Positions 1 to 64,000 of a DNA stretch of 64,000 nucleotides are shown piece after piece. Source of the DNA: Streptomyces sp. TLI_105 (GTDB lineage: Bacteria > Actinomycetota > Actinomycetes > Streptomycetales > Streptomycetaceae); assembly GCF_900105415.1 (NCBI RefSeq), contig NZ_FNSM01000001.1, forward strand, positions 8,254,001 to 8,318,000, written 5' to 3'. The notes beneath the pieces were generated by a model. The model saw nothing but the letters and a program-made list of their open reading frames with translations, had not been told where the DNA came from and made no database searches. The number at the start of each line of letters is the position of its first letter. Position 1 is the first letter of the stretch. Made by a program: the position numbers and the translations under genes.

Positions 1-202
1 CGCCACCACCGAAAGCGGCCACCACCCGGACGAGGCCGCCCTCGCCGCGCGCGAGCCGCGCAGCGCCTCGATGCTCGCCGTGGACGGATTGCTCGTGGTG
101 GCGGAGCGCCCGTGGAGGCGGCGTCGGCGGCCCCGAGGCGGGGGAGAGCAGCAGGACGAGGCAAACGGCGGCCACGGTCGTCGCACCTGTGTGTCGTGTC
201 AC
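1..202 (-). CDS. Possible secreted protein, N-terminal part only (runs off the left edge)
   Basis: Reading the minus strand from a GTG at 202 gives an uninterrupted frame to the window edge. It begins with a short polar stretch and then a strongly hydrophobic segment (AAVCLVLLLSPASG) that looks like a signal peptide, followed by a Pro-rich stretch. A plausible ribosome binding site (GAGAGGA) lies about nine bases before the GTG. Only about 67 residues are visible, no domain can be recognised, and third-position G+C is lower than in neighbouring genes, so this may be chance. Confidence 0.35.
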   Translation of the reverse strand, partial: MTRHTGATTVAAVCLVLLLSPASGPPTPPPRALRHHEQSVHGEHRGAARLARGEGGLVRVVAAFGGG

Positions 203-704
203 GACGGAGTCGTCCTCTCGTATCGTGGGGCGGACGCCTGCTGAAGGGTCCGGTCGGCGACCGCGCCGTGAATCGGCCCGGCCACTGTCCGGGCGGCGCG
301 ACACAGAGGCATCGGCAGAACCACCGCCCTTCGCCGGTCACCGCACGCCGCGGCGCTTGCGCTGCCGGAGCGCCTGGCGGAGCCCGATGCGGTCGACGGC
401 GGAGAACAGGGGCGCCGCGCCCCCGGACCCCGGTCGTCGCCGCTTCTTGACCGCGTCCCCGCCGGAGTCGCTCCAACGGGCGCCCACCTTTCGCGGGGCG
501 CACGAGTTCGTGGCTGGCTGGGGGAGAGACGTCCGCGCCCCCTGCTCGTTCAGGACGGCGTCGAGGCCGTGACGTCGACATCAGCAGCACCCACGGAGGT
601 GGCCGCCGTATGCGCCGGAGTCGAACCAGGCGGCAGCCGCAACCCCGGCGGGAACGGGCCGGGCGGCTCGCGGCGTCGGGCGTCGGTGACGAGGGCGCGC
701 GCAC
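203..704. other. Intergenic stretch with no convincing gene
   Basis: Several frames are open on both strands here, but their products are Arg/Pro-rich, match no family I recognise and show no proper third-position bias. The last 100 bases precede the GAP-family gene and probably hold its promoter; no clear motif was seen. Confidence 0.5.
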
Positions 705-1346
705 ATGACACTCGACCTCATCATCATCGGCGTGGCGATCGCCCTCCACCCGCTGCCGGCCATGGCCCTGATCCTGCTGCTGTCCGGCGACAGGGGCGTA
801 CGCAAAGGGCTGGCCTTCGTTCTCGCATGGCTGGCCTCGATGGTGCTGGTGATCGGCTGCGTCCTGCTCTTCACAGGCGGGTCCCCGCCCAGAGAGCACA
901 CGGCTCCCTCGACCGCCGCCCTCGCCGTCAAGCTCGCCATCGGACTCGGGCTGATCCTCTTCGGCGCGTACAAGAAGCGCAAAGAAGCCCGTCCGAGGGC
1001 GGAGCCGACCTGGCTCGGCAAGATGCGCAACGCCTCCGGATGGTCGGCCGCCGGCATGGGCGTCCTGCTGCAGCCGTGGGGTCTCGTCGCCGCGGGGGCC
1101 GCGACCGTGATGAACGCCGACCTGTCCCACGCGGTCACCTGGTTGACGCTGCTGCTCTACTGCCTGCTGTCCACGTCCACTTTCCTGGCGATGGAGCTGT
1201 ACGCGACGTTCCGGCCCGCTCGGGCCGGCGCCAGACTCCAGGCCCTGCTCCACGGGATCACCACGCACCAGGATCAGGCCGTCGTGGTCCTGTCCCTGGT
1301 GGTGGGTTTCTGGCTGACCGGCAAGAGTCTCTACGAACTCACCTGA
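705..1346 (+). CDS. GAP family integral membrane protein
   Basis: The 213-residue product has about six hydrophobic segments with short loops, and charged stretches after residues 85 and 100. It begins at once with a membrane helix (MTLDLIIIGVAIALHPLPAM). The layout and the Pro-containing first helix match the GAP/Sap family (sulfolipid-1-addressing protein type), small actinobacterial exporters or membrane helpers whose best-known members affect glycolipid or peptidolipid transport in mycobacteria. The substrate in this organism is unknown. The gene stands alone on the plus strand. The ATG at 705 is preferred because it opens the first helix. Confidence 0.75.
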   Translation: MTLDLIIIGVAIALHPLPAMALILLLSGDRGVRKGLAFVLAWLASMVLVIGCVLLFTGGSPPREHTAPSTAALAVKLAIGLGLILFGAYKKRKEARPRAEPTWLGKMRNASGWSAAGMGVLLQPWGLVAAGAATVMNADLSHAVTWLTLLLYCLLSTSTFLAMELYATFRPARAGARLQALLHGITTHQDQAVVVLSLVVGFWLTGKSLYELT

Positions 1347-1375
1347 CAGCACCGTCCCGGGCGACCCGAGCGTGA

Positions 1376-1612
1376 GGGAACCAACGGTGCCGGAATCGAA
1401 GACGGCGGCGAGTACGGCCCGGCAACTCCGCGGGCGTCATCGTGCACGAGAACGTGTGGACCACACCGCTCGCAGCGGCACTGCGCCGCAGCGGAGCACG
1501 GATGGTGGCCACCGGAAGGATTCGGGCCGAGAACCTCCTGGCGTCTAGGGAGCAAGGAGTGCTCTTCGAAGCCGAGTTCGCGGTCCAGAAGAGCCGCATC
1601 CTCGAAGCCTGA
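1376..1612 (+). pseudogene. DUF6325-like protein, C-terminal remnant
   Basis: The frame ending at 1612 contains VHENVWTTPLAAALRRSGAR followed by a short segment with GRI, which resembles the C-terminal half of DUF6325 proteins (a Glu-Asn-x-Trp core, then Ala-rich helix and Gly-Arg-Ile). No matching N-terminal half can be read upstream: the frame is closed at 1373, and the residues before the conserved part are Arg-rich and look non-coding. A GTG at 1442 could start a 56-residue peptide, but a truncated gene is more likely. The family assignment is from memory of the motif. Confidence 0.4.
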
Positions 1613-1650
1613 TCGGGACGGGCCCCACCTCTTCCCTTCTCGACTTCCGA

Positions 1651-1687
1651 TCAGCCCCGTACAGGTCCCCGGGTCGTACGGGGCTGA
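1651..1687. terminator. Inverted repeat between convergent genes
   Basis: TCAGCCCCGTAC (1651-1662) pairs with GTACGGGGCTGA (1676-1687), a perfect 12-bp stem with a 13-base loop. It lies between the plus-strand genes and the minus-strand chloride channel, so it could stop transcription from both sides. Confidence 0.6.
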
Positions 1688-1737
1688 GCCCTGTACGGCC
1701 GGCTCTCAGCCCTGTACGGCTCTCAGCCCTGTACGGC
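1687..1737. repeat. Three copies of a 13-bp repeat at the 3' end of the chloride channel gene
   Basis: AGCCCTGTACGGC occurs at 1687-1699, 1708-1720 and 1725-1737. On the minus strand each copy spells the last codons of the channel gene (Ala-Val-Gln-Gly-stop). The gene stop is in the third copy; the other two lie just past it. Confidence 0.7.
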
Positions 1738-3123
1738 GTCTCGGCCCCGACCGGCCTCGTCGCCCGCCGTCTCGTCCTCGGGCGGTCGACGGCGCATCAC
1801 CGGCGGGCCCGTCGGGAGCAGCTCGCCGGTGACGAAGGCCGTCACGGCACCCAGGATCACCACCGGGATCGTCTCGGCGTTCCCGAGCACCAGGACCACG
1901 AGGGCGACACTGCTGACCGGCAGCCGCAGAGCGGCTGCCGAGGTGGCGGCCATGCCCGCGGCGACCGCGGGGATGACCCCGAGACCGGGCAGCGGCGCGA
2001 GCAGCACGCCTGCCGCCGCCCCGAGGAAGAGCACCGGGAACACCAGGCCGCCGCGGAGGCTGCCCAGGCAGAGGGCGTACGCGGCGGATTTGAACAACAC
2101 GACGGCCAGGAGGGCGCCCACGCCCCAGGCGTGCGGGTCCTCGGCCAGTCCGGCCAGGGTGGCCTGGCCGGACGAGGCCACGTCGACGGGGGTGCGACCC
2201 GTGACGAGCGTGTAGAGGGCGGCGCAGCCTCCGGCGGCGACGGCGCAGATCACCGTCCGGACGAAGGTGGAGGCCGCAACGAAGACGGCGATCAACCGGC
2301 CAGCGATGATCACCACGTGCACCAGCGCGCCGATCCCCGCCGCGAGCACGATCGACCACACCACGTCCCCGGTGTCCAGGCGCGGGGGAGCGGTGGGGAA
2401 GTGGATGGAGAGACTGCCCGTCTCCAAGCCCGTCCAGCGGCCGAAGCCCGTGAACACCACGGCTCCGACGCCGCTCGAGAGCAGGGCGGGAAGCATGATG
2501 ACGAACAGCTGGGGGCCACCCACGCCCGCCACCTCGATCAGGAGGATCGCGGCGATGAGCGGGTTGCCGAAGATGGCGGAGACGGCCGCCGCCGAGCCCG
2601 CCGCGCCCAGCAGGGCGGTGCTCTGCGGGGTGGCCGGGGCACGGACGAGACGCCGGAAGAGCAGGGCCAGACCGCCGCCGAGCGCGATCAGGGGTGCCTC
2701 CGGGCCGAGGGCGGCACCGAGCGGGAGGCTGGCGAACGCCGCGATGATCACCCCGGGCACGGCGGCGGCCGAGGCCTCACCGGCGTGCAGGCCGTACGCC
2801 GGAACGTGACCGCCGGCGCCGGGCAGATGGGTCACCACCAGCCCCACGAGGATTCCGGCCACGGCGAGCAGGGGCAGCGGCCACCAGGCCGGTGGGGTGT
2901 CCCAGCCCAGCGCCTTCGGCAGGTCGGCCCACATCACGTGTTCGAGCTCGTGCAGACCGGCGAGGAACCAGAAGGCGGCCAGGGAGACCGGGACGCCGAT
3001 GAGCGCGCTGAACACCAGGACCTTGCGGTAGGCGGGCTTCCGCAGGAGGTCCCGCAATCGGTCGGCCTCCGCGGACTCCACGGGCTCTTCGGAGGGGGCC
3101 GGGCCGGCTTGCGACGCCGTCAT
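1723..3123 (-). CDS. ClC-type chloride channel or H+/Cl- exchanger
   Basis: The 466-residue product has about 11 hydrophobic helices and the three ClC selectivity signatures: a GAGGHVPA segment near residue 102 (for GSGIP), GPEAP at 140-144 (for GxEGP, keeping the gating glutamate E142), and GGLVFP at 358-363 (for GxFxP). Presence of the gating Glu fits either an exchanger or a gated channel. The N-terminal 30 residues and the C-terminal tail are polar and there are no CBS domains. The gene starts 33 bases after the potassium channel gene ends, in the same direction, so the two ion channels probably share a transcript. Confidence 0.9.
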   Translation of the reverse strand: MTASQAGPAPSEEPVESAEADRLRDLLRKPAYRKVLVFSALIGVPVSLAAFWFLAGLHELEHVMWADLPKALGWDTPPAWWPLPLLAVAGILVGLVVTHLPGAGGHVPAYGLHAGEASAAAVPGVIIAAFASLPLGAALGPEAPLIALGGGLALLFRRLVRAPATPQSTALLGAAGSAAAVSAIFGNPLIAAILLIEVAGVGGPQLFVIMLPALLSSGVGAVVFTGFGRWTGLETGSLSIHFPTAPPRLDTGDVVWSIVLAAGIGALVHVVIIAGRLIAVFVAASTFVRTVICAVAAGGCAALYTLVTGRTPVDVASSGQATLAGLAEDPHAWGVGALLAVVLFKSAAYALCLGSLRGGLVFPVLFLGAAAGVLLAPLPGLGVIPAVAAGMAATSAAALRLPVSSVALVVLVLGNAETIPVVILGAVTAFVTGELLPTGPPVMRRRPPEDETAGDEAGRGRDAVQG

Positions 3124-3156
3124 GGATTCCGTCCTTCCGGACCTGGGGCGGGGAGG

Positions 3157-3729
3157 TCATGGTTCGGGCTCCTCCGGTGCCGAGGAGGACTGGCGTCGTT
3201 CCAGGCCGATCCGGACCGCTCCGACGAGGGCCTTCGCGATCACACCTACGAGGACGAGGTCGGCCACCATCTGGCCCGTGGTCAGCACCCGAGCCGTCTG
3301 CGAGACCGGCACGATGTCACCGAAGCCGACCGTGGCGAAGACGGTCACCGTGAAGTACAGAGCGTCGTTCCTGCTGAGCGGTTCGGAGAAGGGGTGTTCT
3401 CCCTGTCCTCGTGCGTAGAGGTAGTAGGTGGCCGAGAACAGCAGCAGGAACAGCGGGACCGCGGTGGACAGGGCTTCCACGGCGCGCAGCCGCGGGTACG
3501 GCGAACCGACGATGCTGACGGCCTGAAGGGCCAGCAACGCGCCGATCCCCAGGATCCCCAGGATCAGCACGGTGCCCGTGTGCTGGTCGAAGTCCCTGTC
3601 GAGGGGCAGGAGGAAGTAGGCGGTGGTGGCCGCCGTCACCACGACCGCCGAACGCAGGAGGGGCAGGAGCAGGCGAACGCGCCGGGGACCGATCCGCCGG
3701 CCCCGCTCGCCCTCCCGCGGTGCGCTCAT
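3157..3729 (-). CDS. Two-helix potassium channel family protein
   Basis: The 190-residue protein has hydrophobic segments near residues 22-42, 52-75 and 86-105, then a pore loop with the potassium selectivity filter TVGFGD (133-138) and a last helix at about 150-172. Filter and length fit the small ion channel family (Ion_trans_2); there is no RCK domain. I chose the ATG at 3729 because it overlaps the stop of a small upstream frame as ATGA and because residues before it are Arg-rich and unlike a leader. It precedes the chloride channel gene by 33 bases; together they could balance K+ and Cl- flux. Confidence 0.85.
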   Translation of the reverse strand: MSAPREGERGRRIGPRRVRLLLPLLRSAVVVTAATTAYFLLPLDRDFDQHTGTVLILGILGIGALLALQAVSIVGSPYPRLRAVEALSTAVPLFLLLFSATYYLYARGQGEHPFSEPLSRNDALYFTVTVFATVGFGDIVPVSQTARVLTTGQMVADLVLVGVIAKALVGAVRIGLERRQSSSAPEEPEP

Positions 3730-3914
3730 GGGGACTGCGGCTCCTTTCCGGCGACGAGCCCGGCCACGGCGAGCGCCGACGACACCGGCCAGGGCTGGGC
3801 TTCCATACGGATCTCCCGCAGAACGGTCCGCGGGTGGTCGCGAGCGGCGGAGAAACCGCCGCCCGTCCAGCAAAAACGCTCTCGCAGGGTCTCGCGACCG
3901 GAGCGACGCCGCAT
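3726..3914 (-). CDS. Small hypothetical protein coupled to the potassium channel
   Basis: A 62-residue frame starts at an ATG at 3914 and its TGA overlaps the channel ATG by one base pair step (ATGA). The N-terminal half is basic; the C-terminal part is PWPVSSALAVAGLVAGKE, mildly hydrophobic. The overlap is the only real argument for expression. No family is recognised. Confidence 0.3.
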   Translation of the reverse strand: MRRRSGRETLRERFCWTGGGFSAARDHPRTVLREIRMEAQPWPVSSALAVAGLVAGKEPQSP

Positions 3915-4014
3915 GTCCTCGCCCGGCAGCCGAGGTGTCGCGGCGCCACCGAAGGGCTTCCGCCCGGAGGCCGGCCTCCGCGTACGGCCGGCCGGACGAA
4001 GCGCACCCCCTGCC

Positions 4015-5629
4015 TCAGTGGGTTTCCAGCAGGTCCGCGGGCCTCGCCTCCGCGACGACCGCGGGGGCGTCTGCGGTGCCGGCCTCCTGGAGTTCGCGCT
4101 TGAGGATCTTGCCCGTGGCGTTGGTGGGCAGGACATCGAGGAATTCCGCCAGACGGGGGTACTTGTAGCCCGCCATCCGCTCCTTGCACCAGCCGGTCAG
4201 CTCGTCCTCGGAGAGCGTCGCTCCCGGCGCGAGCACCACGCAGGCCTTGATCTCCTCACCGTGACGCTCGTGCGGAACGCCGATCACGGCCGCCATGCTC
4301 ACGGCGGGATGCGTGAGCAGGACCTCCTCGATCTCGCGCGGGTACACGTTGAAGCCGCCGCGGATGATCATGTCCTTGGCGCGGTCGACGATGTAGAACC
4401 ATCCGTCGGCATCACGACGTGCCAGGTCACCGGTGCGGAACCAGCCGTCGCGCATCACCTCGGCCGTCGCGTCGGGCCGGTTGAAATAGCCCTTCATGAC
4501 GTTGTGTCCGCGGACGACGATCTCGCCGATCGCGCCGGTGCCCCGGACGGTCGTCCAGTCCTCGTCGACCAGGTCCACCTCCACCCCCCCAGACCGGGCG
4601 GCCGATGGACCCGGGCCGCACCGGCTCTCCCCGCGGCGAGAAGGTGGCGGCCGGACTGGTCTCCGAGAGGCCGTACCCCTCCAGGATCGTGACACCGAAC
4701 CGCTCGGTGAAGCGGCGGTGGATCTCCACCGGGAGGGCGGAGCCTCCCGACCCCGCCATGCGCAGGTTCCCGGCGATCCGGGGCAGGTCCACGTCGGAGC
4801 AGTCCGCCTCGAGCAGGGACCAGAACATGGTGGGCACGCCCGCGAAGAAGGTGACGGCGTGGCGTTGCATGAGGGCGAGGGCCGCCCGGGCGTCGAAGCG
4901 CGGTAGCAGCACCAGCGTGGCCCCCGACGCGATACCCGCGTTCATCTGCACGACCTGGCCGAAGGAGTGGAACAACGGCAGTGCGATCAGGTGTACGTCG
5001 TGCTCGACCTCGCCGAACAGCTTGTGGCAGGTCAGCACGTTCATCATCACGTTGGAGTGGGTGAGCTCGGCGCCCTTCGGCCGACCCGTGGTGCCGGACG
5101 TGTACAGGATGACCGCGGTGTCGCCGGGCTCCGTGGCCACGGTCTCGAAGTCCGCGCTCCCACCGGCCAGCGCCGCCGTGAGGGTCTCCGCACCCTCGAT
5201 GGGGGAGCTCCCGGAGGGGGTGGCCGGCAGCAGGAAGAACTGCTCGCACCCCGGCGTCTCGCCGAAGCCGTTCCAGCCCTCCTGCCCGAGCGGGAGCTCC
5301 GAGCCGCCCTCGAAGCAGAAGTACGCCCTGGCCTGGGAGTCGGCCAGGTGGTAGGCGATCTCATGGCTCTTGAGCAGCACGTTGAGTGGTACGGCCACCG
5401 CGCCCGCCTTGAGGATGCCGTAGTAGACGATCGGGAACCACGGGACGTTCGGGCACGACAGCGCGACCTTGTCGCCCGGGTTGACGTCCCGTGAGCGCAG
5501 CAGGTTCGCGACGCGGCGGGCGGCCGTGTCCAACTCCGCGTACGTCAGGCGCTGGACGCCCAGCACGACCGCCGTACGGTCGGGCACGGCACGGGCGCTG
5601 TTCTCCAGCAGGGTGGCGAGGTTGAGCAT
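4015..5629 (-). pseudogene. AMP-forming acyl-CoA synthetase, reading frame interrupted
   Basis: The N-terminal part (5629 down to about 4590) holds an adenylation domain with the phosphate loop YTSGTTGRPKGAE, the LPLFH segment and GYGLSET. The C-terminal part (about 4590 to 4015) continues in another frame with GYFNRPDAT, WFRTGD, the hinge Asp, and the catalytic lysine in NATGKILKREL. The switch falls at a run of seven C on the plus strand (4584-4590). One base added or removed there restores a full fatty-acid or carboxylate CoA ligase of about 530 residues. Either the gene is broken, or this is an assembly error in the homopolymer. It is the last gene of the dioxygenase-transporter-dehydrogenase unit and would activate the acid made by the dehydrogenase. 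Confidence 0.85.
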
Positions 5630-5683
5630 GGGGTCTCCGGTGGGGGTGCGGTGGATGCGCGGGTCCGGCGGGCGGGGCGGCCG

Positions 5684-7390
5684 TCAGCCCCGCAGCGCAG
5701 CGGCGAACAGGGCGGGCAGCTTCGCGGGGCTCGGCGCCGCGGTGAAGCGGGTGAGGCGCTCCACCGCGGTCCGGGCCCTGCGGTGGGTGACGAAGTAAGG
5801 GGGGCGCGGGGACAGGGACGGACCACCGGTGAGCAGGCCGCGCGGGGCCGGTGCGAACGGAGCGCGCAGTACGGTCTTCTCGACGTCTTCGAGCATGAAC
5901 GCGTTGTGCACGAAGCCGATGCCGCTGCCGATGTCCTGGCGGGTGTGGCCGGGGAAGGCCCCCCAGGGGGTGTACCCGAGCAGGAAGCCCACGCCCGACC
6001 AGCAGTTGACGCCCAGCGTGCCGTACCGCAGCTCGGCGATCGCGGAGCGTACGGCGTCCCGGTGCGCCTTCTCGGTTCTCGGATGGACGATCAGGGTCGC
6101 GCCGAGGGTGCCGGGCAGGGTGTCGTTGGCGAAACCGACGGCACGGCGCAGGAACGCGTCCGGAGTCGCGCCGGGCAGGCGGACGACACCCAGGACGCTG
6201 CCGAAGACCTCGTCGCTGATGAGCGGGTCGTCGTGGTCCGCGATGTCGGGTACGAGCAGCCGGCAGCCGTCGCCGAGTTCCTCCGCCGTCGGATGGGCCG
6301 CTCGCACGGAGGCGAGGCGGTCGGCGGCGCCGGGGTAGTAGTCGGTACGCGGGGGAAGCTCGCGCAGCACCGTGCGGATCTCGTCGAGCAGCCGCTCGGT
6401 ACCGTCCCAGTCCCGTGGGAGGACGAGGATCTGGCTGGCGACGCAGTTGTGGCCGGAGTTGTTCATCTTGCTGGTGACGATGTGCTCGGCCTGGAAGCGG
6501 AAGTCGGCGGCGCTCCACGGCCCCGGCGTCACGATGCAGGGGCTGACGCCGCCCAGCTCGCTGCTGAAGGGCTTGGCGATCAGCGGCAGGTCGGCGCGGC
6601 GGCGCCGCTCGGCGTCCTCGTCGGTGCCCCAGACGAGGGCGTCGTGGGTGCGGGCGCTGCCGGTGATGTGCAGGGTGTCGACGCCCTGGTGGCGGGAGAG
6701 GTGGCCGCCCTCGGCCGCGCAGCCGTCGACGAAGCGCAGCCAGCCCCGTTCGACGAACTCGGCGAAGACGTACTCGAAGTGGGGGCGCAGATAGGCGTTG
6801 ACCGGGTTCATCTTCGCGATGACGACCTGGCCCTCGGCGTAGAGCTTGTGCAGGATGTCGAGTGCGGTGATGGCGGCGACGTTGCCGGCGCCGAGCACCA
6901 GGGCCACGGCCGGGTCCGCCCGCCTGCTCCGGTACTTGCCCGCGGCGCACGCCAGCGCCTGCTCCGCGGTGACGCCGGGGCGCATCCACACCTGGGCCGA
7001 GAACCCGTTGAGCAGCAGGGTGTCCCAGCCGGTGGCGGGGAAGACGTCCACGCGGGTGCGGCCGTTCTCCTCGCGCACCCTCCTGCCGTCCACCGGATCC
7101 CCGCCCGCGGCGATCCGCCGGAGGACGTGCAGCAACGCCGCGGTGTTCTGGGCCAGGGCCCAGGGGCCGCCGATCCAGTCCTCGGCGGCCCAGGGGGATT
7201 CCGGTCCGTACCCCTTGGCCCGGCTGCCCGCGTCGGCCATGCCGGCCGATCGGGCGACGACGCGGGATCGCAGCCGTTCCAGGAGGGCGATGCGTTCGGA
7301 GAGCGGGGTGGCGGTCCAGGACGCGGCTCCGGCCCGTACGTCGGCCACGGTCCGGTCGAGGAGGGAGGTGTCAAGGGAGCTGGTGTTCAA
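5684..7390 (-). CDS. NAD(P)-dependent aldehyde dehydrogenase family protein
   Basis: A 568-residue aldehyde dehydrogenase. The nucleotide-binding region carries GAGNVAAITALD (about 168-179) and HITGSARTH (241-249); the general-base Glu is E278 in SSELGG and the catalytic Cys is C316 in GHNCVASQ, in the usual order and spacing. It is longer than the standard 480-500 residues at both ends. A TTG at 7390 with AAGGA six bases before it is a better start than the in-frame ATG at 7456, whose extra residues are Pro/Arg-rich. The gene lies between the transporter and the CoA ligase in the minus-strand unit and probably oxidises an aldehyde released by the dioxygenase. The substrate is not deducible. 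Confidence 0.85.
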   Translation of the reverse strand: MNTSSLDTSLLDRTVADVRAGAASWTATPLSERIALLERLRSRVVARSAGMADAGSRAKGYGPESPWAAEDWIGGPWALAQNTAALLHVLRRIAAGGDPVDGRRVREENGRTRVDVFPATGWDTLLLNGFSAQVWMRPGVTAEQALACAAGKYRSRRADPAVALVLGAGNVAAITALDILHKLYAEGQVVIAKMNPVNAYLRPHFEYVFAEFVERGWLRFVDGCAAEGGHLSRHQGVDTLHITGSARTHDALVWGTDEDAERRRRADLPLIAKPFSSELGGVSPCIVTPGPWSAADFRFQAEHIVTSKMNNSGHNCVASQILVLPRDWDGTERLLDEIRTVLRELPPRTDYYPGAADRLASVRAAHPTAEELGDGCRLLVPDIADHDDPLISDEVFGSVLGVVRLPGATPDAFLRRAVGFANDTLPGTLGATLIVHPRTEKAHRDAVRSAIAELRYGTLGVNCWSGVGFLLGYTPWGAFPGHTRQDIGSGIGFVHNAFMLEDVEKTVLRAPFAPAPRGLLTGGPSLSPRPPYFVTHRRARTAVERLTRFTAAPSPAKLPALFAAALRG

Positions 7391-7468
7391 CGTCGGTCCT
7401 TGCGGAGGTCGGGGACAGAGGGGGGCGGACCGTTCCACGGGGCCGCGGACGCGCACGTCCGCGCGGCG

Positions 7469-8815
7469 TCACACGGACAGCCGGCGGGCGTCGCGATCGG
7501 GGTCGATCAGCGTGAGGGCGGCGGTTCCGCTCAGCAGCAGCACGGCGCCGGTGATGAGGACCGCGTACCGGTAGCCGTCCGCGCCGTGGTCGTCCACGAG
7601 GCGCCCGATCAGCGTCGGGGCGAGCAGACCGGCGGTGGTCACCACGGCGTTCATGATGCCCAGGGCGCCGCCGCGGCGGTCGGCCGGCGCCAGCTCCGTG
7701 ACCGTGGTGACGGCGACGCTGCTCATCGCTCCCGCCAGCCCGAATCCCGCGACCAGGAGCACGGCGGTCAGGGCACCGGCCGGAGCGAAGGGCAGGGCGA
7801 GGCACGCCGCGGCGCCGACGAGCAGCAGCACGCCGCCCACCCCGCCGCGTGCCCATCGGCTCGGGGTCCCGCGGCGCAGGAGCCGTCCGGTCAGGCCCGC
7901 CTGTCCGAGCACCGCGACGCCGCCCAGCCCCCAGACCAGCATCACCATCCGGGTGGAGCCGGCCGAGGAGTAGCCCAGCGCGTCCCGGAGGTACGAGGGG
8001 AACCAGACCAGGGCGAAGGCGATGACCCAGTAGGTGCCGAAGTAGGCGGCCGTGGCACCGATCCAGGTGCGGGTCGCGAGGATCCGCCTGTAGGGGGCGC
8101 TCGACGGGGCCGACACGGTCGGGGCGCCGGCCGGCGCGCCTTCGCTCCGTGCCCCTCCGGAGTCGGCCGGCCCCGTGGGGGCCGACGCGGTGGCGTACGG
8201 TCCCTCGCCGCCGAGGCGGACCCACAGCAGCGCCCAGACCACCCCGACGAGTGCCACCGCCGCGACGGCCGAGCGCCAGCCGTGGTTCTGGATCACCCAC
8301 GTCAGGACGGGGGCGGCGACGAGGACCCCGAGGGTGATGCCGAGGACGATCAGGGCCCCGGGCAGGTTGCGTCGGTGATCGGGGAACCAGGACAGGGTGG
8401 CCTGCTGGGCGACGGGGAAGGCGGGCCCCTCGGCAGCGCCCAGGAGAACACGCGAGGTGATGAGCACCGCGAGCCCTCCGCCCACCGCCAGCGGCGCCTG
8501 GGACAGGGACCAGAGGACGGCCATCGCGAGGAGCAGCCACTTCGGCCGTACGCGGTCCGCGAGCAGCCCCACCGCGGCACCGGAGACCGAGAAGAGCAGG
8601 AAGAAGGCGCTGCTGGCGAGTCCGAAGGCCGAGGCGGTGAGGCCGAGGTCCTCGCGGATCTCCTCCGCGGCCAGACCGAGCACCGACTTGTCGGCGAAAT
8701 TGATCATCATGAAGACGACGAGCAGCGCGGTGACGGTCCAGGCGCGGCGCCGGGTGCTGCTCGGTGTCTTCGAGGTGCCGGCGGGCACGGCGGGTGCGAC
8801 GTCGGTGTCGGTCAC
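7469..8815 (-). CDS. MFS transporter
   Basis: The 448-residue product has twelve hydrophobic segments in two halves separated by a hydrophilic Pro/Ala/Gly loop at about 205-235. Loop 2-3 carries the major facilitator signature GLLADRVRPKWLL, and the first helix contains NFADKSVLG, as in the anion/cation symporter (ACS, phthalate permease-like) branch that imports organic acids. The start is a GTG at 8815 with GGAG about nine bases before it; the open frame upstream is a shadow of the dioxygenase gene. In the unit it would import the compound the dioxygenase and dehydrogenase act on. Confidence 0.85.
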   Translation of the reverse strand: MTDTDVAPAVPAGTSKTPSSTRRRAWTVTALLVVFMMINFADKSVLGLAAEEIREDLGLTASAFGLASSAFFLLFSVSGAAVGLLADRVRPKWLLLAMAVLWSLSQAPLAVGGGLAVLITSRVLLGAAEGPAFPVAQQATLSWFPDHRRNLPGALIVLGITLGVLVAAPVLTWVIQNHGWRSAVAAVALVGVVWALLWVRLGGEGPYATASAPTGPADSGGARSEGAPAGAPTVSAPSSAPYRRILATRTWIGATAAYFGTYWVIAFALVWFPSYLRDALGYSSAGSTRMVMLVWGLGGVAVLGQAGLTGRLLRRGTPSRWARGGVGGVLLLVGAAACLALPFAPAGALTAVLLVAGFGLAGAMSSVAVTTVTELAPADRRGGALGIMNAVVTTAGLLAPTLIGRLVDDHGADGYRYAVLITGAVLLLSGTAALTLIDPDRDARRLSV

Positions 8816-8859
8816 AGGGGCTCCGCGGAGACTGGTCGGGGAGGGGGGCGGGGGCTGGT

Positions 8860-9783
8860 TCAGGAGAGCGGGACGCCGGCGATGGCGATGCGCTCCATGA
8901 CCCGGCGCTGCGGGAAGTAGTCGCTGATCGCGTAGTGCTGCGTGGCGATGTTGTCCCAGACCGCGACGGAGCCGGGCTGCCAGCGGAAGCGGACCTGGTA
9001 CTCGGGGATGCGGGCCTGCAGCACGAGCTCGTCGAGCAGTTCGCGGCTCTCCGCGTCCGGCAGGCCGACGATCCGGGTGGTGAAGGGCTCGTTGACGTAC
9101 AGCAGCTCGCGGCCGGTGCGCGGGTGCCGGACGACCACGGGGTGCTCGACCGCCGGCAGGTTCGCACGGTGCGCGGCGATCTGCGCCTCGGTCATGAGCG
9201 AGCCCCAGCTGGGCAGCCAGTCGTGCTCGGCGGTGAGCCCCGCGATCCGTGCCTTCATGGAGTCGGTGAGATTGTCGTAGGCGGCTGCCATGTCGGCCCA
9301 CATGGTGTCGCCGCCGGCGGCCGGCACCTCGACGGCGCGCAGGACGGAGCCGAGTGCCGGTGCGGCCATGAACGAGTGGTCGCTGTGCCAGATGTTCTCG
9401 GTGCCGACGGCCGTGGCGTCCTTGGCGAGCCGGGAGACTCCGACGCTGTCGCCCTTCGGGAAGAAGGGGTTCGGCTCGGGCTCGCCCCACAGGGCGGAGA
9501 ACGCGAGCTGGGACCGCGGGTCGAAGGCGTGCTGGTTCCGGAAGAAGATCACCTTCCACTCCAGCAGGGCCTGCCTGATCTCCTCCGCGAGCTCTTCGCC
9601 GATCGGGCGCGAGAGGTCGACGCCTTCGATCTCGGCGCCGATGTGCGGGGTGAGGGGGGAGAGGTCCAGGAGCCGGTAGTCGGGCTGGACCGCGTCCGGG
9701 GCGATGCGGTCGAGCGTGCGCTTCCCGTAGTGCATCAGCGGCTTGTCGAGCGCGGGGGCGGGAGTGGTGACGGCGCTGTCCAT
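8860..9783 (-). CDS. TauD/TfdA-type alpha-ketoglutarate-dependent dioxygenase
   Basis: The 307-residue product has the Fe(II) facial triad of this family: H133 and D135 in WHSDHSF and the distal H283 in TQHYAI, with R294/R298 placed to bind alpha-ketoglutarate. Members hydroxylate a carbon next to a heteroatom so that sulfonates, alkyl sulfates, phenoxy acids or similar compounds break down to an aldehyde. The ATG at 9783 has GGAGG five bases before it. It is the first enzyme gene after the TetR gene, and a 17-bp imperfect palindrome lies 27 bases upstream. Followed by a transporter and an aldehyde dehydrogenase, an aldehyde-releasing reaction is the most sensible role (inference). Confidence 0.9.
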   Translation of the reverse strand: MDSAVTTPAPALDKPLMHYGKRTLDRIAPDAVQPDYRLLDLSPLTPHIGAEIEGVDLSRPIGEELAEEIRQALLEWKVIFFRNQHAFDPRSQLAFSALWGEPEPNPFFPKGDSVGVSRLAKDATAVGTENIWHSDHSFMAAPALGSVLRAVEVPAAGGDTMWADMAAAYDNLTDSMKARIAGLTAEHDWLPSWGSLMTEAQIAAHRANLPAVEHPVVVRHPRTGRELLYVNEPFTTRIVGLPDAESRELLDELVLQARIPEYQVRFRWQPGSVAVWDNIATQHYAISDYFPQRRVMERIAIAGVPLS

Positions 9784-9809
9784 GAGTCCTCCGTGAACGA
9801 GGCAAAAAT

Positions 9810-9826
9810 CGTTACCGGGAGTATCG
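9810..9826. promoter_or_regulatory. Candidate TetR operator before the dioxygenase gene
   Basis: CGTTAC-cggga-GTATCG is an imperfect palindrome (five of six positions pair) inside an AT-rich island of an otherwise G+C-rich 116-base gap between the TetR and dioxygenase genes. TAACGAT also appears twice as a direct repeat on the minus strand. Confidence 0.5.
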
Positions 9827-9899
9827 TTATTGGGGTGTGGTGAGGCAAGGGCCTGGCAGCACGAAAAATCGACGCCGCGGACAGCCGCCGCGGAAGTCG

Positions 9900-10502
9900 T
9901 CAGCCCACGGGGCCGACGGCCCGGGCCACGAGGTCGACCAGGGTGTCGACGAAGCGGGTGTCGGGCATCTCCTGCTCGCCGATCAGCCGGAAGAGCAGCG
10001 GGGCGGCCACCAGCGTGGCGGCGGCCCGGACATCGGTGTCCGGGCTCACGTCGCCGCGCTCGATGCCACGTTCGAGGATGCGCCTCGTCTCGCTCGTGAT
10101 GCGCTCGGTGTACTCGGCGTACTGGCCGCGCACCGCCCCCGTCTCGGCCGCCGCGCCGATGAGGCCCGCGATCAGCCGGTCCGTACCCGGCAGCCGGTAG
10201 GCCTCCAGCCGGGTGGTGAGCACGAAGCGGAGCTCTGCCCGGAAGTCACCCAGGTCGGGCACCGACAGGATGCCGATGCGGGTCTCCGCGGCGGCGATGA
10301 TCAGATCCTGCTTGGTGGGCCACCGACGGTAGATGGCGGGTTTGCTCACCCCGGCCCGGGCCGCGACGGCGTCCATCGTGACCGCTCCGATCCCCTGCTC
10401 GTGAACCATGTCCACGACCGCGCGGAGAACGGCTCCGGTGACCCGTTCCTCCCGAGGCCGGCCCGGCCCTCGCCCGGCCCCGTCCGACTGCGTACCCACC
10501 AT
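9900..10502 (-). CDS. TetR family transcriptional regulator
   Basis: The 200-residue product has an N-terminal TetR helix-turn-helix at about 20-66 (VTMDAVAARAGVSKPAIYRR, then WPTKQDLI) and an all-helical C-terminal ligand domain. It is transcribed toward the dioxygenase gene, and the palindrome at 9810-9826 lies between them, so it is probably the local repressor of the catabolic unit. The ligand would be the substrate or an intermediate of that unit. The start is the ATG at 10502. Confidence 0.85.
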   Translation of the reverse strand: MVGTQSDGAGRGPGRPREERVTGAVLRAVVDMVHEQGIGAVTMDAVAARAGVSKPAIYRRWPTKQDLIIAAAETRIGILSVPDLGDFRAELRFVLTTRLEAYRLPGTDRLIAGLIGAAAETGAVRGQYAEYTERITSETRRILERGIERGDVSPDTDVRAAATLVAAPLLFRLIGEQEMPDTRFVDTLVDLVARAVGPVG

Positions 10503-10583
10503 GTCCCGAGCTTACGGCCGGGCCTTCCCGCGCACGGAGGCCGGGTCCCCGGTCGCCCCGCGCCACGGCTTCGGCGGACGGTG

Positions 10584-11870
10584 TCAGGGTCGGCGCAGTC
10601 CGCCGATGCCCTGGAAGTCGGCCTGCTGCGCGAGGGACCGCCGGTCCGGGTCTGCGAACTCCCGATCGACTGCCTGCCCCAGCAGGCTCATCTCGGCACG
10701 CACCGAAGGGTGTTGCCCCGGCGGGAGGGCTTCGAGCAGCCCTTCGAGCATGGCGCGGAGCCTACGGCAGATCTGGACGGACGAGCCTCCGTACTCCCGG
10801 ATCTCGCAGACGGCGAGCTGGAGGTAGCCCTCCCAGTCGCGTCCCGGCAGTACGAGCCGGGCGACCCCGTCTCCGTCGGCCAGGACGTAACGACCGGGAA
10901 GGTGTCGCTCGCCGACCGTGTGCAGGAACCACTCGATGTAGTTGATCACCTGCACGGCGGTCGTGGGATCGTTCACCGCCGGGGAGAGCGCTCGGATGGC
11001 GATGTCGACGAGGACCCTCAGCGCGAAGGCGGGATCCTGCTCGATCGTGCGCTCCGCCCCGAGGGCGATGAGGCCGGTCACCCGGACGGGATCCGGTCGG
11101 GACGTGCCCCCGTACACCTCGACGAGCACCGTGCCGGGCGGTACGAAGTCCCCGATCAGCCGGGTCACGACGAGCACGCAGTCGTGACGCGCCGCCTCGG
11201 CGACCAGCCCCCGCACGTCGAAGGCCTGGATGGCGCCACCCCGTACGGCATGGACGCGCATCACCGGACCGCCGGACGGCAGGGCATCCGCCGTGTGGGG
11301 CGCGGCGCCCCGGATCAGGGCGGTGCCGCGCGCGAAGACGGACAGTCCCATCCCCGCGACCAACTCCGCGATGGCCACCGGTCGCAGACTGTGGGTGAAC
11401 CGGTTGAGGTAGATCAGCAGGAGCACCAGACTGACGGCCACCCCCGCGCCGGCCAGGGTGACCCCGAGGTCGGGGACCGAGGCGGACTCGACGCTGCGCA
11501 ACAGGGAGAAGGCGAACGCGAACGTCCCCGTGAACGTCGCGAGGACCGCCTTCTGCAGCCGGTCCCGGTACCAGAGGCGCATGTAGCGGGGGGAGAGGGT
11601 CCCCGTGGCCTGCTGCACCACCAGCACACCGATGGTGACGACGAACCCGAGCAGCGCCACCATCGCGCCCACGATGGCGGAGAGCACCCCGCTCGCCGTC
11701 GTCGCGGAGTAGTGCCAGCCGCTGGGCGGCCAGCCCGTGCTGTCGACGGTGAGGGCGAGCTCGGCGAGAAGGGTGCCGAGGACGAGACCGATCATCGGCA
11801 CGATCCACAGGCTCGCCTTGACGTATTGCCGCAGCCTGAACCTGGCCGCCCAGGACGTCATGACACCCAC
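10584..11870 (-). CDS. DUF2254 family membrane protein
   Basis: A 428-residue protein with four N-terminal hydrophobic helices (about residues 20-40, 58-82, 108-125 and 136-155) and a long soluble C-terminal part with the motif RALSPAVNDPTTAVQVINYI characteristic of DUF2254. The function of the family is unknown; members are predicted inner-membrane proteins with a cytoplasmic tail. The GTG at 11870 has a G-rich site (AAGGGGG) about six bases before it; an in-frame ATG at 11861 is the alternative. The gene is divergent from the glycoside hydrolase gene with a 257-base gap. Confidence 0.85.
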   Translation of the reverse strand: MGVMTSWAARFRLRQYVKASLWIVPMIGLVLGTLLAELALTVDSTGWPPSGWHYSATTASGVLSAIVGAMVALLGFVVTIGVLVVQQATGTLSPRYMRLWYRDRLQKAVLATFTGTFAFAFSLLRSVESASVPDLGVTLAGAGVAVSLVLLLIYLNRFTHSLRPVAIAELVAGMGLSVFARGTALIRGAAPHTADALPSGGPVMRVHAVRGGAIQAFDVRGLVAEAARHDCVLVVTRLIGDFVPPGTVLVEVYGGTSRPDPVRVTGLIALGAERTIEQDPAFALRVLVDIAIRALSPAVNDPTTAVQVINYIEWFLHTVGERHLPGRYVLADGDGVARLVLPGRDWEGYLQLAVCEIREYGGSSVQICRRLRAMLEGLLEALPPGQHPSVRAEMSLLGQAVDREFADPDRRSLAQQADFQGIGGLRRP

Positions 11871-12127
11871 GCCACGCCCCCTTCACCGGAGGAGTCAGGT
11901 GCTCTTGAGGCACAGGAGAGGGCTTCCTTCGACGGGACCGCCATCACCTCACGGTAGGGCGATTCCCGCGTCGGCGCAGCGGCAGCACCCGCCTCACCTC
12001 GGGCGACGCCCTCGCCAGGACGGAGCAGTACGGTCGGCCTAAGCTGATCGGGTGCTGCCCCGGTCCACCCCGTCCGGGGCACGACGGCGCCCCGAGTGTG
12101 GTCGACGGGGGCTGAAAGGGGTCCATC

Positions 12128-13954
12128 ATGGACGACTATCCCCTGATCGAGGACCACGGTCTGATCGGTGACCTGCAGACCGCGGCCCTCGTCACGACCG
12201 ATGCGACGATCGACTGGTTCTGCTGTCCGCGATTCGACTCGCCCAGCGTCTTCGGCGCCTTGCTCGACCGGAGCAAGGGCGGCCAGTTCACCGTGCGGCC
12301 TGTCGCGGACACGTACACGACCAAACAGCTCTACCATCCGGACACCGCCGTCCTGGTGACGCGCTTCATGACCGAGGCCGGGGCGGGGGAGGTCGTCGAC
12401 TTCATGCCGGTGACCGGAACCACCGCGACCGACCGGCACCGCATCGTCCGCATGCTGCGCTGTGTACGCGGCAGCATGACGTTCGAAGGCGAGATCGCTC
12501 CGCGCTTCGACTACGGCCGCAAGCCGCACGAACTGCACCTCACCGGGCACGGGGCCGTGTTCACCTCGGACGGCCTGGACCTCGCCGTCCACGCCGTCCG
12601 CGAACCGCAGGACGAGCGGCTGCTGAACGTCCTGTCGGTCGACGACAACGACCTGCGCTTCTCCCTGAGCCTGCGGGCGGGGCAGCAGCGCGGCCTGGTC
12701 ATGGAGTCGTCCCCCGACGGGCCCCCGCACGAGGTCCGGGTCGAGGAGTTCGAGCGGCTCTTCGGCGAGACCGTGCGCTACTGGCGTTCCTGGCTGGCAC
12801 AGTCCACCTACTCCGGCCGTTGGCGGGAGGCGGTGGAACGGTCGGCCGTGACGCTGAAGCTCATGACCTACGCGCCGACCGGCGCCCTGGTCGCCGCCCC
12901 GACGACGGGGCTCCCCGAACAACTCGGCGGAGAGCGCAACTGGGACTACCGGTTCACCTGGATCCGCGACGCCTCCTTCTCGGTGTACGCCCTGCTGGGC
13001 CTGGGATTCACGGAAGAGGCGTCCGCATTCATCAACTGGCTGCACGACCGCGTGAAGCAGGAAGCCGGACAGGACAACGGTTCCGGGCCGCTGAACATCA
13101 TGTACCGCGTGGACGGCTCCGCCGACCTCGTCGAAGAGACCCTGGACCACTGGGAGGGGTACCGCGGTTCCGCCCCGGTCCGCATCGGCAACGGGGCGGC
13201 GAGCCAGCTCCAGCTGGACATCTACGGCGAGGCGCTCGACAGCATCTACTTCGCGCACGAACACGGCATGCACCTCGACCACGGGGGCTGGAAGGCCCTG
13301 CACACCCTGCTCGACTGGCTGGTCGACCACTGGGACCAGCCCGGCGAGGGACTCTGGGAGACGCGCGGGGGCCGGAAGGACTTCACCTACGGGCGCGTGA
13401 TGTCCTGGGTGGCCTTCGACCGCGCCCTGCGGATCGCCTACGACGACGGCCGTCCCGCGGCCGGCGGACGCTGGGTGAACGCGCGGGACGAGATCTACGC
13501 GCAGGTGCTCGACCGAGGCTGGGACGAGAAGAAGCAGGCCTTCGTGCAGCACTACGGCGACGACGTGCTCGACTCGTCGCTGCTGCGCATGCCGACGGTC
13601 GGCTTCATCACGCCGGACGACCCGATGTGGAAGTCCACCCTGGACGCGATGGAGAGCGAGCTGGTCAGCGACAGCCTCGTCTACCGCTACAACCCCGAGG
13701 CGTCACCCGACGGCCTGCGCGGCTCGGAGGGGACCTTCTCCCTGTGCACGTTCATGTACGTCGACGCGCTGGCCCGGGCCGGGCACACGGACATGGCCAG
13801 GCTGGTGCTGGAGAAGATGCTCACGTACGCCAACCACCTCGGCCTGTACTCCGAGGAGATCGACCTGACGGGGCGACAGCTGGGCAACTTCCCGCAGGCC
13901 TTCACCCACCTGGCCCTGATCGACGCGGCGATCACCCTGGACTCGATGCTCTAG
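12128..13954 (+). CDS. GH15 glycoside hydrolase (trehalase/glucoamylase-like)
   Basis: The 608-residue cytoplasmic protein opens with YPLIEDHGLIGDLQTAALV, the start typical of actinobacterial GH15 enzymes, then IDWFCCPRFDSPSVFG, and has the six-helix-hairpin domain from about residue 230 (RNWDYRFTWIRDASF). The acid/base region GSEGTFSLCTFMYVDAL is near 535. Close relatives act as alpha,alpha-trehalases or on short alpha-glucans; trehalase is likely but unproven. There is no signal peptide. AAAGGGG lies seven bases before the ATG. The stop codon sits inside the left arm of the 26-bp palindrome that follows. Confidence 0.9.
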   Translation: MDDYPLIEDHGLIGDLQTAALVTTDATIDWFCCPRFDSPSVFGALLDRSKGGQFTVRPVADTYTTKQLYHPDTAVLVTRFMTEAGAGEVVDFMPVTGTTATDRHRIVRMLRCVRGSMTFEGEIAPRFDYGRKPHELHLTGHGAVFTSDGLDLAVHAVREPQDERLLNVLSVDDNDLRFSLSLRAGQQRGLVMESSPDGPPHEVRVEEFERLFGETVRYWRSWLAQSTYSGRWREAVERSAVTLKLMTYAPTGALVAAPTTGLPEQLGGERNWDYRFTWIRDASFSVYALLGLGFTEEASAFINWLHDRVKQEAGQDNGSGPLNIMYRVDGSADLVEETLDHWEGYRGSAPVRIGNGAASQLQLDIYGEALDSIYFAHEHGMHLDHGGWKALHTLLDWLVDHWDQPGEGLWETRGGRKDFTYGRVMSWVAFDRALRIAYDDGRPAAGGRWVNARDEIYAQVLDRGWDEKKQAFVQHYGDDVLDSSLLRMPTVGFITPDDPMWKSTLDAMESELVSDSLVYRYNPEASPDGLRGSEGTFSLCTFMYVDALARAGHTDMARLVLEKMLTYANHLGLYSEEIDLTGRQLGNFPQAFTHLALIDAAITLDSML

Positions 13955-14013
13955 GGCCTGTCGTCACATTCCCGTCGTCGCGGGGCAGACGGGAATGTGA
14001 CGACAGGCCCTAG
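13951..14013. terminator. 26-bp perfect palindrome, bidirectional terminator or mobile palindromic element
   Basis: Positions 13951-13976 and 13988-14013 are perfect reverse complements with an 11-base loop. Both ends are CTAG and the arms contain GTCGTCACATTCCCGTC. It lies between the convergent GH15 and antiporter genes and includes the GH15 stop codon. It can act as a terminator, but its length and CTAG ends also fit a dispersed palindromic repeat that inserted there. Confidence 0.8.
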
Positions 14014-14023
14014 GTCGCGCGAC

Positions 14024-15799
14024 TCACCGAGGCGAGGCGGCGGGGGCGGGTCCGAGGAGGATCACGGTGTCACCGGCCTCCGGCACGGCTTCCCGCCGCT
14101 CCGTGACGGGGTCCAGCCGGTGATCGGCCCGCACCACGAAGAGGGTGTCGTGGTCCGGCGGCAACGGGTGGCCCGCCGGCTGCACCGTGAACCGGGCTCC
14201 CCGCCCGTAGCGCTCGGCGAGGACGTGGCGGACCATGGAGCGGCCGAACAGGATGTCGCCGCCGGTGTACGGAGCGACCACACCGTGGCTGTCGTGCGGT
14301 GGACCCACCCGGTAGACGGGGCCCTCCACGTTGTCCTCCATCACGATCGAGGCGAGCGCGTTGAAGTCGTCGTCGTCGGTGGCCAGGAAGACCGCCGCCA
14401 CACCCTCCAGACGGGCCCCGGGGTTGATGGCCGTGGCCAGCAGATCGCCCTTGGCCAGATCGATCCCCGCCCGCTTGATCGCCGTCCGCTCCCCGTCGAG
14501 TCCCGCCCACATCAGCACGTCGAGACCGGCGGACCGCAGAGCCTTTCCCAGGTCGATCACCCACGGCTCACCGCCCACCAGGAGCACGCGTGTGCCCTCC
14601 GTCCTGACGACGCCCAGTCGTCTGGCGGCCGGCGCAGCCGTCAGCGCGTACAGGAGAACGGTCCCCACGATCACCAGGAACGTGACGGGAAGGATCTTGG
14701 CCGCCCCGGTCACCCCCCGCTCGACCAGACCGGCGGAGAAGGCCGAGGCCGTCGCCGCCGCGACGATGCCGCGTGGGTCCATCCATCCGACGAAGGCACG
14801 CTCCCCCCGTGTGAGATCGGTGCGCGCCGCGGCACCGAACGCCACGACCGGTCGGACGACCAGGACGAGGATCGCGATGAGGCCGAGGGAGGGAAGGAGC
14901 ACGGGCACCAGGGATGCCGGAGTGACGGTGGAGGAGATCGAGATGAACAGCAGACCGATGATCAGCTGGATCAGCGTCTCGAAGAAGGGCCGGCGGGCCG
15001 GCATGTCGAAGCCCTTCATGTTGGCCACGGCCAGCCCCGTCACGATCGCGGCGATCAGTCCCGTGTCGTCCCGCACGACGTCGCAGCCCGCCGACACGCC
15101 GATGACGACGGCGAGCTGCGCCAGTGTCCCCAGGGTCTCGCCGAGGCGGAGAGTGCGCAGGGTGAACCACAGCAGCGCGGTGCCCACGACCCCGCCCGCC
15201 ACACCGAACGCGAGGCTGAGGAGGAACTGGCCCAGCTGATAGCCCCGACCGATGTCGATCTGGTGCGACGAGGCGATTGCGTGGAAGGTGAGGGCGCCGA
15301 GGATGGCGCCGATCGGGTCGGTCAGCGTCCCTTCCCAGATCAGGATGCGCCGCACCTTGTCGCTCGGCCGCACGAAGTCGAGGATCGGCCCGACGACCGT
15401 GGGGCCCGAGACGACGAGGATCATGCCGAGCATGGCGGCCACGCGCAGCGGCATGCCGAACATCGCCGGTCCCACCGTCCCGACGACGAGGAAGGTCGAC
15501 AGCACCCCGTACACGAGCAGCCTGCCCACGATCCCGCGGGTGTGCTGGACGAGTTTGCGCAGGTCCAGCCCCAGACCGGCGTCGTACAGGATCACCGCGA
15601 CGGCCAACGACACCAGGGCCGAGAAATCCGGTCCCACCAGCCGGTCCGGGTGGATGATGTCCGTCGCCGCTCCGGCGACGAACCCGACCGGCAGCAGGAT
15701 GATCAGGGCGGGGACACGCAGCTTGTTCGCCAGGATCTGCGAGCCGGTGGCGAGCACCACCGTCAGGGCGAGTCCGATGAGGATCTCGTCGTCGGTCAC
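14024..15799 (-). CDS. CPA1-type cation:proton antiporter with C-terminal nucleotide-binding and TrkA-C-like domains
   Basis: The 591-residue product has about 12 hydrophobic helices covering residues 1-390 with sodium/hydrogen exchanger features: AVILYDAGLGLDL and the ion-site-like segment IWEGTLTDPIGA. Residues 398-520 form a Rossmann-like TrkA-N fold (RVLLVGGEPWVIDLG), and the last 60 form a TrkA-C-like domain. The start is a GTG at 15799 with GGAAGGA seven bases before it. It follows cydB by 62 bases on the same strand, so bd oxidase and pH/cation homeostasis may be co-expressed. Family members exchange Na+ or K+ for H+; which ion is unclear. Confidence 0.85.
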   Translation of the reverse strand: MTDDEILIGLALTVVLATGSQILANKLRVPALIILLPVGFVAGAATDIIHPDRLVGPDFSALVSLAVAVILYDAGLGLDLRKLVQHTRGIVGRLLVYGVLSTFLVVGTVGPAMFGMPLRVAAMLGMILVVSGPTVVGPILDFVRPSDKVRRILIWEGTLTDPIGAILGALTFHAIASSHQIDIGRGYQLGQFLLSLAFGVAGGVVGTALLWFTLRTLRLGETLGTLAQLAVVIGVSAGCDVVRDDTGLIAAIVTGLAVANMKGFDMPARRPFFETLIQLIIGLLFISISSTVTPASLVPVLLPSLGLIAILVLVVRPVVAFGAAARTDLTRGERAFVGWMDPRGIVAAATASAFSAGLVERGVTGAAKILPVTFLVIVGTVLLYALTAAPAARRLGVVRTEGTRVLLVGGEPWVIDLGKALRSAGLDVLMWAGLDGERTAIKRAGIDLAKGDLLATAINPGARLEGVAAVFLATDDDDFNALASIVMEDNVEGPVYRVGPPHDSHGVVAPYTGGDILFGRSMVRHVLAERYGRGARFTVQPAGHPLPPDHDTLFVVRADHRLDPVTERREAVPEAGDTVILLGPAPAASPR

Positions 15800-15861
15800 A
15801 GCGGCTTCCTTCCGCGGGGTCCGGGCGCGCGGGGAGGGCCAGGACGAGTACAGACAGGCGA

Positions 15862-16920
15862 TCAGCTGTCGGGCGCCGCACCGTCACCGGCCGTGCCGGT
15901 TCCCTTCCGGAGCTCGGAGTCGGTGAGTTCTTCCAGCTCTCCGTGGGTGTCCAGCCAGTAGAGGAGGACGACGGCCGGCACGACGAGCACCAGGGCCACC
16001 AGGGTGACGATCGCCAGCCACGTCAGGGTGGAGGGCGCGCCCGCCGCGTCGGCCACGGTCAGCGAGGTGGGGAGCAGGTACGGGCGCTGGGCCATGCCCC
16101 AGCCGATGACGGCCGAGGCGACGACCGCGACCGCGGTGACGCGCACCCACGCTCCCGGCGTCCGCAGGAGCAGCCAGGCGGTGACGAGAGCGGACGCTCC
16201 GGCCAGGACGACGAAGAACAGCCCCAGGCCGTGGGTGAGTCCGTGCCACACGTAGGGGGAGTCCTCATGGGTGACGAACCCGGTGACGACCGCGAGGACG
16301 GTGAGCGCGGCGAGGCTCCACAGCGCCCGTCGTCTGAAGTGGCCGACCAGATCCGGTGCGTCGAACCTGCGGGCGTCCCCGGTGAGGAACACCGCCCCGA
16401 GGAACGCAGTCGTCGCGACGGCGACCAGTCCGAACACGACAGAGGTGGGGCTGGTCCATACGTCCGCCGAGGCGTCGGTGCCGGGAGTCACCCGTTCCGA
16501 GGCGACCCCGCCGACGGCGGCACCCAGGAAGAACGGCGTGACGACCGAGGCCACGGCGAACACGGCACCGTACAGCCGTCGGCCGGCGAGCCGTCGGGTG
16601 GGCTTGCGGAGCGCGAAGCCGGCGCCACGGAGAACCATGCCCACGACGGCCAGGGCGAGCGGCAGCCACATCGCGGAGAACACCGTCTGGAACAGGACGG
16701 GGAAGCCGGTCCACATGATGACGAGAACGAAGATCAGCCAGACGTTGTTCACCTCCCAGACGGGAGCCATGGCATGGTCGATGAGCCACCGGGGGCGCCG
16801 GCCGCGTTCCGTCCCCCCGGCCGTCAGGTCCCAGAAGCCGGCCCCGTAGTCCGTGCCACCGGCGCAGGCGTACGCGGTCACGGCCAGGAGCAGCACGACG
16901 GCGATGAGGTCGGCGGTCAC
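15862..16920 (-). CDS. cydB: Cytochrome bd ubiquinol/menaquinol oxidase subunit II
   Basis: A 352-residue protein with about nine hydrophobic helices and the CydB landmark HAMAPVWEVNNVWLIF near residue 49, where the conserved Trp and Asn lie. It pairs with the heme-bearing subunit CydA. Its ATG overlaps the cydA stop (ATGA, 16917-16920), so the two subunits are translationally coupled. Cytochrome bd reduces O2 with quinol at high oxygen affinity without pumping protons. No cydC or cydD assembly genes lie nearby. Confidence 0.93.
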   Translation of the reverse strand: MTADLIAVVLLLAVTAYACAGGTDYGAGFWDLTAGGTERGRRPRWLIDHAMAPVWEVNNVWLIFVLVIMWTGFPVLFQTVFSAMWLPLALAVVGMVLRGAGFALRKPTRRLAGRRLYGAVFAVASVVTPFFLGAAVGGVASERVTPGTDASADVWTSPTSVVFGLVAVATTAFLGAVFLTGDARRFDAPDLVGHFRRRALWSLAALTVLAVVTGFVTHEDSPYVWHGLTHGLGLFFVVLAGASALVTAWLLLRTPGAWVRVTAVAVVASAVIGWGMAQRPYLLPTSLTVADAAGAPSTLTWLAIVTLVALVLVVPAVVLLYWLDTHGELEELTDSELRKGTGTAGDGAAPDS

Positions 16921-18410
16921 GGGCGCTCACCCCCGGATCCGCCGGTTCCGCCTCCGGCGGCCGGGACGTCGCCCGCGGGCAGGGGAGCCCGCGGCCCGTA
17001 GGGGAGGTCGTCCTCCGGCGTGTGGCCCGTACCTCCCGCGGCCCGCTGCTCGTCGGCGAGCCGCCAGCGCGTGCGCATCTTCAGCAGGACGACGAGGAAC
17101 GAGCCGAAGAGGAGCACGTACACCACCGCCACCACACCGAACATGATCCACAGAGTGGTGGAGCGGGTCGACGTCACAGCCTCGGCGACCCGCATGTTCT
17201 GGTAGACGATCCAGGGCTGGCGTCCCACCTCGGTGGCGATCCAGCCGCACGCGACGGCCACGACGGAACCCACACCGGCACAGGCCGCGGAGCGGTAGAA
17301 CCACTTCGAGGCGGGCAGACGTCGGTGCCGCAGCCAGACGAACCCGTACCAGAGGGCGAGCAGCACCAGTACGGAGCCGATGAGAACCATGATGTCGAAG
17401 GCCCAGTGGGCGATGGTCGCCTGCACGGCCGTGGGGCGCTGGTCCGCCGGGACGGAGGTCAGTCCCCTCACCTCGGTGTCGGGACTGAACCCGGCCAGGA
17501 ACGAGTCGAGGAGCGGGACCTTGATGCCGCCCGAGATCGAGCCGTCCTCGTTCAGGCGCCCGAAGAGGTACTCCGGTACTCGCGTGTCGGTCTTCCAGAC
17601 GATCTCCATCGCGGCGAACTTCACCGGCTGCTTGTGGAACACCGACCGGGCGATGGAGTCGCCCAGGACGAACTGCACCGGTGCCGCGACGGCGGCGATG
17701 GTGAACGGAACGGCGAAGCCGAGCCGGTGGTAGTGGTCCCGCCGGCCACGCAGCCAGCCCGTGGCGTAGACGCCGGCCACCATGAATCCCGCGGTGAGCA
17801 CCATCGCCACGACGAAGTGCCAGTACTGCGGCCCGAACATCGGCGTGAAGATCGCCTTCCAGACGTTCACGTCGACCGGGTTGCCCTCGGAGTCGAGGGA
17901 GAAACCCTGCGGCGTGTTCATCCAGGAGTTCGCGGCCAGGATGCCGAACGCCCCGAGCAGCGCGGCGAAGGGCAGCGGCAGCCCGAGCAGGAAATGCGTC
18001 CGGGGCTTCAGCCGCCGCCATCCGTACAGGTAGATGGCGATGAGTACGGCCTCAAGGAAGAAGGCCCACGCCTCGACGCCGAATCCGACCCCGAAGACAT
18101 CGCCCCACCTGCCCATCAGACCGGGCCACAGCAGGCCGAACTCGAACGACAGCACCGTGCCGGTGACGATGCCGAGCGCGAACTGCACGGCCATGACGGC
18201 CGACCAGCGCCGTGCCAGGAGCAGCGCCGTGGGGTCCTTGCTGCGCAGCCCGCGATAGTGCATGACCAGGGTGATCAGGGGAAAGGCCACGCCCAGGGGC
18301 ACCAGAATGATGTGGGAGGCCAGAGTGAAGGCCATGAGTTCCCGGGCCGGCAGGAGCTGGGCCGGGGCATCCGCCAGCAGGTGGAGCGAGGTGGGCATAC
18401 GTGCCGTCAC
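16917..18410 (-). CDS. cydA: Cytochrome bd oxidase subunit I
   Basis: The 497-residue product has nine or so membrane helices, FEFGLLWPGLMGRWGDVFG near residue 108, and the family hallmark GWIATEVGRQPW near residue 400. The histidine in the first helix (ASHIILVP) is the likely heme b595 ligand. The periplasmic quinol-binding loop is short, as in most actinobacterial enzymes. The C-terminus ends in a Gly/Pro-rich cytoplasmic tail. It lies 30 bases after the SDR gene and overlaps cydB, so all may share a transcript. It would serve respiration at low oxygen or under nitric oxide or sulfide stress. Confidence 0.93.
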   Translation of the reverse strand: MTARMPTSLHLLADAPAQLLPARELMAFTLASHIILVPLGVAFPLITLVMHYRGLRSKDPTALLLARRWSAVMAVQFALGIVTGTVLSFEFGLLWPGLMGRWGDVFGVGFGVEAWAFFLEAVLIAIYLYGWRRLKPRTHFLLGLPLPFAALLGAFGILAANSWMNTPQGFSLDSEGNPVDVNVWKAIFTPMFGPQYWHFVVAMVLTAGFMVAGVYATGWLRGRRDHYHRLGFAVPFTIAAVAAPVQFVLGDSIARSVFHKQPVKFAAMEIVWKTDTRVPEYLFGRLNEDGSISGGIKVPLLDSFLAGFSPDTEVRGLTSVPADQRPTAVQATIAHWAFDIMVLIGSVLVLLALWYGFVWLRHRRLPASKWFYRSAACAGVGSVVAVACGWIATEVGRQPWIVYQNMRVAEAVTSTRSTTLWIMFGVVAVVYVLLFGSFLVVLLKMRTRWRLADEQRAAGGTGHTPEDDLPYGPRAPLPAGDVPAAGGGTGGSGGERP

Positions 18411-18440
18411 CGTTCGTGGAGGGGAAGGGTCGGGGGAGGG

Positions 18441-19280
18441 TCACCCTCCGGTGGCGAAGCCGGGGAAGAGGGTCATGCCGCCGTCGACGTACAGGGTGGT
18501 GCCCACCACGTAGTCCATGAGGTCGGAGGCGAGCGCGACGACGGCGTGGGCGATGTCCTCGGGCTCGCCGATCCGGTCGTACGGGATGAGCCGCAGGAGG
18601 TCCTCCCGGGCTTCGGGGGTCTCCCAGGCCGCGCGGTTGATCGGCGTCTTGATCGCCCCCGGGGCCACCGCGTTCACGCGGATCTTCTCCGGCGCGAGCT
18701 CCTGGGCCAGGGTCTGCATCATCATCTGCACACCGCCCTTGGAGGACGCGTAGTTCACGTGACCCGCCCAGGGGATGATCTGGTGCACCGAACTCATGCA
18801 GATGATCTTCCCGGCGGAGCGGGACACCTCGGGCACCACGCCCCGGCGCCGGAACTCCTTGGCCGCCTCACGGGCACACAGGAACTGACCGGTGAGGTTG
18901 ACGTCGATGACCTTCTGCCACTGAGCGAGGGTCATCTCCGTGAAGCGGGCGTCCCGCTGCAGTCCCGCGTTGGCCACCAGAACGTCGATGGTGCCGAACT
19001 CCTGCACCATCCGGTCCATCATGGCGACGACCTGGTCCTCCTGCGACACGTCGGCCTCGTACGCCGCGGAGCGCACCCCGAACGAGGCGATCTCCGCGGC
19101 CACCTTCTCGGCTTCCTCGCGACCCACCACGTAGTTCACGACCACGTCGGCGCCGGCCCGTCCCAGACCGATGGCCGTGGCCTTGCCGATGCCCGAATTG
19201 GCGCCGGTGACCAGTGCCTTCTGGCCGTGCAGCAATCGCGCCGGGATCACGCCCTGCGGTGCGCCCACCGTGGAATCCAT
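18441..19280 (-). CDS. SDR family oxidoreductase, glucose 1-dehydrogenase-like
   Basis: A classical short-chain dehydrogenase of 279 residues: TGANSGIGKA cofactor loop near residue 25, NAG in VLVANAGLQ, Ser in ICMSSVHQ, catalytic Tyr and Lys in NYASSKGGV, and the C-terminal YVDGGMTLFP. Its closest known type is bacterial glucose 1-dehydrogenase, which oxidises beta-glucose to gluconolactone with NAD(P)+. The ATG at 19280 with AGGAGG upstream is the best start; the longer frame is a shadow. With a gluconokinase-mutarotase fusion nearby, sugar oxidation is sensible, but SDR substrate calls are unreliable. Confidence 0.85.
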   Translation of the reverse strand: MDSTVGAPQGVIPARLLHGQKALVTGANSGIGKATAIGLGRAGADVVVNYVVGREEAEKVAAEIASFGVRSAAYEADVSQEDQVVAMMDRMVQEFGTIDVLVANAGLQRDARFTEMTLAQWQKVIDVNLTGQFLCAREAAKEFRRRGVVPEVSRSAGKIICMSSVHQIIPWAGHVNYASSKGGVQMMMQTLAQELAPEKIRVNAVAPGAIKTPINRAAWETPEAREDLLRLIPYDRIGEPEDIAHAVVALASDLMDYVVGTTLYVDGGMTLFPGFATGG

Positions 19281-19452
19281 GCCGTCCTGCCTCCTCGCTG
19301 CGCGGTTGCGCCGAGCCCGGCGCAAGCTCGGCCGGGCATCGTCACGCAACCACCCGATGGGATGGCCGGCATCTCCTCGCCATCGCCATTGGGCCGTTGG
19401 GGCAGGCATCTTCGTCCGGACGGACCAGAGACCGGGGAGCCGGCCGCCGGTG

Positions 19453-21057
19453 TCAACCCAGACGGGCCAAGAGGTGGTCACCGACCCGCAGGGCATTGGC
19501 GATGGCCGTCAAGGACGGGTTGACCGCGCCGATGCTCGGGAAGAAGCTCGTGTCGACGACATACAGGTTGTCGAGGTCGTGGGCCTTGCAGTCGACGTCC
19601 AGCGCGGAGTCGGCGGGGTCGGCGCCGAAGCGCACCGTGCCCGCCTGATGCGCCGTCGCACCGATCGGCATTCCCTTGTGCAGGTAGATGCTGCGGGACA
19701 GCAGATGGTGCTCGTGCATGCCCAGATGTCCCAGCATGCCCTGCAGTTTGTGCCTCAGGCGCTTCAAGCCCTCGATGTTGTTCTTCTCGTCGAGAGCGAG
19801 CCGGATACGAGCGTCCCCGTCGAGGGTGACCCGGTTCTCCGCCACCGGCAGGTCCTCGCCGCACAGCCAGAAGTCGACGGCGTGACGCGCCAGTACCTCG
19901 AACGGCATGTCGGGTGCCACCGCACCGGCCCACCGGGGCGCCTCACCGTGGATCTGGTCGGCGTCCGACTTGCCCAGCATCTGGATGCCGCCCAGCGGGT
20001 AGTCCCAGTCGTCCGCGCCGAAGTACCAGTCGTTGAGGGCGAGCGTCTTCTGGAACTTGGTGTCGTTGGGCTCCTTCGACACGGCCATCAGGGCGAGGTT
20101 GTTGTGCCGCATGTAGAAGCGGCCGACCACGTCGGAGCTGTTCGCGAGACCACGGGGATGGTGCTCGTTCGCCGAAGCCAGCAACAGGGCGGCGGAGTTG
20201 ACCGCCCCGCACGAGACGACCACCACGTCCGCCGTGTACCGCACCTCGGAACCGTCCGCCAGACGGCCGACGACCGCGCTGACGCTGCGTCCCTTGGCAT
20301 CCGTCTCCAGCCGGACCACCCGCGTCCCGGTGACCATCTCGACACGGGGGTGTTCCAGAGCGGGCCCGACACAGATCACCTCCGCGTCGGACTTTCCCCG
20401 CACGGGACACGGGAAGCCGTCGACCCGGTCGCAACGGATGCAGACACTGGAGTGAGCGGCCCGCCCGCCGTCCTCCTGGGTCAGATCGACACCGATCGGC
20501 AGGTGGAACGGGTGCAGGCCACGCTTCTCGAGGTCGTCGCTCAACTGCTGGATGCGCGGCTCGTGCTCCACCGGCGGATGGGCGTACTGCGCGCTCACCG
20601 GCCCCTCGCCGGGGTCCTCGCCGTGCCGTCCGTGGACGAGGTAGAGGTGCTCGGCCTGCGTGTAGTACGGCTCCAGGTCCTCGTACCGGATCGGCCACGC
20701 GGGCGAGAGACCGCCGTGGTGACGGACCTCGCCGAAGTCCTCGGGCCGCAGCCGGAAGAGGGCGGCGCCGTAGAACTTGGTGTTTCCGCCGACGTAGTAG
20801 TTGACCTCGGGCGGGAACTCGTTGCCGTCCTTGTCCAGCCAGAACTCCGGAGCCCGGTACCTGCCCTTGACGAACACGGCCGTCGAGTCCCAGTTGTCCC
20901 GCTCACGCGGCAGGTAGCCGCCGCGTTCGACGAGGAGGACGCGTTTGCCCGAAGGGGCGAGGCGATGGGCGAGCGTGCCTCCGCCGGCGCCGGTGCCGAT
21001 GATGATGACGTCGTAGTGAGGGGCGTCGCCCACGGCGACCACCGTCCTTGGGATCAT
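19453..21057 (-). CDS. GMC family FAD-dependent oxidoreductase
   Basis: The 534-residue product has the N-terminal FAD-binding loop VIIIGTGAGGGTLAHRL, a YVGGNTKFYG segment, a Cys-rich stretch CIRCDRVDGFPCPVRGKSD near residue 210, and the C-terminal GMC signature with NLYVVDTSFFPSIGAVNPSL, where the His-Asn/Asn catalytic pair normally sits (Asn present). It lacks a signal peptide. Family members oxidise sugars, alcohols or sterols. It lies 172 bases upstream of the SDR gene on the same strand. The Cys stretch is an unusual feature that could bind a metal. Confidence 0.85.
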   Translation of the reverse strand: MIPRTVVAVGDAPHYDVIIIGTGAGGGTLAHRLAPSGKRVLLVERGGYLPRERDNWDSTAVFVKGRYRAPEFWLDKDGNEFPPEVNYYVGGNTKFYGAALFRLRPEDFGEVRHHGGLSPAWPIRYEDLEPYYTQAEHLYLVHGRHGEDPGEGPVSAQYAHPPVEHEPRIQQLSDDLEKRGLHPFHLPIGVDLTQEDGGRAAHSSVCIRCDRVDGFPCPVRGKSDAEVICVGPALEHPRVEMVTGTRVVRLETDAKGRSVSAVVGRLADGSEVRYTADVVVVSCGAVNSAALLLASANEHHPRGLANSSDVVGRFYMRHNNLALMAVSKEPNDTKFQKTLALNDWYFGADDWDYPLGGIQMLGKSDADQIHGEAPRWAGAVAPDMPFEVLARHAVDFWLCGEDLPVAENRVTLDGDARIRLALDEKNNIEGLKRLRHKLQGMLGHLGMHEHHLLSRSIYLHKGMPIGATAHQAGTVRFGADPADSALDVDCKAHDLDNLYVVDTSFFPSIGAVNPSLTAIANALRVGDHLLARLG

Positions 21058-21184
21058 GGCCCCGACCTGGTGTCAGGCACCTGGCGCCCCGCCGGGCGAT
21101 GCTCCAGCGGTCACACCTCCTTCGAACGTATCCGCCCACCCCGTCAACGGCGACCCGAGCGGCGGCACCCGGGACGCGCCCAGG

Positions 21185-22105
21185 TCACAGCACCGCGATC
21201 GGGTTCACGGGCGAACCGGTGGCTCCGGTCAGCCGCAGCGGGGCGACCACGCACAGGAAGCTCCAGCGCCCGGCGGCCACACAGGCCGGGACGAGGTCCT
21301 CGAAGCACAGGTAGTCCATGAGGTGGATGCCCAGGGCCTGGATCGCCAGGACGTGTACGGGAAAGGCGACGTCCTCGACCGCGCTGGGCGCGCTGTCGTT
21401 GTTCCCGTCTCCGCCCAGGGCCGCGACCTCCCGCTCGGCCAGGAACTCCACGGCGGCCGGGTGAAGGCCGGCCCGCGCCGTGGCCGCGTCCCACGACCCG
21501 AGCGCGGTGCGCCGGAGGCGGTGTCCCGTCCTGACGAACAACAGGTCGCCCGGTCCGACGCGGACCCCCTGGGCGGCCTCGGCGGCCCTCAGATCGTCCG
21601 AGGTCACCCGGTCGCCGGGCTCCAGCCAGGACACACCGCGCAACGGCGGGATGTCCAGCAGGACGCCCCGGCCCACGAGACCGTCGCCCAGGAGGTCCAC
21701 GGAGAGCGCACGGGCACCCTCGGCCGTCACACTGCTCGCGGGCACTCCACCGTGGAGCTCCCCGTCGAACACCACATGGCAGAGGGCGTCGAGATGACTG
21801 TCCGCGTCCCCGTGCACGTTCATGGCGAAGCGGTCGGTGGCGAAGTGCAGCCCCTTCGAACCGAGAACGCCCGGGCCCGGGCCGGTCATCCGGTGCACCG
21901 CGGGCTCGGGGTCGTCAGGGCCCGGCACGGTCTCGATCGGAGCCGCCAGCGACACCGTGCGTCCCAGGCGGACCTCCCCGGCTGCCGCTGCCACCCGCTC
22001 GGGCGTCAGGCGGCTCAGTGCGCCGCACCGGCCGTGCACCGCGGGCAGTGCCGCCGCGCGGCCCCGCAACCGTTCGTAGAGCGCCCCGAAGTCGCGTGAG
22101 GTCAT
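21185..22105 (-). CDS. Cyclase family protein (kynurenine formamidase-like hydrolase)
   Basis: A 306-residue protein with the metal-binding signature of the cyclase family, HGDADSHLDALCHV (residues about 98-111, for HxGTHxDxPxH), and a second conserved segment GDLLFVRTGH. Members are Mn/Zn hydrolases acting on formamides, lactones or cyclic imides. In this sugar-oxidation neighbourhood a lactonase-like role is conceivable but unproven. The ATG at 22105 leaves a 32-base gap after the fusion gene; an ATG at 22168 would overlap that gene and adds residues unlike the family. Confidence 0.8.
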   Translation of the reverse strand: MTSRDFGALYERLRGRAAALPAVHGRCGALSRLTPERVAAAAGEVRLGRTVSLAAPIETVPGPDDPEPAVHRMTGPGPGVLGSKGLHFATDRFAMNVHGDADSHLDALCHVVFDGELHGGVPASSVTAEGARALSVDLLGDGLVGRGVLLDIPPLRGVSWLEPGDRVTSDDLRAAEAAQGVRVGPGDLLFVRTGHRLRRTALGSWDAATARAGLHPAAVEFLAEREVAALGGDGNNDSAPSAVEDVAFPVHVLAIQALGIHLMDYLCFEDLVPACVAAGRWSFLCVVAPLRLTGATGSPVNPIAVL

Positions 22106-22137
22106 GTCGGCGGTGGTCCGCGGCTCTCCGGACGGTG

Positions 22138-23667
22138 TCACGCGTACCCCCAGGGGCTCAGACCCCACCGGAGCACGTGCGACGCTCCGGGCTCCAGGAC
22201 GGTGAGATCCGTACCGCTGCGGAAGGCGTCCGGTGGACAGGACATCGCCTCCACGGCGACTCCGCGCCGCCGCTGCCCCGGGTCGGGCAGGGTGTCGCCC
22301 GTGTACACCTGGACGTAGCGGGTTCCCTCGCCGAGCAGGACGTCCACCCCCCGCGGTTCCGAGGGATGCGCCAGCCGGACCACCGCCCGCCCGTCGGGGC
22401 CCCGGTCGAGACCGGTGAAGGCGGTGTCCAGTCGCAGATCACCGATGGGGCGGCCGGCGCGGAAGTCGTACGGGGTGCCGTCGACGGGCTCCCGGCCTAC
22501 GGGCAGCCCCCGGTCGTCGGTCCGCAGCAGGTACCGGGCGGGAACGGTCAGCACGACGCCGTCGACGAGGCCGGTGCCGACCGTCAGATAGGGATGCTGT
22601 CCGACGCCGTAGGGCGCCGGCTCCGTACCGGTGTTGGTGGCGTGCACGACGGTGCTGAGACCGTCGGGGCCCAGTCGGTACTCGGCACGGACGTCGAGGA
22701 GGAACGGATATCCGGGCTGGGGGCACAACGTCGTGCCGAGCAGCACCGCGTCGTCGGTGCGGGCGAGCAGCTTCCACAGGGTCCAACGGAGCAGTCCGTG
22801 GATCGCGTTGTTCTTGTCGACCTCGGTCAGGGGGAGCTGGAGACTCCTGCCGCCGAAGTCATAGCGTCCGTCGCCCACCCGGTTCGGCCAGGGGACGAGC
22901 AGTTGCCCCCTTCCGCCGGTGACGGAGGAACCTGCGGAGAACCCGTCGAGCAGCGGTCGGCCGGCCACGTCGTACGCGCGCAGGGCGCCGCCCAGTTGGA
23001 CCACCACCGCGCTCTGCTCTCCGTGAACCAGCCGCCAGGGCTCGCCCGTGGGGCCCGGGGAACCGGAAGGGCCGTCGCGCGGCACGGCGTGGCCGCCCCG
23101 CTCCGCGTCCGGTCCCGGCGCCCCCCTTCCGGAAGCGGCCTCCCGGTCCATCAGCGAGAGCACCGCCGCGACGACGGCCTCCGGAGGCTGGTCGACCTCC
23201 ACCACCAGAGGATGCTCGTCGGGCGTCGGCTCCTCGAGAACCGCCAGCTGGCTTTCCAGCAGGCCCGCCGGGAAGAAGTGGCCGTGCCGCCCGGCCAGTC
23301 GGGAGCGCAGCAGGTCGGGCGAGCCGTGCAGGTACACCAGAAGGACTCCGGGACGCCCTGCCAGCAGCTCGTCTCGATAGGCGCGCTTGAGCGCGGAGCA
23401 GGTCACGACGGCCTGCCGACGAGCCGCCATCGCCCCGTCCATCCACTCCCCGATCGCCGCGAGCCACGGCCGCCGGTCGCTGTCCGTCAGGGCATGACCG
23501 GCCGCCATCTTGGCGCGGCCGGCCGGGGAGTGGAACTCGTCGGCGTCCCGGTACGCCCAGCCCAGCCGCTCGGCGAGGAGCCGCCCCACCGTCGACTTGC
23601 CCGATCCGGCGACGCCGACGACGAGCACCAACGGAGGCAGATCCCCGCCCGCTGTTCCGCGGGTCAC
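22138..23667 (-). CDS. Gluconokinase fused to aldose 1-epimerase (mutarotase)
   Basis: The 509-residue product joins two enzymes. Residues 12-172 are a GntK-type gluconokinase: P-loop GVAGSGKST at 18-26, DADEFHSP, and TCSALKRAYRD. Residues 173-208 are a flexible Gly/Pro linker. Residues 209-509 are an aldose 1-epimerase: PWPNRVGDGRY near 259, the active-site His in NNAIHGLLRW (H290), GQHPYLTVG and a Glu near the end (VEAMSCPPDAF). No stop or frame break lies in the junction. The pair would interconvert sugar anomers and phosphorylate gluconate, fitting a glucose to gluconate to 6-phosphogluconate route with the SDR. The ATG at 23667 lacks a strong ribosome site. Confidence 0.9.
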   Translation of the reverse strand: MTRGTAGGDLPPLVLVVGVAGSGKSTVGRLLAERLGWAYRDADEFHSPAGRAKMAAGHALTDSDRRPWLAAIGEWMDGAMAARRQAVVTCSALKRAYRDELLAGRPGVLLVYLHGSPDLLRSRLAGRHGHFFPAGLLESQLAVLEEPTPDEHPLVVEVDQPPEAVVAAVLSLMDREAASGRGAPGPDAERGGHAVPRDGPSGSPGPTGEPWRLVHGEQSAVVVQLGGALRAYDVAGRPLLDGFSAGSSVTGGRGQLLVPWPNRVGDGRYDFGGRSLQLPLTEVDKNNAIHGLLRWTLWKLLARTDDAVLLGTTLCPQPGYPFLLDVRAEYRLGPDGLSTVVHATNTGTEPAPYGVGQHPYLTVGTGLVDGVVLTVPARYLLRTDDRGLPVGREPVDGTPYDFRAGRPIGDLRLDTAFTGLDRGPDGRAVVRLAHPSEPRGVDVLLGEGTRYVQVYTGDTLPDPGQRRRGVAVEAMSCPPDAFRSGTDLTVLEPGASHVLRWGLSPWGYA

Positions 23668-23685
23668 GGGTGCCGTGCCCCGAGG

Positions 23686-24099
23686 TCAGTCCCTCATCGG
23701 CCGGGGCGCGACGCACAGTCCCCAGATGACGAGGGCGTCGATGGCGATGAGCAGCAGTGCCCACCACGGCGTGTAGGGGAGCCACATGAAGTTGGCGATC
23801 ATGCTGAGGCCGGCGAGCCCCACGCCGACGGCCCTGGCCCACGTGGCGCCCGACAGCACGCAGGCGCCGGTGACCGCGACGAGGATGCCCAGGATGAGAT
23901 GGATCCAGCCCCAGCCGGTCAGGTTGAGCTGGTAGACGTAGTTGCGCGTGGCCACGAAGACGTCGTCCTTGGCGATGGCCGAAATGCCCCCGAGCAGCGT
24001 CATGACGCCACTGAAGATCATGATGACGGCGGCGAACACCAGCCAACCACCGCTGTGTGTGTCCTCTCGCCGTCCGGGAGCACGCGTATGGGTCGTCAT
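23686..24099 (-). CDS. DUF7144 family membrane protein
   Basis: The 137-residue protein has four predicted membrane helices (about 19-43, 62-84, 88-108 and 112-130) with the family pattern GWGWIHLILGILVAVTG. A good ribosome site (GGAGGA) precedes the ATG at 24099. Function unknown; small four-helix proteins of this type are very common in Streptomyces. It stops 18 bases before the fusion gene starts and heads the long minus-strand run. The 254-base region to the divergent protease gene must hold both promoters; no motif was recognised there. Confidence 0.8.
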   Translation of the reverse strand: MTTHTRAPGRREDTHSGGWLVFAAVIMIFSGVMTLLGGISAIAKDDVFVATRNYVYQLNLTGWGWIHLILGILVAVTGACVLSGATWARAVGVGLAGLSMIANFMWLPYTPWWALLLIAIDALVIWGLCVAPRPMRD

Positions 24100-24353
24100 G
24101 ACAGCTCCTCCGTGTCGTGTGCCCGCCGAGCCGTCACCGTCCGGTGGGCCGGATATCTCCAATCTGGCCCCGGTGGGAGCGGGGCGCACGTCGGCCGAAC
24201 GAGTGGCGAGGGGCAGGGGACCCGCCGAACCCCGGCCGCGGGTGCCCTTACGCCCGGAATCGCGGAGTTCTCGGCTGACAAGCATCTGCCATGGCGAGGA
24301 CTTGCCGCGGTGAAGCCTTCACGGCGCCGGTCGCCGGTCGATAGACCCGTCCC

Positions 24354-27300
24354 ATGTACTTCCCCTCTGATGCTTCCGCCTTCCGGCGCAGGCGCCGCAG
24401 GCTGCTCTCGGCAGCCGCCGCGGTGCCCCTGCTGGCGTCGGGTCTGGCCGTTCTGCAGGCACCCGCACAAGCCGCGCCGGTCAAGCCCACCGTTTCCGCC
24501 AAGCCCTCCGCGACCCACAAGGTCACCCTTGTCACCGGCGACGTCGTCACGGTCACCACGTCGGCCGACGGCAAGCAGTCCGCCGACGTCGACCGGCCGG
24601 ACAGTGCCGTCGGCGGCGTCAAACTGCAGCAGATCCAGGGCGACTTGTTCGTCATCCCGGACGAGGCGGCGTCGCTGCTCGCGACGGACAGGCTGGACCG
24701 GCGGCTGTTCAACGTCACCGACCTGATCGAGATGGGTTACGACGACGCCAAGTCGGCCGCGGTACCCCTGATCGCCACGTACGGCCGGTCGACGTCCCGC
24801 GCGGCCGCCGAGCCGAAGGCGCCCCGGGGCAGTAGGCTGACCCGGGAACTCAAGGGCATCCACGGCGCGGTGCTCAGCACCGACAAGCGTCAGGCCCGCA
24901 CCTTCTGGACCTCCCTCGCTCCCCAGGGCAGCCCCACGCTGGGCGAGGGCGTCGCCAAGCTGTGGCTGGACGGCCGGGTCAAGGCCAGTCTGAAGGAGAG
25001 CGTGCCGCTGATCGGCGCGCCCGAGGCCTGGGCGGCCGGCCACACCGGCAAGGGCGTCAAGGTCGCGGTGCTCGACACGGGCATCGACGTCGACCACCCG
25101 GACTTCGCCGGCCTGATCGACGGCACGGCGAGCTTCGTACCGGGCGAGGGCGTCACCGACGTCAACGGTCACGGCACCCACGTCGCCGGGACGATCGTCG
25201 GTTCGGGCGCCGCTTCCGGAGGGGACCACAAGGGCGTCGCCCCCGGCGCGGACCTGTACGTCGGCAAGGTGCTCGGCGGGGCCGAGGGCTCCGGGCAGGA
25301 CTCCTGGGTCATGGCCGGCATGCAGTGGGCCGCCGAATCCGGCGCGGACGTCGTCAACATGAGCCTCGGCGACTCCTACCCCACGGACGGCAGCGACCCG
25401 ATGTCGCAGACGGTCGATGCGCTCTCCGCCCAGTACGGGACGCTGTTCGTCATAGCCGCCGGCAACGCGGGCCCGGAAAGCATCTCCGCCCCCGGCGCGG
25501 CCGCCGCGGCACTGACCGTCGCCGCCACGGACAAGCAGGACCGGCTCGCGAGCTTCTCCAGCACGGGCCCGCTCGCCCACTCCGGTGGCATGAAGCCGGA
25601 CATCGCGGCGCCGGGCGTGGACATCACGGCCCCCCGGTCGCAGGCGATGACCGACGGGGGAAAGGGGCCGTACCGCACCCTCAGCGGCACCTCGATGGCC
25701 ACCCCGCACGTGGCCGGGGCCGCGGCGATCCTGGCCCAGCAGCACCCGGACTGGACCGGCGCGCAGCTCAAGGAACACCTGACCAGCACCGCCAAGGGGC
25801 TGGACGGCGGATACTCCCCTTACGAGATCGGCACCGGCCGACTCGACGTGGCCGCCGCCGTGCGCACCACCGTCCGGGGCACCGGATCGCTCTTCTTCGG
25901 CAACTACACCTGGCCGCACGGGCCCGGCGACGCCGCCGTCACCAAGGACCTGACCTTCACGAACACCGGCGCCGCCGACGTCACGCTGAACCTGGCGCTG
26001 AGCGGCGACGGCGGGCCCTTCACACTGGGAGCCACCAGGGTGACCGTCCCGGCGGGCGGCACCGCCGCCGTCCAGGTGACCGGCGACCCGCAGGCGGCCC
26101 CGGCAGGCCGCCAGACCGGCTACGTGACCGCCGTCGACGCGGTCACCGGGCAGCCGGTGGCCCGCACGTCCCTGGCGCTGCTCGAGGAGGAGGAGCGCTA
26201 CGACCTGAACATCAAGCTGGTCGGCCGGGACGGCGAACCCGCCGCCGGCTGGGTCGGGGTCAACCTGGCCGGCGACAGCTGGCCGTGGAGCGTCTACGTC
26301 GACGGCTCGACCACCCTGCGCATGCCGCCCGGCCTCTACACGGTCGCGGGATACCTCGACGTGGCCGGCGAGAAGGCGGACCGGTCGGGTCTCGCCGTCC
26401 TCGTCGACCCGGAGACCGTGCTCGAGGACGGCTCCGCGGACGTGGTGCTGGACGCGAGCAAGGCACGCCTCCTGCAGACCGAGGCGCCGCAGCGCACCGA
26501 GGACCGCCAGCGCAAGGTCGACTTCAACGTCCACTACGAGGGCACCGACCCGTACCTGGACTACCGCAGCGCGTACGTGCTGCCGCCCACGTACGACGAC
26601 GTCTACGTCTCGCCGACGGAGCCGATGACGCGCGGCGACTTCATGCTCGTCACCCGCTGGCGCAAGGGGGAGCCGCTCCTCGGCCTGAGCACCGCGGACG
26701 GCCGGCTCCGCTTCGAGGCGAAGGTCCAGCCGGGCAGCGCCCTGGGCACCGCGACGGACCGGCTGGACGTCGTCCACGCGGGCGACGGCGCGGCGGCCGC
26801 GTACGACAAGGTGAACGCCGAGGGCAAGGTCGTCGTCGTCGAGCGCAGCGACGAGGTCTCGCCGCAGGAGCGCACCGAGGCGGCGACCGCGGCCGGGGCG
26901 AAGGCGCTGATCGTGGTCAACGACGGCGCCGGAGCCCTGATGGAGTACGTCGGCGAATCGGCCGTTCCGGTCGCCACCGTGCACCGCGACGCGGGCCGGA
27001 CCCTCGTCTCCCTGGCCAAGGCCGGCAAGCTCAGACTGACCGTGGAGCAGACCGAGTACACGCCGTACGTCTACGACCTGACGCGGGACTACCCCGGCCG
27101 GGTGCCGGACCGTGCCCTGGTCTACAAGCCGACCCACGACGACCTCGCCCGGATCGACGCACGCTACTATTCGGCCACGGAGGGCAGGCGGTCGGAAGGG
27201 TACCGGTCCGACTTCACCCTCAGCCCGTCGCTCAACTTCCCCGAGCTCGAATGGCACCCCGGCACCCGCACCGAGTGGGTGACCCCCGGTCAGGTGTGGC

Positions 27301-28088
27301 GGGAGTTCCACACGCAGGGCGTCGACGGAGCCCTGCCGTGGTCGATGGTGTCGGGCAGCAACACGTACGCCAGGGGCAGCACCACCCGGCTGGACTGGTT
27401 CGCGCCGGCGACCCGGCCCGACCAGAGCGAGTCCTTCGGCGTGTACAACTCCCGCTGGCAGAACTACATGACCTGGAACGTGCAGGCGTGGGCCTCCGCC
27501 AGCGACACCATGCGGCTCGGCGGCTACCTGCCCTGGGGCGAGACACCGTCCCACCTCCAGGTGTTCCAGGGCGACACGCTGATCGACGACAACCCGGTCA
27601 GCGGCGACATGCAGTGGGTGGAGGTACCGGCGGGCAACCTGCCCTACCGCGCCGTCCTCGACGTGGAACGGCCCGCTGACGTCTTCCGCCTGTCGACGCG
27701 CACCCACACGGAGTGGACGTTCATGTCCGACACCGTCGAGTCGGACGACTTCGAGCGCTTCTCGGTGCTGAACCTCGACTACAAGCTGGAGACGGACCTG
27801 CACGGTGACCTGAAGTCCCGTGCGCCCCAGCGGATCACGCTCAAGCCGGTGTCGATGGACGGCGGCACCGTGCCGGGCAACGTCACCACGGTGAAGCTGG
27901 ACGTGTCGTACGACGACGGCGCCACCTGGCAGAAGGTGACCCTCGCCAAGGGTGCCGGCGGCTCCTGGACGGGGGCGTTCAGCACGGCCGGGAAGCCCGG
28001 CGGCTTCCTCTCGGTCCGGGCGAGCGCCGCGACGGACAGCGGCTACAGCGTGAAGAACGAGATCATCCGGGCGTACGGCCTGCGATGA
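24354..28088 (+). CDS. Secreted S8 (subtilisin-like) serine protease, large multidomain
   Basis: A 1244-residue exported protease. Residues 1-40 form a signal peptide (RRRRRR, hydrophobic core, AQA cleavage site), followed by a propeptide region to about 205. The catalytic residues are D241 (VLDTGIDVDHPDF), H273 (NGHGTHVAGT), N371 (AAGNAGPES) and S447 (GTSMATPHVAGAAA). Beta-sandwich modules follow, then a PA-like domain at about 800-890 that may hold substrate. No cell-wall sorting signal is seen. The ATG lacks an obvious ribosome site. A strong terminator follows, then a regulator gene. This architecture is typical of large Streptomyces peptidases that digest extracellular protein or process other secreted proteins. 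Confidence 0.92.
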   Translation: MYFPSDASAFRRRRRRLLSAAAAVPLLASGLAVLQAPAQAAPVKPTVSAKPSATHKVTLVTGDVVTVTTSADGKQSADVDRPDSAVGGVKLQQIQGDLFVIPDEAASLLATDRLDRRLFNVTDLIEMGYDDAKSAAVPLIATYGRSTSRAAAEPKAPRGSRLTRELKGIHGAVLSTDKRQARTFWTSLAPQGSPTLGEGVAKLWLDGRVKASLKESVPLIGAPEAWAAGHTGKGVKVAVLDTGIDVDHPDFAGLIDGTASFVPGEGVTDVNGHGTHVAGTIVGSGAASGGDHKGVAPGADLYVGKVLGGAEGSGQDSWVMAGMQWAAESGADVVNMSLGDSYPTDGSDPMSQTVDALSAQYGTLFVIAAGNAGPESISAPGAAAAALTVAATDKQDRLASFSSTGPLAHSGGMKPDIAAPGVDITAPRSQAMTDGGKGPYRTLSGTSMATPHVAGAAAILAQQHPDWTGAQLKEHLTSTAKGLDGGYSPYEIGTGRLDVAAAVRTTVRGTGSLFFGNYTWPHGPGDAAVTKDLTFTNTGAADVTLNLALSGDGGPFTLGATRVTVPAGGTAAVQVTGDPQAAPAGRQTGYVTAVDAVTGQPVARTSLALLEEEERYDLNIKLVGRDGEPAAGWVGVNLAGDSWPWSVYVDGSTTLRMPPGLYTVAGYLDVAGEKADRSGLAVLVDPETVLEDGSADVVLDASKARLLQTEAPQRTEDRQRKVDFNVHYEGTDPYLDYRSAYVLPPTYDDVYVSPTEPMTRGDFMLVTRWRKGEPLLGLSTADGRLRFEAKVQPGSALGTATDRLDVVHAGDGAAAAYDKVNAEGKVVVVERSDEVSPQERTEAATAAGAKALIVVNDGAGALMEYVGESAVPVATVHRDAGRTLVSLAKAGKLRLTVEQTEYTPYVYDLTRDYPGRVPDRALVYKPTHDDLARIDARYYSATEGRRSEGYRSDFTLSPSLNFPELEWHPGTRTEWVTPGQVWREFHTQGVDGALPWSMVSGSNTYARGSTTRLDWFAPATRPDQSESFGVYNSRWQNYMTWNVQAWASASDTMRLGGYLPWGETPSHLQVFQGDTLIDDNPVSGDMQWVEVPAGNLPYRAVLDVERPADVFRLSTRTHTEWTFMSDTVESDDFERFSVLNLDYKLETDLHGDLKSRAPQRITLKPVSMDGGTVPGNVTTVKLDVSYDDGATWQKVTLAKGAGGSWTGAFSTAGKPGGFLSVRASAATDSGYSVKNEIIRAYGLR

Positions 28089-28101
28089 GCCGCACCACGG
28101 G

Positions 28102-28127
28102 GCCCCGGGAAGGCGACTTCCCGGGGC
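28102..28127 (+). terminator. Terminator after the first S8 protease gene
   Basis: GCCCCGGGAA and TTCCCGGGGC form a perfect 10-bp stem with a six-base loop (GGCGAC), starting 14 bases after the protease stop. No T-run follows, as is usual in this genus. Confidence 0.75.
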
Positions 28128-28225
28128 TCTCCTCCTCGCACCCCCTCCCAGCAGGGCCTTTTCACGGTCTGCCGCCATGGCGCATACTCTCCCCGCCGCG
28201 GCAAGTGGAAGAGAGTCGATCGTCG

Positions 28226-29212
28226 ATGCTGGATGCTCTGGGCCTCGAACCCGATGAGGAGCGCGTCTACAGGGCGCTGGTCGGACGGCCGATGACCACC
28301 CCGGTCCTTCTCTCGGACGCGCTCGCCCTGCCCCACGCCCACGTCGACAAGGCCTTGTCGCGCCTGGTCGAGTGGGGGCTGGCGACCAGGTCGGCGGACG
28401 CCCATTTCACCGCCGCGCCGCCGGCCATGGCACTCGGCGCCCTCATCGGCCGGCGCCGGGACGGACTGCGCACGGCCGAGCAGGCCCTGGTGACCCTCGC
28501 CGAGGAACACCGGGCCGCGATGACGGGCAACAGCATCACCGACCTGATCGAGGTCGTCACGGGCGTCGACGCCATCCGCCACCGGTTCCTCCAGGTGCAA
28601 CAGGCGGCCCGGACCCAGGTCCGCTCCTTCATCACCGCACCGTTCGTCGCGCTGCCGCCCGACGAGAACACGGCCGAGCCGATGGCCCTCGGCCGAGGAG
28701 TGCTCTTCCGCGCCGTACTGGACCGCGAGGTGCTGGCCGAGCCCGGCATCGTCCGCGACGCCGTCGACTCCGTGCGCAACGGCGTGCGACTGCGCGTCGC
28801 CGACCACGTGCCGATGAAGCTCGTGCTGGCCGACGCCGATCTCGGCCTGGTCCCGCTCGCGGTCACGCCGGCGGGAGAGCCCGGCGCCGTACTGCTGCAC
28901 CGCAGTGGCCTCCTGGACGCGCTGGACGCGCTGTTCGAGACGGTGTGGCGCACGGCCCACCCGCTCGAGCTCTCGGACCCCGGGGGCGAATCGGAACCCA
29001 CCGTCGAGGTCGGTCCGCAGGGCCCGACCGAACTCGACCGCAAGATCCTCGCGCTGCTCCTGGCCGGGCTCACCGACCTGACGGCCGCGGCCCAGCTCGG
29101 CCTTTCACCGCGTACGCTGCACCGGCGCCTGCGCCACCTCATGGACATGGCCGGGGTCCGGACCCGGATGCAGCTGGGCGCACACGCCGTGCGGAACGGC
29201 TGGACGGCGTGA
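28226..29212 (+). CDS. TrmB/LuxR-type regulator paired with S8 protease 1
   Basis: The 328-residue protein begins with a TrmB-like winged-helix segment (LGLEPDEERVYRALVGRP, about 4-70), has a middle domain of about 190 residues with LGRGVLFRAVLDREVL, and ends with a LuxR-like helix-turn-helix (LDRKILALLLAGLTDLTAAA, then LGLSPRTLHRRLRHLM). The middle domain resembles the phospholipase-D-like sensing part of TrmB proteins. The start is an ATG at 28226; the longer frame reads into the terminator. It has a sister gene at 30383-31336 beside the second protease, so both probably control protease expression (inference). Confidence 0.8.
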   Translation: MLDALGLEPDEERVYRALVGRPMTTPVLLSDALALPHAHVDKALSRLVEWGLATRSADAHFTAAPPAMALGALIGRRRDGLRTAEQALVTLAEEHRAAMTGNSITDLIEVVTGVDAIRHRFLQVQQAARTQVRSFITAPFVALPPDENTAEPMALGRGVLFRAVLDREVLAEPGIVRDAVDSVRNGVRLRVADHVPMKLVLADADLGLVPLAVTPAGEPGAVLLHRSGLLDALDALFETVWRTAHPLELSDPGGESEPTVEVGPQGPTELDRKILALLLAGLTDLTAAAQLGLSPRTLHRRLRHLMDMAGVRTRMQLGAHAVRNGWTA

Positions 29213-29248
29213 CCTCGTTTCACGGAACAGGGGACGAAGGTGCCGTTC

Positions 29249-29935
29249 TCAGGCGAGGACGTTGATGGCACGGGCGACCACCAGACCGAGAATGAGCAGG
29301 GAGACGAGGGACTGGAGGCCCATGGCGATCTTGGCCCAGGGAGCCAGGGGCATCACGTCGGTGGGGCTGAAGGCGGTGGCGTTGGTGAGGCCGAGGTAGA
29401 GGTAGTCGACGTAGCGGGGCCGCCAGCCGGCGCTTGCCAGTTCGGGGTTGAGCTGCTGGGGGAAGGCGAGTGCGGGCGTGCGGGGGAGCCGATGGGCACG
29501 GGCGGCGGCGCCACCGCCGTCGAGTTCGAAGTACAGCAGGGAGAAGGCCAGAACGGTACAGGCCCACACGGTGCCACCGGTCTGCAGCAGGCCGGTGGCG
29601 GAACTGGTCTCCTTGCCGCCCCGGAGGATGTCGTCGATCAGCTGGACGGTGGACCAGACGGCGCTGAGCGCGAGAACGCCCACCAGGGCGATCGACAGGG
29701 TGCGCAGGGCGGTCGAGCGCCGGTCGATCCTGCCCGGGTCGCCGGCGACGAGCGCGAGCAGAAGCAGTCCTTCGACGGTCGGGAGCACCCAGCGGGGCGC
29801 CAGACGGAGGTCGTCGGGGAGCAGGATGGTCAGCACCATGGCGGTGACGACGGCCATGCCCATCGGCCAGCGGGCCTCGCCGACGGGCTCACGCCGACTC
29901 CGGCTCTCGGGCGGCTCGGAGATGCGTCCGGTCAC
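29249..29935 (-). CDS. DUF1345-like membrane protein
   Basis: A 228-residue protein with about five membrane helices. The segment YLYLGLTNATAFSPTDVMPL near residue 178 resembles the conserved part of DUF1345, whose members look distantly channel-like; function is unknown. The start is a GTG at 29935 with AAGGG ten bases before it. It is convergent with the first regulator (36 bases between stops) and lies between the two protease-regulator pairs. Confidence 0.7.
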   Translation of the reverse strand: MTGRISEPPESRSRREPVGEARWPMGMAVVTAMVLTILLPDDLRLAPRWVLPTVEGLLLLALVAGDPGRIDRRSTALRTLSIALVGVLALSAVWSTVQLIDDILRGGKETSSATGLLQTGGTVWACTVLAFSLLYFELDGGGAAARAHRLPRTPALAFPQQLNPELASAGWRPRYVDYLYLGLTNATAFSPTDVMPLAPWAKIAMGLQSLVSLLILGLVVARAINVLA

Positions 29936-30171
29936 GGTGGCGGCCCTTACGTTCGAGTGCGGAGTGGTTGTCGCCGTCCTGCTCCCGGAAGATATAGCGG
30001 GCCGGCGCGCGGGCGGCGGATCTCACGCCCCGTGCCGTGACCCGGGGGCCGCGACACGCCGTCCGGCCGCGCCTCCCGTACGACCCTCCAGCGTGTCGCC
30101 CCCGGCCTCGCCCGGCGCCGGGGGCGCGGAGGAGGCGGTCTCTCCCCCCCCGCGCACCCGCCTTCACATTC

Positions 30172-30255
30172 CTAGAAGAACCCGAGCTTCTTGGGGCTGT
30201 AACTCTGGAGGATGTTCTTCGTCTGCTGGTGGTACGGCCAGTGAACCCGCGCTGA
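30172..30255 (-). pseudogene. Orphan C-terminal fragment of an unknown protein
   Basis: The minus-strand frame ending at 30172 closes with YHQQTKNILQSYSPKKLGFF, unlike the Arg/Pro-rich shadow peptides around it and made from noticeably more AT-rich DNA. No coding sequence continues upstream: the frame runs into ordinary intergenic sequence. It looks like the tail of a lost gene. The rest of the 447-base gap (29936-30382) holds no gene I can support. Confidence 0.4.
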
Positions 30256-30382
30256 CCAGTGAGCTGGGTGGCATGTGCCGTTTCTTGGGGGAGTTGGTCC
30301 GGGAACGGCCCGTGTGTCTCCCCAGCGCTCATGGCTGCGGGCTGGGTCACCGCCAGGTGGCCGGCCCCGGCCCGGCGGCGGG

Positions 30383-31336
30383 TCAGATCCAGCCGCGGCG
30401 TGCCGCGACGACACCGGCCTGGAAGCGGTTCACCGCGCCCAGAAGTTCGTGGAGGCGGCTCATGCGCCGACGCATGGTGCGGACCGACCAGCCGAGCTGG
30501 CGGGCTATGGCCTCGTCCTTGAGGCCGCTGACCAGCAGGGTGAGCACCAGACGATCCTCCTCGCCGAGCGGGTCCTCGGCGGGGGCGTCGAGTGGCAGGG
30601 CCTGTTTCCAGCACAGTTCCCAGTAGTCGGTGAGGGCGTCCAGCAGCGTGGAGGGGCGGATGACCGCAGCGCGCACGCCGTTGAGATCCAGGGAGAGCGG
30701 CATCAGCGCCAGTCGGCGGTCCGCGATGGCCAGTTTGATCCGCAGGCCCGGCATCACCCGGGCCTGCTCGCCACGGCGCACGAGTCCGCGGATGTCCTCG
30801 AGCACCCCCGGCCACTCCAGCGCCTCGGGGGCGTAGACCGCGCGGTAGCGCACGCCGCGCCCCAGCGCCGTGCTCTCCACCGGATTGGAGGTGGTCAGTG
30901 CGTACGGCGGCCGGTCCAGTGTCATGACGTCCTCGCGCGCCTCCTGCTGGAGGCGGACGAACCAGCGGCCGAGCGCCTCGCGGCCGGTGGCGATCTCCAC
31001 CTCGTCCTCCCCGGCGGTGCCGGCCTGGGTCGCCGCGAAGAGGCGGGACAGCTCGCCCGCCGCCGAACGGACCCGGTCCAACTCCGCTGTCCTGTTCCGT
31101 ACCAGGGACTCGACCGCGGCTCCCGGCTCGATCGCCGCGTACCGGCGGCGGACCCCCGCGAGCCGCCCGACCAGGCCGTGGTCGTGCAGCCGGTCCAGCG
31201 CCCTGGCGGCGCGGAGGGGGGAGCAGCCGAGGTCGGCGGCGAGCTCGGCCGGGGCCGCCGTACGCCGGGTCAACACGGCCCGGTAGACGCTCTCGTCGAA
31301 CGGATCGATGCCTGCCGCGGTGAGCTCGTTCGTCAT
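30383..31336 (-). CDS. TrmB/LuxR-type regulator divergent from S8 protease 2
   Basis: The 317-residue product has the same plan as the regulator at 28226: winged helix with AAGIDPFDESVYRAVLTRR at residues 7-25, a middle domain sharing TALGRGVRYRAVYAPEAL, and a C-terminal helix-turn-helix (VLTLLVSGLKDEAIARQLGW, then SVRTMRRRMSRLHEL). Both end in a short Gly-Trp tail (GWI here, GWTA in the other). Start is the ATG at 31336. Only 91 bases separate it from the divergent protease gene, a region containing a 6-bp inverted repeat, so direct control of that protease is likely. Confidence 0.8.
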   Translation of the reverse strand: MTNELTAAGIDPFDESVYRAVLTRRTAAPAELAADLGCSPLRAARALDRLHDHGLVGRLAGVRRRYAAIEPGAAVESLVRNRTAELDRVRSAAGELSRLFAATQAGTAGEDEVEIATGREALGRWFVRLQQEAREDVMTLDRPPYALTTSNPVESTALGRGVRYRAVYAPEALEWPGVLEDIRGLVRRGEQARVMPGLRIKLAIADRRLALMPLSLDLNGVRAAVIRPSTLLDALTDYWELCWKQALPLDAPAEDPLGEEDRLVLTLLVSGLKDEAIARQLGWSVRTMRRRMSRLHELLGAVNRFQAGVVAARRGWI

Positions 31337-31344
31337 ATGCGGAT

Positions 31345-31364
31345 CCTGGCCCACTTGTGCCAGG
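31345..31364. promoter_or_regulatory. Inverted repeat in the divergent regulator-protease promoter region
   Basis: CCTGGC (31345-31350) and GCCAGG (31359-31364) are perfect arms eight bases apart, between the regulator start (31336) and the protease start (31428). This is a reasonable place for an operator used by the regulator on its own and the protease promoter. I found no copy before the first protease. Confidence 0.35.
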
Positions 31365-31427
31365 TGCAGCAATGGGCCGCCAAGGTCCGTTGTACGGAGA
31401 GTGACTTCGGCGCTAGGACTTCTCCCC

Positions 31428-34400
31428 ATGGCCAAGAACCCACGAAGAAGCCGACGTCTGGTGGCCGCCACGGTCACCACCGTCGCGCTGGCCGGGACGC
31501 TCACCGCGACACCCGGCACCGCGACCGCGAAGTCACCCGACCCGAACCAGCGGGTCATCGTCGAGCTGTCCGGAGACGCCGCCGTGGCAGCCGCCCCCGG
31601 CGGCTCGCTCACCTCCCTGACCGCCGGTACCACCTCCGCCGTCGGCGACGCCCGACGCGCCCTGGCGGCACGTCAGGACGGCTTCGTCAGGACGGTGCGG
31701 CAAGCCGGACTCCACCCCGCCGCACCCCGCAGACTCGGCCTGCTCGTCAACGCCGTGGCGATGACGGTGCCCGCCTCCGAGACGGCACGGCTGGCCGCGC
31801 TGCCGGGCGTCATCGCCGTCCGGCCCGACACCCGGATACAGGTGCGCACGGACACCAGCGTCCCGCTGACCGGCGCACCCGACGTCTGGAAGCGCGAGGA
31901 CCCGGCCGGGGTGAAGACCACCGGCAAGGGCACCGTCGTGGCGGTCCTGGACAGCGGCGTGGACTACGGCCACCCCGACCTGGGCGGCGGCTTCGGCGAG
32001 GGCCACAAGGTCGTCGGCGGCTTCGACTTCGCCAACGGCGACGACGACCCGATGGACGACAACGGCCACGGCACCCACGTCGCGGGCATCATCGCGGGCA
32101 AGGCGGCCAGGAAGGGAGGCGTCACCGGCATGGCGCCCGACGCGCGCCTGCTGGCCTACAAGGTCATCGGCGCCGACGGCAGCGGCTACACCTCCGACAT
32201 CATCGCCGGCATCGAGGCGGCGGCCGACCCGGCCAACCCCCACCCGGCCGACGTCATCAACATGAGCCTCGGCGGCCCCGGTGACGGCACCGACCCGCTG
32301 GGCCGCGCGGCGACCGCCGCCGTGCGGGCCGGAGTGGTCGTCGTCGCTGCGGCCGGCAACGAAGGGCCCGGCAGCGGCACCGTCAGCACTCCGGCTTCGG
32401 CCGACGGCGTCATCGCGGTCGGCGCCTCCACCAGTGGGCTGCGGATCCCCAGCGCGTACCTGGCGGGCAAGGAGCCCGAACTGATCCAGACGTACCGAGG
32501 CGTCCTGTCCGCGAACCCGCCCCGGACACCGGTCACCGCGCCGCTCGTGGACGTCGGCGCGGGCACCGCCGAGGACTGGAAGCGGATCGGTGACGTACGG
32601 GGCAAGATCCTGCGGGCCGACATCCTCGTCGCGCCCAGTACGGACGTCCTGAGCCAGAGCGACATCGACTGGGCACGCGAAGCCGAGAAACGCGGCGCGC
32701 TCGCCGTGCTCGGCGGCCTCCCAGCCGGAGGCGGACCCGTGCTCGCCGCCACACCGGGAACGGTCGGGGCCACGGCCACCCCCGCCCGCCCCGACCTCAC
32801 CAGGACCGCCGCCTCCGGCGACTCGCTGCGCATGGACCGCCTGGTCGTCATGGGCATCGACACGACCCAGTACGCCCAGCTGAGCCGCGAACTGGCCGCC
32901 GGAAAGGTGTCCGTCACCCTGCGCGGCACCGACTCCACCGACGAGATCGCCTCTTTCTCGTCGCGCGGACCCGGCACCGGCTTCGGCCTCAAACCCGACC
33001 TGGTCGCACCCGGCGTGGAGATCCGCTCCACGATCCCCACCTCGATGTACGCACCCGGTGTCTACCGCATGTCGGGCACCTCGATGGCGAGCCCGCACGT
33101 CGCCGGAGCCGCCGCCCTGCTGCGCCAACTGCGCCCGGGCCAAGACCCCGACGAGATCAGGTCCGCACTGGTCGGCACAGCGAAGCAGCTCGCCGGCACC
33201 GGCCCCACCGTCCAGGGCAACGGACGGCTCGACGTGGCCGCCGCGGCGTCGGCCACCCTCAGCGCCTCCCCGACGAGCGTGTCGTTCGGCCTCGCCGACC
33301 TGGCGGACAAGACCGTCGGCGGCACCGCGACGGTACGCCTGGCCAACCCCGGCGAGAAACCGCTGACCGTCACCCTCAGCAGTACCGGGCCGACTACCGT
33401 GTCTCCGCCGCGGGTCACCGTCCCCGCCGGCGGGTCCACAACCGTCCACGTCACCCTGCGCGCCGACCGCCCGGCCACCGACACGGAGATCAGCGGCCGG
33501 ATCACGGCCACCCCCGCGCGAGGCCCGGCCCTCCGGGTGCCGTACCTGCTCGTCGTCCGGCACCTGGTCGTCCAGGCGTCCCCCGATCCGAGCGACGGCC
33601 GCTCCACCGTGCACGTCGCCGCCCCGGCCGCCCTGAACGCGCCGCCGGAGATCAGGGTCACACCGCCGCACGGCAAGGCCTTCACGCTGCCCACCACCAT
33701 GAACGGCGCCGGCTACTACCAGGCCGACGTGACCGGGAAGGCGGCCGGTGCCTACCAGTTGGCCGTCCGGGCCACGACCACCGACGGCCGGCGGATCACC
33801 GGAACCGGCGCCTTCGAGGTCACCCCCGTCGGCAGCCGCGGCGACCGCTGGGAGCCCATCGGCCCGAACAGCGAGGCCGGTCACCTCGCGCTCTCGCCCG
33901 CCCGGCCGAAGCAGGCCGTCGTGACCCAGTTCCGGAAGGCCGCCCCCTGGCTGACCACCGACGGCGGCGCCAACTGGCGCCAGGTGGGCAGGCTGCCGAT
34001 CGCCGACGGCAACGGCACCGGAGCGGTCGTGGTCGACGCCCGCCGCCCCGATCGCTGGTGGTACGCCGTGAACACGGTCGTCGACCCCACCCGCCGGGGC
34101 ACGATCCTGCGTACCGACGACAACGGCCGCACCTGGCGCAAGCTCGACGTGCCCGACGCGCACATCGACGAGTTCGTCGCGGACGATCAGACCCGCACCC
34201 TCGCCGCGATCGTCGACGGCGCACTGCTGGTCAGCACGGACGCGGGCGACAGCTGGGCGACGTACCCCACCGGCGTCACCGGTGACGTCCGCGACGCGAC
34301 CCTCGTCGGCGACACCCTGTACCTGGCGACCTTCGACAGCGTCTGGCGCATCGACGGCGTCGGCAAGGGCGACCCCGGTACGGCGCACCTCGTCCTCGAC

Positions 34401-35651
34401 GAGCCGGTGAACACCATCCGCGGCATGGCGGCCGACTCCACCGTGGTGGCGGCCTACGTCCCCGGTACGGGCGTCCGCGGCTCCTACGACAAGGGCCGCA
34501 CCTGGTCCACCCTGCTGCCCCTGGCGGAGGGCGGCAACGGACTGTCCGCCTCCGGCGGCGACCTGTACCTGCGCGCGCTGTTCGGCGCCGGGCAGGTGAG
34601 CCACGACCACGGCAGGACCTGGAAGCCCGTGCCCGCCCCCTCGAAGGCCGCCATCGCGATGGACTACGACCGCTGGGCCGACGGCTCGGTGACCGTGTCC
34701 AGCGAACAGGACGGCCTGTACCGCGGCTCGGCCGACGGCACCGGATACCGGAGGATCGGCGTCCAGGGCCTGACCACCTTCGCCCTCGCGGCCGGCGGCG
34801 ACCAGCTGCTCGCCGGAACGGTGAGCGGCACCTACCGCACCACGATCCCCGTCGCCGGCCCCGAGTGGGGCCGGTCCGGGGCGGAGGGCATGACCGGTCT
34901 TCTCACCTCGCACATCGCCGTCTCGCCCGAGGACACCAAGGTGGTGTGGCAGGTCCGGCGCACCGCGACCGGTCTCTTCGAGGTCTCCCGCAGTGGTGAC
35001 GCCGGCCGGACCTGGCAGGTGAAGGGCACGTCGTCGGAGATACCGACCTCGCTCCTGGTGCACCCGGCCGACCCGGACCGGGTGGCGATCAGCTTCAGGA
35101 GCATCTTCGGCGACGGACTCTTCTCGACTTCCGACGGCGGCAGGACGTGGAAGAACCTCTTCCACGAGAGGTCCTTCGATGCCATGGCCGGTGACCCGCG
35201 CGACCCGCGGCGCCTCTGGCTCGGCAACGCCTCGGGCCTCTACCGCTCGGACGACGGCGGCGTCACCAAGACCAAGGTCGCCGAGGGTCCCGTCTCCGCG
35301 ATCGTGATGGACGGCCGACGCCTGGTCGTCGGCGGATCGTCCGTCCGGGTCAGCACAGATGACGGCAGGACCTTCCGCACCGCCGACACCGGCCCGCTCG
35401 CGGTCCACGTCTCGGACCTGCTGCGGGTGAACGGAGCGCTCTACGCGGCCACCGCCCGCTCGACCGCGTCCGGACTCGTCCAGGGCGGCCGGGGCGTACT
35501 GCGCAGCACCGACAACGGCCTCACCTGGGAGAACATCTCGAGCGGTCTGCAGAACACCGACACCACCAAGCTGGCCGCCGCCCCCGACGGCCGCACGCTC
35601 TACGTCGGCGCGGTCGACGGCGGGGTACACCGCCTGAAGCTACGCCGCTGA
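31428..35651 (+). CDS. Secreted S8 serine protease with C-terminal BNR-like beta-propeller
   Basis: A 1407-residue exported protease. A signal peptide covers about residues 1-34 (RRSRRLVAATVTTVALAGTL, AxA site), then an inhibitor-I9-like propeptide to about 140. The catalytic set is D175 (VLDSGVDYGHPDL), H214 (NGHGTHVAG), N311 (AAAGNEGPG) and S552 (GTSMASPHVAGAAA). A PA-like insertion lies between N311 and S552, at about 345-500. After a beta-sandwich, residues from about 830 to the end hold many repeats of the type STDGGRTWK, as in sialidase/VPS10-type propellers, which may bind substrate or sugar. AGGA lies nine bases before the ATG at 31428. Confidence 0.92.
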   Translation: MAKNPRRSRRLVAATVTTVALAGTLTATPGTATAKSPDPNQRVIVELSGDAAVAAAPGGSLTSLTAGTTSAVGDARRALAARQDGFVRTVRQAGLHPAAPRRLGLLVNAVAMTVPASETARLAALPGVIAVRPDTRIQVRTDTSVPLTGAPDVWKREDPAGVKTTGKGTVVAVLDSGVDYGHPDLGGGFGEGHKVVGGFDFANGDDDPMDDNGHGTHVAGIIAGKAARKGGVTGMAPDARLLAYKVIGADGSGYTSDIIAGIEAAADPANPHPADVINMSLGGPGDGTDPLGRAATAAVRAGVVVVAAAGNEGPGSGTVSTPASADGVIAVGASTSGLRIPSAYLAGKEPELIQTYRGVLSANPPRTPVTAPLVDVGAGTAEDWKRIGDVRGKILRADILVAPSTDVLSQSDIDWAREAEKRGALAVLGGLPAGGGPVLAATPGTVGATATPARPDLTRTAASGDSLRMDRLVVMGIDTTQYAQLSRELAAGKVSVTLRGTDSTDEIASFSSRGPGTGFGLKPDLVAPGVEIRSTIPTSMYAPGVYRMSGTSMASPHVAGAAALLRQLRPGQDPDEIRSALVGTAKQLAGTGPTVQGNGRLDVAAAASATLSASPTSVSFGLADLADKTVGGTATVRLANPGEKPLTVTLSSTGPTTVSPPRVTVPAGGSTTVHVTLRADRPATDTEISGRITATPARGPALRVPYLLVVRHLVVQASPDPSDGRSTVHVAAPAALNAPPEIRVTPPHGKAFTLPTTMNGAGYYQADVTGKAAGAYQLAVRATTTDGRRITGTGAFEVTPVGSRGDRWEPIGPNSEAGHLALSPARPKQAVVTQFRKAAPWLTTDGGANWRQVGRLPIADGNGTGAVVVDARRPDRWWYAVNTVVDPTRRGTILRTDDNGRTWRKLDVPDAHIDEFVADDQTRTLAAIVDGALLVSTDAGDSWATYPTGVTGDVRDATLVGDTLYLATFDSVWRIDGVGKGDPGTAHLVLDEPVNTIRGMAADSTVVAAYVPGTGVRGSYDKGRTWSTLLPLAEGGNGLSASGGDLYLRALFGAGQVSHDHGRTWKPVPAPSKAAIAMDYDRWADGSVTVSSEQDGLYRGSADGTGYRRIGVQGLTTFALAAGGDQLLAGTVSGTYRTTIPVAGPEWGRSGAEGMTGLLTSHIAVSPEDTKVVWQVRRTATGLFEVSRSGDAGRTWQVKGTSSEIPTSLLVHPADPDRVAISFRSIFGDGLFSTSDGGRTWKNLFHERSFDAMAGDPRDPRRLWLGNASGLYRSDDGGVTKTKVAEGPVSAIVMDGRRLVVGGSSVRVSTDDGRTFRTADTGPLAVHVSDLLRVNGALYAATARSTASGLVQGGRGVLRSTDNGLTWENISSGLQNTDTTKLAAAPDGRTLYVGAVDGGVHRLKLRR

Positions 35652-35761
35652 CCCACCCCGCGCATGACGAGTGTGACCGTGTGACCAGCGCGTCCGTATG
35701 ACCGGCGCGAGCGCCGACCCGGCCCGGAAGCCCCGGGTCCGGTCGACGCTCGTGCGCGTGG

Positions 35762-35784
35762 CCGGCGGGAGAATCTCCCGCCGG
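35762..35784 (+). terminator. Terminator after the second S8 protease gene
   Basis: CCGGCGGGAGA and TCTCCCGCCGG are perfect 11-bp arms around one base, so the hairpin would open to a slightly larger loop. It lies about 110 bases past the protease stop and before a convergent small gene. Confidence 0.65.
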
Positions 35785-35872
35785 TGATCGTCGAGTACGA
35801 GCGACTGAACCAGGTGCCACCGATCAGGGCCTGTGCTCCATGGCGTGGTGGCCCTTCGCTCTCGGTGTCGCG

Positions 35873-36256
35873 TCAGCCCGGACGGGGGCCCGAGGAGTCG
35901 TCGTCCGGGTTCACGCCGGTGAACGCCGAGTCGTCCTTCGTACCGCTGGGGCGCTGTGCCCGGCCCCTTCGGCCGGTGTCGTGCATGCCCTTCTCCGACG
36001 AGCGGCCTCGCTTCTCACCTCGGGTCGTGTCGCTGCGAACGGTGTCGCCGGGGACGTTCCGTTCTTCCTCCTTGGAGGCCTTCCGTCCCTTGCCGGGCGG
36101 GGGCGCGTGCTTCTCGGGGTGGAAGGAACGCGAAGCGCTCGGATTCTCCTGCTGTCGCGTCTCGTCCACATCGGGGGACCATCCGTGCTGCCCGGCCATG
36201 CCGTCGCGGCTCGGCTCGCCGCGCGAGGGCCTGGAGGACTTCGGTTTCTCGGCCAT
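35873..36256 (-). CDS. Hypothetical hydrophilic protein, Lys/Arg/Ser-rich
   Basis: A 127-residue protein with almost no hydrophobic residues; it has many Lys, Arg, Glu, Ser and Pro and is likely disordered (HPEKHAPPPGKGRKASKEEE). Such small charged proteins are frequent in Streptomyces and some are stress-induced or bind DNA, but I recognise no family. I picked the ATG at 36256; an upstream ATG at 36355 adds residues that look non-coding. A 7-bp palindrome lies just upstream. The gene is convergent with the second protease. Confidence 0.55.
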   Translation of the reverse strand: MAEKPKSSRPSRGEPSRDGMAGQHGWSPDVDETRQQENPSASRSFHPEKHAPPPGKGRKASKEEERNVPGDTVRSDTTRGEKRGRSSEKGMHDTGRRGRAQRPSGTKDDSAFTGVNPDDDSSGPRPG

Positions 36257-36282
36257 GAGCCGACCTGCCTGTCCGTGCGAGG

Positions 36283-36300
36283 GGCATGCATCCGCATGCC
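36283..36300. promoter_or_regulatory. Small palindrome upstream of the hydrophilic-protein gene
   Basis: GGCATGC and GCATGCC are perfect 7-bp arms four bases apart, 27-44 bases before the ATG at 36256. It could be an operator or a hairpin in the 5' leader. Confidence 0.25.
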
Positions 36301-36519
36301 TTGTAGGACTTTGATTTTCCCACGGGACACATGGCGCGTCTCCTGGACCGCGCACTGCGGCCGATCAGCCCGCCAATCGGTCGGACGCGCACCTCGAACG
36401 GGTGAGGTGCGGGCTCTGCCACCCCGCTGCCCGGCTCGCGCTGCCCGATGATCGCAGGCGGTTGGCGGACGGCGGCTCCCGGGCCCGCGCCGTCCACCGC
36501 AAACCCGGAAAGGCCGCCC

Positions 36520-38220
36520 ATGCGCATCCTGCTCATCGCCAGCAGCTTCAACAGCCTCACCCAGCGCGTCCTGGTCGAGCTGCGCGACCGCGGGCACACC
36601 GTTCCCGTGGAGGTCACCCCCGACGGGGCCGCCGTGCGCGAGGCCGTGGCGCGCCACGCGCCCGAGCTGGTCGTGGCCCCCATGTTGAAGGCCGTCGTGC
36701 CCCGCGATGTGTGGACGGCGCGCCGTTGCCTGATCGTGCACCCGGGGCCCGTGGGCGACCGGGGCCCGTCCTCACTGGACCACGCGATCCACGACGGGGT
36801 CGAGGAGTGGGGCGTCACCGTCCTCCAGGCAGACGACGAGATGGACGCGGGCGACGTCTGGGCGTCCGCGACCTTCCGCGTCCCGGAGGTCGGCAAGAGC
36901 GATCTGTACCGCAACGAGCTGTCCGACGCCGCCGTGGCCGCCGTGCTCCTCGCCGTCGAGAGGGTCGCCGCCGGGGCGACACCGCGTCCGCAGACCGGCG
37001 AGATCCGCGCCCGTCCCGCTCTCCGCCAGGAGGAGCGTCGGATCTCGTGGGGCGAGGACACCACCGAGACCGTCCTGCGCACCCTACGGGCCGCCGACTC
37101 GCAGCCCGGCGTACCGGACCGGCTGCTCGGCGCCGAGTGGTTCCTGCACGGCGGCCACGCGGAGGACGGTCTGCGCGGGCGGCCCGGTGCGCTGCTGGCC
37201 ACCCGGGCGGGTGCGGTCTGCCGCGCCACCGTGGACGGCGCGGTGTGGATCCCCGAGCTCCGCGCCCGCACCGGCCCCGGCAGGGCGCGGGCCTGCAAGC
37301 TCCCCGCCGCCCTGGCCCTCGCGGGCCGGTTGCCGGAGCTCCCCGAACTGCCGGCACCCGCCGACCCGGCGCCAGGTCGGCGGACCTGGTCCGACATCCG
37401 GTACCGCGAGCAGGGACCGGTCGGCGTCCTGTCCTTCGCGTTTCCCGGCGGAGCGATGAGCACCGACCAGTGTCGCCGCCTGCTGGACGCGTACGAGACC
37501 GCCTGCGGCCGCCCCACCTCCGTCCTGGTGCTCGGCGGGCAGCGCGACTTCTTCTCCAACGGCATCCATCTGCACGTCATCGAGGCCGCCGCCGACCCCG
37601 CCGCCGAGTCCTGGGCCAACATCAATGCGATGAACGACCTGGTCGAGGCGGTTCTCACCACGACCGACCGGCTCGTCGTGAGCGCGATCGGCGGCAACGC
37701 CGCCGCCGGCGGGGTGATGCTCGCCCTCGCCGCCGACGAGGTCTGGTGCCGTTCGGGGTCGGTGCTCAATCCGCACTACCGGCGCATGGGTCTGTACGGA
37801 TCGGAGTACTGGACCCGCACCCTGCCGGGGAAGGTGGGCGAGGCCCTGGCCGCGCGCCTCACCGAAGAGGCCCGGCCGGTGTCCGCGGCGGCATCGCTCG
37901 ACATGGGGCTGGTCGACCGGGTCGTCGACTGCGGACCCGGGGAGTTCGCCGCCGAGGTCACCCGATTGGCCCTTCGCCTGGCATCCCGTGGCGGTCTCCA
38001 GCCGCGGATCGCGGCGAAGAAGGCGGAGCACGAGCGCCGGGAGTCCGTCGCTCCCCTTGCGGCCCACCGTGAGCGGGAGCTCTCCCGGATGCGGTCGATC
38101 TTCGACGACCCCGCCGCGAGCTACCACGCACGGCGCCGGGCCTTCGTCCGGAAGGAGGCACCCCGAGCGCCGCTCCCGAACGGCCCAGGTGCGGGCGCGG
38201 GCAGATCGGCCGACTGTTAA
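36520..38220 (+). CDS. hypX: HypX/HoxX: CO-forming hydrogenase maturation enzyme
   Basis: A 566-residue two-domain enzyme. The N-terminal half resembles formyl-tetrahydrofolate-dependent formyltransferases (MRILLIASSFNSLTQRVLVE) and carries the HypX motif HPGPVGDRGPSSLDHAI. The C-terminal half, from about residue 300, is a crotonase-like domain with the HypX signatures SNGIHLHVIEAA and GGNAAAGGVMLALAADEVW, NPHYRRMGLYGSEYW. Characterised HypX makes formyl-CoA and decarbonylates it to CO, the active-site ligand of [NiFe] hydrogenases matured in air. GGAAAGG lies seven bases before the ATG. It is 56 bases upstream of hhyS on the same strand, so its product would feed this hydrogenase. Confidence 0.92.
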   Translation: MRILLIASSFNSLTQRVLVELRDRGHTVPVEVTPDGAAVREAVARHAPELVVAPMLKAVVPRDVWTARRCLIVHPGPVGDRGPSSLDHAIHDGVEEWGVTVLQADDEMDAGDVWASATFRVPEVGKSDLYRNELSDAAVAAVLLAVERVAAGATPRPQTGEIRARPALRQEERRISWGEDTTETVLRTLRAADSQPGVPDRLLGAEWFLHGGHAEDGLRGRPGALLATRAGAVCRATVDGAVWIPELRARTGPGRARACKLPAALALAGRLPELPELPAPADPAPGRRTWSDIRYREQGPVGVLSFAFPGGAMSTDQCRRLLDAYETACGRPTSVLVLGGQRDFFSNGIHLHVIEAAADPAAESWANINAMNDLVEAVLTTTDRLVVSAIGGNAAAGGVMLALAADEVWCRSGSVLNPHYRRMGLYGSEYWTRTLPGKVGEALAARLTEEARPVSAAASLDMGLVDRVVDCGPGEFAAEVTRLALRLASRGGLQPRIAAKKAEHERRESVAPLAAHRERELSRMRSIFDDPAASYHARRRAFVRKEAPRAPLPNGPGAGAGRSADC

Positions 38221-38276
38221 GCAAGACCCAGGCCCGACACGAGGCCTTCGCCCCATCCCTCCTCAGGAGGCGACCC

Positions 38277-39359
38277 ATGAGCGCAGTACAACCGGCCCCG
38301 GTCGAGGACCAGGGTGCCGCACCCGGCAGCGAAGAGAAGCCGATCCACATTCTCTGGATCAACGCGGGTCTGAGCTGCGACGGCGACTCGGTGGCCCTGA
38401 CCGCCGCCATGCAGCCCAGCATCGAGGAGATCGCCCTCGCGGGGCTGCCAGGGCTGCCCCGGATCGCGGTCCACTGGCCGCTGATCGACTTCGAGTGCGG
38501 TCCGGTGGGCGGCGCCGACACGTTCATCGAGTGGTTCTTCAAGGGGGAGCGGGGCGAGATCGACCCGTTCGTGCTGGTCGTCGAGGGATCGATCCCGAAC
38601 GAGGCCATCAAGCAGGAGGGCTACTGGAGCGGCTTCGGCGACGACCCGGAGACCGGTCAGCCCATCACCACCAGCGAGTGGATCGACCGGCTGGCCCCCA
38701 AGGCCCTCGCGGTGGTCGCGATCGGCACCTGTGCCACGTACGGCGGCATCCACGCCATGGCGGGGAACCCGACCGGCGCGATGGGCCTCCCGGACTATCT
38801 CGGCTGGGACTGGAAGTCGCATGCCGGCATCCCCATCGTGTGCGTGCCCGGCTGCCCCATCCAGCCGGACAACTTCGCGGAGACGCTGACCTACCTGCTC
38901 TATCAGGCGGCCGGCTCCGCGCCCATGATCCCGCTGGACGACAAGCTGCGTCCGACCTGGCTGTTCGGGGCGACCGTGCACGAGGGCTGCGACCGGGCCG
39001 GCTACTACGAGCAGGGCCAGTTCGCGTCGACGTACGACTCGCCCAAGTGCCTGGTGAAGCTCGGTTGCTGGGGCCCCGTCGTCAAGTGCAACGTCCCCAA
39101 GCGCGGCTGGATGAACGGTGTCGGAGGCTGTCCGAACGTCGGCGGCATCTGCATCGCGTGCACGATGCCCGGATTCCCGGACAAATTCATGCCGTTCATG
39201 GACGAACCTCCCGGCGGCAAGGTCTCCAGCACCGCCAGCGGCGTGTACGGCTCCGTCATCCGCCGCCTGCGGACCATCACGGCCAAGACCGTGGACAAGG
39301 AGCCGAAGTGGCGGCACACCGGCGAGCGCATCACCACCGGCTACCGGCCGCCCTGGTGA
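38277..39359 (+). CDS. hhyS: Group 1h [NiFe] hydrogenase small subunit
   Basis: A 360-residue Fe-S subunit that passes electrons from the NiFe site. The proximal cluster motif is GLSCDGDSV: C34 is present but the usual second Cys is D37, the 3Cys-1Asp coordination known for actinobacterial-type oxygen-tolerant hydrogenases. Other ligands are in IGTCATYGG, CVPGCPIQPDNF, HEGCDRAGYY, KCLVKLGCWGPVVKCN and GGICIACTMPGFPDKF. There is no twin-arginine signal and no membrane anchor, so the enzyme acts in the cytoplasm. AGGAGG lies six bases before the ATG. It pairs with hhyL, 90 bases downstream. This group oxidises atmospheric H2 with high affinity. Confidence 0.95.
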   Translation: MSAVQPAPVEDQGAAPGSEEKPIHILWINAGLSCDGDSVALTAAMQPSIEEIALAGLPGLPRIAVHWPLIDFECGPVGGADTFIEWFFKGERGEIDPFVLVVEGSIPNEAIKQEGYWSGFGDDPETGQPITTSEWIDRLAPKALAVVAIGTCATYGGIHAMAGNPTGAMGLPDYLGWDWKSHAGIPIVCVPGCPIQPDNFAETLTYLLYQAAGSAPMIPLDDKLRPTWLFGATVHEGCDRAGYYEQGQFASTYDSPKCLVKLGCWGPVVKCNVPKRGWMNGVGGCPNVGGICIACTMPGFPDKFMPFMDEPPGGKVSSTASGVYGSVIRRLRTITAKTVDKEPKWRHTGERITTGYRPPW

Positions 39360-39449
39360 CCGCGACGCCATCGCGCCACCCCCGCAGGACCCCCCATCCA
39401 CCCCACTGTTCGCGAAGTCGAAGAGTTGACGAAGGGCATCACAGCGACC

Positions 39450-41234
39450 ATGGCATCTCCGGCGAAGACGACGGGTGACGGCTCCGGCCTTGTGGAGATG
39501 GCCTGGGATCCCATCACCCGGATCGTGGGCAGCCTCGGCATCCACACGAAGATCGATTTCAAGCAGAAGCGCGTCGCGGAGTGCTACAGCACGTCCTCCG
39601 TCTTCCGCGGCTACAGCGTCTTCATGCGGGGCAAGGACCCCCGCGACGCGCACTTCATCACCAGCCGCATCTGCGGCATCTGCGGTGACAACCACGCGAC
39701 CTGCTCCGTGTACGCGCAGAACATGGCGTACGGCGTGAAGCCCCCGCACCTCGGTGAGTGGATCATCAACCTCGGCGAGTCCGCGGAGTACATGTTCGAC
39801 CACAACATCTTCCAGGAGAACCTGGTCGGGGTCGACTACTGCGAGAAGATGGTCCGCGAGACCAACCCCGGCGTCCTGGAGCTGGCCGAGCGCACCGAGG
39901 CGCCGCACGCCGCCGAGCACGGCTACCGCACGATCGCGGACATCATGCGCTCCCTCAACCCCCTCGAAGGCGAGTTCTACCGCGAGGCGCTCCAGGTCAG
40001 CCGCTACACCCGGGAGATGTTCTGTCTCATGGAGGGGCGGCACGTCCACCCCTCCACCCTCTACCCCGGTGGTGTCGGCACGGTCGCGTCCGTGCAGCTG
40101 TTCACCGACTACATGAGCCGCCTCATGCGCTACGTGGAGTTCATGAAGAGGGTCGTCCCGCTCCACGACGACCTCTTCGACTTCTTCTACGAGGCGCTGC
40201 CCGGCTACGAGGAGGTCGGCCGCCGTCGTGTGCTGCTCGGCTGCTGGGGCGCGCTCAACGACCCCGAGCACTGCGACTTCACCTACGCCAACATGACCGA
40301 CTGGGGCCGGCGGATGTTCGTCACCCCCGGTGTCGTCGTCGACGGCAAGCTGGTGACCAACGACCTCACCGAGATCAACCTCGGCATCCGCATCCTGCTC
40401 GGCAGCTCGTACTACGAGGACTGGCAGGGGCAGGAGCAGTTCGTCACCCACGATCCGCTGGGCAACCCGGTCGACCCGCGCCACCCGTGGAACCAGCACA
40501 CCATCCCGGCCCCGCAGAAGCGGAACTTCGACGACAAGTACAGCTGGGTCATGTCCCCGCGCTGGTTCGACGGCAAGGACCACCTGGCACTGGACACCGG
40601 CGGCGGCCCCATCGCGCGCCTGTGGTCCACCGCGCTCTCCGGCCTCGTCGACATCGGCTACATCAAGGCCACCGGGCACAGCGTCGTCATCAACCTCCCC
40701 CGGACGATGACCAAGCCGGAGACCACCTTCGAGTGGAAGATCCCGAAGTGGAGCAACGCCCTGGAGCGCAACCGCGCCCGGACCTACTTCCAGGCGTACG
40801 CGGCCGCCGTCGCCCTGCACTGCGCCGAGAAGGGCCTGGAGGAGGTCCGCGCCGGACGCACGCAGACGTGGGAGAAGTTCGAGGTGCCGGACGAGTCCAT
40901 CGGCGTCGGCTTCACCGAGGCCGTACGGGGTGTCCTCTCGCACCACATGGTCATCAGGGACGGCAAGATCGCCAACTACCACCCCTATCCGCCGACGCCG
41001 TGGAACGCCTCCACGCGGGACACGTTCGGGACCCCCGGTCCGTACGAGGACGCGGTGCAGAACACCCCGATCTTCGAGGAGAACACGCCCGAGAACTTCA
41101 AGGGCATCGACATCATGCGCGCCGTGCGCAGCTTCGACCCCTGCCTGCCGTGCGGCGTCCACATGTACACGGGCAACGGCAGGACCGTGAAGCAGATGCA
41201 CGTGCCCACCGGCCTGAGCGGTCTGGCCGGATGA
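39450..41234 (+). CDS. hhyL: Group 1h [NiFe] hydrogenase large subunit
   Basis: A 594-residue catalytic subunit. The NiFe ligands are C75 and C78 (RICGICGDN) and C565 and C568 (DPCLPCGVH). Maturation endopeptidases cut after H571, removing 23 residues (starting MYTGNGRTVKQ); the gene at 44470 is the likely protease. Sequence such as GLVEMAWDPITRIVGSLGIH matches the group 1h type. I chose the ATG at 39450; an in-frame TTG at 39426 would add eight residues but has its AG-rich sequence too close. The stop overlaps the NifU-like start (ATGA). Enzyme location is cytoplasmic, possibly membrane-associated through an unknown partner. Confidence 0.95.
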   Translation: MASPAKTTGDGSGLVEMAWDPITRIVGSLGIHTKIDFKQKRVAECYSTSSVFRGYSVFMRGKDPRDAHFITSRICGICGDNHATCSVYAQNMAYGVKPPHLGEWIINLGESAEYMFDHNIFQENLVGVDYCEKMVRETNPGVLELAERTEAPHAAEHGYRTIADIMRSLNPLEGEFYREALQVSRYTREMFCLMEGRHVHPSTLYPGGVGTVASVQLFTDYMSRLMRYVEFMKRVVPLHDDLFDFFYEALPGYEEVGRRRVLLGCWGALNDPEHCDFTYANMTDWGRRMFVTPGVVVDGKLVTNDLTEINLGIRILLGSSYYEDWQGQEQFVTHDPLGNPVDPRHPWNQHTIPAPQKRNFDDKYSWVMSPRWFDGKDHLALDTGGGPIARLWSTALSGLVDIGYIKATGHSVVINLPRTMTKPETTFEWKIPKWSNALERNRARTYFQAYAAAVALHCAEKGLEEVRAGRTQTWEKFEVPDESIGVGFTEAVRGVLSHHMVIRDGKIANYHPYPPTPWNASTRDTFGTPGPYEDAVQNTPIFEENTPENFKGIDIMRAVRSFDPCLPCGVHMYTGNGRTVKQMHVPTGLSGLAG

Positions 41235-41788
41235 GCGCGACCACCGCCGAACAGGCGGGTCGGCGGGTCGAGGAGGTCCTGGACCGGCTGGCCGAGAACG
41301 GTGACGCCGAGGCCTGCGCGGCCGCGGAGGAGGTCGTACGCGTCCTCATGGAGTTCTACGGCAGCGGCATCGCCCGCGTCGTCGAGCTCCTCGGGCGCCC
41401 CGCCGCCCGCCCGCCCGCCGACCCGCTGGGCCCGCTGCTCGCGGACGAACTCGTCGCGAGCCTCCTCAACCTGCACGGACTGCACCCCGAGGACGCGCCG
41501 ACCCGTATCGACCGCGCCTTGTCCGCCCTGCCGCAGCCCGTGGAGAACGCCGGATTCGACCCGGCGACGGGCGTGCTGCGGCTGCGGGCCACCGCCTCGA
41601 CCGGCTGCGGCTGCTCCGGCACCCAGGAGTCCGTCCGGCAGGCGGCCGTGGACGCCCTCGCCTGCTTCGCCCCCGAGGTGACCGGCGTGGAGCTGGAGAG
41701 CGGCGCCCCGCGTGAACCGGCGCTGCTCCAGATCGGCACCCGTCCGTCGCTCGCGGGCGCGGACGGCCGCTCATCGGCCGCCCGGTGA
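41231..41788 (+). CDS. NifU-like domain protein of the hydrogenase operon
   Basis: A 185-residue protein: an N-terminal helical part, then from about residue 95 a NifU C-terminal-like domain with the Cys cluster TGCGCSGTQESV. The classical NifU motif is CxxC; here it is CGC, so Fe-S binding may differ. NifU-type proteins are Fe-S scaffolds, and one in a hydrogenase operon could supply clusters to the small subunit. The start overlaps the hhyL stop, and the next gene overlaps in turn, so the product is made in step with the hydrogenase. Confidence 0.75.
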   Translation: MSATTAEQAGRRVEEVLDRLAENGDAEACAAAEEVVRVLMEFYGSGIARVVELLGRPAARPPADPLGPLLADELVASLLNLHGLHPEDAPTRIDRALSALPQPVENAGFDPATGVLRLRATASTGCGCSGTQESVRQAAVDALACFAPEVTGVELESGAPREPALLQIGTRPSLAGADGRSSAAR

Positions 41789-42444
41789 ACGGGCCGCCGA
41801 ACAGCGCCGTGCGGCCCCCGGGGCCCACCGGCCTGCGCCGGTTCACCACCCCGCGACCGCCCCGCGAGGAGCGCTGCGAGCTGTGCGGCGCCCCGCTGGC
41901 GGCCGAGGAGCGTCACCCGCATCTCGTCGACACGGACAAGCGGGCCCTGGTCTGCGCCTGCGGCCCGTGCTCGCAGCTCATGGACCGCTCCGCCGCCTCC
42001 CCGGGGCGGTTCCGGGCGGTCCCCGGCCGCTTCCTGAGCGACCCGGGCCACCGGATCGACGACCGGGCCTGGGAGTCGCTGCGGATCCCGGTCTCGGTCG
42101 CGTTCTTCTTCCGCAACTCCGCCCTCAACCGGCCGGTGGTGCTCTACCCGAGCCCCGCCGGTGCCACCGAGAGCGAACCGGACGAAGAGGCCTGGCGGTC
42201 CGTCCTCGACGCCACTCGGCTCGCCGCCCACCTCGAACCCGACGTCGAGGCCCTGCTGCTGCGCCGTCACGAGGGCCGCACCGAGTGCTTCCTCGTGCCG
42301 ATCGACCTCTGCTACGAACTGGTGGGCCGCATGCGACTGCACTGGCAGGGCTTCGACGGAGGCGCGGAGGCGCGGGCGGACCTCGACGACCTCTTCACCC
42401 ACGTCCGCGCCCTGGCCCACGAGCCGCAGGGGAGCCGGCCGTGA
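41785..42444 (+). CDS. DUF5947 protein, hydrogenase-associated, putative metal-binding
   Basis: A 219-residue soluble protein with an N-terminal Cys group (ERCELCGAPL, then VCACGPCSQLM near residue 60) that could hold zinc or an Fe-S cluster. The remainder has no motif I recognise. The family travels with group 1h hydrogenase operons; its function is unknown. The GTG start at 41785 overlaps the stop of the NifU-like gene, and its stop overlaps the next GTG. A chaperone or electron-relay role is conceivable. Confidence 0.75.
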   Translation: MNGPPNSAVRPPGPTGLRRFTTPRPPREERCELCGAPLAAEERHPHLVDTDKRALVCACGPCSQLMDRSAASPGRFRAVPGRFLSDPGHRIDDRAWESLRIPVSVAFFFRNSALNRPVVLYPSPAGATESEPDEEAWRSVLDATRLAAHLEPDVEALLLRRHEGRTECFLVPIDLCYELVGRMRLHWQGFDGGAEARADLDDLFTHVRALAHEPQGSRP

Positions 42445-43079
42445 CCGAGTTCTCCTTCAGCTGCACCGACGTCCGCGCCGACGCGTACGCGGCCGGACCC
42501 ACGCTCGTGTTCCGGCTGCGGATCACCGCCACCGGCGGCACCCGGGTCCACGCCATGGCCCTGCGCTGCCAGATCCGTGTCGAACCCGCCCGGCGCGGTT
42601 ACGACGACCACGAGGCCGCGGCCCTGGGCGATCTCTTCGGCGAACGCTCCCGGTGGGGCAGCAGCCTCAACCCGGTCCAGTTCGCCCAGGCCTCCGTGAT
42701 GGTGCCCGGCTTCACCGGTGAGATCGAGACCGACCTCGTCGTGCCGTGCACCTACGACACCGACATCGCCGCGTCCCGCTACTTCCGGGCGCTCTCCGAC
42801 GGCGACGTTCCGCTGCTCCTGCTCTTCTCCGGCACCGCCTTCACCGGCGCCGGCGGCTTCCACGTCGAGCCCGTTCCCTGGGACAAGGAGGTCTCCCACC
42901 GCATGCCCGTGAAGGTGTGGCGCGAGATGATCGACCAGCACTTCCCCGGCTGCGGATGGATCCGGCTCCCGGGCGACGCGATGGACGCCCTGCTCGCCTA
43001 CCGATCGCGCCGGGCCCTCCCGTCGTGGGAGGCCACCGTCGAGTCCCTGCTCGAAGCGGCGGGGGAGAGGACACGATGA
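42441..43079 (+). CDS. DUF6084 protein, hydrogenase-associated
   Basis: A 212-residue soluble protein starting MTEFSFSCTDVRAD, rich in beta-strand patterns (ALRCQIRVEPARRGY, then FTGEIETDLVVPCTYD). No catalytic motif is visible. It has a conserved aromatic/charged stretch PVKVWREMIDQHFPGCGW. The family belongs to actinobacterial high-affinity hydrogenase operons and has no known function. Start is the GTG at 42441, four-base overlap on both sides. Confidence 0.75.
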   Translation: MTEFSFSCTDVRADAYAAGPTLVFRLRITATGGTRVHAMALRCQIRVEPARRGYDDHEAAALGDLFGERSRWGSSLNPVQFAQASVMVPGFTGEIETDLVVPCTYDTDIAASRYFRALSDGDVPLLLLFSGTAFTGAGGFHVEPVPWDKEVSHRMPVKVWREMIDQHFPGCGWIRLPGDAMDALLAYRSRRALPSWEATVESLLEAAGERTR

Positions 43080-44473
43080 CCACCGTCGCCTTCCCTCCTG
43101 GCACCGAGGCGCGGTTCGCCGTCGCCCGGCACGTCGCCGACGCCGTCCTCTTCGAGGGGTACGTCCTCTACCCGTACCGTGCGTCCGCCGCGAAGAACCG
43201 GCTCCGCTGGCAGTTCGGGGTCCTGGTGCCGCCGTCCTGGAGCGCCGCCGCCGAGGAGCACGACTTCCAGCTCACCGAGTGCCTCATGGAGCCCAGGACC
43301 GGCGCCGAACTCGCCGTGGAGGTCCGTTTCCTGCGCGCCCAGCGGCGTACCGTCGAGGAACTCCGTGAAGACGGGAGCTTCGCACCGACCGGCGAACTCC
43401 GGCTGGCCGACCGGGTCCTGGTGGCCTGGGACGAAGGCGTCGAGGAGCGCGTCACCCTGGTCGTCCCCGTCGCCGAACTGCGGGGCGACGGCACCGTCCT
43501 GCCCTTCACCCGCCCCGCCGCCGAGGAGACGGAGGAGGTCACCGACGCCGACGGACGCGTCCTCGGCCGACTCGTACGCCGCCGCGAGGAGATCAGCGGC
43601 GCCCTGCGGATCTCGACGGCCGAACTCGACGGCCCGTACCGTGTCGAGCGCCTCTCGGTCACGGTGGAGAACACCAGCGACTGGACCGCCGAGCGGGACA
43701 CCGACCGCCACGCGGCGCTGCCGTACTCCCTCGTCGCCACCCACACGCTGCTCCGTATCGACGGCGGCTCGTTCCTGTCGATGACCGACCCGCCGGAATG
43801 GGCCAGGGGCGCCGTCGCCGCCTGCCGCAACCTGCACACCTGGCCCGTCCTGGCCGGCGAACCCGGCCGCGACGACCTGATGCTCTCCTCGCCGATCATC
43901 CTGGAGGACCACCCGGCCATCGCACCCGAGAGCCCCGGCGCCCTCTACGACGCGACCGAGATCGACGAGATCCTCGCCCTGCGCACGGCGGCCCTCACCG
44001 ACGAGGAGAAGCGCGAGGCAAGAGGGACCGACGCCCGCGCGGCGGCGGTGATCGAGCTGGCGGACACCATGCCGCCCGAAGTCCTCGAACGTCTGCACGG
44101 AGCGGTACGGAGCCTCCAGAGCGTCACCGGGCCCTCGAAGCCGACCGGAAACATCCTCGAACCGGAGACGCCCTGGTGGGATCCGGGCGGCGACACCGGT
44201 GTGGACCCGGGCAGCGACCACGTCCTCGTCGACGGACGCGCGGTCCGCGCGGGCAGCAGGGTCGTCCTGCGCCCCCGGCTGCGCCGCACGGACGCCCAGG
44301 ACCTGTTCCTCGACGGGCGCAGCGCGCTGGTCGAGGCGGTCCTCCACGACGTCGACGGCGGAGTCCACATCGCGGTGACCGTGGAGGACGACCCCGGCGC
44401 CGACATCCGCCGTGAACAGGGCCGGTTCCTCTACTTCCAGCCCGACGAGGTCGAAGCCCTGGAGGACGCGTGA
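43076..44473 (+). CDS. Hydrogenase-operon protein of unknown function, 465 residues
   Basis: I do not recognise a named domain. The protein is soluble, rich in beta-strand patterns (YRVERLSVTVENTSDW, then LPYSLVATHTLLRIDGGSF), has a middle helical segment near 305-360 and a C-terminal small domain with VDGRAVRAGSRVVLRP, LFLDGRSALVEAVLHDVDG. The last part reads like a flexible beta-barrel where Arg/Asp/Gly dominate. It starts inside the previous stop (ATGA) and its stop overlaps the protease GTG, so its amount is linked to the hydrogenase. Similar large proteins accompany group 1h hydrogenases. Assembly, chaperone or scaffold roles are open. Confidence 0.7.
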   Translation: MTTVAFPPGTEARFAVARHVADAVLFEGYVLYPYRASAAKNRLRWQFGVLVPPSWSAAAEEHDFQLTECLMEPRTGAELAVEVRFLRAQRRTVEELREDGSFAPTGELRLADRVLVAWDEGVEERVTLVVPVAELRGDGTVLPFTRPAAEETEEVTDADGRVLGRLVRRREEISGALRISTAELDGPYRVERLSVTVENTSDWTAERDTDRHAALPYSLVATHTLLRIDGGSFLSMTDPPEWARGAVAACRNLHTWPVLAGEPGRDDLMLSSPIILEDHPAIAPESPGALYDATEIDEILALRTAALTDEEKREARGTDARAAAVIELADTMPPEVLERLHGAVRSLQSVTGPSKPTGNILEPETPWWDPGGDTGVDPGSDHVLVDGRAVRAGSRVVLRPRLRRTDAQDLFLDGRSALVEAVLHDVDGGVHIAVTVEDDPGADIRREQGRFLYFQPDEVEALEDA

Positions 44474-45000
44474 ACGGCTCCGCGCCCGCGGCCCGGGCGC
44501 CCGGCACGGCCCGCACCCTCGTGGCCGGGGTGGGCAACGTCTTCCTCGGCGACGACGGCTTCGGCGTGGAGACCCTGCGGCGGCTCACCCGCGAGGAACT
44601 CCCCGCCTCCGTCGAGCTGGCCGACGTCGGGGTCCGGGGCGTCCACCTCGCCTACGAACTCCTCGACGGCTGGGACACCCTCGTCCTCGTCGACGTCACC
44701 GCCCGCGGCGGTGAACCGGGGACGCTCTATCTGATCGACGCCTCGGCGGCCGGCGACCGCGCCCGCGGCACGGAGCCCGCGCCGCTCGACGGACACCGGA
44801 TGACGCCCGACGCCGTCCTCGCCCTGCTCGACACCCTGTGCGCGGGAACCGGGGCCGCGCCGCCACGGCGGATCCTCGTCGTCGGCTGCGAACCGGCCTG
44901 CCTCGACGAGGGCATCGGGCTCAGCCCGCCGGTCGCCGCGGCCGTGCCCGAGGCGGTGCGCATGGTGACCGAACTGGTCCGCCAGGAAGCCGTCGTATGA
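44470..45000 (+). CDS. Hydrogenase maturation endopeptidase (HupD/HyaD-like)
   Basis: A 176-residue protein with the M52 endopeptidase signature GVGNVFLGDDGFGVE near residue 20; the Asp/Glu in it and a later His (LDGHRMTPDAVL near 102) bind the Ni of the immature large subunit. VDVTARGG and VVGCEPACLDEGIGLSPPV follow, as in the family. It would remove the 23-residue tail after H571 of HhyL once Ni is loaded. The GTG start overlaps the previous stop. The gene is co-located with its substrate, so a dedicated role is likely. Confidence 0.9.
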   Translation: MNGSAPAARAPGTARTLVAGVGNVFLGDDGFGVETLRRLTREELPASVELADVGVRGVHLAYELLDGWDTLVLVDVTARGGEPGTLYLIDASAAGDRARGTEPAPLDGHRMTPDAVLALLDTLCAGTGAAPPRRILVVGCEPACLDEGIGLSPPVAAAVPEAVRMVTELVRQEAVV

Positions 45001-45020
45001 AGACCGAAACGGAGAGCACC

Positions 45021-45137
45021 ATGCACAAGAACGTCCTCGGCGCCGCAGTCGCCGCCACCGCCGCCCTGGCCGTCGTGGCCGTCGTCGTCGGAGTCCTCCC
45101 CGACCTCCGGCGCTATCTGCGCATCAGCAGGATGTGA
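45021..45137 (+). CDS. DUF6893-like small membrane protein
   Basis: A 38-residue protein, MHKNVLGAAVAATAALAVVA and onward, with a single membrane helix and a basic tail (RRYLRISRM). The ATG at 45021 has GGAGAG five bases before it; an earlier ATG at 44997 overlaps the protease stop and would add eight residues. DUF6893 proteins are found in actinobacteria; function is unknown. It is the only membrane-spanning product in the hydrogenase island, so it could tether something to the membrane, though that is a guess. Confidence 0.65.
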   Translation: MHKNVLGAAVAATAALAVVAVVVGVLPDLRRYLRISRM

Positions 45138-45272
45138 CGCACCCGCGGTCCGGTGGCGGAGGCTGCACCGAACGGACGACACCGCCGTCCGGTCCCGGCG
45201 CGCCGGGCGTGCCCCCGCCACCACCCGTTCTCTAATGGCGCCCGAGACACCCCGCGCCCAGGACGGAGACCG

Positions 45273-45668
45273 ATGCACGAGATGTCCCTCGCGGTCGCCG
45301 TCGTCGACCAGGTGGAGGCCGCGGCGAAGTCCCGCGGGGCCGTCGGTGTCAGCAGCATCGAGCTGGACGTGGGCGAGCTGGCCGGCGTCGTCGCCGACGC
45401 CCTCGCCTTCTGCTTCGAACTCGCCTGCGCCGGAACCGTCGTCGAGGGCGCCGAGCTGATCACCCGTACCGTCCCGGGCACCGCGCGCTGCGCACCGTGC
45501 GCCGAGGACTGGGCGGTCGGCATGCCGCCCCGGCTGCTCTGCCCCGGCTGCGGCGCCGCGGCCGACGAACTGGTCGCCGGCCGTGAACTCCAGATCCGGG
45601 AGGTCCGCTGGGCCTGCCCCGAAACGACGCACGAACGACATCACCGACCGATCACCGAGGAGAGCTGA
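45273..45668 (+). CDS. hypA: HypA: nickel insertion protein
   Basis: A 131-residue HypA. The N-terminal His (MHEMSLAV; H2) binds nickel and two CxxC pairs (CAPC near 73 and CPGC near 91) bind structural zinc. It delivers nickel with HypB to the large subunit. A GGACGGAG stretch precedes the ATG at 45273. It is two bases from hypB. The 135 bases before it, after the mini-protein, are long enough for a second promoter, but none was identified. Confidence 0.93.
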   Translation: MHEMSLAVAVVDQVEAAAKSRGAVGVSSIELDVGELAGVVADALAFCFELACAGTVVEGAELITRTVPGTARCAPCAEDWAVGMPPRLLCPGCGAAADELVAGRELQIREVRWACPETTHERHHRPITEES

Positions 45669-45670
45669 GC

Positions 45671-46366
45671 ATGTGCCGAGCCGTCGATCTCCAGCGCGCC
45701 GTCCTCGCCAAGAACGATGCCGCGGCACACATCCTGCGCACCGAGCTGAACGCCCGCGGCACCACCGTGATCAACCTGCTCTCCAGCCCCGGCAGCGGGA
45801 AGACCGCCCTGCTGGAGCGCGAACTGCGCCTCGCCGGCGAACGGGGCGTCAGCGCCGCCGCGCTCACCGCCGACCTGGCCACCGAGAACGACGCCCGCCG
45901 CCTGGCCCGCTCGGGCGTTCCCGTCAAGCAGGTGCTCACCGACGGCCTCTGCCATCTGGAGGCCGACATGGTCGCCCGGCACCTGCACGACTGGCTGCCC
46001 GAGTCCGTCCGGCTGCTGTTCGTCGAGAACGTCGGCAACCTCGTCTGCCCCGCCGGTTACGACCTGGGGGAATCCCTCCGTGTCGTGCTCGCCTCGGTCA
46101 CCGAGGGGGAGGACAAGCCGCTCAAGTACCCCACCGCGTTCGGCCTCGCCCAGCTGGTGATCGTCACCAAGAACGACATGGCCGAGGCCGCGGAGTTCGA
46201 CGAGACGGCCTTCCGCGCCAACGTGCAGCAGGTCAACCCCGGCGTCGAGGTCGTCCTCAGCTCGGTGCGTGACGGCCAGGGAGCCGGCGCGCTGCTGGAC
46301 CGGGCCCTCGCGACGGCCGAGGGGAACCGCGTCCACACCCCGGCGATGGCCCGGGCCGACGCATGA
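45671..46366 (+). CDS. hypB: HypB: GTPase for nickel insertion
   Basis: The 231-residue GTPase has the P-loop SSPGSGKTALL near residue 38, metal-site residues in GLCHLEADMV and VCPAGYDLGE, and NKxD as VTKNDMAEA. It lacks the N-terminal His-rich nickel store and the CxxCGC metal motif seen in some HypB. It works with HypA. Stop overlaps the hypF start (ATGA at 46363), so the two are coupled. Confidence 0.93.
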   Translation: MCRAVDLQRAVLAKNDAAAHILRTELNARGTTVINLLSSPGSGKTALLERELRLAGERGVSAAALTADLATENDARRLARSGVPVKQVLTDGLCHLEADMVARHLHDWLPESVRLLFVENVGNLVCPAGYDLGESLRVVLASVTEGEDKPLKYPTAFGLAQLVIVTKNDMAEAAEFDETAFRANVQQVNPGVEVVLSSVRDGQGAGALLDRALATAEGNRVHTPAMARADA

Positions 46367-48840
46367 CCACGGCGCGGCCCGGACCCGCCCCCGCCACGGC
46401 CCCGCGGCGCAGCCGTGTGGTCGTCCGTGGTGTCGTGCAGGGAGTGGGCTTCCGGCCCTTCGTCTACGCCCTCGCCACCGGACTGCGCCTGTCCGGCCAC
46501 GTCACCAACACGGCGGACGGCGTCGTCGCGGAGGTCGAGGGAGACCCCGCGGACGTCGCGTCCTTCTGCGCCCGCCTCGCGCCCGACGCCCCGCCCCTGG
46601 CCCGGGTGGAGTCGGTCGAGGCGGCCGAGGTGACCGCGAGCGGCGGCAGCGGATTCACGATCGTGCCCTCGCGCCGGGGCGGCGCCGTCCGCACCCTCGT
46701 CCCGCCGGACACCGCCACCTGCGACGACTGCCTCGCGGAGCTCGCGGATCCGGCCGACCGGCGGTACCTGCACCCCTTCATCACGTGTACCAACTGCGGC
46801 CCGCGGTTCACGATCGTCACGGGACTGCCCTACGACCGGGCCCACACCACCATGGCCGGCTTCCCGATGTGTCCGGACTGCGCCCGGGAGTACGCGGACC
46901 CGGCCGACCGGCGCTTCCACGCGCAGCCCGTCGCCTGCCCCCACTGCGGCCCCCGGCTGCGGCTGGTCACGGCGCCCGGCGGCCCCGCCCCCTTCGGCAC
47001 CGGTCCGGCCCCCTTCGGCACCGGTCCGGCTCCCGACTCCGACCGGGCCGACCCCGACCAGGCCGAGCCCGGTGCCGACCCGGTCGCCGCCGCGCGCAGG
47101 ATGCTCGCCTCCGGCGCGATCCTCGCCGTCAAAGGCCTCGGCGGCTACCACCTGGCCTGCGACGCGACGAACCCCGACGCGGTGGCCGAACTGCGCCGCC
47201 GCAAGGCGCGCGGTGACAAACCGTTCGCGATGATGGCCGCGGACCTCGCAGACATCGAGCCCCTCGTGCACCTCGGCCCGCTCGAACGCGAACTCCTCAC
47301 CGGCGGCGTCCGGCCCGTCGTCCTGCTGCGCCGCCGCGACGACGCCCGGCCGCGCCACGGGGCCGCGCCGGCGCGGGCGGTGGCGCCGGGCAGCCCGGAC
47401 CTCGGCTTCATGCTCCCGTACACCCCGGTGCACCATCTCCTCCTCGGCCTCGGCACGGCGGACCGGGAAGGGCCCCGGCTGCTGGTGATGACCAGCGGCA
47501 ACCTCGCGGGCGAACCCATCGTCACGGACGACGCGGAGGCACTGACCAGGCTCGCCGGTCTGGCGGACGCCTGGCTGCTGCACGACCGGCCCATCCACGT
47601 GCCCTGCGACGACTCCGTCGTCCGCGTCTGCGACGGCGAACAGCTGACGCTGCGCCGCTCCCGGGGCTATGCGCCGCTGCCGGTCGCGCTGCCCGTCGAG
47701 GTCGCCCCCGCCCTCGCCGTCGGAGGCGACCTGAAGAACACCTTCTGCCTCGGCGACGGACGTCAGGCCTGGCTCTCCGCCCACATCGGCGACATGGACG
47801 ACATCGCCACCCAGCTCGCCCTCGCCTCCGCCGAGCGGCACCTGGAGTCCGTCACGGGCGTACGGCCCGGACTGCTCGCCGCCGACCGCCACCCCGCCTA
47901 CCGGTCCACCCGATGGGCCCGCGAACACGCGGCGGGACGGCCTGTCGTCCCCGTACAACACCACCACGCGCACGTCGCGGCGGCGATGGCCGAGAACGGT
48001 CTCGACGGCACGCGTCCCGTGATCGGTGTGGCCTTCGACGGCACCGGCTACGGTCTCGACGGCGCCGTGTGGGGCGGTGAGTTCCTTCTCGCGGACTACG
48101 CCGGGTTCCGCCGGTTCGCGCACCTGGCCTGCGTACCCCTGCCGGGCGGTGACGCGGCCGTACGACGGCCCTACCGGATGGCCCTGTCCCACCTGCGGGC
48201 CGCGGGCCTCGCCGCCGACCGCGCTCTGCCCTGCACGCGAGCCTGCCCTCCCGGGGAGCTGCCCGTATTGGAAAGGCAGTTGGAGCGCGAGCTGAACTGC
48301 GTGCCCACGTCCAGCATGGGGCGCCTCTTCGACGCCGTCTCCTCCCTCGCGGGGATCTGCCAGCACGCGGGATACGAGGCGCAGGCCGCGATCGAGCTGG
48401 AGGCAGCGGCCCTGCGCGCACCCGCCGTGGCCGAGGACGGACGCTACGCCTTCCGGCTCGGCCCGCCGCGGACCGGTGCCCCGCTCACCGCCGACCCCGC
48501 ACCCCTTCTGACGGCGGTGGTCGCCGACGTGCTGGACGGGACCCCCGCGGCCGTCGTCGCGGCGCGGTTCCACCGCGCCGTGGCCCGGCTGGTGCGTGCG
48601 GTCTGCGCCGCCGCCCGCGGCGAGACCGGCGTGGAGACCGTCGCCCTGACCGGGGGAGTGTTCGCCAACACGGTGCTCTCCTCGGCCTGCGCCGAAGGAC
48701 TGCGGGAGGACGGCTTCACCGTCCTGCGCCACCGCCGGATCCCGCCGAACGACGGCGGTCTGGCTCTCGGCCAGCTCGTCGTGGCCGCCCGGACCACGGG
48801 CGGGGCGGCCCCCGGCACGCCACGACGAGAGCGAAAGTGA
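46363..48840 (+). CDS. hypF: HypF: carbamoyltransferase for cyanide ligand synthesis
   Basis: An 825-residue HypF. An N-terminal acylphosphatase domain (GVVQGVGFRPFVYAL), two zinc fingers (CDDC...CTNC and CPDC...CPHC near 120-200), a YrdC-like domain with GGYHLACDA, and a Kae1-like domain with HHHAHVAAAMAENG and TGGVFANTVL are in order. It transfers carbamoyl from carbamoyl phosphate to HypE as the first step of cyanide formation. Between the zinc fingers and the YrdC domain is a Pro/Gly/Asp-rich insertion of about 35 residues containing a 21-bp tandem repeat. Confidence 0.95.
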   Translation: MTTARPGPAPATAPRRSRVVVRGVVQGVGFRPFVYALATGLRLSGHVTNTADGVVAEVEGDPADVASFCARLAPDAPPLARVESVEAAEVTASGGSGFTIVPSRRGGAVRTLVPPDTATCDDCLAELADPADRRYLHPFITCTNCGPRFTIVTGLPYDRAHTTMAGFPMCPDCAREYADPADRRFHAQPVACPHCGPRLRLVTAPGGPAPFGTGPAPFGTGPAPDSDRADPDQAEPGADPVAAARRMLASGAILAVKGLGGYHLACDATNPDAVAELRRRKARGDKPFAMMAADLADIEPLVHLGPLERELLTGGVRPVVLLRRRDDARPRHGAAPARAVAPGSPDLGFMLPYTPVHHLLLGLGTADREGPRLLVMTSGNLAGEPIVTDDAEALTRLAGLADAWLLHDRPIHVPCDDSVVRVCDGEQLTLRRSRGYAPLPVALPVEVAPALAVGGDLKNTFCLGDGRQAWLSAHIGDMDDIATQLALASAERHLESVTGVRPGLLAADRHPAYRSTRWAREHAAGRPVVPVQHHHAHVAAAMAENGLDGTRPVIGVAFDGTGYGLDGAVWGGEFLLADYAGFRRFAHLACVPLPGGDAAVRRPYRMALSHLRAAGLAADRALPCTRACPPGELPVLERQLERELNCVPTSSMGRLFDAVSSLAGICQHAGYEAQAAIELEAAALRAPAVAEDGRYAFRLGPPRTGAPLTADPAPLLTAVVADVLDGTPAAVVAARFHRAVARLVRAVCAAARGETGVETVALTGGVFANTVLSSACAEGLREDGFTVLRHRRIPPNDGGLALGQLVVAARTTGGAAPGTPRRERK
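46987..47028 (+). repeat. 21-bp tandem duplication in hypF
   Basis: A 21-base unit starting GCCCCCTTCGGCACCGG is repeated exactly (46987-47007 and 47008-47028). It encodes two copies of Ala-Pro-Phe-Gly-Thr-Gly-Pro within a linker, keeping the frame. Confidence 0.85.
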
Positions 48841-48850
48841 GGAGACACCC

Positions 48851-49168
48851 ATGTGCCTGGCGGTACCCGGAAAAGTGCTGGACGTCGAGGACCGGGACGG
48901 CACCCGGATGGCCACGGTCGACTTCGGCGGCGTGGTCAAGGAGGTGTGCCTGGAATACCTGCCGGACCTGAAGCCCGGTGAGTACGCCATCGTGCACGTG
49001 GGCTTCGCCCTCCAGAAGCTCGACGAGGAGTCGGCCCGGCGGACGCTGGAGCTGTTCGAGACCCTCGGCCTGCTCCAGGAGGAGTTCGGAGACCCGTGGG
49101 AGGCCGCCGAGGCCGCGGGAAGCGAGTGGCAGGCGCAGGGCGACGTCCACGGGGAGGCACGGCCGTGA
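48851..49168 (+). CDS. hypC: HypC: hydrogenase maturation chaperone
   Basis: A 105-residue HypC with the essential N-terminal Cys ([10 protein letters not shown]2) and the beta-barrel core. HypC carries the Fe(CN)2CO unit with HypD and hands it to the large subunit. The acidic tail ([20 protein letters not shown]) is longer than in enteric relatives. GGAG lies eight bases before the ATG. Its stop overlaps the hypD GTG. Confidence 0.93.
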
Positions 49169-50340
49169 AGTACATCGACGAGTTCCAGAACCCGGAGCTG
49201 GCAGGCCGGCTGCTCGACGAGATCCGCGCGACGGTGACGCGCCCCTGGGCCCTGATGGAAGTCTGCGGCGGCCAGACCCACAGCATCATCCGGCACGGCA
49301 TCGACCAGCTCCTGCCGCCCGAGATCGAGCTGATCCACGGCCCGGGCTGTCCGGTCTGCGTCACCCCGCTGGAGATGATCGACAAGGCCCTGGAGATCGC
49401 TTCCCGGCCAGGGGTGATCTTCTGCTCTTTCGGCGACATGCTCCGCGTCCCCGGCACGGGCCGCGACCTGTTCCAGGTCCGCGGGCAAGGCGGCGACGTC
49501 AGGGTGGTCTACTCCCCGCTGGACGCGCTGCGGATCGCCGAGCAGAACCCGGACCGGGAGGTGGTCTTCTTCGGCATCGGCTTCGAGACCACGGCGCCAC
49601 CCAACGCGATGACGGTCCATCAGGCGCGCAAGCGGAACATCCGTAACTTCAGCCTGCTCGTGTCCCACGTCCGCGTCCCCCCGGCGATCGACGCGATCAT
49701 GCGGTCCCCGGACTGCCGCGTCCAGGGCTTCCTCGCCGCCGGCCACGTCTGCAGCGTGATGGGCACGGCCGAGTACCCGGAGCTCGCGCAACGCCACCGG
49801 GTGCCGATCGTGGTGACCGGATTCGAGCCGCTGGACATCCTGGAAGGCGTACGCAGGACCCTGCTCCAGCTGGAACGGGGTGAGCACACGGTCGAGAACG
49901 CCTATCAGCGCGCCGTGACGGCCGAGGGCAATCCGTCGGCACAGGCGATGCTGAGCGATGTCTTCGAGATCACCGACCGGGCCTGGCGAGGCATCGGCGT
50001 CATCCCGGACAGCGGCTGGCGCCTGTCCGAACGCTACCGTGACCACGACGCCGAGCACCGCTTCTCCGTCGAGGGGATCGACACCCGCGAGCCCGCCGAG
50101 TGCCGCAGCGGCGAAGTCCTCCAGGGCCTGCTGAAACCGAACGAGTGCGAGGCGTTCGGCACCACCTGCACGCCCCGCTCCCCGCTCGGCGCCACGATGG
50201 TGTCCAGCGAGGGCGCCTGCGCCGCCTACTACCTCTACCGGCGGCTCGACGCGGGAACCCCGGGACAGCGGCCTCCCGCGCCGGCCTCCGGCACCCCATC
50301 CCCGGTCACCGCTCCTTTGGAGGGCAGCCCCCTTGCCTGA
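49165..50340 (+). CDS. hypD: HypD: Fe-S scaffold for Fe(CN)2CO assembly
   Basis: The 391-residue product has the HypD signatures CGGQTHSI near 33, [10 protein letters not shown] near 60 and GIGFETTAP near 140. Its Cys-rich C-terminal region ([20 protein letters not shown] followed by a second Cys pair) likely carries a [4Fe-4S] cluster. The start is a GTG at 49165, overlapping the hypC stop. The last codons overlap the hypE start region. The Fe(CN)2CO fragment is built here from HypE-derived cyanide and CO, the latter probably from HypX. Confidence 0.93.
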
Positions 50341-51430
50341 CACCGTCAGCACCACCCCGGCGGTCGACGCCGCGCAGCCGGCACCCGACATGCTCGCCTG
50401 GACCTGCCCGGCGCCACTGCGCGACCGACCGCGCATCGTCATGGGCCACGGCGGCGGAGGAGTACTGTCCGCCGAGCTGATCGAGCACGTCTTCGCGCCC
50501 GCCTACGGCGGACCGGCCCTCGCACACACCGCCGACGCGGCCGAGATCCGGATCGGCGGCGCCCGCCTGGCGTTCTCCACGGACTCCTTCGTGGTGCGCC
50601 CCCTGTTCTTCCCCGGCGGCAGCATCGGCGACCTCGCGGTCAACGGCACCGTGAACGACCTCGCCATGAGCGGCGCCCGGGCGAGCCACCTCTCCTGCGG
50701 GTTCATCCTGGAGGAAGGCGTCGAGACCGACGTGGTCGCCCGCGTCGCACAAGCCCTCGGTGCGGCGGCGCGCGTGGCCGGCGTTCAGGTCGTCACCGGT
50801 GACACCAAGGTCGTGGAGGCCGGTCACGGCGACGGCGTCTACATCAACACCTCGGGGGTCGGGCTGATCCCCGACGGAGTCGACCTGCGCCCGCAACGGG
50901 TGGTGCCCGGAGACGTGGTGATCGTGAGCGGCCCGATCGGCATGCACGGCGTGGCGATCATGAGCGTGCGGGAAGGCCTCGAATTCGGCGTCGAGATCAA
51001 CAGCGACTGCGCACCGCTCGGAGGCCTTGTCGAGGCGATGCTCGCCGTCACGCGGGACCTGCACGTGCTGCGCGACCCCACGCGCGGGGGCCTGGCAGCC
51101 TCGCTGAACGAGATCGCGGCGGCGTCGGGCACGGGCGTCGTCGTCCAGGAGCGTGCCGTCCCGGTCCCCGAAGCGGTCGGCAACGCCTGCGCGGTGCTCG
51201 GACTCGACCCCATGTACGTGGCGAACGAGGGCAAGCTCGTGGCCTTCGTCCCGCGTGACCACGCCGACGCCGTACTGGCCGCGATGCGCGCCCACCCCGT
51301 GGGCACCGAAGCAGCGGTGATCGGCGAGGCGGTCGAGACCCACCCGGGCATGGTGGTGGCTCGTACCGGACTCGGCGGCACCCGCGTCGTGGACATGCCG
51401 CTCGGAGAGCAGCTGCCGCGGATCTGCTGA
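50333..51430 (+). CDS. hypE: HypE: cyanide-forming dehydratase
   Basis: The 365-residue product has the AIR-synthase-like ATP-binding core ([37 protein letters not shown]) and the C-terminal PRIC: the last Cys holds the thiocarbamate that is dehydrated to thiocyanate. The start is a TTG at 50333 with GGAGGG before it. It works with HypF. It ends the hydrogenase island: two bases later comes the stop of a convergent small gene, with no hairpin between. Confidence 0.94.
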
Positions 51431-51432
51431 GC

Positions 51433-51663
51433 TCAGGCCCGGCGGCCGTGTCGCTCCCGGGAGGTGTCGAGGGTCCACGTGTGGGTGCAGTTCGGGCACT
51501 GCAGGTGGACCCGGGGCCCGTTGTTCCCGATCAGATAGCGCCAGTGGCTCCGGCAGTTCCGGCGGTCCAGGCAGGTTCCGCAGTCACGGGCGTCGTCGCA
51601 GCCGGGGCACGCGACCCAGGCCCGCCGAGCCGGGTCGGCGTGGGGATCAAGCGGAAGACGCAC
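51433..51663 (-). CDS. Small zinc-ribbon protein
   Basis: A 76-residue protein with metal-site Cys in CPGCDDARDCGTCLDRRNC and CPNC, suggesting one or two zinc sites. The GTG start at 51663 overlaps the previous gene by 17 bases and GGAGG lies about ten bases before it, so a two-gene unit is likely. No named family; function unknown. It is convergent with hypE. Confidence 0.6.
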   Translation of the reverse strand: MRLPLDPHADPARRAWVACPGCDDARDCGTCLDRRNCRSHWRYLIGNNGPRVHLQCPNCTHTWTLDTSRERHGRRA

Positions 51664-51904
51664 GGCCCGGCACCTCCCCGGGCAGCACACCGGCCGCGAC
51701 CAGCATCGCGTGAAGCCTCTGCTGCTCCTCGTCCAAGCCCGAGTACAGCAGGGCGTGCGCCGCCTCCTCCTCACGCAGAACGGCCACGGGGTCCCAGTCG
51801 GGCCCCAGGGCCGCCATGACTTCGGCACGCCGACGTGCTTCCTCGACGGTGAGGTCGATGCTGAAGCCGACGAGGTCGGAACGAGGGTCGGGGCCGTGGT
51901 TCAT
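51647..51904 (-). CDS. Hypothetical protein, 85 residues
   Basis: A small acidic helical protein starting MNHGPDPRSDLVGFSIDLTV, with a stretch of Arg/Glu/Ala helices (VEEARRRAEVMAALGPDWD) and no Cys cluster. It is followed by the zinc-ribbon gene with overlapping ends. It could act with it; no family was recognised. The ATG at 51904 has only a weak site before it (GGGAGG, about 19 bases away). Confidence 0.5.
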   Translation of the reverse strand: MNHGPDPRSDLVGFSIDLTVEEARRRAEVMAALGPDWDPVAVLREEEAAHALLYSGLDEEQQRLHAMLVAAGVLPGEVPGRASSA

Positions 51905-52550
51905 GAGTGGGGCTTTCGGGAGGAATCGAACACGTACGCCACCACGTCTACCAGAGCGCACGGCGCGTACGGAAGCGCCCGACCTGCCTTCGAAGCTCCC
52001 TGTGGCGCACCTCATGCCGCACGTGCAGCGGCGTCCGTCGGCGGTTCCGCGGGCCCACGGCAAGCGGCATCGAGGTAGGCGTGTGGGGCGGCCTGCCACG
52101 GGAAGAGACCGTTGTGGGCGGTGCGACCGCGGCAGTCCCGGAGCGCCTGTCAGGAGGGGGACCGCGTCAGCCGGGGCTCCGCCTCCCGGCCGGACCGGTT
52201 GGGTTGGAAAGAGGCCGGAAGAGCTGGTCAGGAGTGGGATGGCAGCGGCCGCGACCCGGGAGTCCGGATCTCCCCCGTACGCCTCACCCAGGCGCGCCGG
52301 CTCATGACACCGACCGGCGCCACCACGGCCTCACCGCCTTCGGGCGAGCCTTCCTCGCCGTCGGAGCAGCCTCCCCATCGCCGCACCCTCACACGTCGTC
52401 TGGCAGCCCGGGCAACCATCGTCCTGCTCGCGGCCCTGGCCTCCTCGCCACCACCACATCGCGAAACCCACCCCCGCCCCTGGCGCGGGCCGAGGGGGTG
52501 CCGATGAATGCGCCCACCCGATCGGTCCGCTCCTTGCCGAAGGCGCCCCG
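51905..52550. other. Stretch with no confident gene
   Basis: No frame has a recognisable product. A 67-codon frame at 52304-52507 on the plus strand carries a hydrophobic stretch (ARATIVLLAALA) in a Ser/Pro-rich context and could be a tiny membrane peptide, but there is no supporting ribosome site. Repeated Arg/Gly/Pro-rich frames look like noise. The last part, CGCCCC...GGGGCG at 52544-52560, may form the terminator of the kinase gene on the minus strand. Confidence 0.4.
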
Positions 52551-54971
52551 TCAGGGGGCGGAAGATCCGGTCGTCCTGGCCTGCCAGCTCCCGCCGTCCA
52601 CCCGGTACACCGTCAGCCGACGGTTGACGGTGTCACCGCCGTTGAAGGCGACGCGGCCGGTGACGCCGTCGAAGGCCAGCTGCTCGACGGCTCGCGGCAG
52701 TTCCGCCCGGATGCCGTCGGCCGGTGTGCCGCCCTCCGCCTTCACGACGGCCTTCACCGCTTCGATGAGGGCCCAGGTCGCGTCGTAGGCGTAGGGGCCG
52801 TACCAGCCGGGCGGCTGGGAGTAGCCCGCTCCGCTGTACCGGGTCAGGAAGTCGCGTCCCGCCGCCGACTCCGTTGCGGGTGCGCCGATCTGGGTCGCGA
52901 GGTCGCCGTCGGCCTGGGGGTTCCCCGTGAGGTACTGCTGGTCGAAGATGCCGTCGCCACCCATCAGGGGGACGGCCACTCCCGCCTGCTTGAGCTGCTG
53001 GGACAACGGTGCCGCGGTGTCGTAGTAGCCGCCGAAGTAGACGGCTTCGGCGCCCGAGGACCGCACCCTGACGGCGAGGCCCGCGAAGGAGCGTTCCGCG
53101 GGATCCACCTGCTCGGTGCCGACGACGGTCCCCCCGAGCTTCTTCCACTCGGCCGTGAGGCCGGAGGTGAGGGCGGTGCCGTGGCTGCTCGCGTCGTCGA
53201 CGACGTAGAGCTTGGTCTTCCCGGCCCCGTGCAGGTACCGGGCGGCGAACGGCCCCTGGTCGACATCCGTGCCGATCGTCCGGAAGTAGGTGGAGTACGG
53301 ACGGACGCGGGCCCCCGACGCCCAGTCGGGGCCCAGCGTCAGGGCCGGGTCGGTGTTGCCCGGTGACACGTTGACGATGCCCGCGCGTGACAGCGCCGGC
53401 ACCAGAGTGCGGGCGACGCCGGAGTTGAGCGGGCCGACCACCCCCACCAGTTTGTCGTCGGACACGAACCGAGCGGCGTTGGCCGCGCCCTTGGCGGGGT
53501 CGGCTTCGTCGTCCACGGCCGTGATCTCGAAGGTCACACCGGGGACGTGCCCGGTTTCGTTGGCGGTCCTGACCGCCAGTTCGGCGGAGTTCCTGATACC
53601 GGCGCCCATCGAGGAGAGTCCGCCGCTGAGGGGCGCGTCCACCCCGATCCTCACCGTGACGGAGGACGCCGGCCCGCTGCCACCCGCCCGGCCGCCGCTC
53701 CGTGCGTCGTCGTCGCGGGTGAGGGACCAGGTCAGGAGGGATCCCGTGGCGAGCACGGCGAGTGCCGTACCCAGGACCGCGGAGCGCCGGGTGAGGCCCC
53801 GCCCTCCTGCGGACGCCCCGTCTTCCTGCTCTGATCGAGCCGTCGCACCGAGCGTGCGCTGCTGCTCGTCCGGGGTTACGACGACCGGCGGGGCCGTCGG
53901 CCGGTCCGGCACGGGGTGACGCGGGGGGCCCGCCTCGGCCCCGGGGGAGTCCGGGACCGTGGGGGTCGCCACGGACGGTGTCGACGAGGGAGTCTGCTTC
54001 GGCATCGTCGGGGCGGAGGAGGGCTCCACCGCCGCGTCCGGTGCCGGAGCCGCCGTCGGATCGGGGGCGGGTACCGGTCCGCCGGCCGGCTCGGATTCCC
54101 GTGCGGGGCCGTGCCCGTGGGGCGCGTCGGGGCGGGGAGGGGCGGACATCAGTACGCCCCTGAGCATCTCAGCCGCTTCCGCGGCGTCCACGCGTCGTGC
54201 CGGGTCCTTGGTGAGGAGGGCGTCCAGCACGGGCGTGAGCGGACCGGCGTGGACCGGCGGCCGGTGCGGGCGGGTGAACACGGCCACGGCGAGGGCGTGG
54301 AGACCCTCCGCCTCGAACGGGGGGTGCCCCTCGACGGCGTGGTACAGGGTGGCGCCGAGCGCCCACAGGTCGTTGGCCGGGGTCGGGCGCTTGCCGTCCA
54401 ACTGCTCCGGCGGCATGTACTGCGGCGTACCGATGACGATCCCGCTGTGGCTCAGCTTGGTCGTGGCGTCCGCGAGGTGGGCGATGCCGAAGTCGGTCAG
54501 GACGACACGGTCCTTGGCCAGGAGCACGTTGTCCGGCTTGATGTCGCGGTGGACGATCCGCGCCTCGTGCGCCGCGGTCAGCGCGTCGAGGACGGCGGCG
54601 CCGATCTCGGCCACGCGCCGTACGGGCAGCCGGCCATGGCTGCGGATCGCAGCGGCCAGGGACTGGCCACGGACCAGCTCCATGACGATGACCGGGGCGC
54701 CGTGATGCTCCACGACGTCATGGACGGTGATGACCCCCGGATGGCTGAGAGTGACCGCCGCACGCGCCTCGCCCGTGAACCGCCGGAGCAGCGCCTCACG
54801 GGCGTCGTCGTCCATGCCCGGTGGGAAGAGGATTTCCTTGACGGCGACTTCGCGTCCGAAGAGCTGCTGGTCAAGACCACGCCAGACCCGGCCCATGCCG
54901 CCTTGGCCGATACGTTCGACCAGTTGGTACCGGCCGGCGATGAGTTCGTGGTTCTGCTCGGTCACGCGCAC
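52551..54971 (-). CDS. Receptor Ser/Thr kinase with periplasmic-binding-protein sensor domain
   Basis: An 806-residue protein. Residues 15-275 form a Ser/Thr kinase: glycine loop IGQGGMGRVW, K45, HRDIKPDN with D143, and DFG at 160. A Pro/Ser-rich linker covers about 276-395; one membrane helix at about 397-417 (AVLGTALAVLATGSLLTWSL); and the outside domain, 437 to the end, resembles the branched-chain amino acid (LivJ-type) binding proteins of ABC systems (RIGVDAPLSGGLSSMGAGIR). So an extracellular small molecule may control a cytoplasmic kinase. Start is a GTG at 54971. No ABC transporter genes lie nearby. Confidence 0.9.
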   Translation of the reverse strand: MRVTEQNHELIAGRYQLVERIGQGGMGRVWRGLDQQLFGREVAVKEILFPPGMDDDAREALLRRFTGEARAAVTLSHPGVITVHDVVEHHGAPVIVMELVRGQSLAAAIRSHGRLPVRRVAEIGAAVLDALTAAHEARIVHRDIKPDNVLLAKDRVVLTDFGIAHLADATTKLSHSGIVIGTPQYMPPEQLDGKRPTPANDLWALGATLYHAVEGHPPFEAEGLHALAVAVFTRPHRPPVHAGPLTPVLDALLTKDPARRVDAAEAAEMLRGVLMSAPPRPDAPHGHGPARESEPAGGPVPAPDPTAAPAPDAAVEPSSAPTMPKQTPSSTPSVATPTVPDSPGAEAGPPRHPVPDRPTAPPVVVTPDEQQRTLGATARSEQEDGASAGGRGLTRRSAVLGTALAVLATGSLLTWSLTRDDDARSGGRAGGSGPASSVTVRIGVDAPLSGGLSSMGAGIRNSAELAVRTANETGHVPGVTFEITAVDDEADPAKGAANAARFVSDDKLVGVVGPLNSGVARTLVPALSRAGIVNVSPGNTDPALTLGPDWASGARVRPYSTYFRTIGTDVDQGPFAARYLHGAGKTKLYVVDDASSHGTALTSGLTAEWKKLGGTVVGTEQVDPAERSFAGLAVRVRSSGAEAVYFGGYYDTAAPLSQQLKQAGVAVPLMGGDGIFDQQYLTGNPQADGDLATQIGAPATESAAGRDFLTRYSGAGYSQPPGWYGPYAYDATWALIEAVKAVVKAEGGTPADGIRAELPRAVEQLAFDGVTGRVAFNGGDTVNRRLTVYRVDGGSWQARTTGSSAP

Positions 54972-55766
54972 ACTCTAGGTCCTGATGAGCCGATCAGGTG
55001 ACGGAAAGACGGCTTGATCACGCCCCTTGCGACGAAGGGGGCGAAGCGCCGACGGGAGCGGCGGGTCGAGCGGAACGGTACGCGCGGTGTCGCACCCCGT
55101 CGCACCCCAGGAGGGATTCGGTCCCCGGTTCGGAAGGTCTCCGGGGAACTCCCGTGCGGCGGCCGGGCGGCCGCTCTCCGCCATGGAGACCTCGGCCCCG
55201 GACCCCATCCCGCTCACGGCCCGCGCCGGACGTGGGCGAAGGCGGCGTTCCCGACGGTCCGCCTCTGGCGGAGGGCCTCCGGCTCCATGACCGCGTCGTG
55301 CACGGCGGCGACCACGGTCGTGGCCGCCTCGTCATCGAGACCCGGCTCCACGTCGGGACAGCCCGCCGCCGATGCCCACGACCGAGGCGTGGGCTGCCAG
55401 GACGGGCCCCCTCCGCTCCCAGCGGTCGACCGCCCCGCGACGGGCCGGCGCAGAAGCTCTGCGCCACCGACGACCGGGTCAAGGACACCGGCTGCATCAA
55501 CGCCTGGCCGCTCCCGTTCTGACCAGGTTCCTTCCCGCGCAACGGGGGTCCTGGGGCAGGGCGGGCACCGCTCTCGGTGAAGTTCTCCGGGAGCGGTGCC
55601 GGTCCGCTGGGTGACGTCAACAGCATCCACATGCGCCGCACGTTCCGCATTTCCCGTACCCGGCAGCCTTCGGCCCGGCTCGCTGCCCGACTCGGCTCGC
55701 TACGAAGCGCTTCCCGACGCATGCCTCGGTGGCACGGCAAGGCCGCATGCCCAAGGGACGGACGAC
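54972..55766. other. Intergenic stretch with no confident gene
   Basis: The kinase promoter should be in the first part. Several long frames exist on both strands but encode Arg/Pro-rich peptides; one minus-strand frame ends near 55214 with LDDEAATTVVAAVHDAVMEP, which reads like real protein but has no visible start or family. It may be a gene remnant. Confidence 0.4.
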
Positions 55767-56987
55767 TTACGGCGAGGTGGACCGCTGCGGGGAGCGGAGC
55801 ACGAGCAAGGTGATCTCGCTGGGGGCGAAGACACGGAAGGGCGGGCCCCAGAAGCCGGTGCCGCGGCTGGTGTAGAGGAGGGTGCGAGCGCCGTGGTGGC
55901 TGAGGCCGGCGACGGTGGGCTGGTCGAGGCGGACCAAGTGGTGGAAGGGCCAGATCTGGCCGCCGTGGGTGTGGCCGGAGAGCTGGAGGTCGATGCCGTG
56001 GGCCGCCGCCCGGTCGACGAACTTGGGCTGGTGGGCGAGCAGGAGGACGGGCAGGTCGGGATCGGCGCCCTGGAGGGCTCCGGCGAGGTGGGCGCGGTGA
56101 CCCGCCAGTCCGGAGGACTCGGCGGTGACGTCGTCGACACCTGCGACCACGAGGGTGTCACCGCCGCGTTCGAGCAGCAGATGACGGTTGCGCAGCGGCT
56201 CCCAGCCCAGCTCGTCCATCAGGTCGACCCAGCCCTGGGCCTCGCTGTAGTACTCGTGGTTGCCGGTGACGTAGACCCGGGCCCGCGTCGCCCGCACGGT
56301 GCCCAGTGGAGCGGCCTGGGCGCGACGGCGTTCGGCCGTGCCGTCCGCGATGTCACCGGTGTGGCACACCAGATCGGCTTCCAGGCTGTTGACCGTCTCG
56401 CAGACCCGTGCCGACCAGCGGGCGCGGTCGAGCGGACCGTAGTGGGTGTCGGTGATCAGAACGACTCGGGTGCCGTCCAGCCCGGCTCCCAGACGCGGGA
56501 GCGGCACATCGAGTCGGCGCACGCGCGGCACGCGGCGGGCCTCGGCGTACCCCCAGGCGAGCAGTACGGCGGTGACACCGAGGACGGTCCACGTGACGAT
56601 CCGGGCCCGGCCCTGCCCGTCACCGACACCGACCACGGTCAGGGCGAACCGCAGCAGGACACCGAGCAGAACAGACCAGGTGAACAGGATCCAGATGCCG
56701 CCCAGCAGCGTGTCACCGACGATTGCCGCCCGGTCCTGCTGGCGACGACCGTGGCCACGCACCATCGCAAGCGGCATTCCGATCAGGCCGAGGGCGAAGA
56801 GGGCGGTGCCGATCAGGGTGACGGGGAGCGGCCAGCGCTGACCGGTGTGCAGGAGAACCCCACACGGCACGGCCCACAGGAGGAAGGGGGCGACCACGGG
56901 GATGTGGCGCATCAGGCGCTGCAATCGGGTCCGGTACGCCCCTTGCGCCTCCTGGGCGGCGGATCGGGTGTTGCTGGTCTCTGTCAC
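55767..56987 (-). CDS. Membrane metallophosphoesterase (YaeI-like)
   Basis: A 406-residue protein with four N-terminal membrane helices (about 27-50, 55-75, 88-115 and 125-145), then a calcineurin-like phosphoesterase: VVLITDTHYGPLDR, VCHTGDIADG, VTGNHEYY, and LSGHTHGGQ, which carry the metal-binding Asp/His/Asn residues. Related proteins act on UDP-lipid A precursors or phospholipids in other bacteria; the substrate here is unknown. The GTG at 56987 has AGGAGG about seven bases before it, so the longer upstream frame is rejected. Confidence 0.87.
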   Translation of the reverse strand: MTETSNTRSAAQEAQGAYRTRLQRLMRHIPVVAPFLLWAVPCGVLLHTGQRWPLPVTLIGTALFALGLIGMPLAMVRGHGRRQQDRAAIVGDTLLGGIWILFTWSVLLGVLLRFALTVVGVGDGQGRARIVTWTVLGVTAVLLAWGYAEARRVPRVRRLDVPLPRLGAGLDGTRVVLITDTHYGPLDRARWSARVCETVNSLEADLVCHTGDIADGTAERRRAQAAPLGTVRATRARVYVTGNHEYYSEAQGWVDLMDELGWEPLRNRHLLLERGGDTLVVAGVDDVTAESSGLAGHRAHLAGALQGADPDLPVLLLAHQPKFVDRAAAHGIDLQLSGHTHGGQIWPFHHLVRLDQPTVAGLSHHGARTLLYTSRGTGFWGPPFRVFAPSEITLLVLRSPQRSTSP

Positions 56988-57937
56988 GCTTCCCCTCCTG
57001 AGGTCCTGTCCGGCGGATCGTGCGAGTGGTGGAGCCGGGTGACGGCAGCGGCACGTTCGTCGTGCCGGCCATCCGCCGGTGGCCTCGACATGAGCCGCCG
57101 CCCACGCCCTGCTTCTGCTCCGGCCATGCTTGCCGGAGCCTCTTGGAGAACCCATTGTCCGCCGTGGGGGAACGGGCTGCCCTCCAGCCTCCGGTGAGTC
57201 CGTTCAGGGCGGCCGCCAAGCCGGCGACCGTCTCCCTTCGACCGCGAGGACCGCCGGTGACGTGAGTGGTAGCTTCCCGGCCACGACCCACGACAAGAAC
57301 CCACGGCTCCAGGAACGCCTTGCCGAGGAGGCATCGATGTCCAGGGTCCGGTCCGCGGTCGCGAGAGGTCGGGGGAGTGCCATCGGCGTGGCATGTCGCA
57401 GGTCAGCCGCGTACACGGCGGTGCTGGTCAGGCCCATTCGCCGGCCCGCCTGGGGAACGAGCTCGGCCGGGTCCCGGCCCGGTGCCAGAGGTGACCTGGC
57501 TGCGAGCTCCGACGGCGCCTCTTCATTCGGCTCCGTGACGGAGCCTTCCGCCGGATCGCCGTCCACGACCACTGCACCGAGCGTAAGCGCCCACGGCCAC
57601 CGCCGGCCGGCAGCTCGCGAGCTACGCGTTTCCCACTGGCCACCCGGACCGCGCACTGTGCCGAGAACGTCCACGGCCACCGCCGGCGCTGCTCCAGGAG
57701 ACCCCGCCGCGCGGGCTGCGGACCCTCCGCCGCACCCATTCGCCCACGCGTGGGTGTGGGGTGGGATCGTGGGGGTAGGCGGACGGCGGAGCGCATGGGA
57801 CTGCCTCTGCAGTCGGCCGTCTGGAGCCATCCCCCCGCTCGCAGGCGGCGGCTTTGCGACCGTCCCGCCCGGATTCCTTCCGTGCGGGACGGTCGCCTTC
57901 CTGCTGGGGTTTGCCGGGCCACCGTCTCCCCTCCGCG
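56988..57937. other. Stretch with no confident gene
   Basis: Long open frames in at least four phases run through here, a sign of G+C-driven openness. One minus-strand frame (57204-57830) contains passages that look partly protein-like, such as LTSTAVYAADLRHATPM, but no family was recognised and there is no clear start. I call no gene. Confidence 0.4.
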
Positions 57938-58120
57938 GGGCCGTACGAGCCGTTCGGCAGCGCGGCCGGCTACCACGCCCGCGTGCGCGACATGCTGGGC
58001 ACCGGGGTCCTGCGCGACCAGGACATGACCTACTTCGACGCCTTCATCGCGCACACCGAGGACCCCCTGCGGGAGACCGGCGACCTCGACCGGGCGCGCG
58101 CCGCCCTTCGGCGACGATGA
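57938..58120 (+). pseudogene. C-terminal gene remnant of unknown family
   Basis: From 57938 the plus frame reads GPYEPFGSAAGYHARVRDML and continues with TYFDAFIAHTEDPLRETGDL to a stop at 58118-58120. Amphipathic helices and balanced composition suggest real coding origin, but the sequence before 57938 in the same frame is Ser/Pro/Arg-rich and unrelated, and there is no start. It looks like the tail of a lost gene. Confidence 0.4.
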
Positions 58121-58261
58121 ACCGGAAGCACGTCTCGGCAGGGGTGGCGGGGCCGCTGAGGTCGGTCAGTGGCCGCCTGGCCGGGGAGGATCGGAGCGGG
58201 CCACGGCAGAGCGAGGTGGGCGAGGAGCGGTTCCCGGCCTACACCTCGTACGCGCCCCGAG

Positions 58262-58550
58262 GGTGAAGTACGCGGTGACCGCTTCGACCGCCTCTGCGGC
58301 TGTGCGGTACTGGGCGTTCGCGTGCACCGTGCGGGAAGGGACGAACGCCCTGTCGCGGACAGCCTTCTCCTGGAGGGGGCCTGGCGACCCGCTGCGCAGG
58401 TCGCTGCCCCGCGGCCACAACCGGGCCGGCTGTGACCTGTGGACCGTTGGGGAGCAGCGGAGCGAGATCGTCCCTGATGAAGCCGGCCGCCTGTTTGATC
58501 GATTCCTCGGCCCCGCCTTGATCTTCAAAGACGCTGATGGAGATCATCAC
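58262..58550 (-). pseudogene. Broken small gene, antibiotic biosynthesis monooxygenase-like
   Basis: A minus-strand start at 58550 gives MMISISVFEDQGGAEESIKQ and continues as AAGFIRDDLAPLLPN, which is a plausible ferredoxin-like fold start of the ABM type. After about 45 residues the frame turns Arg/Pro-rich, while the neighbouring frame becomes protein-like (VHANAQYRTAAEAVEAVTAY) to 58262. One or more frameshifts seem to have split the gene. Family call is tentative. Confidence 0.4.
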
Positions 58551-58559
58551 CCCGTCCCC

Positions 58560-58790
58560 TCATGCGGCCGGTGAAGCCGCCCGGCGTTCGGGGTTCGGGA
58601 TCCGGGTGTCGTCGCCGCCCGGCATGACGAAACAGTGTCCGCGGTCGGGTACGGGGTGGCCGAGGTGCTTCCAGGTGTCGGGGCCGGCCTGGCTGTCGGC
58701 CGTGAGGCCGGAGTGCTGCTGGACGGTCTTCACTCCGGTCTCGGTGCCGGCGGCGCACCTGACGACTCCGTTCGCGAGGATTCCAGAACG
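58560..58790 (-). pseudogene. Remnant of a peptidoglycan-binding domain protein
   Basis: The minus frame ending at 58560 contains ETGVKTVQQHSGLTADSQAG followed by PDTWKHLG, the core pattern of the peptidoglycan-binding (PG_binding_1) fold, and a 30-residue tail. Sequence before about 58790 is unrelated, so the N-terminal enzyme or signal part is missing. Confidence 0.5.
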
Positions 58791-58827
58791 CGGGATGCGA
58801 CAGCAGAAGGGTGGGTGCCGGTCTGGC

Positions 58828-59466
58828 TCAGGTGTTGTCGTCGCCGGCGGCGAAGATGCTGTGGGCGGCCTCGGTGAGCCGGGCGCAGCGCCGGGTCATG
58901 GCCTCGGGCGACTGGTCGGGGTGGTTGATCCACCAGCGGATCAGAGCGGTGCACAGGCCGCGCCAGGCGTGTTTGAGGGCGTCGGCGTCCAGCGGGTCGG
59001 TGGTTCCGGCTGTGTGCAGGAGTTCGGCGGTACCGGTCGCGGCGAGGTCGTCGATGGCGTCGCGGTAGTACGCGGCGCGCTGGGCGGCGTCGCTGCCGGG
59101 CGGCAGTGTGGGGTCGTAGAGGACGAACCACGCCTCGCGCTGCCCGTCGAGTGCGGTGAAGAGGGCGTTCAGGACGCGCAGGGGGGTGGGTGGCGCGTCG
59201 GTGTCGTGTCCGGCCATGGCGGTGCGGATGGCGTCCAGCAGCTGGTCGCCGATCGGGTCGAGGCAGGCGAGGTAGAGGCCCTGCTTGCTGCCGAAGTACT
59301 GGTGCAGCAGCGGCTTGGTGACGCCGACCCGTACGGCGATGGCGGCCACGGTGGTCGCCTCGTAGCCATGGCGGCCGAACTCCTCGGTGGCCGCGGCCAG
59401 GATCTGTTGTTCGCGATCGGCTCTCGGCACGCCCTTGGTGCCGGCCTTGGAGGAGGGCGTTGTCAT
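58828..59466 (-). CDS. TetR family regulator, divergent from the FAD oxidase gene
   Basis: A 212-residue TetR protein with the helix-turn-helix at about 15-62 (ATTVAAIAVRVGVTKPLLHQ, then YFGSKQGLYLAC) and an all-helical ligand domain with YDPTLPPGSDAAQRAAYYRD and a Trp-rich segment (AWRGLCTALIRWWINHPDQS). The ATG at 59466 is 72 bases from the divergent oxidase start, and two matching palindromes lie between. It is very likely a local repressor of itself and the oxidase. A TTG at 59499 would extend the protein into the operator and is not favoured. Confidence 0.87.
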   Translation of the reverse strand: MTTPSSKAGTKGVPRADREQQILAAATEEFGRHGYEATTVAAIAVRVGVTKPLLHQYFGSKQGLYLACLDPIGDQLLDAIRTAMAGHDTDAPPTPLRVLNALFTALDGQREAWFVLYDPTLPPGSDAAQRAAYYRDAIDDLAATGTAELLHTAGTTDPLDADALKHAWRGLCTALIRWWINHPDQSPEAMTRRCARLTEAAHSIFAAGDDNT

Positions 59467-59477
59467 GGAAACGGATC

Positions 59478-59491
59478 TTACCTTAAGGTAA
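59478..59491. promoter_or_regulatory. TetR operator, copy 1 (TTACC-N4-GGTAA)
   Basis: TTACCTTAAGGTAA is a perfect 14-bp palindrome in the short gap between the divergent TetR and oxidase genes. A second copy with the same arms starts two bases after it. Confidence 0.75.
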
Positions 59492-59492
59492 T

Positions 59493-59506
59493 TTACCAAT
59501 GGGTAA
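59493..59506. promoter_or_regulatory. TetR operator, copy 2 (TTACC-N4-GGTAA)
   Basis: TTACCAATGGGTAA has the same 5-bp arms and 4-base spacer as copy 1; the centres are 15 bp apart, so two dimers would bind offset along the helix. Both copies lie in an AT-rich island covering the likely promoters. Confidence 0.7.
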
Positions 59507-59537
59507 GTTCAATCGAACCCCAACTGGGAGCACTCTC

Positions 59538-61142
59538 ATGTCTGCGATCCCCTCCGCGCCCCGCTCCGCCCGTACCCGTTCCTGGTGGGGCTGGGGCTAT
59601 ACCGACGCCCACCCCGACGACGCCGAATGCGCTGCGATGGGGGCCCTGCTCCCGGGCACCCTGGCCCGCCCGCTGCCGATACCCCGTATCGCCGACCTGC
59701 CCATCGCCCGACCCGCCGTGACGCCCCCGTCCTCCCTGGCGCACCTGGTCACCGGTGAGCCGCGGGCGCGCGCCGCCCACGCCATGGGCAAGGCCTACCG
59801 CGACGTCATCCGGGCCCTTCGTGCCCGTCCCGGCCGGATCCCCGACCTCGTCGCCCATCCCACCGGCGACCGGGAGGTGGCCGACCTGCTGGACTGGGCC
59901 GGCGAGCACGGCGTGGCCGTCATCCCCTTCGGCGGCGGCTCCTCGGTGGTCGGCGGCGTGGAGTACCGCGGCGATACCCACCGCGCCGTGCTGTCGCTCG
60001 ACCTGACCTCGATGGACCGCGTTCTGGAGATCGACACGGCCGGCCGCTCGGCTCACATCCAGGCAGGAGCCCTCGGCCCCGTGCTGGAAGAGCAGCTGCG
60101 GCCCCACGGCCTGACCCTGCGCCACTTTCCGCAGAGCTTCGAGTTCTCCACCCTCGGCGGTTGGCTGGCCACCCGGGCCGGCGGCCACTACGCCACCGTC
60201 CACACCCACATCGACGACTTCGTACAGTCCCTGCGTGTGATCACACCCGCCGGAGCCGGTACGTCCTGGCGCCTGCCCGCCTCCGGCGCCGGCCCGTCGC
60301 CCGACCGGCTCTTCCTCGGATCCGAGGGCGCGCTCGGCGTCATCAGCGAGGCATGGATGCGTTTGCAGGAACGCCCCCGCCACAAAGCCTCCGCGTCCGT
60401 GGCCTTCACCGACTTCCACCGCGCGCTGGACGCCGTGCGCGCCATCGCCCAGTCCGACCTCGCCCCGGCCAACTGCCGCCTGCTCGACGCCGGCGAGGCC
60501 CTCCTCTCCGGCGCCTCCCACGACGGCTCCTCCGTCCTGGTCCTGGGTTTCGAATCCGCCACCGGACCCGTCGGCGACCGCCTCGCGAGCGCGGTGGACC
60601 TGGCCCGCGCCCACAGCGGCCGAGCCGAGACGCGCTCGGCGGACCGCGACACCTCGGCCGACTCGGCAGTGAGCGCCTGGCGTTCGGCGTTCCTGCGCAT
60701 GCCCTACCTGCGTGACGGCCTGGCCCGCATGGGCGCCGTCGTCGAGACCTTCGAGACCGCCGCCACCTGGGACAAGATCCCCGCCTTGATCGACGCCGTC
60801 CGTACCGAGGTCGGCGCCGCCGCCCTGAAGACCACAGGACACCCGGCCACCATCAACTGCCGTCTGACCCACGTCTACCCCGACGGGGCCGCCCCCTACT
60901 TCACCGTGGCCGTCGCCGGCCGACCCGGCGACGAGGTCGAGGTCTGGGACGACATCAAGGCCGTCGCCGGTGAGATCCTGCACCGTCACCGCGCCACGAT
61001 CACGCACCACCACGCCGTCGGCCGTGACCACCGCGCCGGCTACGACCTCCAGCGCCCGGAGCCCTTCGCGCTGGCACTGCGCGCCGCCAAGGACGCCCTG
61101 GACCCCCACCGCATCCTGAACCCCGGCGTCCTGCTCGACTGA
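59538..61142 (+). CDS. FAD-binding oxidase, alkyl-DHAP synthase-like
   Basis: A 534-residue flavoprotein. The FAD-binding PCMH domain covers about 110-290 with VIPFGGGSSVVGGVEY (FAD pyrophosphate loop), FPQSFEFSTLGGWLATRAGG and GSEGALGVISE. The C-terminal cap has NCRLTHVYPDGAAPYFTVAV and the His-rich catalytic segment ITHHHAVGRDHR, as in alkyldihydroxyacetonephosphate synthase, and ends RILNPGVLLD. Known family members make ether lipids or oxidise hydroxy acids; in actinobacteria many such genes are of unknown substrate. GGGAG lies about eight bases before the ATG at 59538. It is divergent from a TetR gene. Confidence 0.88.
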   Translation: MSAIPSAPRSARTRSWWGWGYTDAHPDDAECAAMGALLPGTLARPLPIPRIADLPIARPAVTPPSSLAHLVTGEPRARAAHAMGKAYRDVIRALRARPGRIPDLVAHPTGDREVADLLDWAGEHGVAVIPFGGGSSVVGGVEYRGDTHRAVLSLDLTSMDRVLEIDTAGRSAHIQAGALGPVLEEQLRPHGLTLRHFPQSFEFSTLGGWLATRAGGHYATVHTHIDDFVQSLRVITPAGAGTSWRLPASGAGPSPDRLFLGSEGALGVISEAWMRLQERPRHKASASVAFTDFHRALDAVRAIAQSDLAPANCRLLDAGEALLSGASHDGSSVLVLGFESATGPVGDRLASAVDLARAHSGRAETRSADRDTSADSAVSAWRSAFLRMPYLRDGLARMGAVVETFETAATWDKIPALIDAVRTEVGAAALKTTGHPATINCRLTHVYPDGAAPYFTVAVAGRPGDEVEVWDDIKAVAGEILHRHRATITHHHAVGRDHRAGYDLQRPEPFALALRAAKDALDPHRILNPGVLLD

Positions 61143-61382
61143 CAAGACCGGCCGGCAGGACGGCGGTGAGGCCGTGTTGCCGTGTGCGCTTCGCCTTCGT
61201 GGTGTGGGGTCCCCGCGAGGGCGGCCGGTGCCAGGCGCGCAGTTCGCCGTCATGCATCCGTCCGGGACATTGGAGTGGCCCGGGGGAGGGCGGGCGGCGT
61301 GGTTCCCGCATCTTCCGGCGCCACTTCCTATGGTCGGCGCAGGTACGGCAGCGGGCCGGCCGCTCAGACCCGATGGGGAGTC

Positions 61383-62324
61383 ATGGTACGTACGACGGCC
61401 AGGCCCGGAACGGTGACGTTCGTGCCCTCGAAGGGGCGTGCCACGTGCCGGTGGGCCCGCCGGCTCGCTGCCGCGGTGGGCCTCGTGGCGCTGTGCGCGC
61501 TGCCCACGACGATGGCGGGCGCGACCCCGTCGCAGGCCGGCCGGGCCTCCGCGCACGCGCCCCTGTACGTGTCCGACTACGGCAACAACCGGGTTGTCGC
61601 CCTGCCCACGCGAGGCGGCGATCAGACATCCGTGCCCTTCGAGGGTCTCGTACGGCCGACGGGCATGGTCTGGGACGCGTCGGGCCGCCTCTACGTGTCG
61701 GACACCGGAAACAACCGCGTGGTCGTGAGGGCAGCGCACGGGAGTGGCCAGTCCACCGTCCCCACCGACGGCTTGTCGCGCCCCCTGGGGCTCGCCCTCG
61801 ACCGGGCCGGGAACCTCTACGTCGCCGACAGCTTCAACGACCGGGTCGTGAAGGTGTCCGTGGCGAGCGGTACCCAGACGACCGTACCGACCACGGGGCT
61901 GCTGCACCCCTGGGGGCTGGCGCTGGACGCCGCCGGGAACCTGTACGTCTCCGACTTCGTCAACGACCGCGTCGTCAAGGTGGCCGGTGACGGGAGCGGC
62001 CAGTCCACCATCCCCGCCGTCGGCCTCTCCCAGCCGACCGGCCTGGCCCTCAGCGCCGCGGGGGACCTCTACATCGCCGACAGCGGCAACAACCGCGTGG
62101 TCAAGATCGCGGAGGGCGGCGGCCAGACCACCGTCCCCACCACCGGTCTCAGCGACCCGCTCGGCCTCGCGCTCGACGGCTGCGGCGGCCTGTACATCGC
62201 CGACGGCTTCAACAACCGGGTGGTCCGTGTCCAGGAGACAGGCGGTGGCCAGACCACCCTCCCGGCCACCGGCCTGAACACGCCGACGGGCCTCGCCTTC
62301 CCACCGATGGGCAACCGCCCCTGA
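61383..62324 (+). CDS. Secreted NHL-repeat beta-propeller protein
   Basis: The 313-residue protein has a signal-peptide-like N-terminus (hydrophobic core AAAVGLVALCALPTTMAGAT after Arg-rich residues) and six NHL repeats from about residue 55, each with a pattern such as LYVSDTGNNRVV followed by GLSRPLGLALD. The repeats would form a six-bladed propeller. The sequence strongly resembles the external sensor of the mycobacterial kinase PknD, but no kinase is attached. It may bind ligands or proteins at the cell surface. The start is the ATG at 61383. A clear hairpin follows the stop. Confidence 0.85.
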   Translation: MVRTTARPGTVTFVPSKGRATCRWARRLAAAVGLVALCALPTTMAGATPSQAGRASAHAPLYVSDYGNNRVVALPTRGGDQTSVPFEGLVRPTGMVWDASGRLYVSDTGNNRVVVRAAHGSGQSTVPTDGLSRPLGLALDRAGNLYVADSFNDRVVKVSVASGTQTTVPTTGLLHPWGLALDAAGNLYVSDFVNDRVVKVAGDGSGQSTIPAVGLSQPTGLALSAAGDLYIADSGNNRVVKIAEGGGQTTVPTTGLSDPLGLALDGCGGLYIADGFNNRVVRVQETGGGQTTLPATGLNTPTGLAFPPMGNRP

Positions 62325-62398
62325 AACACCACGATCCGGCGCCTCTGGGCCGCGCGCAGGAGCGGGCCCGGCGCAGTAGCACGGAGGAAGGAGCGGGT

Positions 62399-62430
62399 CC
62401 GGCTCTGTGCCGCAGGCGGCACAGAGCCGG
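62399..62430 (+). terminator. Terminator after the NHL protein gene
   Basis: CCGGCTCTGTGCCG and CGGCACAGAGCCGG are perfect 14-bp arms with a four-base loop, about 75 bases after the NHL stop. Confidence 0.75.
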
Positions 62431-62792
62431 GGCGACTGATCGGCCCCCCACCGGGGGTGGCCGCCCGGAGACCGGGGCCACGGCTCGGGGCCGGGTGGCC
62501 GTCCCCCGTTCTCCGTAGCGATGGCCGTCGGACAGCAGGCTCCACACCTCGGACGGCGAGCTGAGGATCAGACGGCGATTGCGGGCCACATCGACCACGC
62601 TCCTTGCCCAGGTGAGGATGCGGAAGCACAGCGAGTCGTAGCGGGGGAGGTTGCTCCATGGCGGAACGAGCACTGCCGCCGCCGTGTCGCACACGGAACA
62701 CCTCCTCGGCTGCGGCGCGCTCATCGACACTGACGGTGTGGTGCGCGACTGAGGCCGGAGCGTGCCGGCCTGGCGGTTCGGCTGATGGGTGA
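62431..62792. other. Stretch with a possible minus-strand gene remnant
   Basis: Minus-strand frame from a GTG at 62694 reads in part RYDSLCFRILTWARSVVDVA and SPSEVWSLLSDGHRYGERG, more protein-like than the surrounding shadows, but beyond about 62480 it becomes Arg/Pro-rich and passes into the NHL gene on the other strand. It is probably a decayed gene; no family recognised. Confidence 0.3.
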
Positions 62793-63044
62793 TCACCGCA
62801 TCGCGGTGCGGTCGGAGACGAGTCCGGCGATGGCCAGATGGGTCTCGTCGTAGTCTTCGCGGCGTCCGATCCAGCGTTGGAGGGGCCGCCACTGCTTGTG
62901 CTCGGCGTTGGCGTGCCCCACGCAGATCCGCTCTGAGGACTGCTGCTTGCGGGCCTCCTCCCGGACCGCGAAGCCCCGCGCCGCCAGGAGTGGCCGGATC
63001 TCATGGACGGGCCGCCTGACGGTCGAGCGCCCCGAGCCGACGCC
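62793..63044 (-). mobile_element. IS5-family transposase remnant, internally deleted
   Basis: The minus frame reads RSTVRRPVHEIRPLLAARGF, typical of the part after the helix-turn-helix in IS5-type (DDE_Tnp_4) transposases, and jumps within about 15 residues to SSERICVGHANAEHKQWRPL and GRREDYDETHLAIAGLVSD, which is the extreme C-terminus of the same family. The catalytic core of roughly 150 residues between is absent, so the element cannot move by itself. No inverted terminal repeats were found. Confidence 0.75.
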
Positions 63045-63198
63045 TTGACATGCTCGTGCAGATACGATGCGAGAGAGCCGTACGGGCCAAGGAAGACGTC
63101 ACGATCTCCCCGACCCGTACGACTCTCCTTACGTTCCCCATCAGCCGAAACCGCTGTTGTCCTGTGCCATTGGTCCCTTGAAGTGACGTCGGACCCGG

Positions 63199-63549
63199 TC
63201 AGCCGCGTTGCCGCCATCGCTGTACCCGGCGACGCAGCCCCATGCTTCCTCTGCGGGGTCCAGATACAGAAGGTCCACGGCCCCGCCCACTCGGCCTCGC
63301 TTCGTGCCGGCTGTTCGGCCAGTAGCCGTCAGGCGACCACACCGGGGCCTGACGCTCCGCCTGCGCCTTGATCTCCCAGTGGGACTCGTGAGCAGTTACA
63401 CGCCACGCTTCCTCCCACGAGGCCAACGCCGCGCCGACTGCCGCGCCCGCTGTGCCCCGGCGCCGAACGTGGCGCGCCAGCCACACGAGGGCAGCGAGCA
63501 CTGTGGCCAAACCACCAAAGATCGCTAGCAGCGGAAGGACGTCACCCAT
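63199..63549 (-). CDS. Small membrane protein of unknown function
   Basis: A 116-residue protein: one N-terminal membrane helix (VLPLLAIFGGLATVLAALVW) followed by basic residues (RHVRRRG), then a conserved-looking soluble part ASWEEAWRVTAHESHWEIKA and SPDG. Proteins of this plan are common in Streptomyces; function unknown. Typical members end shortly after the SPDG segment; here about 35 Arg-rich residues follow, so the original stop may have been lost. Confidence 0.65.
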   Translation of the reverse strand: MGDVLPLLAIFGGLATVLAALVWLARHVRRRGTAGAAVGAALASWEEAWRVTAHESHWEIKAQAERQAPVWSPDGYWPNSRHEARPSGRGRGPSVSGPRRGSMGLRRRVQRWRQRG

Positions 63550-63709
63550 GTCGTCGAGGGTACGTGCACCCCGGCCGCGTCACTCAAGGAGTCGATGGCA
63601 TGCGCTCAATTTTCAGCGGCACGGAACAGCTGTCGCGCACCACACCGTTAGAGAGTGTCAGTTGCCCGTTGCGACTGCGAGGTTGGCGTGCGGAACGTTG
63701 CGTACATGT

Positions 63710-63877
63710 GAGTGGTGGTGGAACTTCGTGGGCCGCACGGACGAGGAGATCCGCCAGGAGAGGGAGGACTGGACGACCGGCTCCCGCTTCGGCGAGGTGA
63801 AGGGCTACGACGGCGACCGCCTGGACGCCCCGGAGGTTCCGGCGGCCCAGTTGAAGGCGCAGGGTCGGGTGCGCTGA
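63710..63877 (+). pseudogene. C-terminal remnant of a pirin family protein
   Basis: The plus frame from 63710 reads EWWWNFVGRTDEEIRQERED, then RFGEVKGYDGDRLDAPEVPA, and ends in GRVR. This matches the last 55 residues of actinobacterial pirins (WWNF, then RFG.V.GYDGDR..AP). The cupin core and metal-binding His residues are missing, and the sequence before 63700 is unrelated. A GTG at 63728 could start a 49-residue peptide, but it would lack any function. The remaining 123 bases to the window edge hold nothing I can support. Confidence 0.65.
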
Positions 63878-64000
63878 CCTGAGGTTTTCTCTGCCGATCC
63901 GATGTAGGAGCGGGGGGTGCTCGGCCCTTGCCCGGGGCTGTTGCCGCGGCTGCGGGAGGGGGTGCATCGCAGCCCCTCCCGGTCGCGCCGTCGGTGGGTG

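Follow-up and report, generated by a model that had tools for sequence, protein, structure and literature searches.

Secreted subtilases of Streptomyces and other actinomycetes are often encoded beside TrmB-LuxR regulators, with candidate bipartite operators for two pairs

The proteases that actinomycetes secrete are important in soil turnover, in development and in industry, and little is known of how each of them is controlled. The 64,000-nucleotide stretch of the Streptomyces sp. TLI_105 genome analysed here, referred to as the window, raises the question of whether such a protease may be controlled by the gene at its side. A preliminary description had proposed two pairs in this locus, each consisting of a large family S8 subtilase and a regulator, and both pairs are borne out more strongly than was first supposed (Table 1). 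S8-A and S8-B carry the Asp, His, Asn and Ser active-site motifs (read in the sequence; PF00082), and by domain they are ordinary secreted subtilases; they differ from the family at large by a dedicated regulator and, in S8-B, by the C-terminal propeller.

Table 1. Genes and candidate control elements of the two pairs, in window positions
Feature	Position	Strand	Basis
Candidate operator A, bipartite dyad GACAAG-CATC-TGCC-AT-GGCG-AGGA-CTTGCC upstream of S8-A	24277..24306	+	alignment
Predicted S8-A promoter, -35 TTCACG 24318-24323 (weak consensus), 18 bp, -10 TAGACC 24342-24347, leaderless start	24318..24347	+	inferred
S8-A (1244 aa), secreted subtilase carrying a PA domain	24354..28088	+	Pfam PF00082 E 5.7e-64, PA domain; sequence
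Possible terminator hairpin after S8-A and before RegA, lacking a T-run	28103..28126	+	sequence; kept in orthologue alignment
TGCCGCCATGGCGCA core inside predicted RegA promoter	28170..28184	+	alignment
RegA (328 aa), regulator with TrmB-type winged helix, middle domain and helix-turn-helix at the C-terminus	28226..29212	+	domain scan; orthologues beside S8-A
RegB, TrmB-type regulator, PLD-fold middle domain, LuxR-type C-terminal helix-turn-helix, 317 aa	30383..31336	-	domain scan, structure model
Predicted RegB promoter, -35 TTGCTG 31372-31367, -10 CAGGAT 31348-31343, leaderless	31343..31372	-	conserved in alignment; inferred
Candidate operator B, bipartite dyad GGCCCA-CTTG-TGCC-AGG-TGCA-GCAA-TGGGCC (S8 strand)	31348..31378	+	alignment footprint
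Predicted S8-B promoter, -35 TTGTAC 31390-31395, 18 bp, -10 TAGGAC 31414-31419	31390..31419	+	inferred
S8-B, secreted subtilase; BNR/sortilin-like propeller at its C-terminus	31428..35651	+	Pfam PF00082 E 1.6e-65, PF15902, PF02012

The three-part plan first read for the regulators, a TrmB-like winged helix, a middle domain and a C-terminal LuxR-like helix-turn-helix (HTH), agrees with the Pfam scan and with a structure model of RegB. RegA and RegB share 35% identity, and the N-terminal TrmB winged helix passes its cut-off in both (PF01978, 27.5 and 27.3 bits against 25.6). The GerE domain stays below its cut-off in both (17.2 and 22.2 bits against 23.5) and passes it in three of the six paralogues scanned (L045, L046 and L049). 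In the RegB model, a winged helix, a long linker helix, a PLD-fold domain and a C-terminal LuxR-type HTH follow one another; the PLD fold is the outcome of the modelling of the middle domain that had been suggested. Residues 1-250 of the model match TrmBL2 and TrmB, and residues 252-317 match NarL/LuxR-type four-helix domains (rmsd 0.7-2.0). PLD enzymes carry the catalytic motif HxKxxxxD, which is incomplete in RegB (R199-x-K201-x4-D206, with the histidine missing); K201 and D206 are invariant in a 60-sequence alignment. The model makes small-molecule sensing by the middle domain plausible.

Known systems resemble this architecture in part. The two regulators differ from archaeal TrmB and TrmBL2 by the added C-terminal LuxR/NarL-type HTH, and their family differs by its common partners, which are secreted proteases. 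Unlike LuxR/NarL-type regulators, they have no Pfam match to a receiver, acyl-homoserine-lactone or ATPase domain, and a second DNA-binding domain lies at the N-terminus. In the NprR-NprX-NprA system of Bacillus, a cytoplasmic regulator with a peptide-binding TPR domain is coupled to a secreted protease gene. However, the TPR domain typical of RRNPP regulators likewise has no Pfam match in RegA or RegB, the RegB model has a PLD fold instead, and RegB is not accompanied by a linked D-x-x-W type peptide gene. The preliminary description had suggested a recurring module that may sense a small molecule, perhaps a peptide or a sugar. The recurrence stands, and a sugar has become less likely because the additional sugar-binding Pfam domain of archaeal TrmB is absent from both regulators among Pfam matches to E 1. 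Sugar binding by the middle domain in the manner of archaeal TrmB, with the proteases under carbon-supply control, is also at odds with the RegB model, in which the HTH directly follows the PLD-fold domain, and we regard it as very unlikely.

In actinomycetes, the gene of a large secreted protease often lies next to that of a DNA-binding regulator of its own. Of 100 RegB homologues taken from across the class, 65 have an S8 gene directly at their side, 62 of them by gene order and three by frame coordinates where the gene caller had missed the regulator. S8 genes occupy 62 of 194 adjacent slots versus 6 of 572 slots two to six genes out. The sample comprises the first 100 of the 110 rows that remained once the genome of the window itself and five redundant genus g126 genomes (G224, G237, G292, G302 and G348) had been dropped; with no more than seven candidates scored per genome, it favours the closest homologues, and each per-genome count is a lower bound. 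Adjacency was scored with 16 of the 18 own S8 domains, selected by motif, and our home-made gene caller missed some genes, including five regulators outside the own-genome set and the RegB of L307, which was recovered by HMM. The adjacent pairs are divergent in 47 cases, tandem with S8 first in seven, tandem with the regulator first in six and convergent in five; clades differ in this orientation, and adjacency persists. An S8 neighbour is absent in the other 35 homologues, a few of which are cut by contig ends, and the regulator family is therefore not exclusively tied to S8. In the titles and abstract openings of the open-access papers searched, we found no account of the pairing or of the D-x-x-W-G/Q peptides described below.

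Among closer relatives, RegA orthologues adjoin S8-A, and RegB orthologues, taken from about 59% identity upwards, have an S8 gene at their side in 53 of 59 named loci, as counted with at least one S8 query (L028) in the wrong frame. Of the remaining six loci, three break off at the end of a contig on the side facing S8, one holds a truncated gene, and two have no S8 gene in the available flanks. The two pairs do not form one conserved double locus: they lie approximately 690 kb apart in genome G004, and a second regulator was found in only four of 76 named loci (L093, L130, L133 and L134; flanks of up to 10 kb). The DUF1345-like membrane protein between the pairs, considered as a possible part of the module, was rejected as such because it does not accompany them elsewhere, with matches in 0 of 67 RegA and RegB orthologue loci (tblastn, E 1e-5; RegA loci L138-L144 with flanks of 1.5 kb only).

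The S8 gene of each pair is preceded by a single-copy candidate operator, and together with the class-wide adjacency these sites sustain the earlier suggestion of a recurring protease-linked module. Operator A is present in 10 of 10 aligned S8-A upstream regions (seven of seven fetched, L235, L240 and the window), its core having itself been used to locate the place in each; across the orthologues, the right arm is constant and the left arm is variable. It is the sole exact match in its own 8.9-Mb genome, with no other site at three or fewer mismatches and none for the reversed-pattern control. The footprint of operator B is conserved in a 55-sequence alignment (in which L085 is misplaced); its single exact site in the same genome is followed by a next best with three mismatches, a level at which the reversed control scores too. 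The sequences of A and B differ, and they share the layout 6-4-4-(2/3)-4-4-6, which recurs in nine loci of family f58. Both operators end 11 bp before the predicted -35 box of their S8 gene. The S8-A promoter block is conserved in 10 orthologues, and for operator B the 11-bp gap is found at 65 of the 67 sites with a recognised promoter (of 72 sites), counts in which the RegB-S8-B sites of different species are orthologous and hence non-independent events. The TGCCGCCATGGCGCA core before RegA resembles the inner half-sites of operator A and is kept exactly or with one base changed in 10 of 12 aligned loci; it may well be functional in the predicted RegA promoter. A B-type site was not found in five of 74 loci (L096, L099, L110, L114 and L177). 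By eye, L096 and L099 carry a diverged site of this type. Two further loci, L100 and L103, retain the B site and the outward promoter without an S8 gene.

We consider it probable that each pair is a self-contained one-component switch in which the regulator activates the neighbouring S8 gene and RegB also represses itself. The cytoplasmic regulator would bind the bipartite dyad, probably as a dimer, with outer arms of 6 bp and inner arms of 4 bp spaced by about one helical turn. The dyad centre would lie about 62-65 bp upstream of the predicted S8 transcription start, a position typical of an activator touching RNA polymerase, and S8 would be activated from there. RegB would occupy the same site within its own predicted promoter, which operator B overlaps, and would thereby limit how much RegB is made. 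Each half-site has two arms, which the two DNA-binding domains probably share between them: the well-conserved C-terminal HTH would contact the similar inner TGCC core, and the more variable TrmB winged helix the outer arm, which is specific to the clade. The PLD-fold middle domain would receive the signal, for which we prefer a peptide such as a product of proteolysis. Against this reading weigh the 35 homologues lacking an S8 neighbour, the loci L100 and L103 and, as set out below, the C-clade dyad, the uncorrelated distances within genomes, the single-sequence dyad scan and the lack of a sister-clade type of peptide in the control loci. Alternatively, the regulators could be repressors, the ligand-free form staying bound and keeping S8 off until the ligand releases it. 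Archaeal TrmB represses or activates, depending on the promoter, and the overlap of operator B with the RegB promoter is a repressor position. However, the sites before S8-A and S8-B stop short of the predicted S8 promoters, and a constant 11-bp gap is what polymerase contact would demand; thus, we believe that repression of the S8 genes is unlikely.

It may also be asked whether regulator and protease merely travel together without a regulatory link. The distances of paired regulators and S8 domains within genomes are uncorrelated (r 0.06, 95 comparisons, 700 of 2000 permutations as high), and C-clade regulators often stand without S8 (in a FastTree tree with many long branches), as passive co-inheritance would allow. 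Against this stand the unique, conserved sites and the finding that, among 150 Streptomyces genomes searched, the nine with the B site are also the nine with RegB. One of these nine has a second B site before a distant S8-B gene, for which 15 kb of surrounding sequence showed no regulator, and this gene carries the same site and spacing as the S8-B paired with RegB. We therefore regard co-inheritance as highly improbable. The distant gene suggests that such sites could locate targets genome-wide. In the C clade, a dyad lies beside the regulator in 10 of the 11 loci that have S8 and in 24 of the 31 listed without S8, some of which have 1.5-kb flanks in which an S8 gene may have been missed; the C-clade dyad is therefore not S8-specific. 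In a single-sequence dyad scan, most pairs outside the B clade did not exceed shuffles, the rise being mainly in the B clade. Overall, a one-component switch of its own seems to serve many a protease of this kind, and two of these proteases now have a named candidate operator.

A peptide ligand for the S8-paired regulators is plausible and gains indirect support because a sister clade pairs with peptides. Its regulators adjoin short secreted peptides ending in D-x-x-W-G/Q in 14 of 32 loci versus 0 of 124 control loci; the controls contain the class-wide set of 100, overlap in part and hold the own S8 regions twice. By sequence length, there are 15 matches in 125 kb (one spurious by eye) versus none in 1411 kb of control, under a rule set after the first examples had been seen. 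In its strict form, the peptide reading holds that the regulator detects a specific peptide that its own S8 protease either releases or yields on cleavage, a self-reporting switch that is compatible with activation. The sister clade speaks for it, as does L042, where the regulator lies, by eye, between Xaa-Pro aminopeptidase-like and prolyl oligopeptidase-like genes. However, no D-x-x-W type peptide gene occurs at the S8-paired loci scanned, and the common C-terminal tail of A-type S8 proteases resembles that of an unpaired S8 protease of the same genome, so that the tail is probably structural; within the S8 partners, the motif search gave scattered internal matches only. Nor was an importer gene noticed next to the pairs. 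We consider the strict form somewhat unlikely. More broadly, and tentatively, the PLD-fold TrmB-LuxR regulators could be a large actinomycete peptide-sensing family unrelated to RRNPP, with a pheromone-paired clade and a subtilase-paired clade reading protease products, each protein gripping a bipartite operator with its two DNA-binding domains. If the peptide reading is true, this would be an actinomycete family of linear-peptide signalling outside the known ones. Some of the sister-clade D-x-x-W-G/Q peptides stand in tandem repeat.

The window was initially described as containing two secreted subtilases and two TrmB-type regulators of one plan, and both the sequence and Pfam bear this out. 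The layout is also as described: one pair is tandem and the other divergent, with start codons exactly 91 bp apart. RegA and RegB share 35% identity over their full length, and proteins of named Streptomyces are 98% identical to RegB. The window (G000:C1:8254001-8318000) belongs to an 8.88-Mb Streptomyces genome that carries 18 S8 genes, three of which are paired with a regulator (Table). Gene calls read by eye also suggest a [NiFe]-hydrogenase cluster with its maturation genes in a long same-strand run next to the locus, at 36520-51430. Downstream of RegB, on the minus strand at about 30164-30260, a short frame with the end WSARVHWPYHQQTKNILQSYSPKKLGFF was seen by eye; it could encode a small protein or be what is left of a gene. 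Elsewhere in this genome (L053, 6863-11934), the large gene that follows an unpaired S8 gene resembles, by eye, an ATPase-type regulator; this may be a different kind of protease-regulator pairing.

Table. Positions and sequences of regulators, pairs and candidate operators
Feature	Position	Details
Third S8-regulator pair of the window's genome	S8 1858234-1859016	Divergent from regulator at 1859943
Candidate operator B	31348-31378, S8 strand	GGCCCA-CTTG-TGCC-AGG-TGCA-GCAA-TGGGCC
C-clade dyad		GGCGGG-N4-CGCC-GT-GGCC-N4-CCCGCC
Sister-clade regulators	L267-L298	Relatives in the window's genome at L045, L046, L049, L052

The main interpretation of the preliminary description, a recurring protease-linked regulator module, is upheld by the count of S8 genes near regulators that it had proposed. 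RegB homologues (E to 1e-25) occur in at least 73 of the 296 genomes of the class, with seven candidates scored per genome. We sampled 100 class-wide loci among the matches listed, with flanks of up to 6 kb per side, leaving out the window's genome and five redundant genomes of the genus g126. In 65 of these 100 homologous loci (62 by gene order and three by frame coordinates) the regulator directly adjoins an S8 gene, whose orientation is divergent in 47, tandem with S8 first in seven, tandem with the regulator first in six and convergent in five; the other 35 have no S8 gene in the flanks covered, which are short in some cases. Positions two to six genes away served as an internal control: S8 genes occupy 6 of these 572 but 62 of the 194 adjacent positions, counts in which the loci are not independent. 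A quickly built tree of 141 regulators needs 21 changes to account for the S8 label, compared with 45 in shuffles, and none of the 500 shuffles was as low. Adjacency is kept across clades while orientation varies. In family f58, which we infer to be Micromonosporaceae, the loci examined include seven pairs in each of two genomes.

Among RegB orthologues, defined as 59 named loci (L059-L116 and L126) with about 59% identity or more, an S8 gene adjoins RegB in 53. Their hosts are Streptomyces, Catellatospora, Hamadaea, Actinacidiphila, Catelliglobosispora, Phytomonospora, Actinocatenispora, Allorhizocola and one unclassified actinomycete. Among the six loci without S8, a contig end cuts the S8 side at L091, L110 and L126, and the regulator gene is truncated at L114. 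At L100 and L103, no S8 gene was found in the flanks covered, and operator B is retained with a predicted promoter facing outward.

Operator B, the candidate dyad before S8-B, is nearly invariant in an alignment of 55 upstream regions, in which the row of L085 is misplaced because its start had been set differently. The same layout occurs in nine f58 loci, with arms that are mostly GGCCG. In the window's genome, operator B is the sole site without mismatches, and the next best has three, at which stringency the reversed-pattern control yields sites too. When up to three mismatches are allowed, nine of 150 Streptomyces genomes contain a site, and the genomes with RegB (E to 1e-100) are these same nine. 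Of the ten sites in all, nine fall no more than about 45 bp ahead of RegB. The remaining one, in genome G501, precedes a second S8-B-type gene (L306 3129-7435; 1393 aa as called), which keeps the 11-bp gap, the 18-bp spacer and the -10 TATGAA, and no regulator of the RegB family was found within the 15 kb examined. This is the best single evidence that the B site acts for the protease gene as well as for the regulator. In addition, operator B covers the predicted RegB promoter, which suggests that RegB represses its own gene.

No further match to the B pattern lies near S8-A. Instead, ten orthologous S8-A upstream regions, namely that of the window, those of two class-sample loci and all seven of the further regions retrieved, have in common the right arm CTTGCC of candidate operator A, with a more variable left arm (GGCAAG, GACAAG, GTCAAG or GACAAA) and the core TGCC-AT-GGCG, which was used to locate the place within each region. 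The layout, 6-4-4-(2)-4-4-6, is as in operator B, and operator A is the only site within three mismatches in the window's genome (reversed control, zero). Measured from the start codon, the dyad centre is about 62 bp upstream for A and about 65 bp upstream for B. From the end of either operator to a predicted -35 box is exactly 11 bp, and the -35/-10 spacer is 18 bp in both cases, all promoter positions being deduced from conserved hexamers and the -35 of S8-A being a weak match. A promoter could be recognised for 67 of the 72 B-type sites, and 65 of those 67 have the 11-bp gap. The messages of S8-A and S8-B would be leaderless. Because two different operator sequences share one geometry, these observations argue for a common mechanism of the two pairs, most simply activation from upstream.

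The half-site consists of an outer hexamer and an inner tetramer with centres about 9 bp apart, which is near one helical turn. Clades A, B and C share the inner part (TGCC or CGCC), and the outer arm is clade-specific. Many invariant and nearly invariant positions of the regulators fall in the C-terminal HTH. With its two DNA-binding domains, each protomer might read one outer and one inner arm.

The C clade is a widespread third regulator: a RegA relative (to 1e-30) is present in 46 of 61 Streptomyces genomes, mostly from a group with 43-47% identity. Of 11 loci with S8, 10 contain its dyad, as do 24 of the 31 listed as without S8. The role of this dyad is probably mainly autoregulatory, and S8 is therefore a common, not an obligatory, partner.

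We consider the module to lie within known one-component regulation, as a variant new to it; searches of an open-access collection, judged by titles and abstract openings, listed no description of such a protease switch. Its interest is that a widespread module now has candidate operators open to direct testing.

Short ORFs with a signal-like N-terminus and the tail D-x-x-W-G/Q (also D) adjoin the regulators of a sister clade, whose identity to RegB is 29-33%, or 40% in one partial match. These ORFs, some of them repeated (three NDTGWG-type copies, three of DLPWT, and DAGWQ repeats), look like pheromone precursors. Under a fixed peptide rule, 14 of 32 sister-clade loci (125 kb) yielded 15 matches, one spurious by eye, and the 124 control loci, which overlap in part, include the 100 class-wide loci and total 1411 kb, yielded none; the rule was set after the first examples had been seen, so the former count is favourable to it, and the control is untuned. 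Because of these neighbours, peptide sensing is our leading idea for what the fold may do. No short D-x-x-W-type peptide gene was seen alongside the S8-paired regulators.

By eye, several S8-less regulators adjoin other secreted-protein genes, including BNR-type, one metalloprotease-like and very large ones. In the same reading, S8-less relatives at L118, L120, L181, L206 and L262 are transcribed divergently from genes for secreted proteins, and BNR-like repeats in some of these proteins recall the S8-B C-terminus. A Streptomyces group (L042, L215, L222, L232 and L241) is divergent from a Xaa-Pro aminopeptidase-like gene, and at L042 the regulator is flanked by two apparent intracellular peptidases, the second being prolyl oligopeptidase-like.
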